Of a stretch of 64,000 bases of DNA, positions 1 through 64,000 are shown piece by piece. Within the stretch, counting starts at the first letter, position 1. Every line of letters starts with the position of its first letter. The stretch is taken from positions 1-64,000 of the forward strand of contig JAUPFP010000134.1 of the NCBI GenBank assembly GCA_036925085.1, in the 5' to 3' direction. The DNA comes from Brachycybe producta (lineage: Eukaryota; Arthropoda; Diplopoda; Playtdesmida; Andrognathidae). The notes under the pieces were generated by a model. The model was not told where the DNA came from. It did no database searches and saw nothing but the letters and a program-made list of their open reading frames with translations. A program made the translations under genes and the position numbers.

Positions 1-1970
1 TAAACCTTAAACTTTAAACCTTAAACTTTAAACCTTGAACTTTAAACTTTGAACTTTAAACCTTAAACTTTAAACCTTAAACTTTAAACCTTAAACTTTA
101 AACCTTAAACTTTAAACCTTGAACTTTAAACCTTAAACTTTAAACCTTAAACTTTAAACCTGAAACTTTAAACCTTAAACTTTAAACCTGAAACTTTAAA
201 CCTGAAACTTTAAACCTTGAACTTTAAACCTTGAACTTTAAACCTTGAACTTTAAACCTTGAACTTTAAACCTTGAACTTTAAACCTTAAACTTTAAACC
301 TTAAACTTTAAACCTTAAACTTTAAACCTTAAACTTTAAACCTTAAACTTTAAACCTTAAACTTTAAACCTTAAACTTTAAACCTTAAACTTTAAACCTT
401 AAACTTTAAACCTTAAACTTTAAACCTTAAACTTTAAACCTTAAACTTTAAACCTTAAACTTTAAACCTTAAACTTTAAACCTTAAACTTTAAACCTTAA
501 ATTTTAAACCTTAAACTTTAAACCTTAAACTTTAAACCTTAAACTTTAAACCTTAAACTTTAAACCTTAAACTTTAAACCTTAAACTTTAAACCTTAAAC
601 TTTAAACCTTAAATTTTAAACCTTAAACTTTAAACCTTAAACTTTAAACCTTAAACTTTAAACCTTAAACTTTAAACCTTAAACTTTAAACCTTAAACTT
701 TAAACCTTAAACTTTAAACCTTAAACTTTAAACCTTAAACTTTAAACCTTAAACTTTAAACCTTAAACTTTAAACCTTAAACTTTAAACCTTAAACTTTA
801 AACCTTAAACTTTAAACCTTAAACTTTAAACCTTAAACTTTAAACCTTAAACTTTAAACCTTAAACTTTAAACCTTAAACTTTAAACCTTAAACTTTAAA
901 CCTTAAACTTTAAACCTTAAACTTTAAACCTTAAACTTTAAACCTTAAACTTTAAACCTTAAACTTTAAACCTTAAACTTTAAACCTTAAACTTTAAACC
1001 TTAAACTTTAAACCTTAAACTTTAAACCTTAAACTTTAAACCTTAAACTTTAAACCTTAAACTTTGAACCTTAAACTTTGAACCTTAAACTTTGAACCTT
1101 AAACTTTGAACCTTAAACTTTGAACCTTAAACTTTGAACCTTAAACTTTGAACCTTAAACTTTGAACCTTAAACTTTGAACCTTAAACTTTGAACCTTAA
1201 ACTTTGAACCTTAAACTTTGAACCTTAAACTTTGAACCTTAAACTTTGAACCTTAAACTTTGAACCTTAAACTTTGAACCGTAAACTTTGAACCTTAAAC
1301 TTTGAACCGTAAACTTTAAACCTTAAACTTTAAACCTTAAACTTTAAACCTTAAACTTTAAACCTTAAACTTTAAACCTTAAACTTTAAACCTTAAACTT
1401 TAAACCTTAAACTTTAAACCTTAAACTTTAAACCTTAAATTTAAACCTTAAACTTTAAACCTTAAACTTTAAACCTTAAACTTTAAACCTTAAACTTTAA
1501 ACCTTAAACTTTAAACCTTAAACTTTAAACCTTAAACTTTAAACCTTAAACTTTAAACCTTAAACTTTAAACCTTAAACTTTAAACCTTAAACTTTAAAC
1601 CGTAAACTTTAAACCTTAAACTTTAAACCTTAAACTTTAAACCTTAAACTTTAAACCGTAAACTTTAAACCGTAAACTTTAAACCTTAAACTTTAAACCG
1701 TAAACTTTAAACCGTAAACTTTAAACCTTAAACTTTAAACCTTAAACTTGAAACCTTAAACTTGAAACCTTAAACTTGAAACCTTAAACTTGAAACCTTA
1801 AACTTGAAACCTTAAACTTGAAACCTTAAACTTGAAACCTTAAACTTGAAACCTTAAACTTGAAACCTTAAACTTGAAACCTTAAACTTGAAACCTTAAA
1901 CTTGAAACCTTAAACTTGAAACCTTAAACTTGAAACCTTAAACATGAAACCTTAAACTTGAAACCTTAAA
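1..1970. repeat. 14-bp satellite array, CCTTAAACTTTAAA orientation
   Basis: This is a continuous tandem array of the 14-mer CCTTAAACTTTAAA. Variants are blocked rather than scattered: CCTTGAACTTTAAA units at about 30-290, CCTTAAACTTTGAA units at about 1060-1310, CCGTAAACTTTAAA units at about 1600-1730, and CCTTAAACTTGAAA units at about 1745-1970. Such blocks suggest local amplification. The reverse complement of the last variant, TTTAAGGTTTCAAG, differs by one base from the TTTAAGGTTTCACG variant found in the array that follows, so the two arrays are the same family in opposite orientations. No reading frame or unique sequence is present. Confidence 0.97.
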
Positions 1971-1985
1971 GGGTTCAACGTTTAA
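1961..1985. other. Orientation-switch junction between satellite arrays
   Basis: The left array ends ...ACCTTAAA at 1970 and continues as GGGTTCAACGTTTAAGG, after which every unit reads on the opposite strand. There is no unique spacer. The junction is a head-to-head or tail-to-tail inversion of one 14-bp family, formed by an inversion breakpoint, by recombination, or by an assembly join; the sequence alone cannot tell these apart. Confidence 0.85.
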
Positions 1986-3639
1986 GGTTGAACGTTTAAG
2001 GTTGAACGTTTAAGGTTGAACGTTTTAGGTTGAACGTTTATTTTTTAACGTTTAAGGTTGAACGTTTAAGGTTGAACGTTTAAGGTTGAGCGTTTAAGGT
2101 TGAGCGTTTAAGGTTGAACGTTTAAGGTTGAACGTTTAAGGTTGAACGTTTAAGGTTGAACGTTTAAGGTTGAACGTTTAAGGTTGAACGTTTAAGGTTG
2201 AACGTTTAAGGTTGATCGTTTAAGGTTGAACGTTTAAGTTTGAACGTTTAAGGTTGAACGTTTAAGTTTGAACGTTTAAGGTTGAACGTTTAAGGTTGAA
2301 TGTTTAAGGTTGAACGTTTAAGGTTGAACGTTTAAGGTTGAACGTTTAAGGTTGAACGTTTAATTTTGAACGTTTAAGGTTGAACGTTTAAGGTTGAACG
2401 TTTAAGGTTGAACGTTTAAGGTTGAACGTTTAAGGTTGAACGTTTAAGGTTGAACGTTTAAGGTTGAACGTTTTAGGTTGAACGTTTGAGGTTGAACGTT
2501 TGAGGTTGAACGTTTGAGGTTGAACGTTTGAGCTTGAACGTTTAAGGTTGAACGTTTAATTTTTCATGTTTAAGGTTGGACGTTTAAGGTTGGACGTTTA
2601 ATTTTGGACGTTTGAGGTTGAACGTTTGAGGTTGAACGTTTGAGGTTGAACGTTTGAGGTTGAACGTTTAAGGTTGAACGTTTAAGGTTGAACGTTTAAG
2701 GTTGAACGTTTAAGGTTGAACGTTTAAGGTTGAACATTTAAGGTTGAACGTTTAAGGTTGAACGTTTAAGGTTGAACGTTTAAGGTTGAACGTTTAAGGT
2801 TGAACGTTTAAGGTTGAACGTTTAAGGTTGAACGTTTAAGGTTGAACGTTTAAGGTTGAACGTTTAAGGTTGAGCGTTTAAGGTTGAACGTTTAAGGTTG
2901 AACGTTTAAGGTTGAACGTTTATGGTTGAACGTTTTAGGTTGAACGTTTATTTTTGAACAATTAAGATTGAACGTTTAAGGTTGAACGTTTAAGGTTGAG
3001 CGTTTAAGGTTGAACGTTTAAGGTTCAACGTTTAAGGTTGAACGTTTAAGGTTGAACGTTTAATTTTGGACGTTTAAGGTTGAACGTTTAAGGTTGAACG
3101 TTTAAGGTTGAACGTTTAAGCTTGAACATTTAAGGTTGAACGTTTAAGGTTGAACATTTAAGGTTTCACGTTTCAGATTGAACGTTTAAGGTTGAACGTT
3201 TAAGGTTGAAAGTTTAAGGTTGCACGTTTAAGGTTGAACGTTTAAGGTTGAACGTTTAAGGTTGAACGTTTAAGGTTGAACATTTAAGGTTGAACGTTTA
3301 AGGTTGAACGTTTAAGGTTGAACGTTTAAGGTTGAACGTTTAAGGTTGAACGTTTAAGGTTGAACGTTTAAGGTTGAACGTATAAGGTTGAACGTTTAAG
3401 GTTGAACGTTTAAGGTTGAACGTTTAAGGTTGAACGTTTAAGGTTGAACGTTTAAGGTTGAACATTTAAGGTTGAACGTTTAAGGTTGAACGTTTAAGGT
3501 TGAACGTTTAAGGTTGAACGTTAAGGTTGAACGTTTAAGGTTGAACGTTTAAGGTTGAACGTTTAAGGTTGAACGTTTAAGGTTGAACGTTTAAGGTTGA
3601 ACGTTTAAGGTTGAACGTTTAAGGTTGAACGTTTAAGGT

Positions 3640-5300
3640 AGAACTTTTGAGGTTGAACGTTTAAGGTTGAACGTTTAAGGTTGAACGTTTAATTTTTTAC
3701 GTTTAAGGTTGAACGTTTAAGGTTGAACATTTAAGCTTGAATGTTTAAGGTTGAACGTATAAGGTTGAACGTTTAAGGTTGAACGTTTCAGGTTGAACGT
3801 TTAAGGTTGAACGTTTAAGGTTGAACGTTTAAGGTTGAACGTTTAAGGTTGAACGTTTAAGGTTGAACGTTTAAGGTTGAACGTTTAAGGTTGAACGTTT
3901 AAGGTTGAACGTTTAAAATTGAACGTTTAAGGTTGAACGTTTAAGGTTGAACGTTTAAGGTTGAACGTTTAAGGTTGAACGTTTAAGGTTGAACGTTTAA
4001 GGTTGAACGTTTAAGGTTGAACGTTTAAGGTTGAACGTTTAAGGTTGAACGTATAAGGTTGAACGTTTAAGGTTGAACGTTTAAGGTTGAACGTTTAAGG
4101 TTGAACGTTTAAGGTTGAACGTTTAAGGTTGAACGTTTAAGGTTGAACGTTTAAGGTTGAACGTTTATGGTTGAACGTTTAAGGTTGAACGTTTAAGGTT
4201 GAACGTTTAAGGTTGAACGTTTAAGGTTGAACGTTTAAGGTTGAACGTTTAAGGTTGAACGTTTAAGGTTGAACGTTTAAGGTTGAACGTTTAAGGTTGA
4301 ACGTTTAAGGTTGAACGTTTAAGGTTGAACGTTTAAGGTTGAACGTTTAAGGTTGAACGTTTAAGGTTGAACGTTTAAGGTTGAACGTTTAAGGTTGAAC
4401 GTTCAAGGTTGAACGTTTAAGGTTGAACGTTTAAGGTTGAACGTTTAAGGTTGAACGTTTAAGGTTGAACGTTTAAGGTTGAACGTTCAAGGTTGAACGT
4501 TTAAGGTTGAACGTTTTAGGTTGAACGTTTATTTTTGAACGTTTAAGGTTGAACGTTTAATTTTGAACGTTTAAGGTTGAGCGTTTAAGGTTGAACGTTT
4601 AAGGTTGAACGTTTAAGGTTGAACGTTTAAGGTTGAACGTTTAAGGTTGAACGTTTAAGGTTGAACGTTTAAGGTTGAACGTTTAAGGTTGAACGTTTAA
4701 GGTTTCACGTTTAAGGTTTCTCGTTTAAGGTTGAACGTTTAAGGTTTCACGTTTAAGGTTGAACGTTTAAGGTTGAACGTTTTAGGTTGAACGTTTAAGG
4801 TTTCACGTTTAAGGTTGAACGTTTAAGGTTGAACGTTTAAGGTTGAACGTTTAAGGTTGAACGTTTTAGGTTGAACGTTTAAGATTGAACGTTTAAGGTT
4901 GAACGTTTAAGATTGAACGTTTAAGGTTTTACATTTAAGGTTTCACGTTTAAGGTTGAACGTTTAAGATTGAACGTTTAAGGTTGAACATTTAAGGTTGA
5001 ACGTTTAAGGTTGAACGTTTAAGGTTGAACGTTTAAGGTTGAACGTTTAAGGTTGAACGTTTAAGGTTGAACGTTTAATTTTGAACGTTTAAAGTTGAAC
5101 GTTTAAGGTTGAACGTTTAAGGTTGAACGTTTAAGGTTGAACGTTTAAGGTTGAACGTTTAAGGTTGAACGTTTAAGGTAGAACGTTTGAGGTTGAACGT
5201 TTAAGGTTGAACGTTTAAGGTTGAACGTTTAATTTTTTACGTTTAAGGTTGAACGTTTAAGGTTGAACATTTAAGCTTGAATGTTTAAGGTTGAACGTAT
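3640..5300. repeat. Higher-order duplication, 1540-bp offset
   Basis: A diagnostic string of variants (GTAGAAC, TTTGAGG, then AATTTTTTAC, then CATTTAAGCTTGAATG, then CGTATAAGG) occurs at about 3640-3760 and again at about 5180-5300. AATTTTTTAC starts at 3691 and 5231, a 1540-bp offset equal to 110 units. This shows amplification in blocks of many monomers rather than one at a time. Confidence 0.8.
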
Positions 5301-7690
5301 AAGGTTGAACGTTTAAGGTTGAACGTTTCAGGTTGAACGTTTAAGGTTGAACGTTTAAGGTTGAACGTTTAAGGTTGAACATTTAAGGTTGAACGTTTAA
5401 GGTTGAACGTTTAAGGTTGAACGTTTAAGGTTGAACGTTTAAGGTTGAACGTTTAAGGTTGAACGTTTAAGGTTGAACGTTTAAGGTTGAACGTTTAAGG
5501 TTGAACGTTTAAGGTTGAACGTTTAAGGTTGAACGTTTAAGGTTGAACGTTTAAGGTTGAACGTTTAAGGTTGAACGTTTAAGGTTGAACGTTTAAGGTT
5601 GAACGTTTAAGGTTGAACGTATAAGGTTGAACGTTTAAGGTTGAACGTTTAAGGTTGAACGTTTAAGGTTGAACGTTTAAGGTTGAACGTTTAAGGTTGA
5701 ACGTTTAAGGTTGAACGTTTAAGGTTGAACGTTTAAGGTTGAACGTTTAAGGTTGAACGTTTAAGGTTGAACGTTTATGGTTGAACGTTTAAGGTTGAAC
5801 GTTTAAGGTTGAATGTTTAAGGTTGAACGTTTAAGGTTGAACGTTTAAGGTTGAACGTTTAAGGTTGAACGTTCAAGGTTGAACGTTTAAGGTTGAACGT
5901 TCAAGGTTGAACGTTCAAGGTTGAACGTTTAAGGTTGAACGTTTAAGGTTGAACGTTTAAGGTTGAACGTTTAAGGTTGAACGTTCAAGGTTGAACGTTC
6001 AAGGTTGAACGTTTTAGGTTGAACGTTTATTTTTGAACGTTTAAGGTTGAACGTTTAATTTTGAACGTTTAAGGTTGAGCGTTTAAAGTTGAACGTTTAA
6101 GGTTGAACGTTTAAGGTTGAACGTTTAAGGTTGAACGTTTAAGGTTGAACGTATAAGGTTGAACGTTTAAGGTTGAACGTTTAAGGTTGAACGTTTAAGG
6201 TTGAACGTTTAAGGTTGAACGTTTAAGGTTGAACGTTTAAGGTTGAACGTTTAAGGTTGAACGTTTAAGGTTGAACGTTTAAGGTTGAACGTTTAAGGTT
6301 GAACGTTTATGGTTGAACGTTTAAGGTTGAACGTTTAAGGTTGAACGTTTAAGGTTGAACGTTTAAGGTTGAACGTTTAAGGTTGAACGTTTAAGGTTGA
6401 ACGTTTAAGGTTGAACGTTTAAGGTTGAACGTTCAAGGTTGAACGTTTAAGGTTGAACGTTTAAGGTTGAACGTTTAAGGTTGAACGTTTAATGTTGAAC
6501 GTTTAAGGTTGAACGTTCAAGGTTGAACGTTTAAGGTTGAACGTTTTAGGTTGAACGTTTATTTTTGAACGTTTAAGGTTGAACGTTTAATTTTGAACGT
6601 TTAAGGTTGAGCGTTTAAGGTTGAACGTTTAAGGTTGAACGTTTAAGGTTGAACGTTTAAGGTTGAACGTTTAAGGTTGAACGTTTAAGGTTGAACGTTT
6701 AAGGTTGAACGTTTAAGGTTGAACGTTTAAGGTTTCACGTTTAAGGTTTCTCGTTTAAGGTTGAACGTTTAAGGTTTCACGTTTAAGGTTGAACGTTTAA
6801 GGTTGAACGTTTAAGGTTGAACGTTTAAGGTTGAACGTTTAAGGTTGAACGTTTAAGGTTGAACGTTTAAGGTTGAACGTTTAAGGTTGAACGTTTAAGG
6901 TTGAACGTTTAAGTTTGAACGTTTAAGGTTGAACGTTTAAGGTTGAACGTTTAAGGTTGAACGTTTAAGGTTGAACGTTTATGGTTGAACGTTTAAGGTT
7001 GAACGTTTAAGGTTGAACGTTTAAGGTTGAACGTTTAAGGTTGAACGTTTAAGGTTGAACGTTTAAGGTTGAACGTTTAAGGTTGAACGTTTAAGGTTGA
7101 ACGTTCAAGGTTGAACGTTCAAGGTTGAACGTTTTAGGTTGAACGTTTATTTTTGAACGTTTAAGGTTGAACGTTTAATTTTGAACGTTTAAGGTTGAGC
7201 GTTTAAGGTTGAACGTTTAAGGTTGAACGTTTAAGGTTGAACGTTTAAGGTTGAACGTTTAAGGTTGAACGTATAAGGTTGAACGTTTAAGGTTGAACGT
7301 TTAAGGTTGAACGTTTAAGGTTGAACGTTTAAGGTTGAACGTTTAAGGTTGAACGTTTAAGGTTGAACGTTTAAGGTTGAACGTTTAAGGTTGAACGTTT
7401 AAGGTTGAACGTTTAAGGTTGAACGTTTATGGTTGAACGTTTAAGATTGAACGTTTAAGGTTGAACGTTTAAGGTTGAACGTTTAAGGTTGAACGTTTAA
7501 GGTTGAACATTTAAGGTTGAACGTTTAAGGTTGAACGTTTAAGGTTGAACGTTTAAGGTTGAACGTTCAAGGTTGAACGTTTAAGGTTGAACGTTTAAGG
7601 TTGAACGTTTAAGGTTGAACGTTTAAGGTTGAACGTTTAAGGTTGAACGTTCAAGGTTGAACGTTTAAGGTTGAACGTTTTAGGTTGAAC
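4511..7690. repeat. Family of nested higher-order copies marked by ACGTTTTAGG
   Basis: The marker ACGTTTTAGG, followed by a TTTATTTTTG unit, an AATTTTG unit and a GAGCG unit, starts at 4511, 6009, 6541, 7129 and 7675, and once more at 11707. Spacings of 532, 546, 1120, 1134, 2030 and 4032 bp are all multiples of 14, so the copies arose by in-register duplications of different sizes. Confidence 0.78.
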
Positions 7691-7839
7691 GTTTATTTTT
7701 GAACGTTTAAGGTTGAACGTTTAATTTTGAACGTTTAAGGTTGAGCGTTTAAGGTTGAACGTTTAAGGTTGAACGTTTAAAGTTGAACGTTTAAGGTTGA
7801 ACGTTTAAGGTTGAACGTTTAAGGTTGAACGTTTAAGGT

Positions 7840-10800
7840 TGAACGTTTAAGGTTTCACGTTTAAGGTTGAACGTTTAAGGTTGAACGTTTTAGGTTGAAC
7901 GTTTCAGGTTTCACGTTTAAGGTTGAACGTTTAAGGTTGAACGTTTAAGGTTGAACGTTTTAGGTTGAACGTTTAAGATTGAACGTTTAAGGTTGAACGT
8001 TTAAGGTTGAACGTTTAAGATTGAACGTTTAAGGTTTTACATTTAAGGTTTCACGTTTAAGGTTGAACGTTTAAGATTGAACGTTTAAGGTTTCACGTTT
8101 AAGGTTTCTCGTTTAAGGTTTCTCGTTTAAGGTTTCACGTTTAAGGTTTCACGTTTAAGGTTTCACGTTTAAGGTTTCACGTTTAAGGTTTCACGTTTAA
8201 GGTTTCACGTTTAAGGTGGAACGTTTAAGGTTGAACGTCTAAGGTTGAACGTTTAAGGTTGAACGTTTAAGGTTGAACGTTTAAGGTTGAACGTTTAAGG
8301 TTGAATGTTTAAGGTTGAACATTTAAGGTTGAACGTTTAAGTTTGAACGTTTAAGGTAGAACGTTTAAGGTTGAACGTTTAAGGTTGAATGTTTAAGGTT
8401 GAACGTTTAAGGTTGAACGTTTAATTTTGAACGTTTAAGGTTGAACGTTCAAGGTTGAATGTTCAAGGTTGAACGTTCAAGGTTGAACGTTTAAAGTTGA
8501 ACGTTTAAGATTGAACGTTTAAGGTTTCACCTTTAAGGTTGAACCGTTTAATGTTGAACGTTTAAGGTTGAACGTTTAATTTTGAACGTTTAAGGTTGAA
8601 CGTTTAAGGTTGAACGTTTAAGGTTGAACGTTTAAGGTTGAACGTTTAAGGTTGAACGTTTAATGTTGAACAATTAAGGTTGAACGTTTAATTTTGAACG
8701 TTTAAGGTTGAACGTTTAAAGTTGAACGTTTAAGATTGAACGTTTAAGGTTGAACATTTAAGGTTCATCGTTTAAGGTTGAACGTTTAAGGTTGAACGTT
8801 TAAGGTTGAACATTTAAGGTTGAGCGTTTAAGGTTGAACGTTTAAAGTTGAACTTTTAAGGTTGAACGTTTAAGGTTGAACATTTAAGGTTGAACGTTTA
8901 AGGTTGAACGTTTAAGGTTGAACGTTTAAGGTTGAACATTTAAGGTTTCACGTTTAAGGTTGAACGTTTAAGGTTGAACGTTTAAGGTTGAACGTTTAAG
9001 GTTGAACGTTTAAGGTTGAACGTTTTAGGTTGAACGTTTAATTTTGAACGTTTAAGGTTGAACGTTTAAGCTTGAACGTTTAAGGTTGAATGTTTAAGGT
9101 TGAACGTTTAAGGTTGAACGTTTAAGGTTGAACGTTTAAGGTTGAACTTTTAAGGTTGAACGTTTAAGGTTGAACATTTAAGGTTGAACGTTTAAGGTTG
9201 AACGTTTAAGGTTTAACATTTAAGGTTCATCGTTTAAGGTTGAACATTTAAGGTTGAACATTTAAGGTTGAACGTTTAAGGTTGAACGTTTAAGGTTGAA
9301 CGTTTAAGGTTGAACGTTTAAGGTTGAACGTTTAAGGTTGAACGTTTAAGGTTGAACGTATAAGGTTGAACGTTTAAGGTTGAACGTTTAAGGTTGAACG
9401 TTTAAGGTTGAACGTTTAAGGTTGAACGTTTAAGGTTGAACGTTTAAGGTTGAACGTTTAAGGTTGAACGTTTAAGGTTGAACGTTTAAGGTTGAACGTT
9501 TAAGGTTGAACGTTTAAGGTTGAACGTTTAAGGTTGAACGTTTAAGGTTGAACGTTTAAGGTTGAACGTTTAAGGTTGAACGTTTAAGGTTGAACGTTTA
9601 TGGTTGAACGTTTAAGGTTGAACGTTTAAGGTTGAACGTTTAAGGTTGAACGTTTAAGGTTGAACGTTTAAGGTTGAACGTTTAAGGTTGAACGTTTAAG
9701 GTTGAACGTTTAAGGTTGAACGTTTAAGGTTGAACGTTTAAGGTTGAACGTTTAAGGTTGAACGTTTAAGGTTGAACGTTTAAGGTTGAACGTTTAAGGT
9801 TGAACGTTTAAGGTTGAACGTTTAAGGTTGAACGTTTAAGGTTGAACGTTTAAGGTTGAACGTTTAACGTTGAACGTTTAAGATTGAACGTTTAAGGTTG
9901 AACGTTTAAGGTTGAACGTTTAAGGTTGAACATTTAAGGTTGAATGTTTAAGGTTGAACGTTTAAGGTTTAACTTTTAAGGTTGAACGTTTAAGATTGAA
10001 CGTTTAAGGTTTCACCTTTAAGGTTGAACCGTTTAAGGTTGAACGTTTAAGGTTGAACGTTTAAGGTTGAACGTTTAAGGTTGAACGTTTAAGGTTGAAT
10101 GTTTAAGGTTGAACGTTTAAGGTTTCACGTTTAAGATTGAATATTTAAGGTTTCACGTTTTAGGTTGAACGTTTAACGTTGAACATTTAACGTTGAACGG
10201 TTAATGTTGAACGTTTAAGGTTGAACGTTAAAGGTTGAACGTTTAAGGTTGAACGTTTAAGGTTGAACGTTTAAGGTTGAACGTTTAAGGTTGAACGTTC
10301 AAGGTTGCACGTAAGGTTGAACGTTTAAGGTTGAACATTTAAGGTTGAACGTTTAAGGTTGAACGTTTAAGGTTGAACGTTTAAGGTTGAACGTTTAAGG
10401 TTGAACGTTTAAGGTTTCACGTTTAAGGATGAACGTTTAATTTTGAACGTTTAAGGTTGAACATTTAAGGTTGAACGTTTAAGGTTTAACGTTTAAGGTT
10501 TAACGTTTAAGGTTTAATGTTTAATGTTTCACGTTTAAGGTTGAACGTTTAAGGTTGAACGTTTAAGGTCGAACGTTTAAGGTCGAACGTTTAAGGTCGA
10601 ACGTTTAATGTCGAACGTTTAAGGTCGAACGTTTAAGGTTGAACGTTTAAGGTTGAACATTTTAGGTTGAACGTTTAAGGTTGAATGTTTAAGGTTGAAC
10701 GTTTAAGGTTGAACGTTTAAGGTTGCACGTTTAAGGTTGAACGTTTAAGGTTGAACGTTTATGGTTGAACATTTAAGGTTGAACGTTTAAGGTTGAACGT

Positions 10801-13800
10801 TTAAGGTTGAACGTTTAAGGTTGAACGTTTAAGGTTGAACGTTTAAGGTTGAACGTTTAAGGTTGAACGTTTAAGGTTGAACGTTTAAGGTTGAACGTTT
10901 AAGGTTGAACGTTTAAGGTTGAACGTTTAAGGTTGAACGTTTAAGGTTGAACGTTTAAGGTTGAACGTTTAAGGTTGAACGTTTAAGGTTGAACGTTTAA
11001 GGTTGAACGTTTAAGGTTGAACGTTTAAGGTTGAACGTTTAAGGTTGAACGTTTAAGGTTGCACGTTTAAGGTTGAACGTTTAAGGTTGAACGTTTAAGG
11101 TTGAACGTTTATGGTTGAACGTTTAAGATTGAACTTTTAAGGTTGAACGTTTAAGCTTGAACGTTTAAGGTTGAACGTTTAAGGTTGAACGTTTAAGGTT
11201 GAACGTTTAAGGTTGAACGTTTAAGGTTGAACGTTTAAGGTTGAACGTTTAAGGTTGAACGTTTATGGTTGAACGTTTAAGATTGAACGTTTAATGTTGA
11301 ACGTTTAAGGTAGAACGTTTAAGGTTGAACGTTTAAGGTTGAACGTTTAAGGTTGAACGTTTAAGGTTGAACGTTTAAGGTTGAACGTTTAAGGTTGAAC
11401 GTTTAAGGTTGAACGTTTAAGGTTGAACGTTTAAGGTTGAACGTTTAAGGTTGAACGTTTAAGGTTGAACGTTTATGGTTGAACGTTTAAGATTGAACGT
11501 TTAATGTTGAACGTTTAAGGTTGAACGTTTAAGGTTGAACGTTTAAGGTTGAACGTTTAAGGTTGAACGTTTAAGGTTGAACGTTTAAGGTTGAACGTTC
11601 AAGGTTGAACGTTTAAGGTTGAACGTTTAAGGTTGAACGTTTAAGGTTGAACGTTTAAGGTTGAACGTTTAAGGTTGAACGTTCAAGGTTGAACGTTCAA
11701 GGTTGAACGTTTTAGGTTGAACGTTTATTTTTGAACGTTTAAGGTTGAACGTTTAATTTTGAACGTTTAAGGTTGAGCGTTTAAGGTTGAACGTTTAAGG
11801 TTGAACGTTTAAGGTTGAACGTTTAAGGTTGAACGTTTAAGGTTGAACGTTTAAGGTTGAACGTTTAAGGTTGAACGTTTAAGGTTTCACGTTTAAGGTT
11901 TCTCGTTTAAGGTTGAACGTTTAAGGTTTCACGTTTAAGGTTGAACGTTTAAGGTTGAACGTTTTAGGTTGAACGTTTAAGGTTTCACGTTTAAGGTTGA
12001 ACGTTTAAGGTTGAACGTTTAAGGTTGAACGTTTTAGGTTGAACGTTTAAGATTGAACGTTTAAGGTTGAACGTTTAAGGTTGAACGTTTAAGATTGAAC
12101 GTTTAAGGTTTTACATTTAAGGTTTCACGTTTAAGGTTGAACGTTTAAGATTGAACGTTTAAGGTTTCACGTTTAAGGTTTCTCGTTTAAGGTTTCTCGT
12201 TTAAGGTTGAACGTTTAAGGTTTCATGTTTAAGGTTTCACGCTTAAGGTTTCACGTTTAAGGTTTCACGTTTAAGGTTTCACGTTTAAGGTGGAACGTTT
12301 AAGGTTGAACGTCTAAGGTTGAACGTTTAAGGTTGAACGTTTAAGGTTGAACGTTTAAGGTTGAACGTTTAAGGTTGAATGTTTAAGGTTGAACATTTAA
12401 GGTTGAACGTTTAAGTTTGAACGTTTAAGGTAGAACGTTTAAGGTTGAACGTTTAAGGTTGAATGTTTAAGGTTGAACGTTTAAGGTTGAACGTTTAATT
12501 TTGAACGTTTAAGGTTGAACGTTCAAGGTTGAACATTCAAGGTTGAACGTTTAAAGTTGAACGTTTAAGATTGAACGTTTAAGGTTTCACCTTTAAGGTT
12601 GAACCGTTTAATGTTGAACGTTTAAGGTTGAACGTTTAATTTTGAACGTTTAAGGTTGAACGTTTAAGGTTGAACGTTTAAGGTTGAACGTTTAAGGTTG
12701 AACGTTTAATGTTGAACAATTAAGGTTGAACGTTTAATTTTGAACGTTTAAGGTTGAACGTTTAAAGTTGAACGTTTAAGATTGAACGTTTAAGGTTGAA
12801 CATTTAAGGTTCATCGTTTAAGGTTGAACGTTTAAGGTTGAACGTTTAAGGTTGAACATTTAAGGTTGAGCGTTTAAGGTTGAACGTTTAAAGTTGAACT
12901 TTTAAGGTTGAACGTTTAAGGTTGAACATTTAAGGTTGAACGTTTAAGGTTGAACGTTTAAGGTTGAACGTTTAAGGTTGAACGTTTAAGGTTTCACGTT
13001 TAAAGTTGAACGTTTAAGGTTGAACGTTTAAGGTTGAACGTTTAAGGTTGAACGTTTAAGGTTGAACGTTTTAGGTTGAACGTTTAATTTTGAACGTTTA
13101 AGGTTGAACGTTTAAGCTTGAACGTTTAAGGTTGAATGTTTAAGGTTGAACGTTTAAGGTTGAACGTTTAAGGTTGAACTTTTAAGGTTGAACGTTTAAG
13201 GTTGAACATTTAAGGTTGAACGTTTAAGGTTGAACGTTTAAGGTTTAACATTTAAGGTTCATCGTTTAAGGTTGAACATTTAAGGTTGAACGTTTAAGGT
13301 TGAACGTTTAAGGTTGAACGTTTAAGGTTGAACGTTTAAGGTTGAACGTTTAAGGTTGAACGTTTAAGGTTGAACGTATAAGGTTGAACGTTTAAGGTTG
13401 AACGTTTAAGGTTGAACGTTTAAGGTTGAACGTTTAAGGTTGAACGTTTAAGGTTGAACGTTTAAGGTTGAACGTTTAAGGTTGAACGTTTAAGGTTGAA
13501 CGTTTAAGGTTGAACGTTTAAGGTTGAACGTTTAAGGTTGAACGTTTAAGGTTGAACGTTTAAGGTTGAGCGTTTAAGGTTGAACGTTTATGGTTGAACG
13601 TTTAAGGTTGAACGTTTAAGGTTGAACGTTTAAGGTTGAACGTTTAAGGTTGAACGTTTAAGGTTGAACGTTTAAGGTTGAACGTTTAAGGTTGAACGTT
13701 TAAGGTTGAACGTTTAAGGTTGAACGTTTAAGGTTGAACGTTTAAGGTTGATTGTTTAAGGTTGAACGTTTAAGGTTGAACGTTTAAGGTTGAACGTTTA

Positions 13801-14200
13801 AGGTTGAACGTTTAAGGTTGAACGTTTAAGGTTGAACGTTTAAGGTTGAACGTTTAAGGTTGAACGTTTAACGTTGAACGTTTAAGATTGAACGTTTAAG
13901 GTTGAACGTTTAAGGTTGAACGTTTAAGGTTGAACATTTAAGGTTGAATGTTTAAGGTTGAACGTTTAAGGTTTAACTTTTAAGGTTGAACGTTTAAGAT
14001 TGAACGTTTAAGGTTTCACCTTTAAGGTTGAACCGTTTAAGGTTGAACGTTTAAGGTTGAACGTTTAAGGTTGAACGTTTAAGGTTGAACGTTTAAGGTT
14101 GAATGTTTAAGGTTGAACGTTTAAGGTTTCACGTTTAAGATTGAATGTTTAAGGTTTCACGTTTTAGGTTGAACGTTTAACGTTGAACATTTAACGTTGA
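7840..14200. repeat. Duplicated block of about 4 kb
   Basis: The segment at about 7840-10200 is repeated at about 11880-14200. The shared 15-bp unit containing GAACCG lies at 8541 and 12601 (offset 4060) and again at 10026 and 14030 (offset 4004). A run of TTTCACG and TTTCTCG units near 8090-8210 recurs near 12165-12290. The change in offset shows a few monomers gained or lost since duplication. Confidence 0.78.
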
Positions 14201-15000
14201 ACGGTTAATGTTGAACGTTTAAGGTTGAACGTTAAAGGTTGAACGTTTAAGGTTGAACGTTTAATGTTGAACGTTTAAGGTTGAACGTTTAAGGTTGAAC
14301 GTTTAAGGTTGAACGTTTAAGGTTGAACATTTAAGGTTGAACGTTTAAGGTTGAACGTTTAAGGTTGAACGTTTAAGGTTGAACGTTTAAGGTTGAACGT
14401 TTAAGGTTGAACGTTTAAGGTTGAATGTTTAAGGTTGAACGTTTAATTGTGAACGTTTAATTTTGAACGTTTAAGGTTGAACGTTTAAGGTTGAACGTTT
14501 AAGGTTGAACGTTTAAGGTTGAACGTTTAAGGTTGAACATTTAATTTTGAACGTTTAAGGTTGAACGTTTAAGGTTTCACATTTAAGGTTGAATGTTTAA
14601 GGTTGAACGTTTAAGGTTGAACGTTTAAGGTTGAACGTTTAAGGTTGAACGTTTAAGGTTGAACGTTTAAGGTTGAACGTTTAAGGTTGAACATTTAAGG
14701 TTGAATGTTTAAGGTTGAACGTTTAAGGTTTAACTTTTAAGGTTGAACGTTTAAGATTGAACGTTTAAGGTTTCACCTTTAAGGTTGAACCGTTTAAGGT
14801 TGAACGTTTAAGGTTGAACGTTTAAGGTTGAACGTTTAAGGTTGAACGTTTAAGGTTGAACATTTAAGGTTGAATGTTTAAGGTTGAACGTTTAAGGTTT
14901 CACGTTTAAGATTGAATGTTTAAGGTTTCACGTTTTAGGTTGAACGTTTAACGTTGAACATTTAACGTTGAACGGTTAATGTTGAACGTTTAAGGTTGAA
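13880..15000. repeat. Local tandem duplication of about 757 bp
   Basis: The variant series ending in TTTCACCTTTAAGG and a GAACCG 15-mer at about 13870-14030 is repeated immediately at about 14630-14787. The offset of 757 bp equals 53 units of 14 plus one of 15, exactly as expected if the copy carries the single 15-bp unit. Confidence 0.7.
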
Positions 15001-18000
15001 CGTTAAAGGTTGAACGTTTAAGGTTGAACGTTTAAGGTTGAACGTTTAAGGTTGAACGTTTAAGGTTGAACGTTTAAGGTTGAACGTTTAAGGTTGAACG
15101 TTTAAGGTTGAACATTTAAGGTTGAACGTTTAAGGTTGAACGTTTAAGGTTGAACGTTTAAGGTTGAACGTTTAAGGTTGAACGTTTAAGGTTGAACGTT
15201 TAAGGTTGAACGTTTAAGGTTGAACGTTTAAGGTTGAATGTTTAAGGTTGAACGTTTAATTGTGAACGTTTAATTTTGAACGTTTAAGGTTGAACGTTTA
15301 AGGTTGAACGTTTATGGTTGAACGTTTATGGTTGAACGTTTAAGGTTGAACGTTTCAGGTTGAACGTTTAAGGTTGAACGTTTAAGGTTGAACGTTTAAG
15401 GTTGAACGTTTATGGTTGAACGTTTATGGTTGAACGTTTAAGGTTGAACGTTTAAGGTTGAACGTTTAAGGTTTCACGTTTAAGGTTGAACGTTTAAGGT
15501 TGAACGTTTAAGGTTGAACGTTTAAGGTTGAACGTTTAAGGTTGAACGTTTAAGGATGAACGTTTAATTTTGAACGTTTAAGGTTGAACATTTAAGGTTG
15601 AACGTTTAAGGTTTAACGTTTAAGGTTTAACGTTTAAGGTTTAATGTTTAATGTTTCACGTTTAAGGTTGAACGTTTAAGGTTGAACGTTTAAGGTTGAA
15701 CGTTTAAGGTTGAACGTTTAAGGTCGAACGTTTAAGGTCGAACGTTTAAGGTCGAACGTTTAAGGTTGAACATTTTAGGTTGAACGTTTAAGGTTGAATG
15801 TTTAAGGTTGAACGTTTAAGGTTGAACGTTTAAGGTTGAACGTTTAAGGTTGAACGTTTAAGGTTGAACGTTTATGGTTGAACGTTTAAGGTTGAACGTT
15901 TAAGGTTGAACGTTTAAGGTTGAACGTTTAAGGTTGAACGTTTAAGGTTGAACGTTTAAGGTTGAAGGTTTAAGGTTGAACGTTTAAGGTTGAACGTTTA
16001 AGGTTGAACGTTTAAGGTTGAACGTTTAAGGTTGAACGTTTAAGGTTGAACGTTTAAGGTTGAACGTTTAAGGTTGAACGTTTAAGGTTGAACGTTTAAG
16101 GTTGAACGTTTAAGGTTGAACGTTTAAGGTTGAACGTTTAAGGTTGAACGTTTAAGGTTGAACGTTTAAGGTTGCACGTTTAAGGTTGAACGTTTAAGGT
16201 TGAACGTTTAAGGTTGAACGTTTATGGTTGAACGTTTAAGATTGAACTTTTAAGGTTGAACGTTTAAGCTTGAACGTTTAAGGTTGAACGTTTAAGGTTG
16301 AACGTTTAAGGTTGAACGTTTAATTTTGAACGTTTAAGCTTGAACATTTAAGGTTGAACGTTTTTAAGGTTGAACGTTTAAGGTTGAACGTTTAAGGTTG
16401 AACGTTTAAGGTTGAACGTTTAAGGTTGAACGTTTAAGGTTGAACGTTTAAGGTTGAACGTTTAAGGTTGAACGTTTGAGGTTGTACGTTTAAGGTTGAA
16501 CGTTTAAGGTTGAACATTTAAGGTTGAACGTTTAAGGTTGAACGTTTAAGGTTGAACGTTTAAGGTTGAACGTTTAAGGTTGAACGTTTAAGGTTGAACG
16601 TTTAAGGTTGAACGTTTAAGGTTGAATGTTTAAGGTTGAACGTTTAATTGTGAACGTTTAATTTTGAACGTTTAAGGTTGAACGTTTAAGGTTGAACGTT
16701 TAAGGTTGAACGTTTAAGGTTGAATGTTTAAGGTTGAACGTTTAATTGTGAACGTTTAATTTTGAACGTTTAAGGTTGAACGTTTAAGGTTGCACGTTTA
16801 AGGTTGAACGTTTAAGGTTGAACGTTTAAGGTTGAACGTTTATGGTTGAACGTTTAAGATTGAACTTTTAAGGTTGAACGTTTAAGCTTGAACGTTTAAG
16901 GTTGAACGTTTAAGGTTGAACGTTTAAGGTTGAACGTTTAATTTTGAACGTTTAAGCTTGAACATTTAAGGTTGAACGTTTTTAAGGTTGAACGTTTAAG
17001 GTTGAACGTTTAAGGTTGAACGTTTAAGGTTGAACGTTTAAGGTTGAACGTTTAAGGTTGAACGTTTAAGGTTGAACGTTTAAGGTTGAACGTTTGAGGT
17101 TGTACGTTTAAGGTTGAACGTTTAAGGTTGAACATTTAAGGTTGAACGTTTAAGGTTGAACGTTTAAGGTTGAACGTTTAAGGTTGAACGTTTAAGGTTG
17201 AACGTTTAAGGTTGAACGTTTAAGGTTGAACGTTTAAGGTTGAATGTTTAAGGTTGAACGTTTAATTGTGAACGTTTAATTTTGAACGTTTAAGGTTGAA
17301 CGTTTAAGGTTGAACGTTTAAGGTTGAACGTTTAAGGTTGAACATTTAATTTTGAACGTTTAAGGTTTCACGTTTAAGGTTTCACGTTTAAGGTTTCACG
17401 TTTAAGGTTTCACGTTTAAGGTTTCACGTTTAAGGTTTCACGTTTAAGGTTGAACGTTTAAGGTTTAACGTTTAATTTTGAACGTTTAAGGTTGAACGTT
17501 TAAGGTTGAACGTTTAAGGTTGAATGTTTAAGGTTGAACGTTTAAGGTTGAACGTTTAAGGTTGAACGTTTAAGGTTGAACGTTTAAGGTTGAACGTTTA
17601 AGGTTGAACGTTTAAGGTTGAACGTTTAAGGTTGAACGTTTAAGGTTGAACGTTTAAGGTTGAACGTTTAATTTTAAACATTTAAGGTTGAACTTTTAAG
17701 GTTGAACGTTTAAGGTTGAACGTTTAAGGTTGAACGTTTAAGGTTGAACGTTTAAGGTTGAACGTTTAAGGTTGAACGTTTAAGGTTGAACGTATAAGGT
17801 GGAACGTTTAAGGTTGAACGTTTAAGGTTGAACGTTTATTGTTTAACGTTTAAGGTTGAATGTTTAAGGTTGAACGTTTAAGGTTGAACGTTTATGGTTG
17901 AACGTTTAAGGTTGAACGTTTAAGGTTGAACGTTTAAGGTTGAACGTTTAAGGTTGAACGTTTAAGGTTGAACGTTTAAGGTTGAACGTTTATGGTTGAA

Positions 18001-18959
18001 CGTTTAAGGTTGAACGTTTAAGGTTGAACATTTAAGGTTGAACATTTAAGGTTGAACGTTTAAGTTTGAACGTTTAAGGTTGACCGTTTAAGGTTGAACG
18101 TTTAATTTTGAACGTTTAAGGTTGAACGTTTAATTGTGAACGTTTAAGGTTGAACGTTTAAGGTTGAACGTTTAAGGTTGAATGTTTAAGGTTGAACGTT
18201 TAAGGTTGAACGTTTAAGGTTGAACGTTTAAGGTTGAACGTTTAAGGTTGAACGTTTAAGGTTTAATGTTTAATTTTGAACGTTTAAGGTTGAACGTTTA
18301 AGGTTGAATGTTTAAGGTTGAACGTTTAAGGTTGAACGTTTAAGGTTGAACGTTTAAGGTTGAACGTTTAAGGTTGAATGTTTTTAAGGTTGAACGTTTA
18401 AGGTTGAACGTTTAAGGTTGAACGTTTAAGGTTGAACGTTTAAGGTTGATCGTTTAAGGTTGAACGTTTAAGGTTGAACGTTTAAGGTTGAACGTTTAAG
18501 GTTGAACGTTTAAGGATGAACGTTTAAGGTTGAACGTTTAAGGTTGAACGTTTAAGGTTGAACGTTTAAGGTTGAACGTTTAAGGTTGAACGTTTAAGGT
18601 TGAACGTTTAAGGTTGAACGTTTAAGGTTGAACGTTTAAGGTTGAACGTTTAAGGTTGAACGTTTAAGGTTGAACGTTTAAGGTTGAACGTTTAAGGTTG
18701 AACGTTTATGGTTGAACGTTTAAGGTTGAACGTTTAAGGTTGAACGTTTAAGGTTGAACGTTTAAGGTTGAACGTTTAAGGTTGAACGTTTAAGGTTGAA
18801 CGTTTAAGGTTGAACGTTTAAGGTTGAACGTTTAAGGTTGAACGTTTAAGGTTGAACGTTTAAGGTTGAACGTTTAAGGTTGAACGTTTAAGGTTGAACG
18901 TTTAAGGTTGAACGTTTAAGGTTTAATGTTTAATTTTGAACGTTTAAGGTTGAACGTTT

Positions 18960-21900
18960 AAGGTTGAACGTTTAAGGTTGAACGTTTAAGGTTGAACGTT
19001 TAAGGTTGAACGTTTTTAAGGTTGAACGTTTAAGGTTGAACGTTTAAGGTTGAACGTTTAAGGTTGAACGTTTAAGGTTGAACGTTTAAGGTTGAACGTT
19101 TAAGGCTGAACGTTTAAGGTTGAACGTTTAAGGTTGAACGTTTAAGGATGAACGTTTAAGGTTGAACGTTTAAGGTTGAACGTTTAAGGTTGAACGTTTA
19201 AGGTTGAACGTTTAAGGTTGAACGTTTAAGGTTGAACGTTTAAGGTTGAACAATTAAGGTTGAACGTTTAAGGTTGAACGTTTATGTTTGAACGTTTAAG
19301 GTTGAACGTTTAAGGTTGAACGTTTAAGGTTGAACGTTTAAGGTTGAACGTTTAAGGTTGAACGTTTATGGTTGAACGTTTAAGGTTGAACACTTAAGGT
19401 TTCACGTTTAAGGTTGAACGTTTAAGGTTTCACGTTTAAGGTTGAACGTTTAAGGTTGAACGTTTAAGGTTTCACGTTTAAGGTTGAACGTTTAAGGTTT
19501 AACGTTTAAGGTTGAACGTTTACTTTTGAACGTTTAAGGTTGAACGTTTAAGGTTGAATGTTTAAGGTTGAAGGTTTAAGGTTGAACGTTTAAGGTTGAA
19601 CGTTTAAGGTTAAACGTTTAAGGTTGAACGTTTAAGGTTGAAAGTTTAAGGTTGAACGTTTAAGGTTGAACATATAAGAGTGAACGTTTAAGGTTGAACG
19701 TTTAAGGTTGAACGTAAAAGGTTGAACGTTTAAGGCTGAACGTTTAAGATTGAACGTTTAAGGTTGAACGTTTAAGGCTGAACGTTTAAGATTGAACGTT
19801 TAAGGTTGAACGTTTAAGGTTGAACGTTTAAGGTTGAACGTTTAAGGTTGAACGTTTAAGGTTGAACGTTTAAGGTTGAACGTTTAAGGTTGAACGTTTA
19901 AGGTTGAACGTTTAAGGTTGAACGTTTAAGGTTGAACGTTTAAGGTTGAACGTTTATGGTTGAACGTTTAAGGTTGAACGTTTAAGGTTGAACGTTTAAG
20001 GTTGAACGTTTAAGGTTGAACGTTTAAGGTTGAACGTTTAAGGTTGAACGTTTAAGGTTGAACGTTTAAGGTTGAACGTTTAAGGTTGAACGTTTAAGGT
20101 TGAACGTTTAAGGTTGAACGTTTAAGGTTGAACGTTTAAGGTTTAATGTTTAATTTTGAACGTTTAAGGTTGAACGTTTAAGGTTGAACGTTTAAGGTTG
20201 AACGTTTAAGGTTGAACGTTTAAGGTTGAACGTTTTTAAGGTTGAACGTTTAAGGTTGAACGTTTAAGGTTGAACGTTTAAGGTTGAACGTTTAAGGTTG
20301 AACGTTTAAGGTTGAACGTTTAAGGTTGAACGTTTAAGGTTGAACGTTTAAGGTTGAACGTTTAAGGATGAACGTTTAAGGTTGAACGTTTAAGGTTGAA
20401 CGTTTAAGGTTGAACGTTTAAGGTTGAACGTTTAAGGTTGAACGTTTAAGGTTGAACGTTTAAGGTTGAACGTTTAAGGTTGAACGTTTAAGGTTGAACG
20501 TTTAAGGTTGAACGTTTAAGGTTGAACGTTTAAGGTTGAACGTTTAAGGTTGAACGTTTATGTTTGAACGTTTAAGGTTGAACGTTTAAGGTTGAACGTT
20601 TAAGGTTGAACGTTTAAGGTTGAACGTTTAAGGTTGAACGTTTAAGGTTGAACGTTTATGGTTGAACGTTTAAGGTTGAACACTTAAGGTTTCACGTTTA
20701 AGGTTGAACGTTTAAGGTTTCACGTTTAAGGTTGAACGTTTAAGGTTGAACGTTTAAGGTTTCACGTTTAAGGTTGAACGTTTAAGGTTTAACGTTTAAG
20801 GTTGAACGTTTAATTTTGAACGTTTAAGGTTGAACGTTTAAGGTTGAATGTTTAAGGTTGAAGGTTTAAGGTTGAACGTTTAAGGTTGAACGTTTAAGGT
20901 TAAACGTTTAAGGTTGAACGTTTAAGGTTGAAAGTTTAAGGTTGAACGTTTAAGGTTGAACATATAAGAGTGAACGTTTAAGGTTGAACGTTTAAGGTTG
21001 AACGTAAAAGGTTGAACGTTTAAGGCTGAACGTTTAAGATTGAACGTTTAAGGTTGAACGTTTAAGGCTGAACGTTTAAGATTGAACGTTTAAGGTTGAA
21101 CGTTTAAGGTTGAACGTTTAAGGTTGTACGTTTAAGGTTGAACGTTTAATTTTGAACGTTTAAGGTTGAACGTTTAAGGTTGAACGTTTAAGGTTGAACG
21201 TTTAAGGTTGAACGTTTAAGGTTGAACGTTTAAGGTTGAACGTTTAAGGTTGAACGTTTAAGGTAGAACGTTTAATGTTGAATGTTTAAGGTTGAACGTT
21301 TAAGGTTGAACGTTTAAGGTTGAACGTTTAAGGTTGAACGTTTAAGGTTGAACGTTTAAGGTTGAACGTTTAAGGTTGAACGTTTAAGGTTGAACGTTTA
21401 AGGTTGAACGTTTAAGGTTGAATGTTTAAGGTTGAACGTTTAAGGTTGAACGTTTAAGGTTGAACGTTTAAGGTTGAACGTTTAAGGTTGAACGTTTAAG
21501 GTTGAACGTTTAAGGTTGAACGTTTAAGGTTGAACGTTTAAGGTTGAACGTTTAAGGTTGAACGTTTATGGTTGAACGTTTAAGGTTGAACGTTTAAGGT
21601 TGAACGTTTAAGGTTGAACGTTTAAGGTTGAACGTTTAAGGTTGAACGTTTATGGTTGAACGTTTAAGGTTGAACACTTAAGGTTTCACGTTTAAGGTTG
21701 AACGTTTAAGGTTTCACGTTTAAGGTTGAATGTTTAAGGTTTCACGTTTAAGGTTGAACGTTTAAGGTTTAACGTTTAAGGTTGAACGTTTAATTTTGAA
21801 CGTTTAAGGTTGAACGTTTAAGGTTGAACGTTTAAGGTTGAACGTTTAAGGTTGAACGTTTAAGGTTGAACGTTTAAGGTTGAACGTTTAAGGTTGAACG

Positions 21901-21960
21901 TTTAAGGTTGAAAGTTTAAGGTTGAACGTTTAAGGTTGAACATTTAAGAGTGAACGTTTA
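18960..21960. repeat. Higher-order copies of about 1.2-1.3 kb marked by CGTTTTTAAGG and GAACACTTAAGG
   Basis: The 16-bp unit with CGTTTTTAAGG at about 19011 recurs at about 20231. The downstream marker TTGAACACTTAAGG followed by TTTCACG occurs near 19389, 20679 and 21672. The companion string CATATAAGAGTG, then CGTAAAAGG, then GGCTGAACG follows each of the first two; the third has CATTTAAGAGTG. At least three copies of one long repeat are present. Confidence 0.75.
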
Positions 21961-24900
21961 AGATTGAACGTTTAAGGTTGAACGTAAAAGGTTGAACGTT
22001 TAAAGCTGAACGTTTAAGATTGAACGTTTAAGGTTGAACGTTTAAGGCTGAACGTTTAAGATTGAACGTTTAAGGTTGAACGTTTAAGGTTGAACGTTTA
22101 AGGTTGAACGTTTAAGGTTGAACGTTTAAGGTTGAACGTTTATGGTTGAGTGTTTAAGGTTGAACGTTTAAGGTTGAACGTTTAAGGTTGAACGTTTAAT
22201 TTTGAACGTTTAAGGTTGAACGTTTAATTGTGAACGTTTAAGGTTGAACGTTTAAGGTTGAACGTTTAAGGTTGAATGTTTAAGGTTGAACGTTTAAGGT
22301 TGAACGTTTAAGGTTGAACGTTTAAGGTTGAACGTTTAAGGTTGAACGTTTAAGGTTTAATGTTTAATTTTGAACGTTTAAGGTTGAACGTTTAAGGTTG
22401 AATGTTTAAGGTTGAACGTTTAAGGTTGACCGTTTAAGGTTGAACGTTTAAGGTTGAACGTTTAAGGTTGAACGTTTAAGGTTGAACGTTTAAGGTTGAA
22501 CGTTTAAGGTTGAACGTTTAAGGTTTAACGTTTAAGGTTGAACGTTTAAGGTTGAACGTTTAAGGTTTCACATTTAAGGTTGAACGTTTAAGGTTGAACG
22601 TTTAAGGTTGAACGTTTAAGGTTGAACGTTTAAGGTTGAACGTTTAAGGTTGAACGTTTAAGGTTGAACGTTTAAGGTTGTACGTTTAAGGTTAAACGTT
22701 TAATTTTGAACGTTTAAAGTTGAACGTTTAAGGTTGAACGTTTAAGGTTGAACGTGTAAGGTTGAACGTTTAAGGTTGAACGTTTAAGGTTGAACTTTTA
22801 AGGTTGAACGTTTAAGGTTGAACGTTTAAGGTTGAACGTTTAAGGCTGAACGTTTAAGGTTGAATGTTTAAGGTTGAACGTTTAAGGTTGAAAGTTTAAG
22901 GTTGAACGTTTAAGGTTGAACGTTTAAGATTGAACGTTTAAGGTTGAACGTTTAAGGTTGAACGTTTAAGGTTGAACGTTTAAGGTTGAACGTTTAAGGT
23001 TGAACGTTTAAGGTTGTACGTTTAAGGTTAAACGTTTAATTTTGAACGTTTAAAGTTGAACGTTTAAGGTTGAACGTTTAAGGTTGAACGTTTAAGGTTG
23101 AACGTTTAAGGTTGAACGTTTAAGGTTGAACGTTTAAGGTTGAACGTTTAAGGTTGAACGTGTAAGGTTGAACGTTTAAGGTTGAACGTTTAAGGTTGAA
23201 CGTTTAAGGTTGAACTTTTAAGGTTGAACGTTTAAGGTTGAACGTTTAAGGTTGAACGTTTAAGGTTGAATGTTTAAGGTTGAACGTTTAAGGTTGAAAG
23301 TTTAAGGTTGAACGTTTAAGGTTGAACGTTTAAGATTGAACGTTTAAGGTTGAACGTTTAAGGTTGAACGTTTAAGGTTGAACGTTTAAGGTTGAACGTT
23401 TAAGGTTGAACTTTTAAGGTTGAACGTTTAAGGTTGAACGTTTAAGGTTGAACGTTTAAGGTTGAACGTTTAAGGTTGAAAGTTTGAGGTTGAACGTTTA
23501 AGGTTGAACGTTTAAGATTGAACGTTTAAGGTTGAACGTTTAAGGTTGAACGTTTAAGGTTGAATGTTTAAGGTTGAACGTTTAATTGTGAACGTTTAAT
23601 TTTGAACGTTTAAGGTTGAACGTTTAAGGTTGAACGTTTAAGGTTGAACGTTTAAGGTTGAACATTTAATTTTGAACGTTTAAGGTTGAACGTTTAAGGT
23701 TTCACATTTAAGGTTGAATGTTTAAGGTTGAACGTTTATGGTTGAACGTTTAATTGTGAACGTTTAATTTTGAACGTTTAAGGTTGAACGTTTAAGGTTG
23801 AACGTTTAAGGTTGAACGTTTAAGGTTGAACGTTTAAGGTTGAACATTTAATTTTGAACGTTTAAGGTTGAACGTTTAAGGTTTCACATTTAAGGTTGAA
23901 TGTTTAAGGTTGAACGTTTATGGTTGAACGTTTATGGTTGAACGTTTAAGGTTGAACGTTTAAGGTTGAACGTTTAAGGTTGAACGTTTAAGGTTGAACG
24001 TTTAAGGTTGAACGTTTAAGGTTGAACGTTTAAGGTTGAACGTTTAAGGTTGAACGTTTAAGGTTGAACGTTTAAGGTTGAACGTTTAAGGATGAACGTT
24101 TAATTTTGAACGTTTAAGGTTGAACATTTAAGGTTGAACGTTTAAGGTTTAACGTTTAAGGTTTAACGTTTAAGGTTTAATGTTTAATGTTTCACGTTTA
24201 AGGTTGAACATTTAAGGTTGAACGTTTAAGGTGGAACGTTTAAGGTCGAACGTTTAAGGTCGAACGTTTAAGGTTGAACGTTTAAGGTTGAACGTTTAAG
24301 GTTGAACATTTTAGGTTGAACGTTTAAGGTTGAACGTTTAAGGTTGAACGTTTAAGGTTGAACGTTTAAGGTTGAACGTTTATGGTTGAATGTTTAAGGT
24401 TGAACGTTTAAGGTTGAACGTTTAAGGTTTAACAGTTAAGGTTTCACGTTTAAGGTTTCACGTTTAAGGTTGAACGTTTAAGGTTTCACGTTTAAGGTTG
24501 AACGTTTAAGGTTGAACGTTTAAGGTTGAACGTTTAAGGTTGAACGTTTAAGGTTGAACGTTTAAGGTTGAACGTTTAAGGTTGAACATTTTAGGTTGAA
24601 CGTTTAAGGTTGAATGTTTAAGGTTGAACGTTTAAGGATGAACGTTTAAGGTTGAACATTTAAGGTTGAACGTTTAAGGTTGAACGTTTATGGTTGAACG
24701 TTTAAGGTTGAACGTTTAAGGTTGAACGTTTAAGGTTGAACGTTTAAGGTTAAATGTTTAAGGTTGAACGTTTAAGGTTGAACGTTTAAGGTTGAACGTT
24801 TAAGGTTGAAAGTTTAAGGTTGAACGTTTAAGGTTGAACGTTTAAGGTTGAACGTTTAAGGTTGAACGTTTAAGGTTGAACGTTTAAGGTTGAACGTTTA

Positions 24901-26859
24901 AGGTTGAACGTTTAAGGTTGAACGTTTAAGGTTGAACGTTTAAGGTTGAACGTTTAAGGTTGAACGTTTAAGGTTGAACGTTTAAGGTTGAACGTTTAAG
25001 GTTGAACGTTTAAGGTTGAACGTTTAAGGTTGAACATTTAAGGTTGCACGTTTAAGGTTGAACGTTTAAGGTTGAACGTTTAAGGTTGAACGTTTATGGT
25101 TGAACGTTTAAGGTTGAACGTTTAAGGTTGAACGTTTAAGCTTGAACGTTTAAGGTTGAACGTTTAAGGTTGAACGTTTAATTTTGAACGTTTAAGCTTG
25201 AACATTTAAGGTTGAACGTTTAAGGTTTAACGTTTAAGGTTTCACGTTTAAGGTTTCACGTTTAAGGTTTCACGTTTAAGGTTTCACGTTTAAGGTTTCA
25301 CGTTTAAGGCTGAACGTTTAAGGTTTAACGTTTAAGGTTGAACGTTTATGGTTGAATGTTTAAGGTTGAACGTTTAAGGTTGAACGTTTAAGGTTGAACG
25401 TTTAATGTTGAACGTTTAAGGTTGAACGTTTAAGGTTGAACGTTTAAGGTTGAACGTTTAAGGTTTAACGTTTAAGGTTTAACGTTTAAGGTTTAACGTT
25501 TAAGGTTTAACGTTTAAGGTTTAACGTTTAAGGTTGAACATTTAAGGTTGAACATTTAAGGTTGAACGTTTAAGGTTGAACATTTAAGGTTGAACATTTA
25601 AGGTTGAACGTTTAAGGTTGAACGTTTAAGGTTTAATGTTTAAGGTTGAACGTTTAATTTTGAACGTTTAAGGTTGAACATTTAAGGTTGAACGTTTAAG
25701 GTTGAACGTTTAAGGTTGAACGTTTAAGGTTGAACGTTTAAGGTTGAACGTTTAAGGTTGAACGTTTAAGGTTGAACGTTTAAGGTTGAACGTTTTTAAG
25801 GTTGAACGTTTAAGGTTGAACGTTTAAGGTTGAACGTTTAAGGTTGAACGTTTAAGGTTGAACGTTTAAGGTTGAACGTTTAAGGTTGAACGTTTAAGGT
25901 TGAACGTTTAAGGTTGAACGTTTAAGGTTGAACGTTTAAGGATGAACGTTTAAGGTTGAACGTTTAAGGTTGAACGTTTAAGGTTGAACGTTTAAGGTTG
26001 AACGTTTAAGGTTGAATGTTTAAGGTTGAACGTTTAATTGTGAACGTTTAATTTTGAACGTTTAATTGTGAACGTTTAATTTTGAACGTTTAAGGTTGAA
26101 CGTTTAAGGTTGAACGTTTAAGGTTGAACGTTTAAGGTTGAACATTTAATTTTGAACGTTTAAGGTTGAACGTTTAAGGTTTCACATTTAAGGTTGAATG
26201 TTTAAGGTTGAACGTTTATGGTTGAACGTTTAATTGTGAACGTTTAATTTTGAACGTTTAAGGTTGAACGTTTAAGGTTGAACGTTTAAGGTTGAACGTT
26301 TAAGGTTGAACGTTTAAGGTTGAACATTTAATTTTGAACGTTTAAGGTTGAACGTTTAAGGTTTCACATTTAAGGTTGAATGTTTAAGGTTGAACGTTTA
26401 TGGTTGAACGTTTATGGTTGAACGTTTAAGGTTGAACGTTTAAGGTTGAACGTTTAAGGTTGAACGTTTAAGGTTGAACGTTTAAGGTTGAACGTTTAAG
26501 GTTGAACGTTTAAGGTTGAACGTTTAAGGTTGAACGTTTAAGGTTGAACGTTTAAGGTTGAACGTTTAAGGATGAACGTTTAATTTTGAACGTTTAAGGT
26601 TGAACATTTAAGGTTGAACGTTTAAGGTTTAACGTTTAAGGTTTAACGTTTAAGGTTTAATGTTTAATGTTTCACGTTTAAGGTTGAACATTTAAGGTTG
26701 AACGTTTAAGGTGGAACGTTTAAGGTCGAACGTTTAAGGTCGAACGTTTAAGGTTGAACGTTTAAGGTTGAACGTTTAAGGTTGAACATTTTAGGTTGAA
26801 CGTTTAAGGTTGAATGTTTAAGGTTTCACGTTTAAGGTTGAACGTTTAAGGTTGAACAC

Positions 26860-29800
26860 TTAAGGTTTCACGTTTAAGGTTGAACGTTTAAGGTTTCACG
26901 TTTAAGGTTGAATGTTTAAGGTTTCACGTTTAAGGTTGAACGTTTAAGGTTGAACGTTTAAGGTTGAACGTTTAAGGTTGAACGTTTAAGGTTGAACGTT
27001 TATGGTTGAACGTTTAAGGTTGAACGTTTAAGGTTGAACGTTTAAGGTTGAACGTTTAAGGTTGAACGTTTAAGGTTGAACGTTTATGGTTGAACGTTTA
27101 AGGTTGAACACTTAAGGTTTCACGTTTAAGGTTGAACGTTTAAGGTTTCACGTTTAAGGTTGAATGTTTAAGGTTTCACGTTTAAGGTTGAACGTTTAAG
27201 GTTTAACGTTTAAGAGTGAACGTTTAAGATTGAACGTTTAAGGTTGAAAGTAAAAGGTTGAACGTTTAAAGCTGAACGTTTAAGATTGAACGTTTAAGGT
27301 TGAACGTTTAAGGCTGAACGTTTAAGATTGAATGTTTAAGGTTGAACGTTTAAGGTTGAACGTTTAAGGTTGAACGTTTAAGGTTGAACGTTTAAGGTTG
27401 AACGTTTATGGTTGAACGTTTAAGGTTGAACGTTTAAGGTTGAACGTTTAAGGTTGAACGTTTAAGGTTGAACGTTTAAGGTTGAACGTTTATGGTTGAA
27501 CGTTTAAGGTTGAACGTTTAAGGTTGAACGTTTAAGGTTGAACGTTTAAGGTTGAACGTTTAAGGTTGAACGTTTATGGTTGAACGTTTAAGGTTGAACA
27601 CTTAAGGTTTCACGTTTAAGGTTGAACGTTTAAGGTTTCACGTTTAAGGTTGAATGTTTAAGGTTTCACGTTTAAGGTTGAACGTTTAAGGTTTAACGTT
27701 TAAGAGTGAACGTTTAAGATTGAACGTTTAAGGTTGAAAGTAAAAGGTTGAACGTTTAAAGCTGAACGTTTAAGATTGAACGTTTAAGGTTGAACGTTTA
27801 AGGCTGAACGTTTAAGATTGAATGTTTAAGGTTGAACGTTTAAGGTTGAACGTTTAAGGTTGAACGTTTAAGGTTGAACGTTTAAGGTTGAACGTTTATG
27901 GTTGAACGTTTAAGGTTGAACGTTTAAGGTTGAACGTTTAAGGTTGAACGTTTACGGTTGAACGTTTATGGTTGAACGTTTAAGGTTGAACACTTAAGGT
28001 TTCACGTTTAAGGTTGAACGTTTAAGGTTTCACGTTTAAGGTTGAATGTTTAAGGTTTCACGTTTAAGGTTGAACGTTTAAGGTTTAACGTTTAAGAGTG
28101 AACGTTTAAGGTTGAACGTTTAAGGTTGAACGTTTAAGGTTGAACGTTTAAGGTTGAACGTTTAAGGTTGAACGTTTAAGGTTGAACGTTTAAGGTTGAA
28201 CGTTTAAGGTTGAACGTTTAAGGTTGAACGTTTAAGGTTGAACGTTTAAGGTTGAACGTTTAAGGTTGAACGTTTAAGGTTGAACGTTTAAGGTTGAACG
28301 TTTAAGGTTGAACGTTTAAGGTTGAACGTTTATGGTTGAACGTTTAAGGTTGAACGTTTAAGGTTGAACGTTTAAGGTTGAACGTTTAAGGTTGAACGTT
28401 TAAGGTTGAACGTTTATGGTTGAACGTTTAAGGTTGAACACTTAAGGTTTCACGTTTAAGGTTGAACGTTTAAGGTTTCACGTTTAAGGTTGAATGTTTA
28501 AGGTTTCACGTTTAAGGTTGAACGTTTAAGGTTTAACGTTTAAGAGTGAACGTTTAAGATTGAACGTTTAAGGTTGAAAGTTTAAGGTTGAACGTTTAAG
28601 GTTGAACATTTAAGAGTGAACGTTTAAGATTGAACGTTTAAGGTTGAAAGTAAAAGGTTGAACGTTTAAAGCTGAACGTTTAAGATTGAACGTTTAAGGT
28701 TGAACGTTTAAGGCTGAACGTTTAAGATTGAATGTTTAAGGTTGAACGTTTAAGGTTGAACGTTTAAGGTTGAACGTTTAAGGTTGAACGTTTAAGGTTG
28801 AACGTTTATGGTTGAACGTTTAAGGTTGAACGTTTAAGGTTGAACGTTTAAGGTTGAACGTTTACGGTTGAACGTTTACGGTTGAACGTTTAAGGTTGAA
28901 CACTTAAGGTTTCACGTTTAAGGTTGATCGTTTAAGGTTTCACGTTTAAGGTTGAATGTTTAAGGTTTCACGTTTAAGGTTGAACATTTAAGGTTTAACG
29001 TTTAAGGTTGAACGTTTAATTTTGAACGTTTAAGGTTGAACGTTTAAGGTTGAACGTTTAAGGTTGAACGTTTAAGGTTGAACGTTTAAGTTTGAACGTT
29101 TAAGGTTGAACGTTTAAGGTTGAACGTTTAAGGTTGAAAGTTTAAGGTTGAACGTTTAAGGTTGAACATTTAAGAGTGAACGTTTAAGGTTGAACGTTTA
29201 AGGTTGAGTGTAAAAGGTTGAACGTTTAAGGCTGAACGTTTAAGATTGAACGTTTAAGGTTGAACGTTTAAGGCTGAACGTTTAAGATTGAACGTTTAAG
29301 GTTGAACGTTTAAGGTTGAACGTTTAAGGTTGTACGTTTAAGGTTGAACGTTTAATTTTGAACGTTTAAGGTTGAACGTTTAAGGTTTAACGTTTAAGGT
29401 TGAACGTTTAAGGTTGAACGTTTAAGGTTGAACGTTTAATGTTGAACGTTTAAGGTTGAACGTTTAATGTTGAACGTTTAAGGTTGAACGTTTAAGGTTG
29501 AACGTTTAAGGTTGAACGTTTAAGGTTGAACGTTTAAGGTTGAACGTTTAATTTTGAACGTTTAAGGTTGAACGTTTAACGTTGAACATTTAAGGTTGAA
29601 CGTTTAAGGTTGAACGTTTAAGGTTGAACGTTTAAGGTTGAACGTTTAAGGTTGAATGTTTAAGGTTGAACGTTTAAGGTTGAACGTTTAAGGTTGAACG
29701 TTTAAGGTTGAACGTTTAAGGTTGAACGTTTAAGGTTGAACGTTTAAGGTTGAACGTTTAAGGTTGAACGTTTAAGGTTGAACGTTTACGGTTGAACGTT

Positions 29801-32800
29801 TATGGTTGAACGTTTAAGGTTGAACACTTAAGGTTTCACGTTTAAGGTTGATCGTTTAAGGTTTCACGTTTAAGGTTGATCGTTTAAGGTTTCACGTTTA
29901 AGGTTGAATGTTTAAGGTTTCACGTTTAAGGTTGAACGTTTAAGGTTTAACGTTTAAGGTTGAACGTTTAAGGTTGAATATTTAAGGTTGAACGTTTAAG
30001 GTTGAACGTTTAAGGTTGAACGTAAAAGGTTGAACGTTTAAGGCTGAACGTTTAAGATTGAACGTTTAAGGTTGAACGTTTAAGGCTGAACGTTTAAGAT
30101 TGAACGTTTAAGGTTGAACGTTTAAGGTTGAACGTTTAAGGTTGTACGTTTAAGGTTGAACGTTTAATTTTGAACGTTTAAGGTTGAATGTTTAAGGTTG
30201 AACGTTTAAGGTTGAACGTTTAAGGTTGAACGTTTAAGGTTGAACGTTTAATGTTGAACGTTTAAGGTTGAACGTTTAATGTTGAACGTTTAAGGTTGAA
30301 CGTTTATGGTTGAACGTTTAAGGTTGAACACTTAAGGTTTCACGTTTAAGGTTGAACGTTTAAGGTTTCACGTTTAAGGTTGAATGTTTAAGGTTTCACG
30401 TTTAAGGTTGAACGTTTAAGGTTTAACGTTTAAGGTTGAACGTTTAAGGTTTAACGTTTAAGGTTGAACGTTTAATTTTGAATGTTTAAGGTTGAACGTT
30501 TAAGGTTGAACATTTAAGGTTGAACGTTTAAGGTTGAACGTTTAAGGTTGAACGTTTAAGGTTGAACGTTTAAGGTTGAAAGTTTAAGGTTGAACGTTTA
30601 AGGTTGAACATTTAAGAGTGAACGTTTAAGGTTGAACGTTTAAGGTTGAACGTAAAAGGTTGAACGTTTAAAGCTGAACGTTTAAGATTGAACGATTAAG
30701 GTTGAACGTTTAAGGCTGAACGTTTAAGATTGAACGTTTAAGGTTGAACGTTTAAGGTTGAACGTTTAAGGTTGAACGTTTAAGAATGAACGTTTAAGGT
30801 TGAACGTTTAAGGTTGAACGTTTAAGGTTGAACGTTTATGGTTGAACGTTTAAGGTTGAACGTTTAAGGTTGAACGTTTAAGGTTGAACGTTTAAGGTTG
30901 AACGTTTAAGGGTGAACGTTTATGGTTGAACGTTTAAGGTTGAACACTTAAGGTTTCACGTTTAAGGTTGAACGTTTAAGGTTTCACGTTTAAGGTTGAA
31001 TGTTTAAGGTTTCACGTTTAAGGTTGAACGTTTAAGGTTTAACGTTTCAGGTTGAACGTTTAATTTTGAACGTTTAAGGTTGAACGTTTAAGGTTGAACG
31101 TTTAAGGTTGAACGTTTAAGGTTGAACGTTTAAGGTTGAACGTTTAAGGTTGAAAGTTTAAGGTTGAACGTTTAAGGTTGAACATTTAAGAGTGAACGTT
31201 TAAGGTTGAACGTTTAAGGTTGAACGTAAAAGGTTGAACGTTTAAGGCTGAACGTTTAAGATTGAACGTTTAAGGTTGAACGTTTAAGGCTGAACGTTTA
31301 AGATTGAACGTTTAAGGTTGAACGTTTAAGGTTGAACGTTTAAGGTTGTACGTTTAAGGTTGAACGTTTAATTTTGAACGTTTAAGGTTGAATGTTTAAG
31401 GTTGAACGTTTAAGGTTGAACGTTTAAGGTTGAACGTTTATGGTTGAACGTTTAAGGTTGAACGTTTAAGGTTGAACGTTTAAGGTTGAACGTTTAAGGT
31501 TAAACGTTTAAGGTTGAACGTTTATGGTTGAACGTTTAAGGTTGAACACTTAAGGTTTCACGTTTAAGGTTGAACGTTTAAGGTTTCACGTTTAAGGTTG
31601 AATGTTTAAGGTTTCACGTTTAAGGTTGAACATTTAAGGTTTAACGTTTAAGGTTGAACGTTTAATTTTGAACGTTTAAGGTTGAACGTTTAAGGTTGAA
31701 CGTTTAAGGTTGAACGTTTAAGGTTGAACGTTTAAGGTTGAACGTTTAAGGTTGAACGTTTAAGGTTGAAAGTTTAAGGTTGAACGTTTAAGGTTGAACA
31801 TTTAAGAGTGAACGTTTAAGGTTGAACGTTTAAGGTTGAACGTAAAAGGTTGAACGTTTAAGGCTGAACGTTTAAGATTGAACGTTTAAGGTTGAACGTT
31901 TAAGGCTGAACGTTTAAGATTGAACGTTTAAGGTTGAACGTTTAAGGTTGAACGTTTAAGGTTGTACGTTTAAGGTTGAACGTTTAATTTTGAACGTTTA
32001 AGGTTGAATGTTTAAGGTTGAACGTTTAAGGTTGAACGTTTAAGGTTGAACGTTTAAGGTTGAACGTTTAATGTTGAACGTTTAAGGTTGAACGTTTAAT
32101 GTTGAACGTTTAAGGTTGAACGTTTAAGGTTGAACGTTTAAGGTTGAACGTTTAAGGTTGAATGTTTAAGGTTGAACGTTTAAGGTTGAACGTTTAATTT
32201 TGAACGTTTAAGGTTGAATGTTTAACGTTGAACGTTTAATGTTGAACGTTTAAGGTTGAACGTTTAAGGTTGAACGTTTAAGGTTGAACGTTTAAGGTTG
32301 AACGTTTAAGGTTGAACGTTAAGATTGAATGTTTAAGGTTGAACGTTTAAGGTTGAACGTTTAAGGTTGAACGTTTAAGGTTGAACGTTTAAGGTTGAAC
32401 GTTTAAGGTTGAACATTTAAGGTTGAACGTTTAAGGTTGAACGTTTAAGGTTGAACGTTTAAGGTTGAACGTTTAAGGTTGAATGTTTAAGGTTTAATGT
32501 TTAAGGTTGAACGTTTAATTTTGAACGTTTAAGGTTGAACGTTTAAGGTTGAACGTTTAAGGTTGAACATTTAAGGTTGAACGTTTAAGGATGAACGTTT
32601 AAGGTTGAACGTTTAAGGTTGAACGTTTAAGGTTGAACGTTTAAGGTTGAACGTTTAATCTTGAACGTTTAAGGTTGATCGTTTATGGTTGAACGTTTAA
32701 GGTTGAAAGTTTAAGGTTGAACGTTTAAGGTTGAACGTTTAAGGTTGAACGTTTAAGGTTGAACGTTTAAGGTTGAACATTTAAGGTTGAACGTTTAAGG

Positions 32801-34700
32801 TTGAATGTTTAAGGTTTAATGTTTAAGGTTGAACGTTTAATTTTGAACGTTTAAGGTTGAACGTTTAAGGTTGAACGTTTAAGGATGAACGTTTAAGGTT
32901 GAACGTTTAAGGTTGAACGTTTAAGGTTGAACGTTTAATGTTGAAACGTTTAAGGTTGAACGTTTAAGGTTGAACGTTTAAGGTTGAACGTTTAAGGTTG
33001 AACGTATAAGGTTGAACGTTTAAGGCTGAACGTTTAAGATTGAACGTTTAAGGTTGAACGTTTAATGTAGAACGTTTAAGATTGAACGTTTAAGGTTGAA
33101 CGTTTAAGGTTGAACGTTTAAGGTTGAACGTTTAAGGTTGTACGTTTAAGGTTGAACGTTTAATTTTGAACTTTTAAGGTTGAACGTTTAAGGTTGAAAG
33201 TTTAAGGTTGAATGTTTAATTTTGAACGTTTAAGATTGAGCATTTAATGTTGAACGTTTAAGGTTGAACGTTTAATGTTGAACATTTAAGGTTGAAAGTT
33301 TAAGGTTGAATGTTTAATTTTGAACGTTTAAGATTGAGCGTTTAATGTTGAACGTTTAAGGTTGAACGTTTAATGTTGAACATTTAAGGTTGAACGTTTA
33401 AGGTTGAACATTTAAGGTTGAACGTTTAAGGTTGAACGTTTAAGGTTGAACGTTTAAGGTTGAACGTTTAAGGTTGATTGTTTAAGGTTGAACGTTTAAG
33501 GTTGAACATTTAAGATTGAACGTTTAAGGTTGAACGTTTAAGGCTGAACGTTTAAGGTTGAACGTTTAAGGTTGAACGTTTAAGGGTGAACGTTTATGGT
33601 TGAACGTTTAAGGTTGAACACTTAAGGTTTCACGTTTAAGGTTGAACGTTTAAGGTTTCACGTTTAAGGTTGAATGTTTAAGGTTTCACGTTTAAGGTTG
33701 AACGTTTAAGGTTTAACGTTTCAGGTTGAACGTTTAATTTTGAACGTTTAAGGTTGAACGTTTAAGGTTGAACGTTTAAGGTTGAACGTTTAAGGTTGAA
33801 CGTTTAAGGTTGAAAGTTTAAGGTTGAACGTTTAAGGTTGAACATTTAAGAGTGAACGTTTAAGGTTGAACGTTTAAGGTTGAACGTAAAAGGTTGAACG
33901 TTTAAGGCTGAACGTTTAAGATTGAACGTTTAAGGTTGAACGTTTAAGGCTGAACGTTTAAGATTGAACGTTTAAGGTTGAACGTTTAAGGTTGAACGTT
34001 TAAGGTTGTACGTTTAAGGTTGAACGTTTAATTTTGAACGTTTAAGGTTGAATGTTTAAGGTTGAACGTTTAAGGTTGAACGTTTAAGGTTGAACGTTTA
34101 TGGTTGAACGTTTAAGGTTGAACGTTTTAGGTTGAACGTTTAAGGTTGAACGTTTAAGGTTAAACGTTTAAGGTTGAACGTTTATGGTTGAACGTTTAAG
34201 GTTGAACACTTAAGGTTTCACGTTTAAGGTTGAACGTTTAAGGTTTTACGTTTAAGGTTGAATGTTTAAGGTTTCACGTTTAAGGTTGAACATTTAAGGT
34301 TTAACATTTAAGGTTGAACGTTTAATTTTGAACGTTTAAGGTTGAACGTTTAAGGTTGAACGTTTAAGGTTGAATGTTTAAGGTTGAACGTTTAAGGTTG
34401 AACGTTTAAGGTTGAACGTTTAAGGTTGAAAGTTTAAGGTTGAACGTTTAAGGTTGAACATTTAAGAGTGAACGTTTAAGGTTGAACGTTTAAGGTTGAA
34501 CGTAAAAGGTTGAACGTTTAAGGCTGAACGTTTAAGATTGAACGTTTAAGGTTGAACGTTTAAGGCTGAACGTTTAAGATTGAACGTTTAAGGTTGAACG
34601 TTTAAGGTTGAACGTTTAAGGTTGTACGTTTAAGGTTGAACGTTTAATTTTGAACGTTTAAGGTTGAATGTTTAAGGTTGAACGTTTAAGGTTGAACGTT
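26860..34700. repeat. Array of higher-order copies marked by GAACACTTAAGG
   Basis: The variant unit GAACACTTAAGG followed by a TTTCACG series starts at 27106, 27596, 27988, 28436, 28898 and 29822, with further copies near 30326, 30948, 31545, 33613 and 34201. The first five measured spacings are 490, 392, 448, 462 and 924 bp, all multiples of 14. Many copies carry the same downstream set (TAAGAGTG, GTAAAAGG, GCTGAACG, AAGATTG). This is the most clearly higher-order part of the array. Confidence 0.78.
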
Positions 34701-37700
34701 TAAGGTTGAACGTTTAAGGTTGAACGTTTAAGGTTGAACGTTTAATGTTGAACGTTTAAGGTTGAACGTTTAATGTTGAACGTTTAAGGTTGAACGTTTA
34801 AGGTTGAACGTTTAAGGTTGAACGTTTAAGGTTGAATGTTTAAGGTTGAACGTTTAAGGTTGAACGTTTAATTTTGAACGTTTAAGGTTGAACGTTTAAC
34901 GTTGAACGTTTAATGTTGAACGTTTAAGGTTGAACGTTTAAGGTTGAACGTTTAAGGTTGAACGTTTAAGGTTGAACGTTTAAGGTTGAACGTTTAAGGT
35001 TGAACGTTTAAGATTGAATGTTTAAGGTTGAACGTTTAAGGTTGAACGTTTAAGGTTGAACGTTTAAGGTTGAACGTTTAAGGTTGAACGTTTAAGGTTG
35101 AACATTTAAGGTTGAACGTTTAAGGTTGAACGTTTAAGGTTGAACGTTTAAGGTTGAACGTTTAAGGTTGAATGTTTAAGGTTTAATGTTTAAGGTTGAA
35201 CGTTTAATTTTGAACGTTTAAGGTTGAACGTTTAAGGTTGAACGTTTAAGGTTGAACGTTTAAGGTTGAACGTTTAAGGATGAACGTTTAAGGTTGAACG
35301 TTTAAGGTTGAACGTTTAAGGTTGAACGTTTAATGTTGAACGTTTAAGGTTGAACGTTTATGGTTGAACGTTTAAGGTTGAAAGTTTAAGGTTGAACGTT
35401 TAAGGTTGAACGTTTAAGGTTGAACGTTTAAGGTTGAACGTTTAAGGTTGAACGTTTAAGGTTGAACGTTTAAGGTTGAATGTTTAAGGTTTAATGTTTA
35501 AGGTTGAACGTTTAATTTTGAACGTTTAAGGTTGAACGTTTAAGGTTGAACGTTTAAGGATGAACGTTTAAGGTTGAACGTTTAAGGTTGAACGTTTAAG
35601 GTTGAACGTTTAATGTTGAAACGTTTAAGGTTGAACGTTTAAGGTTGAACGTTTAAGGTTGAACGTTTAAGGTTGAACGTATAAGGTTGAACGTTTAAGG
35701 CTGAACGTTTAAGATTGAACGTTTAAGGTTGAACGTTTAATGTAGAACGTTTAAGATTGAACGTTTAAGGTTGAACATTTAAGGTTGAACGTTTAAGGTT
35801 GAACGTTTAAGGTTGTACGTTTAAGGTTGAACGTTTAATTTTGAACGTTTAAGGTTGAACGTTTAAGGTTGAAAGTTTAAGGTTGAATGTTTAATTTTGA
35901 ACGTTTAAGATTGAGCGTTTAATGTTGAACGTTTAAGGTTGAACGTTTAAGGTTGAACGTTTAAGGTTGAACATTTAAGGTTTCACAGTTAAGGTTGAAT
36001 GTTTAAGATTGAGCGTTTAATGTTGAACGTTTAAGGTTGAACGTTTAATGTTGAACATTTAAGGTTGAACGTTTAAGGTTGAACATTTAAGGTTGAACGT
36101 TTAAGGTTGAACGTTTAAGGTTGAACGTTTAAGGTTGAACGTTTAAGGTTGATTGTTTAAGGTTGAACGTTTAAGGTTGAACGTTTAAGATTGAACGTTT
36201 AAGGTTGAACGTTTAAGGCTGAACGTTTAAGATTGAACGTTTAAGGTTGAACGTTTAAGGTTGAACGTTTAAGGTTGTACGTTTAAGGTTGAACGTTTAA
36301 TTTTGAACGTTTAAGGTTGAATGTTTAAGGTTGAACGTTTAAGGTTGAACGTTTAAGGTTGAACGTTTAAGGTTGAACGTTTAATGTTGAACGTTTAAGG
36401 TTGAACGTTTAATGTTGAACGTTTAAGGTTGAACGTTTAAGGTTGAACGTTTAATTTGAACGTTTAAGGTTGAATGTTTAAGGTTGAACGTTTAAGGTTG
36501 AACGTTTAATTTTGAACGTTTAAGGTTGAACGTTTAACGTTGAACGTTTAATGTTGAACGTTTAAGGTTGAACGTTTAAGGTTGAACGTTTAAGGTTGAA
36601 CGTTTAAGGTTGAACGTTTAAGGTTGAACGTTTAAGATTGAATATTTAAGGTTGAACGTTTAAGGTTGAACGTTTAAGGTTGAACGTTTAAGGTTGAACG
36701 TTTAAGGTTGAACGTTTAAGGTTGAACGTTTAAGGTTGAACATTTAAGGTTGAACGTTTAAGGTTGAACGTTTAAGGTTGAACGTTTAAGGTTGAACGTT
36801 TAAGGTTGAATGTTTAAGGTTTAATGTTTAAGGTTGAACGTTTAATTTTGAACGTTTAAGGTTGAACGTTTAAGGTTGAACGTTTAAGGTTGAACGTTTA
36901 AGGTTGAACGTTTAAGGATGAACGTTTAAGGTTGAACGTTTAAGGTTGAACGTTTATTGTTGAAAGTTTAATGTTGAACGTTTAAGGTTGAACGTTTATG
37001 GTTGAACGTTTAAGGTTGAAAGTTTAAGGTTGAACGTTTAAGGTTGAACGTTTAAGGTTGAACGTTTAAGGTTGAACGTTTAAGGTTGAACGTTTAAGGT
37101 TGAACGTTTAAGGTTGAACGTTTAAGGTTTAATGTTTAAGGTTGAACGTTTAATTTTGAACGTTTAAGGTTGAACGTTTAAGGTTGAACGTTTAAGGATG
37201 AACGTTTAAGGTTGAACGTTTAAGGTTGAACGTTTAAGGTTGAACGTTTAATGTTGAAACGTTTAAGGTTGAACGTTTAAGGTTGAACGTTTAAGGTTGA
37301 ACGTTTAAGGTTGAACGTATAAGGTTGAACGTTTAAGACTGAACGTTTAAGATTGAACGTTTAAGGTTGAACGTTTAATGTTGAACGTTTAAGATTGAAC
37401 GTTTAAGGTTGAATGTTTAAGGTTGAACGTTTAAGGTTGAACGTTTAAGGTTGTACGTTTAAGGTTGAACGTTTAATTTTGAACGTTTAAGGTTGAACGT
37501 TTAAGGTTGAACGTTTAAGGTTGAACTTTTAAGTTTGAATGTTTAAGGTTCAACGTTTAAGGTTGAACGTTTAAGGTTGAACGCTTAAGGTTGAACGCTT
37601 AAGGTTGAACGTTTAAGGTTGAACGTTTAAGGTTGAAAGTTTAAGGTTGAATGTTTAATTTTGAACGTTTAAGATTGAGCGTTTAATGTTGAACGTTTAA

Positions 37701-38639
37701 GGTTGAACGTTTAATGTTGAACATTTAAGGTTGAACGTTTAAGGTTGAACATTTAAGGTTGAACGTTTAAGGTTGAACGTTTAAGGTTGAACGTTTAAGG
37801 TTGAACGTTTAAGGTTGATTGTTTAAGGTTGAACGTTTAAGGTTGAACGTTTAAGGTTTCACCTTTAAGATTGAATGTTTAAGGTTGAACGTTTAAGGTT
37901 GAACGTTTAAGGTTGAACGTTTAATTTGGAACGTTTAAGGTTGAACGTTTAAGGTTGAACGTTTAAGCTTGAACGTTTAAGGTTGAACGTTTAAGGTTGA
38001 ACGTTTAAGGTTGAACGTTTAAGGTTGAACGTTTAAAGTTGAACGTTTAATTTTGAACGTTTAAGGTTGAACGTTTAAGGTTGAACGTTTAAGGTTGAAC
38101 GTTTAAGGTTGAACGTTTAAGGTTGAACGTTTAAGGTTGAACGTTTAAGAATGAACGTTTAATTTTGAACGTTTAAGGTTGAACGTTTAAGGTTGAACAT
38201 TTAAGCTTGAACGTTTAAGGTTGAACGTTTAAGGTTTAACGTTTAAGGTTTCACGTTTAAGGTTTCACGTTTAAGGTTTCACGTTTAAGGTTTCACGTTT
38301 AAGGTTTCACGTTTAAGGTTTCACGTTTAAGGTTTCACGTTTAAGGTTTCACGTTTAAGGTTTCACGTTTAAGGTTTCACGTTTAAGGTTTCACGTTTAA
38401 GGTTGAACGTTTAAGGTTGAACGTTTAAGGTTGAACGTTTAAGGTTGAACGTTTAAGGTTGAACGTTTAAGGTTGAATGTTTAAGTTTGAACGTTTAAGG
38501 TTGAATGTTTAAAGTTGAACGTTTAAGGTTGAAAGTTTAAGGTTGAACGTTTAAGGTTGAACGTTTAAGGTTGAACGTTTAAGGTTGAACGTTTAAGGTT
38601 GAACGTTTAATTTTAAACGTTTAAGGTTGAACTTTTAAG

Positions 38640-41600
38640 GTTGAACGTTTAAGGTTGAACGTTTAAGGTTGAACGTTTAAGGTTGAACGTTTAAGGTTGA
38701 ACGTTTAAGGTTGAACGTTTAAGGTTGAACGTTTAAGGTTGAACGTTTAAGGTTGAACGTTTAAGGTTGAACGTTTATTGTTTAACGTTTAAGGTTGAAT
38801 GTTTAAGGTTGAACGTTTAAGGTTGAACGTTTATGGTTGAACGTTTAAGGTTGAACGTTTAAGGTTGAACATTTAAGGTTGAACGTTTAAGGTTGAACGT
38901 TTAAGGTTGAACGTTTAAGTTTGAACGTTTAAGGTTGAACATTTAAGGTTGAACGTTTAAGGTTTCACGTTTAAGGTTTCACGTTTAAGGTTTCACGTTT
39001 AAGGTTGAACGTTTAAGGTTGAACGTTTAAGGTTGAACGTTTAATTTGGAACGTTTAAGGTTGAACGTTTAAGGTTGAACGTTTAAGGTTGAAGGTTTAA
39101 GGTTGAACGTTTAAGGTTGAACGTTTAAGGTTGAACGTTTAAGGTTGAACGTTTAAGGTTGAACGTTTAAGGTTGAACGTTTAAGGTTTCACCTTTAAGA
39201 TTGAATGTTTAAGGTTGAACGTTTAAGGTTGAACGTTTAAGGTTGAACGTTTAATTTGGAACGTTTAAGGTTGAACGTTTAAGGTTGAACGTTTAAGGTT
39301 GAACGTTTAAGCTTGAACGTTTAAGGTTGAACGTTTAAGGTTGAACGTTTAAGGTTGAACGTTTAAGGTTGAACGTTTAAGGTTGAACGTTTAAGGTTGA
39401 ACGTTTAAGGTTGAACGTTTAAAGTTGAACGTTTAATTTTGAACGTTTAAGGTTGAACGTTTAAGGTTGAACGTTTAAGGTTGAACGTTTAAGGTTGAAC
39501 GTTTAAGAATGAACGTTTAATTTTGAACGTTTAAGGTTGAACGTTTAAGGTTGAACGTTTAAGCTTGAACGTTTAAGGTTGAACGTTTAAGGTTTAACGT
39601 TTAAGGTTTCACGTTTAAGGTTTCACGTTTAAGGTTTCACGTTTAAGGTTTCACGTTTAAGGTTTCACGTTTAAGGTTTCACGTTTAAGGTTTCACGTTT
39701 AAGGTTGAACGTTTAAGGTTGAACGTTTAAGGTTGAACGTTTAAGGTTGAACGTTTAAGGTTGAACGTTTAAGGTTGAACGTTTAAGGTTGAACGTTTAA
39801 GGTTGAACGTTTAAGGTTGAACGTTTAAGGTTGAACGTTTAAGGTTGAACGTTTAAGGTTGAACGTTTAAGGTTGAACATTTAAGGTTGAACGTTTAAGG
39901 TTGAATGTTTAAGGTTTAATGTTTAAGGTTGAACGTTTAATTTTGAACGTTTAAGGTTGAACGTTTAAGGTTGAACGTTTAAGGTTGAACGTTTAAGGTT
40001 GAACGTTTAAGGATGAACGTTTAAGGTTGAACGTTTAATGTTGAACGTTTAAGGTTGAACGTTTATGGTTGAACGTTTAAGGTTGAAAGTTTAAGGTTGA
40101 ACGTTTAAGGTTGAACGTTTAAGGTTGAACGTTTAAGGTTGAACGTTTAAGGTTGAACGTTTAAGGTTGAACGTTTAAGGTTGAATGTTTAAGGTTTAAT
40201 GTTTAAGGTTGAACGTTTAATTTTGAACGTTTAAGGTTGAACGTTTAAGGTTGAACGTTTAAGGATGAACGTTTAAGGTTGAACGTTTAAGGTTGAACGT
40301 TTAAGGTTGAACGTTTAATGTTGAAACGTTTAAGGTTGAACGTTTAAGGTTGAACGTTTAAGGTTGAACGTTTAAGGTTGAACGTTTAAGGTTGAACGTA
40401 TAAGGTTGAACGTTTAAGGCTGAACGTTTAAGATTGAACGTTTAAGGTTGAACGTTTAATGTTGAACGTTTAAGATTGAACGTTTAAGGTTGAACGTTTA
40501 AGGTTGAACGTTTAAGGTTGAACGTTTAAGGTTGTACGTTTAAGGTTGAACGTTTAATTTTGAACATTTAAGGTTGAACGTTTAAGGTTGAACTTTTAAG
40601 TTTGAATGTTTAAGGTTCAACGTTTAAGGTTGAACGTTTAAGGTTGAACGCTTACGGTTGAACGCTTAATGTTGAACGTTTAAGGTTGAACGTTTAAGGT
40701 TGAAAGTTTAAGGTTGAATGTTTAATTTTGAACGTTTAAGATTGAGCGTTTAATGTTGAACGTTTAAGGTTGAACGTTTAATGTTGAACATTTAAGGTTG
40801 AACGTTTAAGGTTGAACATTTAAGGTTGAACGTTTAAGGTTGAATGTTTAAGGTTGAACGTTTAAGGTTGAACGTTTAAGGTTGATTGTTTAAGGTTGAA
40901 CGTTTAAGGTTGAACGTTTAAGGTTTCAAATTTAAGATTGAATGTTTAAGGTTGAACGTTTAAGGTTGAACGTTTAAGGTTGAACGTTTAATTTGGAATG
41001 TTTAAGGTTGAACGTTTAAGGTTGAACGTTTAAGCTTGAACGTTTAAGGTTGAACGTTTAAGGTTGAACGTTTAAGGTTGAACGTTTAAGGTTGAACGTT
41101 TAATGTTGAACGTTTAAGGTTGAACGTTTATGGTTGAACGTTTAAGGTTGAAAGTTTAAGGTTGAACGTTTAAGGTTGAACGTTTAAGGTTGAACGTTTA
41201 AGGTTGAACGTTTAAGGTTGAACGTTTAAGGTTGAACGTTTAAGGTTGAACGTTTAAGGTTGAACGCTTAAGGTTGAACGCTTAAGGTTGAACGTTTAAG
41301 GTTGAACGTTTAAGGTTGAAAGTTTAAGGTTGAATGTTTAATTTTGAACGTTTAAGATTGAGCGTTTAATGTTGAACGTTTAAGGTTGAACGTTTAATGT
41401 TGAACATTTAAGGTTGAACGTTTAAGGTTGAACATTTAAGGTTGAACGTTTAAGGTTGAACGTTTAAGGTTGAACGTTTAAGGTTGAACATTTAAGGTTG
41501 AACGTTTAAGGTTGAACGTTTAAGGTTGAACGTTTAAGGTTGAACGTTTAAGGTTGAATGTTTAAGGTTTAATGTTTAAGGTTGAACGTTTAATTTTGAA

Positions 41601-44030
41601 CGTTTAAGGTTGAACGTTTAAGGTTGAACGTTTAAGGTTGAACGTTTAAGGTTGAACGTTTATGGATGAACGTTTAAGGTTGAACGTTTAAGGTTGAACG
41701 TTTAAGGTTGAACGTTTAATGTTGAACGTTTAAGGTTGAACGTTTATGGTTGAACGTTTAAGGTTGAAAGTTTAAGGTTGAACGTTTAAGGTTGAACGTT
41801 TAAGGTTGAACGTTTAAGGTTGAACGTTTAAGGTTGAACGTTTAAGGTTGAACGTTTAAGGTTGAATGTTTAAGGTTTAATGTTTAAGGTTGAACGTTTA
41901 ATTTTGAACGTTTAAGGTTGAACGTTTAAGGTTGAACGTTTAAGGATGAACGTTTAAGGTTGAACGTTTAAGGTTGAACGTTTAAGGTTGAACGTTTAAT
42001 GTTGAAACGTTTAAGGTTGAACGTTTAAGGTTGAACGTTTAAGGTTGAGCGTTTAAGGTTGAACGTATAAGGTTGAACGTTTAAGGCTGAACGTTTAAGA
42101 TTGAACGTTTAAGGTTGAACGTTTAATGTAGAACGTTTAAGATTGAACGTTTAAGGTTGAACGTTTAAGGTTGAACGTTTAAGGTTGAACGTTTAAGGTT
42201 GTACGTTTAAGGTTGAACGTTTAATTTTGAACGTTTAAGGTTGAACGTTTAAGGTTGAAAGTTTAAGGTTGAATGTTTAATTTTGAACGTTTAAGATTGA
42301 GCGTTTAATGTTGAACGTTTAAGGTTGAACGTTTAATGTTGAACATTTAAGGTTGAAAGTTTAAGGTTGAATGTTTAATTTTGAACGTTTAAGATTGAGC
42401 GTTTAATGTTGAACGTTTAAGGTTGAACGTTTAATGTTGAACATTTAAGGTTGAACGTTTAAGGTTGAACATTTAAGGTTGAACGTTTAAGGTTGAACGT
42501 TTAAGGTTGAACGTTTAAGGTTGAACGTTTAAGGTTGATTGTTTAAGGTTGAACGTTTAAGGTTGAACGTTTAAGATTGAACGTTTAAGGTTGAACGTTT
42601 AAGGCTGAACGTTTAAGATTGAACGTTTAAGGTTGAACGTTTAAGGTTGAACGTTTAAGGTTGTACGTTTAAGGTTGAACGTTTAATTTTGAACATTTAA
42701 GGTTGAATGTTTAAGGTTGAACGTTTAAGGTTGAACGTTTAAGGTTGAACGTTTAAGGTTGAACGTTTAATGTTGAACGTTTAAGGTTGAACGTTTAATG
42801 TTGAACGTTTAAGGTTGAACGTTTAAGGTTGAACGTTTAAGGTTGAACGTTTAAGGTTGAATGTTTAAGGTTGAACGTTTAAGGTTGAACATTTAATTTT
42901 GAACGTTTAAGGTTGAACGTTTAACGTTGAACGTTTAATGTTGAACGTTTAAGGTTGAACGTTTAAGGTTGAACGTTTAAGGTTGAACGTTTAAGGTTGA
43001 ACGTTTAAGGTTGAACGTTTAAGGTTGAACGTTTAAGATTGAATGTTTAAGGTTGACCGTTTAAGGTTGAACGTTTAAGGTTGAACGTTTAAGGTTGAAC
43101 GTTTAAGGTTGAACGTTTAAGGTTGAACATTTAAGGTTGAACGTTTAAGGTTGAACGTTTAAGGTTGAACGTTTAAGGTTGAACGTTTAAGGTTGAACGT
43201 TTAAGGTTGAATGTTTAAGGTTTAATGTTTAAGGTTGAACGTTTAATTTTGAACGTTTAAGGTTGAACGTTTAAGGTTGAACGTTTAAGGTTGAACGTTT
43301 AAGGTTGAACGTTTAAGGATGAACGTTTAAGGTTGAACGTTTAAGGTTGAACGTTTAAGGTTGAACGTTTAATGTTGAACGTTTAAGGTTGAACGTTTAT
43401 GGTTGAACGTTTAAGGTTGAAAGTTTAAGGTTGAACGTTTAAGGTTGAACGTTTAAGGTTGAACGTTTAAGGTTGAACGTTTAAGGTTGAACGTTTAAGG
43501 TTGAACGTTTAAGGTTGAACGTTTAATTTGGAACGTTTAAGGTTGAACGTTTAAGGTTGAACGTTTAAGGTTGAAGGTTTAAGGTTGAACGTTTAAGGTT
43601 GAACGTTTAAGGTTGAACGTTTAAGGTTGAACGTTTATTGTTTAATGTTTAAGGTTGAATGTTTAAGGTTGAACGTTTAAGGTTGAACGTTTATGGTTGA
43701 ACGTTTAAGGTTGAACGTTTAAGGTTGAACATTTAAGGTTGAACGTTTAAGGTTGAACGTTTAAGGTTGAACGTTTAAGTTTGAACGTTTAAGGTTGAAC
43801 ATTTAAGGTTGAACGTTTAAGGTTTCACGTTTAAGGTTTCACGTTTAAGGTTTCACGTTTAAGGTTGAACGTTTAAGGTTGAACGTTTAAGGTTGAACGT
43901 TTAAGGTTGAACGTTTAATTTGGAACGTTTAAGGTTGAACGTTTAAGGTTGAACGTTTAAGGTTGAAGGTTTAAGGTTGAACGTTTAAGGTTGAACGTTT
44001 AAGGTTGAACGTTTAAGGTTGAACGTTTAA
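38640..44030. repeat. Higher-order repeat of about 4.87 kb containing the paralogous empty site
   Basis: The series TTTATTGTTTAA, ATGG unit, AAGTTTG unit, three TTTCACG units, AATTTGG, then GAAGGTTT occurs at about 38770-39100 and again at about 43630-43978. The GAAGGTTT units start at 39091 and 43965, an offset of 4874 bp (348 units plus 2 bases from 15-bp units). Downstream of 39189 the copy continues as TCACCTTTAAGATTGAATG, which on the other copy lies at 55492, beyond the inserted element. Confidence 0.85.
44027..44030. other. Left target-site duplication, TTAA
   Basis: The satellite unit ends GAACGTTTAA at 44030 and the next base starts non-satellite sequence. TTAA at 44027-44030 is repeated at 55456-55459, where the satellite resumes in phase with GGTTGAACG. 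Removing the island and one TTAA restores an uninterrupted 14-bp register. Confidence 0.9.
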
Positions 44031-44047
44031 GAGGGCTACAGAAGCGT
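44031..44047 (+). repeat. Left terminal inverted repeat (short, imperfect)
   Basis: GAGGGCTACAGAAGCG at the left end pairs with the reverse complement of the right end, GAGGGTTGTGAAGCAA. Five terminal bases are identical, and the GAAGC block is shared after a one-base gap. Such termini are typically where transposase cuts. Confidence 0.7.
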
Positions 44048-44540
44048 CGGACTTTTTTTTTGACAGACGACACTATAATTGCAGTGTCTGACGTCAGAGG
44101 CGCCACGTGTATTCAATTACCATAGACATAATTTCAAACAAATACAGTTTGGTTAGAAACATACTATTTGAAGACATATAAGTTTTTAAAATGTAATTAA
44201 AACTGTAATAAATATTAGATTGTTTATTGGATGATTTGGAAAATTTTCAGACTTTAAATCTGTTTTTAAATATTTTTAATTAAGTATTTAAAAAGGTGTT
44301 TTTTTTTTCTATGCAAAATCTCATAGGAAAAAAAAAGCTACATATTCCGCACACATTTTTTTTTTATAAAGGAGATAATATTAAAAAAAAAAAGTGGTTG
44401 TAGATTTATTTGTTTTCTATAAAACAGGTAAATTTCATTGCCTAATTACATGTGTATATTTTTATATTGAAGTAAAAGTAGTAATGGGCCAATTTTTTCA
44501 GATCAACAAGAATCTGATTCAGTCAAGGCCTGGTTAGAGA
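44048..44540. other. Left subterminal region, AT-rich with CRE and E-box
   Basis: No gene is visible. A palindromic TGACGTCA (cAMP-response-element type) lies at 44089-44096 and a CACGTG E-box at 44104-44109. ATTACCATAG at 44116-44125, 85 bp from the left end, recurs in direct orientation at 55367-55376, 79 bp from the right end, and may be a subterminal recognition site. The rest is AT-rich with poly-T and poly-A runs. Confidence 0.5.
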
Positions 44541-44545
44541 GTACA

Positions 44546-44590
44546 TGACGTCACATTACACATAATTTCTTGTTTACTCGGCCGCCATTT
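44546..44590 (+). promoter_or_regulatory. Promoter-like cluster: CRE palindrome and GCCGCCATTTT
   Basis: TGACGTCA lies at 44546-44553 and CGGCCGCCATTT at 44579-44590. CRE and YY1-type (GCCATTTT or its complement) motifs are common at animal housekeeping promoters. The cluster stands just upstream of an ATG-containing mini-exon with a good GTAAGT donor at 44706, and about 530 bp upstream of the importin-alpha fragment. It could be that gene's own promoter, captured with it. Function is inferred from motifs only. Confidence 0.45.
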
Positions 44591-44676
44591 TTTTTTTGTC
44601 TTTTCATGGACTTGTTCTTCATTATTTATATACTAAAGTTTTTTTTTCGGGTTTTGAGTGGGTAAATCCAACGGAC

Positions 44677-44705
44677 ATGAAAGCAGGAGCAACACGAAAA
44701 TATCG
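44677..44705 (+). other. Candidate first exon of the captured importin-alpha gene
   Basis: ATG AAA GCA GGA GCA ACA CGA AAA TAT CG is followed by a strong donor, GTAAGTG, at 44706. Joined to the next acceptor (CAG at 45109-45111), its frame does not match the importin ATG at 45112, so it would act as untranslated leader or a short upstream frame. The first intron would be 406 nt. A similar ATG-plus-GTAAGT module occurs four times near the right end of the element. Confidence 0.35.
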
Positions 44706-44793
44706 GTAAGTGATTGAATTTTGTTTCTGAAAAACGTTCGTTTGAAAAATATAAAATATAAATGAAATTTGCAATAAAATACTATAACGATAA

Positions 44794-44944
44794 CACTTAT
44801 AACGATATATATTTTCATGTTTATTAATCTTTCAAAGTCAATTTTTTATGTTATGTGTCGACTTTTTAAGCAGATGTTTCATTTTTGTCTATAAAAAGTT
44901 TATTTTGAAAGATTATTAAACATAAAATCTATCGTTATAGGTGA
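44794..44944. repeat. Imperfect inverted repeat, arms about 45 bp
   Basis: The left arm (44794-44839) reads CACTTATAACGATATATATT then TTCATGTTTATTAATC. The right arm (44902-44944), reverse-complemented, reads CACCTATAACGATAGATTTT then ATGTTTAATAATC. The arms share TAATCTTTCAAA and enclose about 60 bp. The structure could be a foldback remnant or a small nested non-autonomous element in the intron; no TSD is clear. Confidence 0.6.
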
Positions 44945-45111
44945 TTGAGCTAGCCTTCTAATTTCTAAAAAACATTCAATTTTCTCTTTTTTGCTCTCCT
45001 GAAAGACAAAATAATCAGAGTTTGAGAATCAGCTCTTCATAAAACCCAACATATAATAATAATAATCATAATAATATGTGACAATTGCGTTATGTTTTAT
45101 GTTTCTGTCAG

Positions 45112-45587
45112 ATGTCCACTCCACAGCAGCAACAGTCGAGTCAACACCTACATCTTTACAAAAATGCAGCATTGGACGCACAAGAATGACGAAGGAGACG
45201 AGAAGGAGTTCAACTGAGGAAGCAGAAAAGAGAACAGCAAGTTATTAACTTTCGTTTTTTCTCTCAAGCGTAGATCTGGATTATTTCTCGATTTCAAATT
45301 CTTTTTCTTTTCGTAATTATTCAAACGACGGAACGTAAATCTTCCGAATGATACGGAACAAGACGAAGAAATGAATGCTTCGTTACCCGAAGATTTCAAC
45401 TAGTCTACCGTTCAGGTTTAATCTCGCGTCTCTTTTTCTTTTGACTTTCTAGTTTGGATGAGTTTTGAAGTTTTTTTCGTCTGTTTTTAGGGTGGAATCA
45501 CGCCGGAAATGGCTCAGTCTTTGTACAGCGATGATGTTGATGAACAACTGAGTGCAACGCAAAAGTTTCGAAAGCTTCTATCTCGCG
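45112..45587 (+). pseudogene. Importin-alpha (karyopherin alpha, KPNA1/5/6 type) 5' gene fragment with introns, disrupted
   Basis: Importin alpha binds classical nuclear localisation signals and docks on importin beta through its N-terminal IBB domain. Three exon-like blocks match its first roughly 110 residues. Block A, 45112-45240, starts ATG after a CAG acceptor and ends with the IBB core RRRREGVQLRKQKREQQ before a GT donor. Block B, 45317-45415, opens LFKRRNVNLPND, exactly the residues that follow in the family. Block C, 45491-45587, encodes GGITPEMAQSLYSDDVDEQL then SATQKFRKLLSR, the linker and start of the first armadillo repeat. Phases 0, 0 and 1 are consistent. Damage: TGA at 45187-45189 in block A, TAG at 45401-45403 in block B, and the acceptor before block B reads AA instead of AG (45315-45316). 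The remaining armadillo repeats are absent. Retained introns mean it was acquired as genomic DNA, not by retroposition. Identity is from family recall, without a search. Confidence 0.85.
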
Positions 45588-46414
45588 GTAGGTTTGTTTT
45601 TCGGTAGGAAAATATGGACTTGAAATTAGTAATTGTGTGTTTTATACTTTTTAACATATGGTTTTAAAGGTGTAAACGATGCCGCTCGCAAACTCTTTGA
45701 TTATTTTGTCTTTCAGACGCAAAATGAAGAAAATCTTGAATGCATGTGTATTAGAAACTAAAATGGTAGCTCAATGACGAAAGGCCATTTTCATATTGAT
45801 ATCTTTCAAAATAAGCTTTTTATGATAGTGTTTTTGAAAAATAACCAAACTTTAAACAGACAGTATTTTGTAATTTTTGTCTGTAAAAAAATTATTTTGT
45901 AATGTCATCGAAATGAAAGTACAATTAATTGATTCAGCTATCCATTCTAGTTTCTAACTATAAGTAAAAAGTTTCTAACTAAAAGTAAGTAGTTAGTTTC
46001 TTGTGGCGACCCTGAGTGCCACACACTGTGTATTTTATTATTAATTTAATATTTAATATTATTTCATTTATTTGTATCTTCTTAATGATAATAAAAACTA
46101 ATTCTTTGTATTTTTGTATTTGCATTTGTAAATCTATTTGTATTTGTGAAATAATTTGTAAAGCTTGATAAGATAATGGATGGCACCACAGTAGTTTTTT
46201 TTTTTATAACTTTTTGCTTCATTCACACTTTTTTCTTTGTTTGTGACTGTTGTTTGTGACTGTAGCTCTGTGAAAGGTAAGGTTTATGTTTTTTATTTTT
46301 AATTTTTAATTTATAATTATAATAATAATGAAAATAATAAAAATAATAAAATGAAATAGTAAAATATAATAAAATAAAGTAATAAAATCAAATAAATAAT
46401 TAAAAATATAATAA
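45588..46414. other. AT-rich intergenic stretch with no supported gene
   Basis: It begins with a plausible donor (GTAGGT at 45588) of the importin-alpha fragment, but no matching next exon follows. GTTTCTAACTATAAGTAA-type repeats lie at about 45953-46000. Part of 45790-45920 (ATCTTTCAAAATAAG, TTGTCTGTAAAAA) loosely resembles 44820-44910 and may be a diverged copy. From about 46290 it is low-complexity AATAAAAT sequence. No reading frame is credible. Confidence 0.5.
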
Positions 46415-46492
46415 AATAAAATAATTAAAAATGTTAAATAAAATAATTAAAAATGTTAAATAAAATAATTAAAAATGTCAAATAAAATAATT
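46415..46492. repeat. 22-bp AT-rich tandem repeat, about 3.5 copies
   Basis: ATAATT recurs at 46421, 46443, 46465 and 46487, defining a 22-bp unit close to ATAATTAAAAATGTTAAATAAA inside low-complexity sequence. Confidence 0.75.
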
Positions 46493-46663
46493 AATAATTA
46501 AACATATAATTAATAAAGAATTTTTTATACACAAAACATTTGTATAATAGTATAATAGTAATAGTGTCAAAAAATATTTTCTTAGGGTTATTTACTTGAT
46601 GACATTGTTTTTATCCAGGGCAGTTCATTTTTTTGGTGGGTGGGTTGGGCACTCAGCTTAGTA

Positions 46664-46785
46664 GAGTTTTTATTGCTTTTCTCTTCGTCTCTTTTTTCTT
46701 CAGACTTTTTTATTGCTTTTCTCTTCGTCTCCTTTTTCTTCAGACTTTTTTATTGCTTTTCTCTTCGTCTCCTTTTTCTTTAGAC
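46664..46785. repeat. 40-bp pyrimidine-rich tandem repeat, 3 copies
   Basis: The unit CAGACTTTTTTATTGCTTTT followed by CTCTTCGTCTCCTTTTTCTT starts at 46701 and 46741; a slightly diverged copy precedes it from about 46664. The near-pure pyrimidine strand could form unusual DNA structure or act as a polypyrimidine tract. The 70-residue frame read through it is low complexity and not credible as a protein. Confidence 0.8.
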
Positions 46786-46826
46786 TCTTATTCCTTTTCT
46801 TGTTTCTTTTAGTGACGTATTCTCAT

Positions 46827-47166
46827 AATATTACTAGGGCTCAGATTTTGATGCAATATCAACGGGAACGTTTCTCAATATGTGGCCCAAGTGCCAATTG
46901 TGAAGTAACAATCTCGTTTAGATAAAAATTGTTCTTTCTAATTAAAAAAAATAGTTAAGAGCCTAGAACTCTAGTTGACAACTGATAGTAACCAGACATC
47001 TAGTCTCTCTAACCAGCCTTTTATGATTTGAAAAATCATAATTGCAGTTTGCTCTAATAATGATGATTGATTCCTTCACAATTGGCACTTGGGCCACAAA
47101 TTGAGAAACATTCCTGTTGGTATGTTCCAGGTCATGTGGCATCAAAATCAGAGCCCTAATCATTAC
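46827..47166. repeat. Inverted repeat, arms 80-93 bp
   Basis: The left arm 46827-46905 (TACTAGGGCTCAGATTTTGA ... TGGCCCAAGTGCCAATTGTG) is the reverse complement, with substitutions and one gap, of 47074-47166. The best block, GTGGCCCAAGTGCCAATTGTGAAG, matches over 24 positions. The spacer is about 170 bp. It could be a nested foldback or miniature element, or an end duplication. It abuts the alternating purine-pyrimidine tract. Confidence 0.75.
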
Positions 47167-47817
47167 ACATGAATAACGCATGTGCATCACAAGTAACTAC
47201 GTCATGTACATGAAAACATACATGTGTGTTTAACACACATGCGCGCACGTGCATATACGTGCATACACATGCGCGCACGTTTTTACACATGCACACGTGT
47301 GTACACATGCACACGTGCGAACACATGCGCGCAACTGTGTACACATGCGCGCACGTGTGTATATGTGCGTACAAATGCGCGCACGTGCGTATACGTGCGA
47401 ACACATGCACACACGTGCAAACACATGCGCGCACGTTTTTACACATGCACACACATGCGTACACATGCACACACGTGCTTACACATGTGCGCACTTGTGT
47501 ATATGTGCGTACAAATGCGCACACGTGTGTATACGTGCGAACACATGCACACACGTGTGAACACATGCGCGCAAGTGTGTACATGTGCATACACATGCGC
47601 ACATGTGTGTATACGTGCGTACAAATGCGCGCACATGCATATACGTGCATACACATGCACACACGTGCATACACATGAACACACGTGCATACACATGAAC
47701 ACACGTGCATACACATGCACACACGTGCGAACACATGCGTGCACGTGTGTATATGTGCGTACATGTGCATACACATGCGTGCAAGTGTGTACACGTGCAT
47801 ACACATGCAAGCAACAA
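47167..47817. repeat. Alternating purine-pyrimidine minisatellite, Z-DNA prone
   Basis: About 650 bp of shuffled ACACATGCGCGCACGTGTGT-type blocks, with units close to 18-20 bp built from ACACATGC, GCGCACGTGT and ATACGTGC. Purines and pyrimidines alternate almost perfectly, the pattern that favours left-handed Z-DNA and cruciforms. Because the sequence has no A/T-rich stop triplets, long open frames appear in several frames on both strands. Their products are only Thr, His, Cys, Met, Ala, Val, Tyr and Arg repeats. These are compositional artefacts, not genes. Confidence 0.9.
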
Positions 47818-47976
47818 TGAAAGAAAGTGTTATTTGATATATGAAAGCATACATTAAAGCAGTGGAGGTCTATCGGGTTCCTTGAATCCCTTGTTTACTA
47901 ATATTTTAGTGTAGCAAACAAATAAAAAAATTATTATAATAATCTAATATGGTTTAGTTTTCTCGTGTGTATTACA
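47818..47976. other. Short AT-rich intergenic spacer upstream of the transposase gene
   Basis: No feature is visible beyond AT-richness. It separates the Z-DNA-prone tract from the proposed transposase promoter. Confidence 0.4.
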
Positions 47977-47985
47977 TATATAAAA
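47977..47985 (+). promoter_or_regulatory. TATA-like box upstream of the transposase start
   Basis: TATATAAAA lies 48 bp upstream of the proposed first ATG (48034), leaving room for a short leader. It is the best TATA match near this gene. No initiator element is certain. Confidence 0.45.
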
Positions 47986-48033
47986 CATGTGACTTTACAT
48001 TAACATACGCAATGTTTCACTAGATAATTCACC

Positions 48034-51000
48034 ATGCCTAAATACAGACCGAAGAAGAGAAACAAAGCAGCCAAAGCACAAAGGCAACGACGTTTAAACG
48101 AAAAAGATGCAAATAGGTAGTTTTATTTACTTTTATGTCAGTTAAATGAAAGCTGATATTAAGAGCTACCCATACAAATGTCATTTGCAAATGCAGTGAT
48201 TCGCCTCAGGAAGAGGATGCGGATGAGGATGCGGCCGCTCAACTTCGCCAATATATTGTAACATATAAATGAGGTGCAGTACACTATTTACAATTACCTC
48301 TATTGAAAATATACAGATAAACCGGCAACCCCATCACCAAAATCAACAGATGACAGTTTTTTGTTAACACCAGCTCACTTCCAAGCACCCCCAATTCATG
48401 GTAAAATATTTATAAAATGTTTATTACAAATAATTACTAATAACACCAAAACAGACTACACAAGAGCAAGGTCATCAACGGCAGGGTCGTCTTTGACATT
48501 AAAGCCGCTCATGACCTGTCATGCGTGCGATGAAGAGCTGCTCTTCACTCCTCTTGATGTTACTGAGCACTTGAGAAACCGGCTTCATCGCAGAAATATG
48601 AGGGAGAGTCTTTCCGAGGAGAAGGAGGAGGAGGAGGAAGAGGAAAATGAACAGGTATTGAGACCAGAAAAGACCATTTACCAAACACCAGAGAAAGTTA
48701 TGCCATACTCCTTTACAACACCAACTTCTATTGAGAGGCATTCCTTAACAGTGAAGAGCGTCCAAAAAGAACTCCCGAAGCACACGGGGCGTCGGATCAT
48801 ATCTTTATTAAGTCTGACAAACATCATAGAAAAGGCCAGTATCCACGCAAAGAGATGCACAGCATCGAGACTGGCCTTTAAAAAAGAAACATCCAGGGGG
48901 CTATGTTCGAGAATTACTTTCGAATGTAGTGAATGCAGGAAATGCATTGCATTTTCTACAGATAGTAACGAAGCCGAGCCAGTAGTAAATACAGCTGCTG
49001 TACTGGGATGTGCCAGCATTGGAATTGGCCATCAGCAGCTAGAGGAACTCTTAGCTGTTGTTGGCATACCGTGCATGGCACAACGAACATTCCAAGCTGC
49101 AACAGATGAAATTCATTACAAACTCAGTGATGCATTAAAGGAGTCCATGAAAGAGGCAGCAATGGAGTCAAAACGAAGAGCAATGGAAAAAAACAACACT
49201 GATGATGACGGTGTTCCTTGGCTGACTGTTGTAGTCGACGGCTCTTGGGCAAAAAGGTCATACCAGCATAGTTATAATTCTTTGTCTGGTATGGCTGCTG
49301 TGTTTGATGCCGAAACAGGAAAGCTGATCGACCTGGCCGTCAGAAACCGATATTGCCCTAAATGTGCTGCGGCACAAACAAAAGGTGTCGATCCTGAGAA
49401 GCACCATTGTTTTAAAAACTGGGGAGGGTCTGCAGGTGCAATGGAAGCCGATATCATTTCAAAAGCCTTCACAGAGAGCGAAAGCAAGTATGGAGTACGT
49501 TACAAGTACGTAATTGGTGATGGTGACTCTAGTACTTACAAGGCAATTTGTGCGACTGGAGGCTATCCAGTTACGAAAATAGAGTGCACGAATCACCTTA
49601 TTCGTTCGTATGCGACCAAGATAAGAAAGATACCGAATGACACAAGGATCAGCCTCGAGGAGAGACGGTTTCTAAATCCAGATAGGGTTAACCGTCTCAT
49701 CAGTGCCGTTAGAGGAGCAGTAATGCGAAACTTTTCCTCAAAATGTTCGAAGGAGGAAAAGATGAAGGCACTGAAAAAAGACCTTGCACATGGTCCCATA
49801 CATGTTTTTAGAGACCACACAGAGTGTGGTGACTACTGCAAAAGAGATGCAAGCGAGCCGAACGATGTTCCCTTAGTACAGGGAAGTCTACTGTGGGAAA
49901 CGATCATGGCCACAATGAGAAGGCTGAAAGACCATGCTGACAGCCTAGTAGAGCGGTTAACAAACAATGTTGCAGAGCAATTCATGAGTCTTATATGCAA
50001 AGCCATAGGAGGAAAGCGTGTAAACTTCTGCATGGGAGCATCATACACAATGCGGGTGTATTGTGCTGGTTTAAACCAGTTACATGGACCTGGCTGGCAA
50101 GTTGAGGCCAGTAGGAAAATATTTCCTAAACAGACCCCACCATCTGTAATGAAGAAGATGGCACAAAAGCGAAGAAGGAATTTAGCACTCAAAGAGAAGT
50201 ACAGAAAAATACTTCGCTTTGAAGGTGGATATGCTAAACATTTAAGAAGAAAAGAGGCTCTCATGTCCTCCGAAGAGTCTCGCAAGCACTACGGGGGAAC
50301 AATGGATTTTGAAGACCTGCCAGAGGAAGAACTAAAAAAGAAAATGAACGAGCATGTCATCAGTCTATCGATTGATAAAGAACAAGCAGCAGCACTTGAA
50401 GTTGCAACCCGCGGAGGGCCAACAAATCCAAAATGGCTAAAAGAAAGACTAACAAGAGTCACAGCGAGCAATTTTGGGGTCATCTCCAAACAAAAAGAAT
50501 ACACACCATGTGACAAATTAGTCCGGAGAATTCTCTACCACAGGAACATTAAAAATCTTCCTGAAATAAGGTGGGGGATTGACAATGAAACAAGAGCGAT
50601 TCAGGAGTTCGAAAAACGATTCGAAGAAAGCGTTCAGGACTGTGGCTTATTTGTGGACCCCGAAGAACCATACCTTGGGGCCACGCCTGATGGTACAGTA
50701 GGTTCAGATGGGTTGATAGAAGTGAAATGCCCATTTGCTGCAAGAGATATGCTTGTGAGAGATGCAGTCGAGAAAGTAAGATCGTTTTGTTTGAAAAAAA
50801 TGAAAAACTCGGAAGAACTACATCTTTCCGAGAAACATGATTATTTTTTCCAGATACAAGGACAACTACATGTGACAAAACGAGAATTTTGCATTTTTGT
50901 CATTTGGACCACAAAGGATCTATATGTGGAAAAAATTTACAGAAATGACGATTTCTGGGAGAAACACATGAAACTACAGCTTCGTAATTTCTATTATGAC

Positions 51001-51213
51001 TGTATGCTCCCAGAAATTGTGGATTCAAGAGTGAGAAGAAGATCCACTGTGCGGGACCCACAATGGAAGTTGGAAGCAATTGCAGCAAGAAAGGAACAAC
51101 AGAGGCAGTCAACCGCAAACAAAGACGTTAGTAATTATATAATTATCTATAAATTACAAAATAAATTAATTTCGTTATATTCTAATTTTTAGAGTTCAAA
51201 AAAGAAATTTTAA
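48034..51213 (+). CDS. Transposase: U1-type zinc finger, Mutator-type DDE core and C-terminal YqaJ nuclease
   Basis: The open frame 48361-51192 encodes the core; residue numbers count from 48361. C53, C56, H70 and H76 form a C2H2 finger, followed by a run of Glu. The DDE core has D293 (VVVDGSW), C332/C335 with H349 and C350 (a second metal-binding group), D387 (GDGDSS), C409-x2-H412 (ECTNH) and E539 (NNVAEQF). The YqaJ domain spans about 690-860: R699, E743 (WGIDNE), D777 (ATPDG), E787-x-K789 (IEVKCP) and Q831/Q833 (FFQIQGQL), the PD-(D/E)XK signature of lambda-exonuclease-like enzymes. The DDE part should cut and join transposon ends in the nucleus; the role of the nuclease is unknown. Proposed exons: 48034-48116 (basic, MPKYRPKKRNK), 48197-48257 (acidic), 48317-48400, 48455-51126 and 51193-51213 (ending SSKKKF). 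Exons 2 and 3 join one base out of frame, so this copy may be broken there or start at ATG 48511. Introns 3 (54 nt) and 4 (66 nt) are stop-free multiples of three. Confidence 0.85.
48117..48196 (+). other. Proposed transposase intron 1
   Basis: It begins GTAGTT after AAATAG and ends TTTGCAAATGCAG. Splicing joins AAT-AG to T-GAT, keeping the frame from a basic first exon into an acidic second one (NSDSPQEEDADEDAA). It is 80 nt, similar in size to the other proposed introns. Confidence 0.6.
48258..48316 (+). other. Proposed transposase intron 2 (out-of-frame junction)
   Basis: It begins GTAACA after CAATATATT and ends AAAATATACAG, 59 nt. Exon 2 ends on a complete codon, but the downstream coding frame (DKPATPSPKSTDDSF) needs one more base before AT-AAA-CCG. 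No other donor or acceptor within the region repairs this by my reading, so a one-base deletion, a missed splice site or a sequence error is likely. Confidence 0.45.
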
Positions 51214-51235
51214 GGCACCCGGTGCTCCCCAATCC

Positions 51236-51277
51236 TTCATCTAACCTAACCTAACCTAACCTTCACCTAACCTAACC
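51236..51277 (+). repeat. Interstitial (CTAAC)n, telomere-like tract
   Basis: Four CTAAC units at 51241-51260 are followed by TTCAC and two more at 51267-51276. The complement is (GTTAG)n, the TTAGG telomere type of many arthropods. The tract is only about 40 bp, lies inside the transposon just 3' of the transposase stop, and grades into related degenerate repeats. Confidence 0.7.
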
Positions 51278-51362
51278 ATTGCCTCCACCTAGCCTTTAAC
51301 CTACCTAAACATTTCCTCCACCTAGCCTTTCCCCTACCTAGCATTTTCCTCACCGAGCCTTT
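51278..51362 (+). repeat. Degenerate 32-33-bp tandem repeat, 2.6 copies
   Basis: Units start at 51278, 51311 and 51343 with ATTKCCTCCACCTAGCCTTT-like sequence followed by MCCTACCTARC. CCTA-rich content links them to the adjoining (CTAAC)n tract, from which they may have diverged. Confidence 0.65.
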
Positions 51363-51639
51363 AAATAGTATTTTGTCGTGCGAACTGTGTTGGCACATGA
51401 GCCTGCCTCGTTTTTTAAATTGCCACCTTGACATCTCTTAGTAAGTTTGTTGTAGAAAAACATTGTATTTCATACTGATGGGGTTAATTTTCTAGAATTC
51501 TGCCATGCTGCTTTTGTCTTCCCATTATCAACATCATTTCTCACTCTTGAGACTTGCTGTTATCTCTATATACATGTATGTTGGTCAGTAACAGCTGAAC
51601 AAAACATCAGATGCTAATAATGTATAATCTTAATTTCAG
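51363..51639. other. Transposase 3' flank with no supported gene
   Basis: Mixed sequence with no convincing reading frame and no AATAAA after the stop codon at 51211-51213. An AATAAA occurs at 51161 inside the last proposed intron, so a transcript retaining intron 4 could be polyadenylated near there. The stretch ends with a good acceptor, TTAATTTCAG, at 51630-51639, the border of the first exon-like cassette. Confidence 0.4.
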
Positions 51640-53780
51640 GTTCCTCCCTGTGGTCCACATGATGAATGTCACAATGGTCCTTGTATTTGCAACATCATGC
51701 ATTTCAAACAGTAAGAACACTCATTTGCATTTCTGGATTAAAAATTATGTTATAATTTCTTTATTAAAGAGCTCTCCTCGCTCGCATTGATCCTTTGCCA
51801 CTGGCATTACTTCTATCATGGGAATCAATGATAAATCAACCCGTAAGTTTAAACATATACACTATAAACATACATAATATACAAATAATCACTTGCTGAT
51901 AAGATTCTTTCCACATTTCAGAGTCCTGTGCTGCTGCTCCTCAATCACCTTTAATTCGCTCTTTGTTGAATACATTTTTGTCCTTTCATAAGTATGTAAA
52001 CAGTTATTTAAATGAAATTAAAATGCTTAAAAAGGTTTCATTTCTAAGATCTCCATGTGGTGTGTATTTACTCTGCACTGCTCGCTGTGACAGCAATTCT
52101 TGAGTTTTGCCCTTGTAAGTTTATCTATTGCATATTACGATATCACAAAGTACTAAGAACAGTTCATTCAATTTTACAGTTTGCCATTATGGTGTTTGCA
52201 ATTGCTGCTTCTTTGTAAGTTATAAAAATTGTATATTATAAACATGTATTTATTGTAAATATAATGCTAATATTCTCAATTTCAGAACTCTCCAAGTTCT
52301 TCATGCTTGTTCTATTCTTCTTCTCCCCTTTTCTAGTAGTGCTGGCAACTTATGTTTCTATATCTGTGAGTTGCAAATATTATAGACCGTAAATTGTTTA
52401 CAAACTTGCATACATGTTACAGGCCTTCGACTTGGTGTGTGTGCTTCTTCTCCCCTTCGCTCATCATTGTCAACTATGTGTGCCTCTTCATCTGTAAGTG
52501 ATAACACTAATATATAATATATGCTAGTAAACTCCTTACAACAGTTGTTTCCATTTTAGAGGTCTCCATGTTGCTCCTCATGCACGCTGTATGGTTCCTC
52601 TTATGTGTGTTGTGTTTGTGACTCATGCTTCTGCATCTGTAAGTCACAACATTGCAACACAATAGCTAACTAAAGTATTCTAAGAATGTGCAATTTAAAC
52701 ATATGTCTAGATCGCTCCTTGTTCTCATCTCGTCCTCTTCTGTTCGGTTTCGTTCTGATTATCTGTGCCTCGTTTTCAGTAAGTATAACAAATGGCAGTT
52801 CAAGTATTGTTTTAAGAATGTGCTTTTTAAACAGGTGTCTCAATCGCTCATTGCCCTCATCTGTCCCTCTTGCATTCGGTTTCTAAAATGATTCGTGCCT
52901 TGTTTTCTGTAAGTATAACCAATGGCAGATGAAGTAGTGTTTTAAGAACATGCCTTTTCAACAGGTGTCTCCATTGCTCCTTGCTTTCATCTCGCCCTCT
53001 TCTGTTCGGTTTCTTTATGATCATCCGTACCTCGGTTTTAGTAAGTATAACACATGGGAGATGAAGTAGTGTTTTAAGAACATGCCTTTTCAACAGGTGT
53101 CTCCATTGCTCCTTGCTTTCATCTGGCCCTCTTCTGTTCGGTTTCTTTATGATCATCCGTGCCTCGGTTTTAGTAAGTATAACAAATGGGAGATGAAGTA
53201 GCGTTTTAAGAACATGTTTTTTCAACAGGTGTCTCCATTGTTCCTTGCTTTCATCTGGCCCTCTTCTGTTCAGTTTCTTTATGATCATATGTGCCTCGGT
53301 TTCAGTAAGTATAACAAATGGCAGTTAAAGTATTGTTTTAAGAAAGAACATTTTAACAGGTCTCAATCGCTCCTACGTCTCGTCTGGCCCTCTGGTGTTC
53401 GGTTTCTCAATCTCATCTGGCCTTCTGGTGTTCGGTTTCATGGATCATTCGTGCCTCGTTTTCAGTAGGTAGTCAATGGCAGATCAAGTAGTTTTTTTAA
53501 GAAAGAACATTTTAACAGGTCTCAATCGCTCCTTCGTCTCGTCTGGCCCTCTGGTGTTCGGTTTCTCGGTCTCATCTGACCTTCTGGTGTCCGGTTTCAT
53601 GGATCATTCGTGTCTCGTTTTCAGTAGGTAGTCAATGGCAGATCAAGTAGTTTTTTTAAGAAAGAACATTTTAACAGGTCTCAATCGCGCCTTCATCTCA
53701 TCTGGTCCTCTGGTGTTGTTTCTCGGTCTCATCTTGCCTTCCGGTGTTCGGTTTCATGGATCATTCGCGCCTCATTTTCA
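51640..53780 (+). repeat. Array of about 16 exon-like cassettes with splice-like borders
   Basis: Blocks of 35-105 nt each follow a TTYAG or ACAG acceptor and end at GTAAGT, GTGAG or GTAGGT. Blocks: 51640-51710, 51770-51842, 51922-51991, 52049-52114, 52180-52214, 52286-52365, 52423-52493, 52560-52638, about 52702-52778, 52835-52908, 52965-53040, 53097-53172, 53229-53304, 53360-53464, 53519-53623 and 53678-53780. Spacers are 54-79 nt, the size of the transposase introns. Most blocks open with a CTCC or TCTCCA motif. The right half is a clear tandem repeat of 130-132 bp, then 159 bp; the left half looks like older copies. The first block reads VPPCGPHDECHNGPCICN and joins the second in frame (FK-Q-ALLARIDP), and the eighth is Cys-rich (SPCCSSC). 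I could not keep one frame open through the whole array, so coding is unproven. Confidence 0.7.
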
Positions 53781-53815
53781 GTAGGTAGTCAATGGCAGAT
53801 CAAGTAGTTTTTTAA
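52699..53815. repeat. 132-bp then 159-bp tandem repeat
   Basis: ACAGGTGTCT starts at 52831, 52961, 53093 and 53225 (spacings 130, 132, 132), with a degenerate start at 52699. ACAGGTCTCAATCGC starts at 53356, 53515 and 53674 (spacing 159), the longer unit containing an internal duplication of CTCATCTGGCCTTCTGGTGT and the bases after it. Because 132 is divisible by three, a 44-residue repeat frame opens on the minus strand at 52857-53288; it has no other sign of coding. Confidence 0.88.
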
Positions 53816-53850
53816 TCTATTAGTTCGATTCCAATTTTTGTTTCTCCGTA

Positions 53851-53970
53851 ATTTGCATATTATGCAAATGCCTTTGGTTATAGAATTTGAAATGTTTTCC
53901 GATTCTCGTTATTTGCATATTATGCAAATGACTTTGGTTATAAAATTTGAAATGTTTTCGTTTTCCGATT
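53851..53970. repeat. 60-bp tandem duplication with a 19-nt octamer palindrome
   Basis: ATTTGCATATTATGCAAAT occurs at 53851-53869 and 53911-53929. Each copy is a perfect inverted repeat around one central base and contains ATTTGCAT and ATGCAAAT, the octamer recognised by POU/Oct proteins. The following TTTGGTTATA(G/A)AATTTGAAATG is also duplicated. It could be a dimeric binding site or an origin of hairpin extrusion. Confidence 0.8.
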
Positions 53971-54003
53971 CTCGTTAGTGACGTCGAAGGAGAGCAAGGT
54001 TTT

Positions 54004-54274
54004 ATGGCTCTAAAGCACTACTTAACTCCGTACGTTGCAAGTAAAGACTTTCTTAAAGAAACCTAATAAGAGAATGACGGAATCTTCGATGGTTATGAAA
54101 CAAATTTTCAATATTCCTAACGGTGACGTTCGTCATCCGAGAGGTCGTCCACGTAAACAACATTACGGCACTAGTTCGTCTAATGCTTCTTTCGTCGAAA
54201 AGTTGAAAGCTCGTAAGTTGATTAATAATTGTTTATTAATAATTTTTATAAAGAAATGTCATTTTACAATATAA
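54004..54274 (+). CDS. Possible AT-hook reading frame, probably frameshifted
   Basis: I do not recognise this protein. ATG at 54004 opens MALKHYLTPYVASKDFLKET and stops at 54064. One base over, a second frame from ATG 54074 reads MTESSMVMKQIFNIPNGDV and on to HPRGRPRKQ (54134-54160), a good match to the AT-hook core (RGRP) that binds the minor groove of AT-rich DNA. A one-base insertion near 54055 would explain both frames as one former exon. GCTC is followed by a GTAAGT donor at 54213; without splicing the frame stops at 54274. A TGACGTCG motif lies at 53989. The frame could be a captured 5' exon of a host gene or an accessory gene of the element. Confidence 0.35.
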
Positions 54275-54957
54275 AAAAGCTTATTTTAAAAGAAAGAATA
54301 TGAAAATGTGGCTCATTTACTCTTCTTGTTTCTAACACTTTATACTTATACACTTTACACTTCCTATTTAAATTTGCATGATGGTGATAAACCACAGTGC
54401 TACACCAGTAAGTTCTTTTGCTATTTTCTATCAAATTAGTAGTACAAATTTCGTGAATTCTTAGAAAAATAAATATGAAAGTACCCATCTTTGTATTTTT
54501 TTCTTCGATGTTTTCTTCTGAACGTAGCTGTAATATCGAAAGTATAACATGAAAGCCAATGGAGATTTTAACATGTTAAGTTCTTTTCCTGTTATCTTGC
54601 AATTTAATTGTACAAATATTGTCAAATTTTATGGAATTAAAATGTAGTCATAGGTAGTTTTATCTTAGACTATTACATAAGGTTGTCCTGTTTGTTTTTA
54701 GTTATTCAAAAGTTAACACCAAATTTCTGATGGTTTCTGAAGGGTATTATTAAAAACTAATACCTGACTGTGAAACTATGTACTTTTATCTTTATTTTTT
54801 GAAAATTTGACAATATTTGTGTTAGTAATTTGCAAGAAAACAGCAACAGAACTTACCGACATTAAAATCTCCATTTGCTTCCATGTTTTAGACTTTCGGT
54901 ATTACAGAGTTAGCTAAATTTCGTATGAAATTATTTCATTTACAAAATGATAGGTTT

Positions 54958-55010
54958 TGACGTCACTTCCTCCTCATTTCGTTGTAAAATAACGATTTTG
55001 TACGAAATGA
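54958..55010. promoter_or_regulatory. CRE palindrome and adjacent hairpin
   Basis: TGACGTCA lies at 54958-54965, the third exact copy in the element. TCATTTCGT (54974-54982) pairs with ACGAAATGA (55002-55010) across a short loop. These sit between modules C and D, where a promoter for module C (minus strand) would be expected. Confidence 0.4.
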
Positions 55011-55072
55011 TGACTAAAATTGAGAAATTATTCAATAATTTCGTAGTTTGATTTCATTTGAAACGAAATAAA

Positions 55073-55084
55073 TGCGCATGCGCA
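55073..55084. promoter_or_regulatory. NRF1-type palindrome TGCGCATGCGCA
   Basis: This perfect 12-bp palindrome matches the canonical animal NRF1 site, which marks housekeeping promoters. It stands alone in AT-rich surroundings between modules C and D. Confidence 0.5.
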
Positions 55085-55165
55085 GAAGCGGTTTAACGCC
55101 GTTTGAGAAACTTGAAAACGACGCTATTTTTACACCGCTTCGATGTAAAACGACGTCGTTTTCAA
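55084..55165. repeat. Nested hairpin with ACGACGTCGT core
   Basis: GAAGCGGT (55085-55091 region) pairs with ACCGCTTC (55134-55141), and TTGAAAACGACG (55112-55123) pairs with CGTCGTTTTCAA (55154-55165). The palindrome AAAACGACGTCGTTTT at 55147-55162 lies within. The overlapping arms could form alternative hairpins. Confidence 0.55.
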
Positions 55166-55279
55166 AAGAATAACCAACCCTACTCTATTTTTATATTTAT
55201 TTTTGTTCAGAAATTTACAAAAATTTGTAGAAAAAGCAAAAGAACTTACGTTGGGGATTTCCATCAGGTTAACGGACAT

Positions 55280-55291
55280 CCAAGATGGCGG
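55280..55291 (-). promoter_or_regulatory. YY1-type motif CCGCCATCTTGG on the minus strand
   Basis: CCAAGATGGCGG on the plus strand is the complement of the classical YY1 site. It lies 16 bp upstream of the module D ATG (55264) on the minus strand, mirroring GCCGCCATTTT upstream of the ATG mini-exon at the left end. Both ends may therefore carry inward-facing promoters. Confidence 0.45.
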
Positions 55292-55439
55292 AACAAATTT
55301 AGGTAAATTGTAGCCTCTAATACAGCCCACCAAAAAATACTATATATACATAGTAAGCTGTATGTCATTACCATAGGGTCCCATATACATAATAAAGCAC
55401 GATGCGAGCACCCTCTATGATTTTTTTTCTGAACTTAAC
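55292..55439. other. Right subterminal region
   Basis: No gene is visible. ATTACCATAG at 55367-55376 repeats the left subterminal copy in direct orientation at nearly the same distance from the end. AATAAA occurs at about 55390. Confidence 0.45.
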
Positions 55440-55455
55440 TTGCTTCACAACCCTC
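55440..55455 (-). repeat. Right terminal inverted repeat (short, imperfect)
   Basis: The element ends TTGCTTCACAACCCTC, the inverted counterpart of the left end. The terminal CCCTC is followed directly by the right TTAA duplication. Confidence 0.7.
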
Positions 55456-55459
55456 TTAA
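55456..55459. other. Right target-site duplication, TTAA
   Basis: TTAA follows the terminal CCCTC and runs directly into GGTTGAACG of the satellite, in register with the left flank. Confidence 0.9.
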
Positions 55460-58400
55460 GGTTGAACGTTTAAGGTTGAACGTTTAAGGTTTCACCTTTA
55501 AGATTGAATGTTTAAGGTTGAACGTTTAAGGTTGAACGTTTAAGGTTGAACGTTTAATTTGGAACGTTTAAGGTTAAACGTTTAAGGTTGAACGTTTAAG
55601 GTTGAACGTTTAAGCTTGAACGTTTAAGGTTGAACGTTTAAGGTTGAACGTTTAAGGTTGAACGTTTAAGGTTGAACGTTTAAGGTTGAACGTTTAAGGT
55701 TGAACGTTTAAGGTTGAACGTTTAAAGTTGAACGTTTAATTTTGAACGTTTAAGGTTGAACGTTTAAGGTTGAACGTTTAAGGTTGAACGTTTAAGGTTG
55801 AACGTTTAAGGTTGAACGTTTAAGAATGAACGTTTAATTTTGAACGTTTAAGGTTGAACGTTTAAGGTTGAACGTTTAAGCTTGAACGTTTAAGGTTGAA
55901 CGTTTAAGGTTTAACGTTTAAGGTTTCACGTTTAAGGTTTCACGTTTAAGGTTTCACGTTTAAGGTTTCACGTTTAAGGTTTCACGTTTAAGGTTTCACG
56001 TTTAAGGTTGAACGTTTAAGGTTGAACGTTTAAGGTTGAACGTTTAAGGTTGAACGTTTAAGGTTGAACGTTTAAGGTTGAACGTTTAAGGTTGAACGTT
56101 TAAGGTTGAACGTTTAAGGTTGAACGTTTAAGGTTGAACGTTTAAGGTTGAACGTTTAAGGTTGAACGTTTAAGGTTGAACGTTTAAGGTTGAACGTTTA
56201 AGGTTGAACGTTTAAGGTTGAATGTTTAAGGTTTAATGTTTAAGGTTGAACGTTTAATTTTGAACGTTTAAGGTTGAACGTTTAAGGTTGAACGTTTAAG
56301 GTTGAACGTTTAAGGTTGAACGTTTAAGGATGAACGTTTAAGGTTGAACGTTTAAGGTTGAACGTTTAAGGTTGAACGTTTAATGTTGAACGTTTAAGGT
56401 TGAACGTTTATGGTTGAACGTTTAAGGTTGAAAGTTTAAGGTTGAACGTTTAAGGTTGAACGTTTAAGGTTGAACGTTTAAGGTTGAACGTTTAAGGTTG
56501 AACGTTTAAGGTTGAACGTTTAAGGTTGAACGTTTAAGGTTGAATGTTTAAGGTTGAATGTTTAAGGTTTAATGTTTAAGGTTGAACGTTTAATTTTGAA
56601 CGTTTAAGGTTGAACGTTTAAGGTTGAACGTTTAAGGATGAACGTTTAAGGTTGAACGTTTAAGGTTGAACGTTTAAGGTTGAACGTTTAATGTTGAAAC
56701 GTTTAAGGTTGAACGTTTAAGGTTGAACGTTTAAGGTTGAACGTTTAAGATTGAACGTTTAAGGTTGAACGTTTAAGGTTGATCGTTTAAGGTTGATCGT
56801 TTAAGGTTGATCGTTTAAGGTTGAACGTTTAAGGTTGAACGTTTAAGGTTGAACGTTTAAGGTTGAACGTTTAAGGTTGAACGTTTAAAGTTGAACGTTT
56901 AAGGTTGAACGTTTAAGGTTGAACGTTTAAGGTTGAACATTTAAGGTTGAACATTTAAGGTTGAACGTATATGGTTGAACGTTTAAGGTTGAACGTTTAA
57001 GGTTGAACGTTTAAGGTTGAACGTTTAAGGTTGAACTTTTAAGGTTGAACGTTTAAGGTTGAACGTTTAAGGTTGAACTTTTAAGGTTGAACGTTTAAGG
57101 TTGAACGTTTAAGGTTGAACGTTTAAGTTTGAACGTTTAAGGTTGAACGTTTAAGGTTGAACGTTTAAGGTTGAACGTTTAAGGTTGAACGTTTAAGGTT
57201 GAACGTTTAATTTTGAACGTTTAAGGTTGAACGTTTAAGGTTGAACGTTTAAGGTTGAACGTTTAAGGTTGAACATTTAAGGTTGAACTTTTAAGGTTGA
57301 ACATTTAAGGTTGAACGTTTAAGGTTAAACGTTTAAGTTTGAACGTTTAAGGTTGAACGTTTAAGGTTGAACGTTTAAGGTTGAACGTTTAAGGTTGAAC
57401 GTTTAAGGTTGAACGTTTAATTTTGAACATTTACGGTTGAACGTTTAAGGTTGAACGTTTAAGGTTGAACGTTAAAGGTTGAACGTTTAAGGTTGAACGT
57501 TTAAGGTTGAACGTTTAAGGTTGAACGTTTAAGGTTAAACGTTTAAGGTTGAACGTTTAAGGTTGAACGTTTAAGGTTGAGCGTTTAAGGTTGAACGTTT
57601 AAGTTAGAACGTTTAAGGTTGAACGTTTAAGGTAGAACGTTTAAGGTTGAACGTTTAAGGTTGAACGTTTAAGGTTGAACGTTTAAGGTTGAACGTTTAA
57701 GGTTGAACATTTAAGGTTGAACGTTTAAGGTTGAACGTTTAAGGTTGAACGTTTAAGGTTGAAAATTTAAGGTTGAACGTTTAAGGTTGAATGTTTAAGG
57801 TTGAACGTTTAAGGTTGAACGTTTAAAGTTGAACGATTAAGGTTGAACGTTTAAGGTTGAACATTTAAGGTTGAACATTTAAGGTTGAACGTTTAAGGAT
57901 GAACGTTTAAGGTTGATCGTTTAAGGTTGATTGTTTAAGGTTTCACGTTTAAGGTTGAACGTTTAAGGTTGAACGTTTAAGGTTTCACGTTTAAGGTTTC
58001 ACGTTTAAGGTTTCACGTTTAAGGTTTCACGTTTAAGGTTTCACATTTGAGGTTTCACATTTAAGGTTGAACGTTTAAGGTTGAACATTTAAGGTTGAAC
58101 GTTTAAGGTTGAACCTTTAAGGTTGAATGTTTAAGGTTTCACGTTTAATGATGAACGTTTACGGTTGAATGTTTAAGTTTCAACGTTTAAGGTTGAACGT
58201 TTAAGGTTGAACGTTTAAGGTTGAACGTATACGGTTGAAAGTTTAAGGTTTCACGTTTAAGGTTTCACATTTAAGGTTGAACGTTTAAGGTTGAACATTT
58301 AAGGTTGAATGTTTAAGGTTGAACGTTTAAGGTTGAGCGTTTAAGGTTGAACGTTTAAGGTTGAACGTTTAAGGTTGAACGTTTAAGGTTGAACGTTTAA

Positions 58401-61400
58401 GGTTGAACGTTTAAGGTTGAACGTTTAAGGTTGAACGTTTAAGGTTGAACGTTTAAGGTTGAACGTTTAAGGTTGAACGTTTAAGGTTGAACGTTTAAGG
58501 TTGAACGTTTAAGGTTGAACGTTTAAGGTTGAACGTTTAAGGTTGAATGTTTAAGGTTGAACGTTTAAGGTTGAACGTTTAAGGTTGAACATTTAAGGTT
58601 GAACGTTTAAGGTTGAACGTTTAAGGTTGAGCGTTTAAGGTTGAACGTTTAAGGTTGAACGTTTAAGGTTGAACGTTTAAAGTTGAACGTTTAAGGTTGA
58701 ACGTTTAAGGTTGAACGTTTAAGGTTGAACGTTTAAGGTTGATCGTTTAAGGTTTATCGTTTAAGGTTGATTGTTTAAGGTTTCACGTTTAAGGTTGAAC
58801 GTTTAAGGTTGAACGTTTAAGGTTGAACGTTTAAGGTTGAACGTTTAAGGTTGAACGTTTAAGGTTTCACGATTAAGGTTTCACGTTTAAGGTTGATTGT
58901 TTAAGGTTGATCGTTTAAGGTTGATCGTTTAAGGTTTCACGTTAAAGGTTTCACGTTAAAGGTTGAACGTTTAAGGTTGAACGTTTAAGGTTGAACGTTT
59001 AAGGTTGAACGTTTAAGGTTGAACGTTTAAGGTTGAACGTTTAAGGTTGAACGTTTAAGGTTGAACGTTTAAGGTTGAACGTTTAAGGTTGAACGTTTAA
59101 GGTTGAACGTTTAAGGTTGAACGTTTAAGGTTGAACGTTTAAGGTTGAACATTTAAGGTTGAACGTTTAAGGTTGATCGTTTAAGGTTGAACGTTTAAGG
59201 TTGAAAGTTTAAGGTTGAACGTTTAAGGTTGAACGTTTAAGGTTGAACGTTTAAGGTTGAACGTTTAAAGTTGAACGTTTAAGGTTGAACGTTTAAGGTT
59301 GAACATTTAAGGTTGAACATTTAAGGTTGAACATTTAAGGTTGAACGTATATGGTTGAACGTTTAAGGTTGAACGTTTAAGGTTGAACGTTTAAGGTTGA
59401 ACGATTAAGGTTGAACTTTTAAGGTTGAACGTTTAAGGTTGAACATTTAAGGTTGAACTTTTAAGGTTGAACGTTTAAGGTTGAACATTTAAGGTTGAAC
59501 GTTTAAGGTTGAACGTTTAAGGTTGAACGTTTAATTTTGAACGTTTAAGGTTGGACGTTTAAGGTTGAACGTTTAAGGTTGAACGTTTAAGGTTGAACGT
59601 TTAAGGTTGAACGTTTAAGATTGAACGTTTAGGTTGAACGTTTAAGGTTGAACATTTAAGGTTGAACGTTTAAGGTTAAACGTTTAAGGTTGAACGTTTA
59701 AAGTTGAACGTTTAAGGTTGAACGTTTAAGGTTGAACGTTTAAGGTTGAACATTTAAGGTTGAAAATTTAAGATTGAACATTTAAGGTTGAACGTTTAAG
59801 GTTGATCGTTTAAGGTTGATCGTTTAAGGTTGATCGTTTAAGGTTTCATGTTTAAGGTTGAACGTTTAAGGTTGAACGTTTAAGGTTGAACGTTAAAGGT
59901 TGAACGTTTAAGGTTGAACGTTTAAGGTTGAATGTTTAAGTTTGAACGTTTAAGGTTAAACGTTTAAGGTTGAACGTTTAAGGTTGAACGTTTAAGGTTG
60001 AGCGTTTAAGGTTGAACGTTTAAGGTAGAACGTTTAAGGTTGAACATTTAAGGTTGAACATTTAAGGTTGAACGTTTAAGGTTGAACGTTTAAGGTTGAT
60101 CGTTTAAGGTTTCACGTTTAAGGTTTCACGTTTAAGGTTGAACGTTTAAGGTTGAACGTTTAAGGTTGAACGTTTACGGTTGAACGTTTAAGGTTGAACG
60201 TTTAAGGCTGAAAGTTTAAGGTTGAACGTTTAAGGTTTAACGTTTAAGGTTGAACGTTTAAGGTTGAATGTTTAAGGTTGAACGTTTAAGGTTGAACGTT
60301 AAAGGTTGAACGTTTAATTTTGAACGTTTAAGGTTGAACGTTTAAGGTTGAACGTTTAAGGTTGAACGTTTAAGGTTGAATGTTTAAGGTTGAACGTTTA
60401 AGGATGAACGTTTAAAGTTGAACGATTAAGGTTGAACGTTTAAGGTTGAATATTTAAGGTTGAACATTTAAGGTTGAACGTTTAAGGTTGAACGTTTAAG
60501 GTTGATCGTTTAAGGTTGATCTTTTAAGGTTTCACGTTTAAGGTTGAACGTTTAAGGTTGAACGTTTAAGGTTGAACGTTTACGGTTGAACGTTTAAGGT
60601 TGAACGTTTAAGGTTGAAAGTTTAAGGTTGAACGTTTAAGGTTGAACGTTTAAGGTTGAACGTTTAAGGTTGAACGTTTAAGGTTGAACGTTTAACGTTG
60701 AACGTTTAAGGTTGAACGTTTAAGGTTGAACGTTTAAGGTTTAACGTTTAAGGTTGAACGTTTAAGGTTGAACGTTTAACGTTGAACGTTTAAGGTTGAA
60801 CGTTTAAGGTTGAACATTTAAGGTTGAACGTATAAGGTTGAACGTTTAAGGTTGAACGTTTAAGGTTGAACGTTTAAGGTTGAACGTTTAAGGTTGAACG
60901 TTTAAGTTTGAACGTTTAAGGTTGAACGTTTAAGGTTGAACGTTTAAGGTTGAACGTTTAAGGTTGAACGTTTAAGGTTGAACGTTTAATTTTGAACATT
61001 TACGGTTGAACGTTTAAGGTTGAACGTTTAAGGTTGAACGTTAAAGGTTGAACGTTTAAGGTTGAACGTTTAAGGTTGAACGTTTAAGGTTGAACGTTTA
61101 AGGTTAAACGTTTAAGGTTGAACGTTTAAGGTTGAACGTTTAAGGTTGAGCGTTTAAGGTTGAACGTTTAAGGTAGAACGTTTAAGGTTGAACGTTTAAG
61201 GTAGAACGTTTAAGGTTGAACGTTTAAGGTTGAACGTTTAAGGTTGAACGTTTAAGGTGGAACGTTTAAGGTTGAACGTTTAAGGTTGAACATTTAAGGT
61301 TGAACGTTTAAGGTTGAACGTTTAAGGTTGAACGTTTAAGGTTGAAAATTTAAGGTTGAACGTTTAAGGTTGAATGTTTAAGGTTGAACGTTTAAGGATG

Positions 61401-64000
61401 AACGTTTAAAGTTGAACGATTAAGGTTGAACGTTTAAGGTTGAACATTTAAGGTTGAACATTTAAGGTTGAACGTTTAAGGTTGAACGTTTAAGGTTGAT
61501 CGTTTAAGGTTGATCGTTTAAGGTTTCACGTTTAAGGTTGAACGTTTAAGGTTGAACGTTTAAGGTTTCACGTTTAAGGTTTCACGTTTAAGGTTTCACG
61601 TTTAAGGTTTCACGTTTAAGGTTTCACATTTGAGGTTTCACATTTAAGGTTGAACGTTTAAGGTTGAACATTTAAGGTTGAACGTTTAAGGTTGAACGTA
61701 TACGGTTGAACGTTAAAGGTTGAACGTTTAAGGTTGAACGTTTAAGGTTGAATGTTTAAGTTTGAACGTTTAAGGTTAAACGTTTAAGGTTGAACGTTTA
61801 AGGTTGAACGTTTAAGGTTGAGCGTTTAAGGTTGAACGTTTAAGGTAGAACGTTTAAGGTTGAACATTTAAGGTTGAACATTTAAGGTTGAACGTTTAAG
61901 GTTGAACGTTTAAGGTTGATCGTTTAAGGTTTCACGTTTAAGGTTTCACGTTTAAGGTTGAACGTTTAAGGTTGAACGTTTAAGGTTGAACGTTTACGGT
62001 TGAACGTTTAAGGTTGAACGTTTAAGGCTGAAAGTTTAAGGTTGAACGTTTAAGGTTTAACGTTTAAGGTTGAACGTTTAAGGTTGAATGTTTAAGGTTG
62101 AACGTTTAAGGTTGAACGTTAAAGGTTGAACGTTTAATTTTGAACGTTTAAGGTTGAACGTTTAAGGTTGAACGTTTAAGGTTGAACGTTTAAGGTTGAA
62201 TGTTTAAGGTTGAACGTTTAAGGATGAACGTTTAAAGTTGAACGATTAAGGTTGAACGTTTAAGGTTGAATATTTAAGGTTGAACATTTAAGGTTGAACG
62301 TTTAAGGTTGAACGTTTAAGGTTGATCGTTTAAGGTTGATCTTTTAAGGTTTCACGTTTAAGGTTGAACGTTTAAGGTTGAACGTTTAAGGTTGAACGTT
62401 TACGGTTGAACGTTTAAGGTTGAACGTTTAAGGTTGAAAGTTTAAGGTTGAACGTTTAAGGTTGAACGTTTAAGGTTGAACGTTTAAGGTTGAACGTTTA
62501 AGGTTGAACGTTTAAGGTTGAACGTTTAACGTTGAACGTTTAAGGTTGAACGTTTAAGGTTTAACGTTTAAGGTTAAACGTTTAAGGTTGAACGTTTAAG
62601 GTTGAACGTTTAAGGTTGAGCGTTTAAGGTTGAACGTTTAAGGTAGAACGTTTAAGGTTGAACATTTAAGGTTGAACATTTAAGGTTGAACGTTTAAGGT
62701 TGAACGTTTAAGGTTGATCGTTTAAGGTTTCACGTTTAAGGTTTCACGTTTAAGGTTGAACGTTTAAGGTTGAACGTTTAAGGTTGAACGTTTACGGTTG
62801 AACGTTTAAGGTTGAACGTTTAAGGCTGAAAGTTTAAGGTTGAACGTTTAAGGTTTAACGTTTAAGGTTGAACGTTTAAGGTTGAATGTTTAAGGTTGAA
62901 CGTTTAAGGTTGAACGTTAAAGGTTGAACGTTTAATTTTGAACGTTTAAGGTTGAACGTTTAAGGTTGAACGTTTAAGGTTGAACGTTTAAGGTTGAATG
63001 TTTAAGGTTGAACGTTTAAGGATGAACGTTTAAAGTTGAACGATTAAGGTTGAACGTTTAAGGTTGAATATTTAAGGTTGAACATTTAAGGTTGAACGTT
63101 TAAGGTTGAACGTTTAAGGTTGATCGTTTAAGGTTGATCTTTTAAGGTTTCACGTTTAAGGTTGAACGTTTAAGGTTGAACGTTTAAGGTTGAACGTTTA
63201 CGGTTGAACGTTTAAGGTTGAACGTTTAAGGTTGAAAGTTTAAGGTTGAACGTTTAAGGTTGAACGTTTAAGGTTGAACGTTTAAGGTTGAACGTTTAAG
63301 GTTGAACGTTTAAGGTTGAACGTTTAACGTTGAACGTTTAAGGTTGAACGTTTAAGGTTTAACGTTTAAGGTTGAACGTTTAAGGTTGAACGTTTAACGT
63401 TGAACGTTTAAGGTTGAACGTTTAAGGTTGAACATTTAAGGTTGAACGTATAAGGTTGAACGTTTAAGGTTGAACGTTTAAGGTTGAACGTTTAAGGTTG
63501 AACGTTTAAGGTTGAACGTTTAAGGTTGAACGTTTAAGTTTGAACGTTTAAGGTTGAACGTTTAAGGTTGAACGTTTAAGGTTGAACGTTTAAGGTTGAA
63601 CGTTTAAGGTTGAACGTTTAATTTTGAACATTTACGGTTGAACGTTTAAGGTTGAACGTTTAAGGTTGAACGTTAAAGGTTGAACGTTTAAGGTTGAACG
63701 TTTAAGGTTGAACGTTTAAGGTTGAACGTTTAAGGTTAAACGTTTAAGGTTGAACGTTTAAGGTTGAACGTTTAAGGTTGAGCGTTTAAGGTTGAACGTT
63801 TAAGGTAGAACGTTTAAGGTTGAACGTTTAAGGTAGAACGTTTAAGGTTGAACGTTTAAGGTTGAACGTTTAAGGTTGAACGTTTAAGGTGGAACGTTTA
63901 AGGTTGAACGTTTAAGGTTGAACATTTAAGGTTGAACGTTTAAGGTTGAACGTTTAAGGTTGAACGTTTAAGGTTGAAAATTTAAGGTTGAACGTTTAAG
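55460..64000. repeat. 14-bp satellite array resumes, TTGAACGTTTAAGG orientation
   Basis: The array continues for about 8.5 kb in the same orientation as before the element. Its first part (55492 to about 56700) follows the same order of variants as 39189 onward. Later copies of a long repeat are visible: AATTTTGAACATTTACGG starts at 57419, 60988 and 63620 (offsets 3569, i.e. 255 units less one base, and 2632, i.e. 188 units), and GTAGAACG-containing copies at 60025, 61845 and 62643 (offsets 1820 and 798). A 13-bp unit near 59629 accounts for the one-base shift. No gene or unique sequence is present, and the array runs off the window. Confidence 0.96.

Follow-up and report, generated by a model that had tools for sequence, protein, structure and literature searches.

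Host Gene Pieces in a KolobokE-Like Transposon of Brachycybe producta: an Importin-Alpha Fragment Bounded by MITEs

Introduction

A KolobokE-like transposon of Brachycybe producta carries the 5' coding part of an importin-alpha gene, introns included, and sister copies of the same transposon carry a piece of a different gene, encoding a RhoGAP domain, directly after the same small repeat. MITEs lie at both boundaries of the importin piece, and its right boundary is common to the four copies which contain it; the piece has spread within the genome and is decaying. The transposon probably took up host gene pieces more than once, and the importin piece was probably obtained by repair copying between shared MITEs. 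The evidence came from a stretch of 64,000 nucleotides, called the window here (assembly GCA_036925085.1, contig JAUPFP010000134.1, or C134, positions 1 to 64,000, forward strand), and from comparisons with other contigs of the same genome. Coordinates of the features are given in Table 1.

Table 1. Features in the window and the evidence on which they are based.
Feature	Position	Strand	Basis
KolobokE-like transposon	44031..55455	+	GAGGG...CCCTC ends; ends and flanks read directly
Exon-like 5' transposon block, donor GTAAGTG	44677..44705	+	aligned in window, C33, C107, C259
MITE, left end of capture	44806..45027	.	left part as sister-copy MITE; right part indistinguishable from host MITE
Importin-alpha coding exon 1, one stop (TGA, codon 26)	45112..45240	+	translation, host alignment
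Retained intron 1, acceptor AG changed to AA	45241..45316	+	host alignment
Importin-alpha coding exon 2, one stop (TAG, codon 74)	45317..45415	+	translation, host alignment
Retained intron 2	45416..45490	+	host alignment
Importin-alpha coding exon 3	45491..45587	+	translation, host alignment
MITE copied with host intron 3	45656..45960	.	host identity stops at 45970
Open frame, Mutator-like transposase (PF20700) and YqaJ exonuclease (PF09588)	48361..51192	+	Pfam matches
Probable captured last-exon sequence of PAS-like gene on C3	53823..54202	+	53823-54196 matched on C3, 53933-54202 on C1

The Transposon and Its Setting

The preliminary description had placed the importin fragment in an animal transposon which duplicates TTAA, and the fragment does lie within an element of 11.4 kb with TTAA on both sides (44027-44030 and 55456-55459). 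The genome gave 39 Wnt-family matches, which mark the host as an animal. Near-identical relatives are a second copy on C134 and a copy on C119, and these two are likewise flanked by TTAA on both sides; for copies borne by the satellite described below, this finding is qualified by the TTAA contained in the satellite unit itself. The left TTAA is present also in the copies on C33 and C184. Exceptions are C107, with TTCA on both sides, and C259, with CTAA on the left and TTAA on the right.

The open frame of the transposon encodes 943 amino acids, with matches to PF20700 (3.4e-84) and, in residues 691-841, to the YqaJ domain (5.2e-17). The Pfam model PF20700 bears the name Mutator-like, but the TTAA target and the nuclease partner point to Kolobok. 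VVVDGSW, GDGDS, CTNH and NNVAEQ occur in that order in the transposase and are candidates, by inspection of the sequence, for the motifs of a DDD/E transposase with C/DxxH; the termini agree with the 5'-RR / YY-3' rule given for Kolobok in the available text of PMC9587614. That text also describes the KolobokE lineage as having a Kolobok transposase with a lambda-exonuclease-like nuclease downstream, and because of this make-up of transposase and exonuclease the window transposon is classed as KolobokE-like. We infer that the exon-like block upstream of the capture site is used as an exon.

Several other parts of the transposon deserve mention. A stretch of 90 bp (44481-44570) has more than 30 matches elsewhere at 95-97% among the best 40 of 160 candidates, perhaps short non-autonomous relatives. 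The left end (44031-44774) is 83-84% alike between the window and sister copies, whereas the region after the transposase (51200-52660) is 94-96% alike; this difference suggests recombination between subfamilies, i.e., a mosaic element. Positions 51241-51308 are rich in CCTAA, as if taken from subtelomeric DNA, and contigs C107, C3 and C50 have similar repeats in arrays close to their ends. Tandem repeats of 132 and 159 bp occupy 52674-53815, many of the units with donor-like GTAAGTAT words.

Around the transposon, which interrupts it, a 14-bp satellite fills the window (1972-44030 and 55456-64000). Its unit GGTTGAACGTTTAA includes the TTAA target, and four element copies (both on C134, C119 and C184) are situated in this satellite; the array may therefore be a landing platform for the element. 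Positions 1-1970 consist of another 14-bp repeat (TAAACCTTAAACTT) with the opposite strand bias, which meets the main satellite at about 1971.

The Importin-Alpha Fragment and Its Source

Three exon-like blocks had been read in the preliminary description as the N-terminus of importin-alpha, in correct order and phase and with introns kept, and this reading is upheld by their translation, by the domain match and by the host gene. Their joined translation, with X at stops, matched the Pfam IBB domain at 7.3e-23 and solved importin-alpha chains of the PDB at 2.2e-13 at best. A search of the genome (295 Mb, 442 contigs) with the IBB profile, in which all 12 candidates were scored, yielded seven matches. 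Four of these are inside the transposon, namely in the window, in the second C134 copy (29.2 kb further along the contig), on C119 and on C33; C22 and C87 hold other importin-like sequence.

The importin-alpha gene on C14 is intact (L011:6309-9699, 11 exons, 536 amino acids), and among PDB chains its protein most resembles importin alpha-7 and alpha-5. Window positions 44891-45970 are 86.3% identical to this locus over about 1.07 kb, introns included, and the first two coding introns of the gene align with both intron stretches named in the preliminary description. At the acceptor of intron 1 the host has TAG where the window has TAA, so the loss suspected earlier is real. The remaining matches of the transposon within the compared 10 kb of C14 are only copies of the small repeat. 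Judged by these alignments, the C14 gene is the source of the captured piece, which comprises three coding exons and two introns and extends from the 5' intron of that gene into intron 3. The captured feature is wider than the exon-like blocks (45112-45587), since host identity extends from 44891 to 45970, with MITE arms at both ends.

The suggestion that the promoter had perhaps been taken along is not supported. The host match starts in a MITE of the upstream intron of the host gene; left of 44891 no host match was found in the compared stretch of C14, and the DNA preceding the match is the 5' part of the transposon itself, which occurs in importin-free copies too.

A RhoGAP Gene Piece in Sister Copies

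The copies on C107, C184 and C259 contain no importin, i.e., they gave no IBB match in the genome search. Directly after the same MITE as in the window, they have DNA matching contig C34 (in C107 and C184 two stretches, of 379 bp with 88.7% and of 132 bp with 90.9% identity; in C259 two of 340 bp with 88.2% and of 595 bp with 87.4%), where the upstream exons of the respective gene encode a RhoGAP domain (6.9e-35). The left-end region separates the importin carriers (window, second C134 copy, C119, C33) from the RhoGAP carriers with a branch support of 1.000. Element copies which lack the importin block, with independent boundaries from a later insertion, had been named beforehand as an observation that would speak against capture. 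Copies without the block do exist, but they have the same MITE at this place, followed by a piece of another host gene.

The copies on C107 and C259 were considered as importin-free originals with an ORF1 of their own; this was given up, since the supposed ORF1 proved to be DNA of the RhoGAP gene on C34, and the polarity argument from importin-free copies was dropped for the same reason. No element copy free of both importin and RhoGAP at the capture site was found among the copies compared. RhoGAP DNA may have occupied this place first and have been replaced by importin. A copy on C1 contains a longer piece of the RhoGAP gene, the junction of which is shifted to the left by about 225 bases and lacks the MITE; either one capture with a later deletion or two captures may account for the two junctions. 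A MITE was also looked for at the donor breakpoint in C34 and was absent, the nearest one ending about 340 bp before it. Thus, homologous pairing of MITEs does not explain the RhoGAP capture on the donor side.

MITEs and the Importin Junctions

The MITE is palindromic, about 300 bp long, and represents an inverted-repeat element which is common in host DNA and is present in the first intron of the transposon. A genome search with the capture region gave at least 124 matches in the best 40 of 6893 candidates, mostly to the MITE parts. When 24 MITE copies were used as probes for density, they covered 4.5-10.1% of seven sampled host stretches and 89 of 5200 bp (1.7%) of the 5' parts of the elements on C107 and C259. 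On C14, MITEs are located at both capture limits, in the 5' intron (L011:5906-6235) and in intron 3 (L011:6858-7148).

At the left junction, up to 44987, the window is 86-87% like the MITE which C107, C184 and C259 have at this position, and host-only sequence has begun by about 45060; the interval is MITE in both sources, which are not cleanly separable there. The left MITE is in register between transposon and host. At the right junction, the window stops matching the host at 45970, where the core of the second MITE ends; this limit lies inside the host MITE, the tail of which was not carried. There follow about 30 bases of repeated TTTCTAACTA-like words and then, from 46000, an unrelated high-copy repeat, so the right junction does not rejoin the MITE of the transposon itself. 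Of the 40 matches listed for the start of this repeat (46000-46045), 36 are outside the four carriers. A stretch of 91 bases across the right junction was matched over 89-91 bases in the four carriers only, among the best 40 of 365 candidates, and one capture event is therefore the simplest reading.

Spread and Decay of the Fragment

The C33 copy is outside the satellite, with a left flank of its own. The flanks of the C119 copy are 87-89% like those of the window, which is under the similarity of four random array stretches (92-94%). The right flanks of the two C134 copies are 99.6% alike over 1902 aligned bases, compared with the same array background, and two separate insertions are therefore not favoured for this pair; their left flanks are at background (91.6%). 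Taken together, these comparisons place the four carriers at two or three independent sites.

Decay after capture, as proposed previously, is evident from the different inactivating changes in C33 and in the window. Stops are not shared (codon 27 in C33, codon 26 in the window), and in C33 a donor is lost and exon 2 is mostly deleted, whereas in the window an acceptor is lost. With the MITE parts and one three-way site left out, changes after the split of C33 and the window amounted to 9/237 in exons and 16/324 in introns (p=0.68). Differences from the host which are common to both carriers were 6/237 in exons and 22/324 in introns (p=0.03); fewer shared differences in exons are expected for a host gene under selection. 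The importin fragment is best read as a decaying passenger.

A Probable Third Piece

A block near the right end is 88-90% identical to C3 (53823-54196) and is present in seven close copies of the element; the C33 copy is cut short before it. The match on C3 starts at the end of a MITE, and coding sequence upstream gave weak PAS matches (PAS_11 at 4.5e-4, below the Pfam cut-off; HIF-3-alpha at 1.8e-4). On C1, transposon sequence of an older element directly abuts a longer stretch of the C3 locus. By sequence comparison the block is probably a third host piece, from a PAS-like gene. The block may instead be an open reading frame of the transposon itself, since the PAS matches fall below Pfam cut-offs and transfer may have run either way; the PAS-like sequence upstream on C3 argues against this.

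Proposed Mechanism and Alternatives

A MITE in the first intron of the transposon belongs to a family with many copies in host DNA. Were the transposon broken, by excision or at a stalled fork, this MITE could be exposed, and the broken end would pair with its counterpart in the importin-alpha gene, the MITE of the 5' intron. Repair synthesis, presumably in this direction, would copy about 1 kb up to the next MITE, in intron 3, and the new strand would be rejoined, probably by end-joining with short templated filler. In a separate event, RhoGAP-gene DNA would have been placed after the same MITE in the sister subfamily. The importin-bearing copy would then have spread by transposition and by duplication of the array, with the fragment decaying in the absence of selection.

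MITEs are frequent, and some coincidence is therefore possible at the importin limits. Joining of host DNA by ordinary end-joining or by random filler synthesis, with MITEs at the ends by chance, has a small but appreciable probability: MITEs make up as much as a tenth of sampled host DNA, filler is found at the right junction, and the RhoGAP donor breakpoint is without a MITE. Chance would, however, have to account for the occurrence of both host limits and of the transposon side of the left junction in a single MITE family, in register on the left. Rather unlikely is a stronger form of the proposal, according to which KolobokE elements are active gene collectors, whose own nuclease makes 3' single-stranded tails that anneal at MITEs in host introns, and whose first intron is both docking site and exon trap for replaceable pieces. 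That the exonuclease-like domain favours capture by way of single-stranded tails is speculation, and the RhoGAP donor side bears no sign of it.

The MITEs on both sides of the importin piece could also be the ends of a composite mobile unit and the piece a nested insertion. We regard this as improbable, since the outer half of the left MITE belongs to the transposon itself and occupies this position in importin-free copies too, the right limit is within the host MITE, with the tail left behind, and no target duplication was seen around the unit. A service of the importin exons to the transposon, by splicing to the 5' exon to yield an importin-beta-binding peptide or through an RNA acting on the host gene, appears very improbable. 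The exons do lie in sense orientation behind the exon-like block with its donor, the acceptor before exon 1 is intact, and the common ancestor of the carriers had codons 26 and 27 without stops, since the stops differ between copies; but splicing from the 5' block would not join the importin exons in their reading frame, the window has stops at codons 26 and 74 in addition to the lost acceptor, C33 has its stop at codon 27, the lost donor and the largely deleted exon 2, and exons diverged like introns after the two copies split. Repair copying between shared MITEs is preferred for the importin piece.

Comparison with Known Systems

In one transposase-bearing family of animal transposons, the same small repeat is thus followed by a piece of one or the other of two host genes, and a third gene is probably represented elsewhere. 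If shared MITEs can guide capture, this route would escape surveys which discard donor genes near transposable elements, and the extent to which animal DNA transposons move exons would be underestimated. Animal TIR transposons are already known to capture host sequence; the serial form in KolobokE was not found reported, and no report of host-gene capture by KolobokE was found in the accessible part of the open-licence literature. An element with the same transposase and nuclease is described in PMC9587614, whose KolobokE passages do not mention host gene fragments.

Plant Pack-MULEs and Pack-TYPE elements (PMC13317346, PMC8903248, available text) are likewise DNA transposons by which pieces of host genes are carried and multiplied; they differ in belonging to plants and to other superfamilies, and Pack-TYPE elements are described as non-autonomous. 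Turmoil-1 of Caenorhabditis elegans, an earlier animal case, likewise contains fragments of two host genes, but according to the accessible text of PMC2572040 its pieces are in the terminal repeats, and the element is a different one.

Tan et al. 2021 (PMC8277862) reported, in the text available, 370 animal Pack-TIRs, four of them multicopy in reference genomes, and explained them by gap filling or fork switching with template switching; the word "Kolobok" has no occurrence in the main text. Their survey excluded parental copies with transposable elements within 100 bp, and the authors state that parents linked to such elements may be missed. Like these Pack-TIRs, the transposon described here contains non-TE host sequence in a TIR transposon, and the parental copy is known (C14, and C34 for the sister copies). 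Unlike that set, the parental piece on C14 has MITEs at both limits and would fall outside their 100-bp rule; the transposon moreover has a transposase open reading frame, and its sister copies contain another gene after the same repeat.
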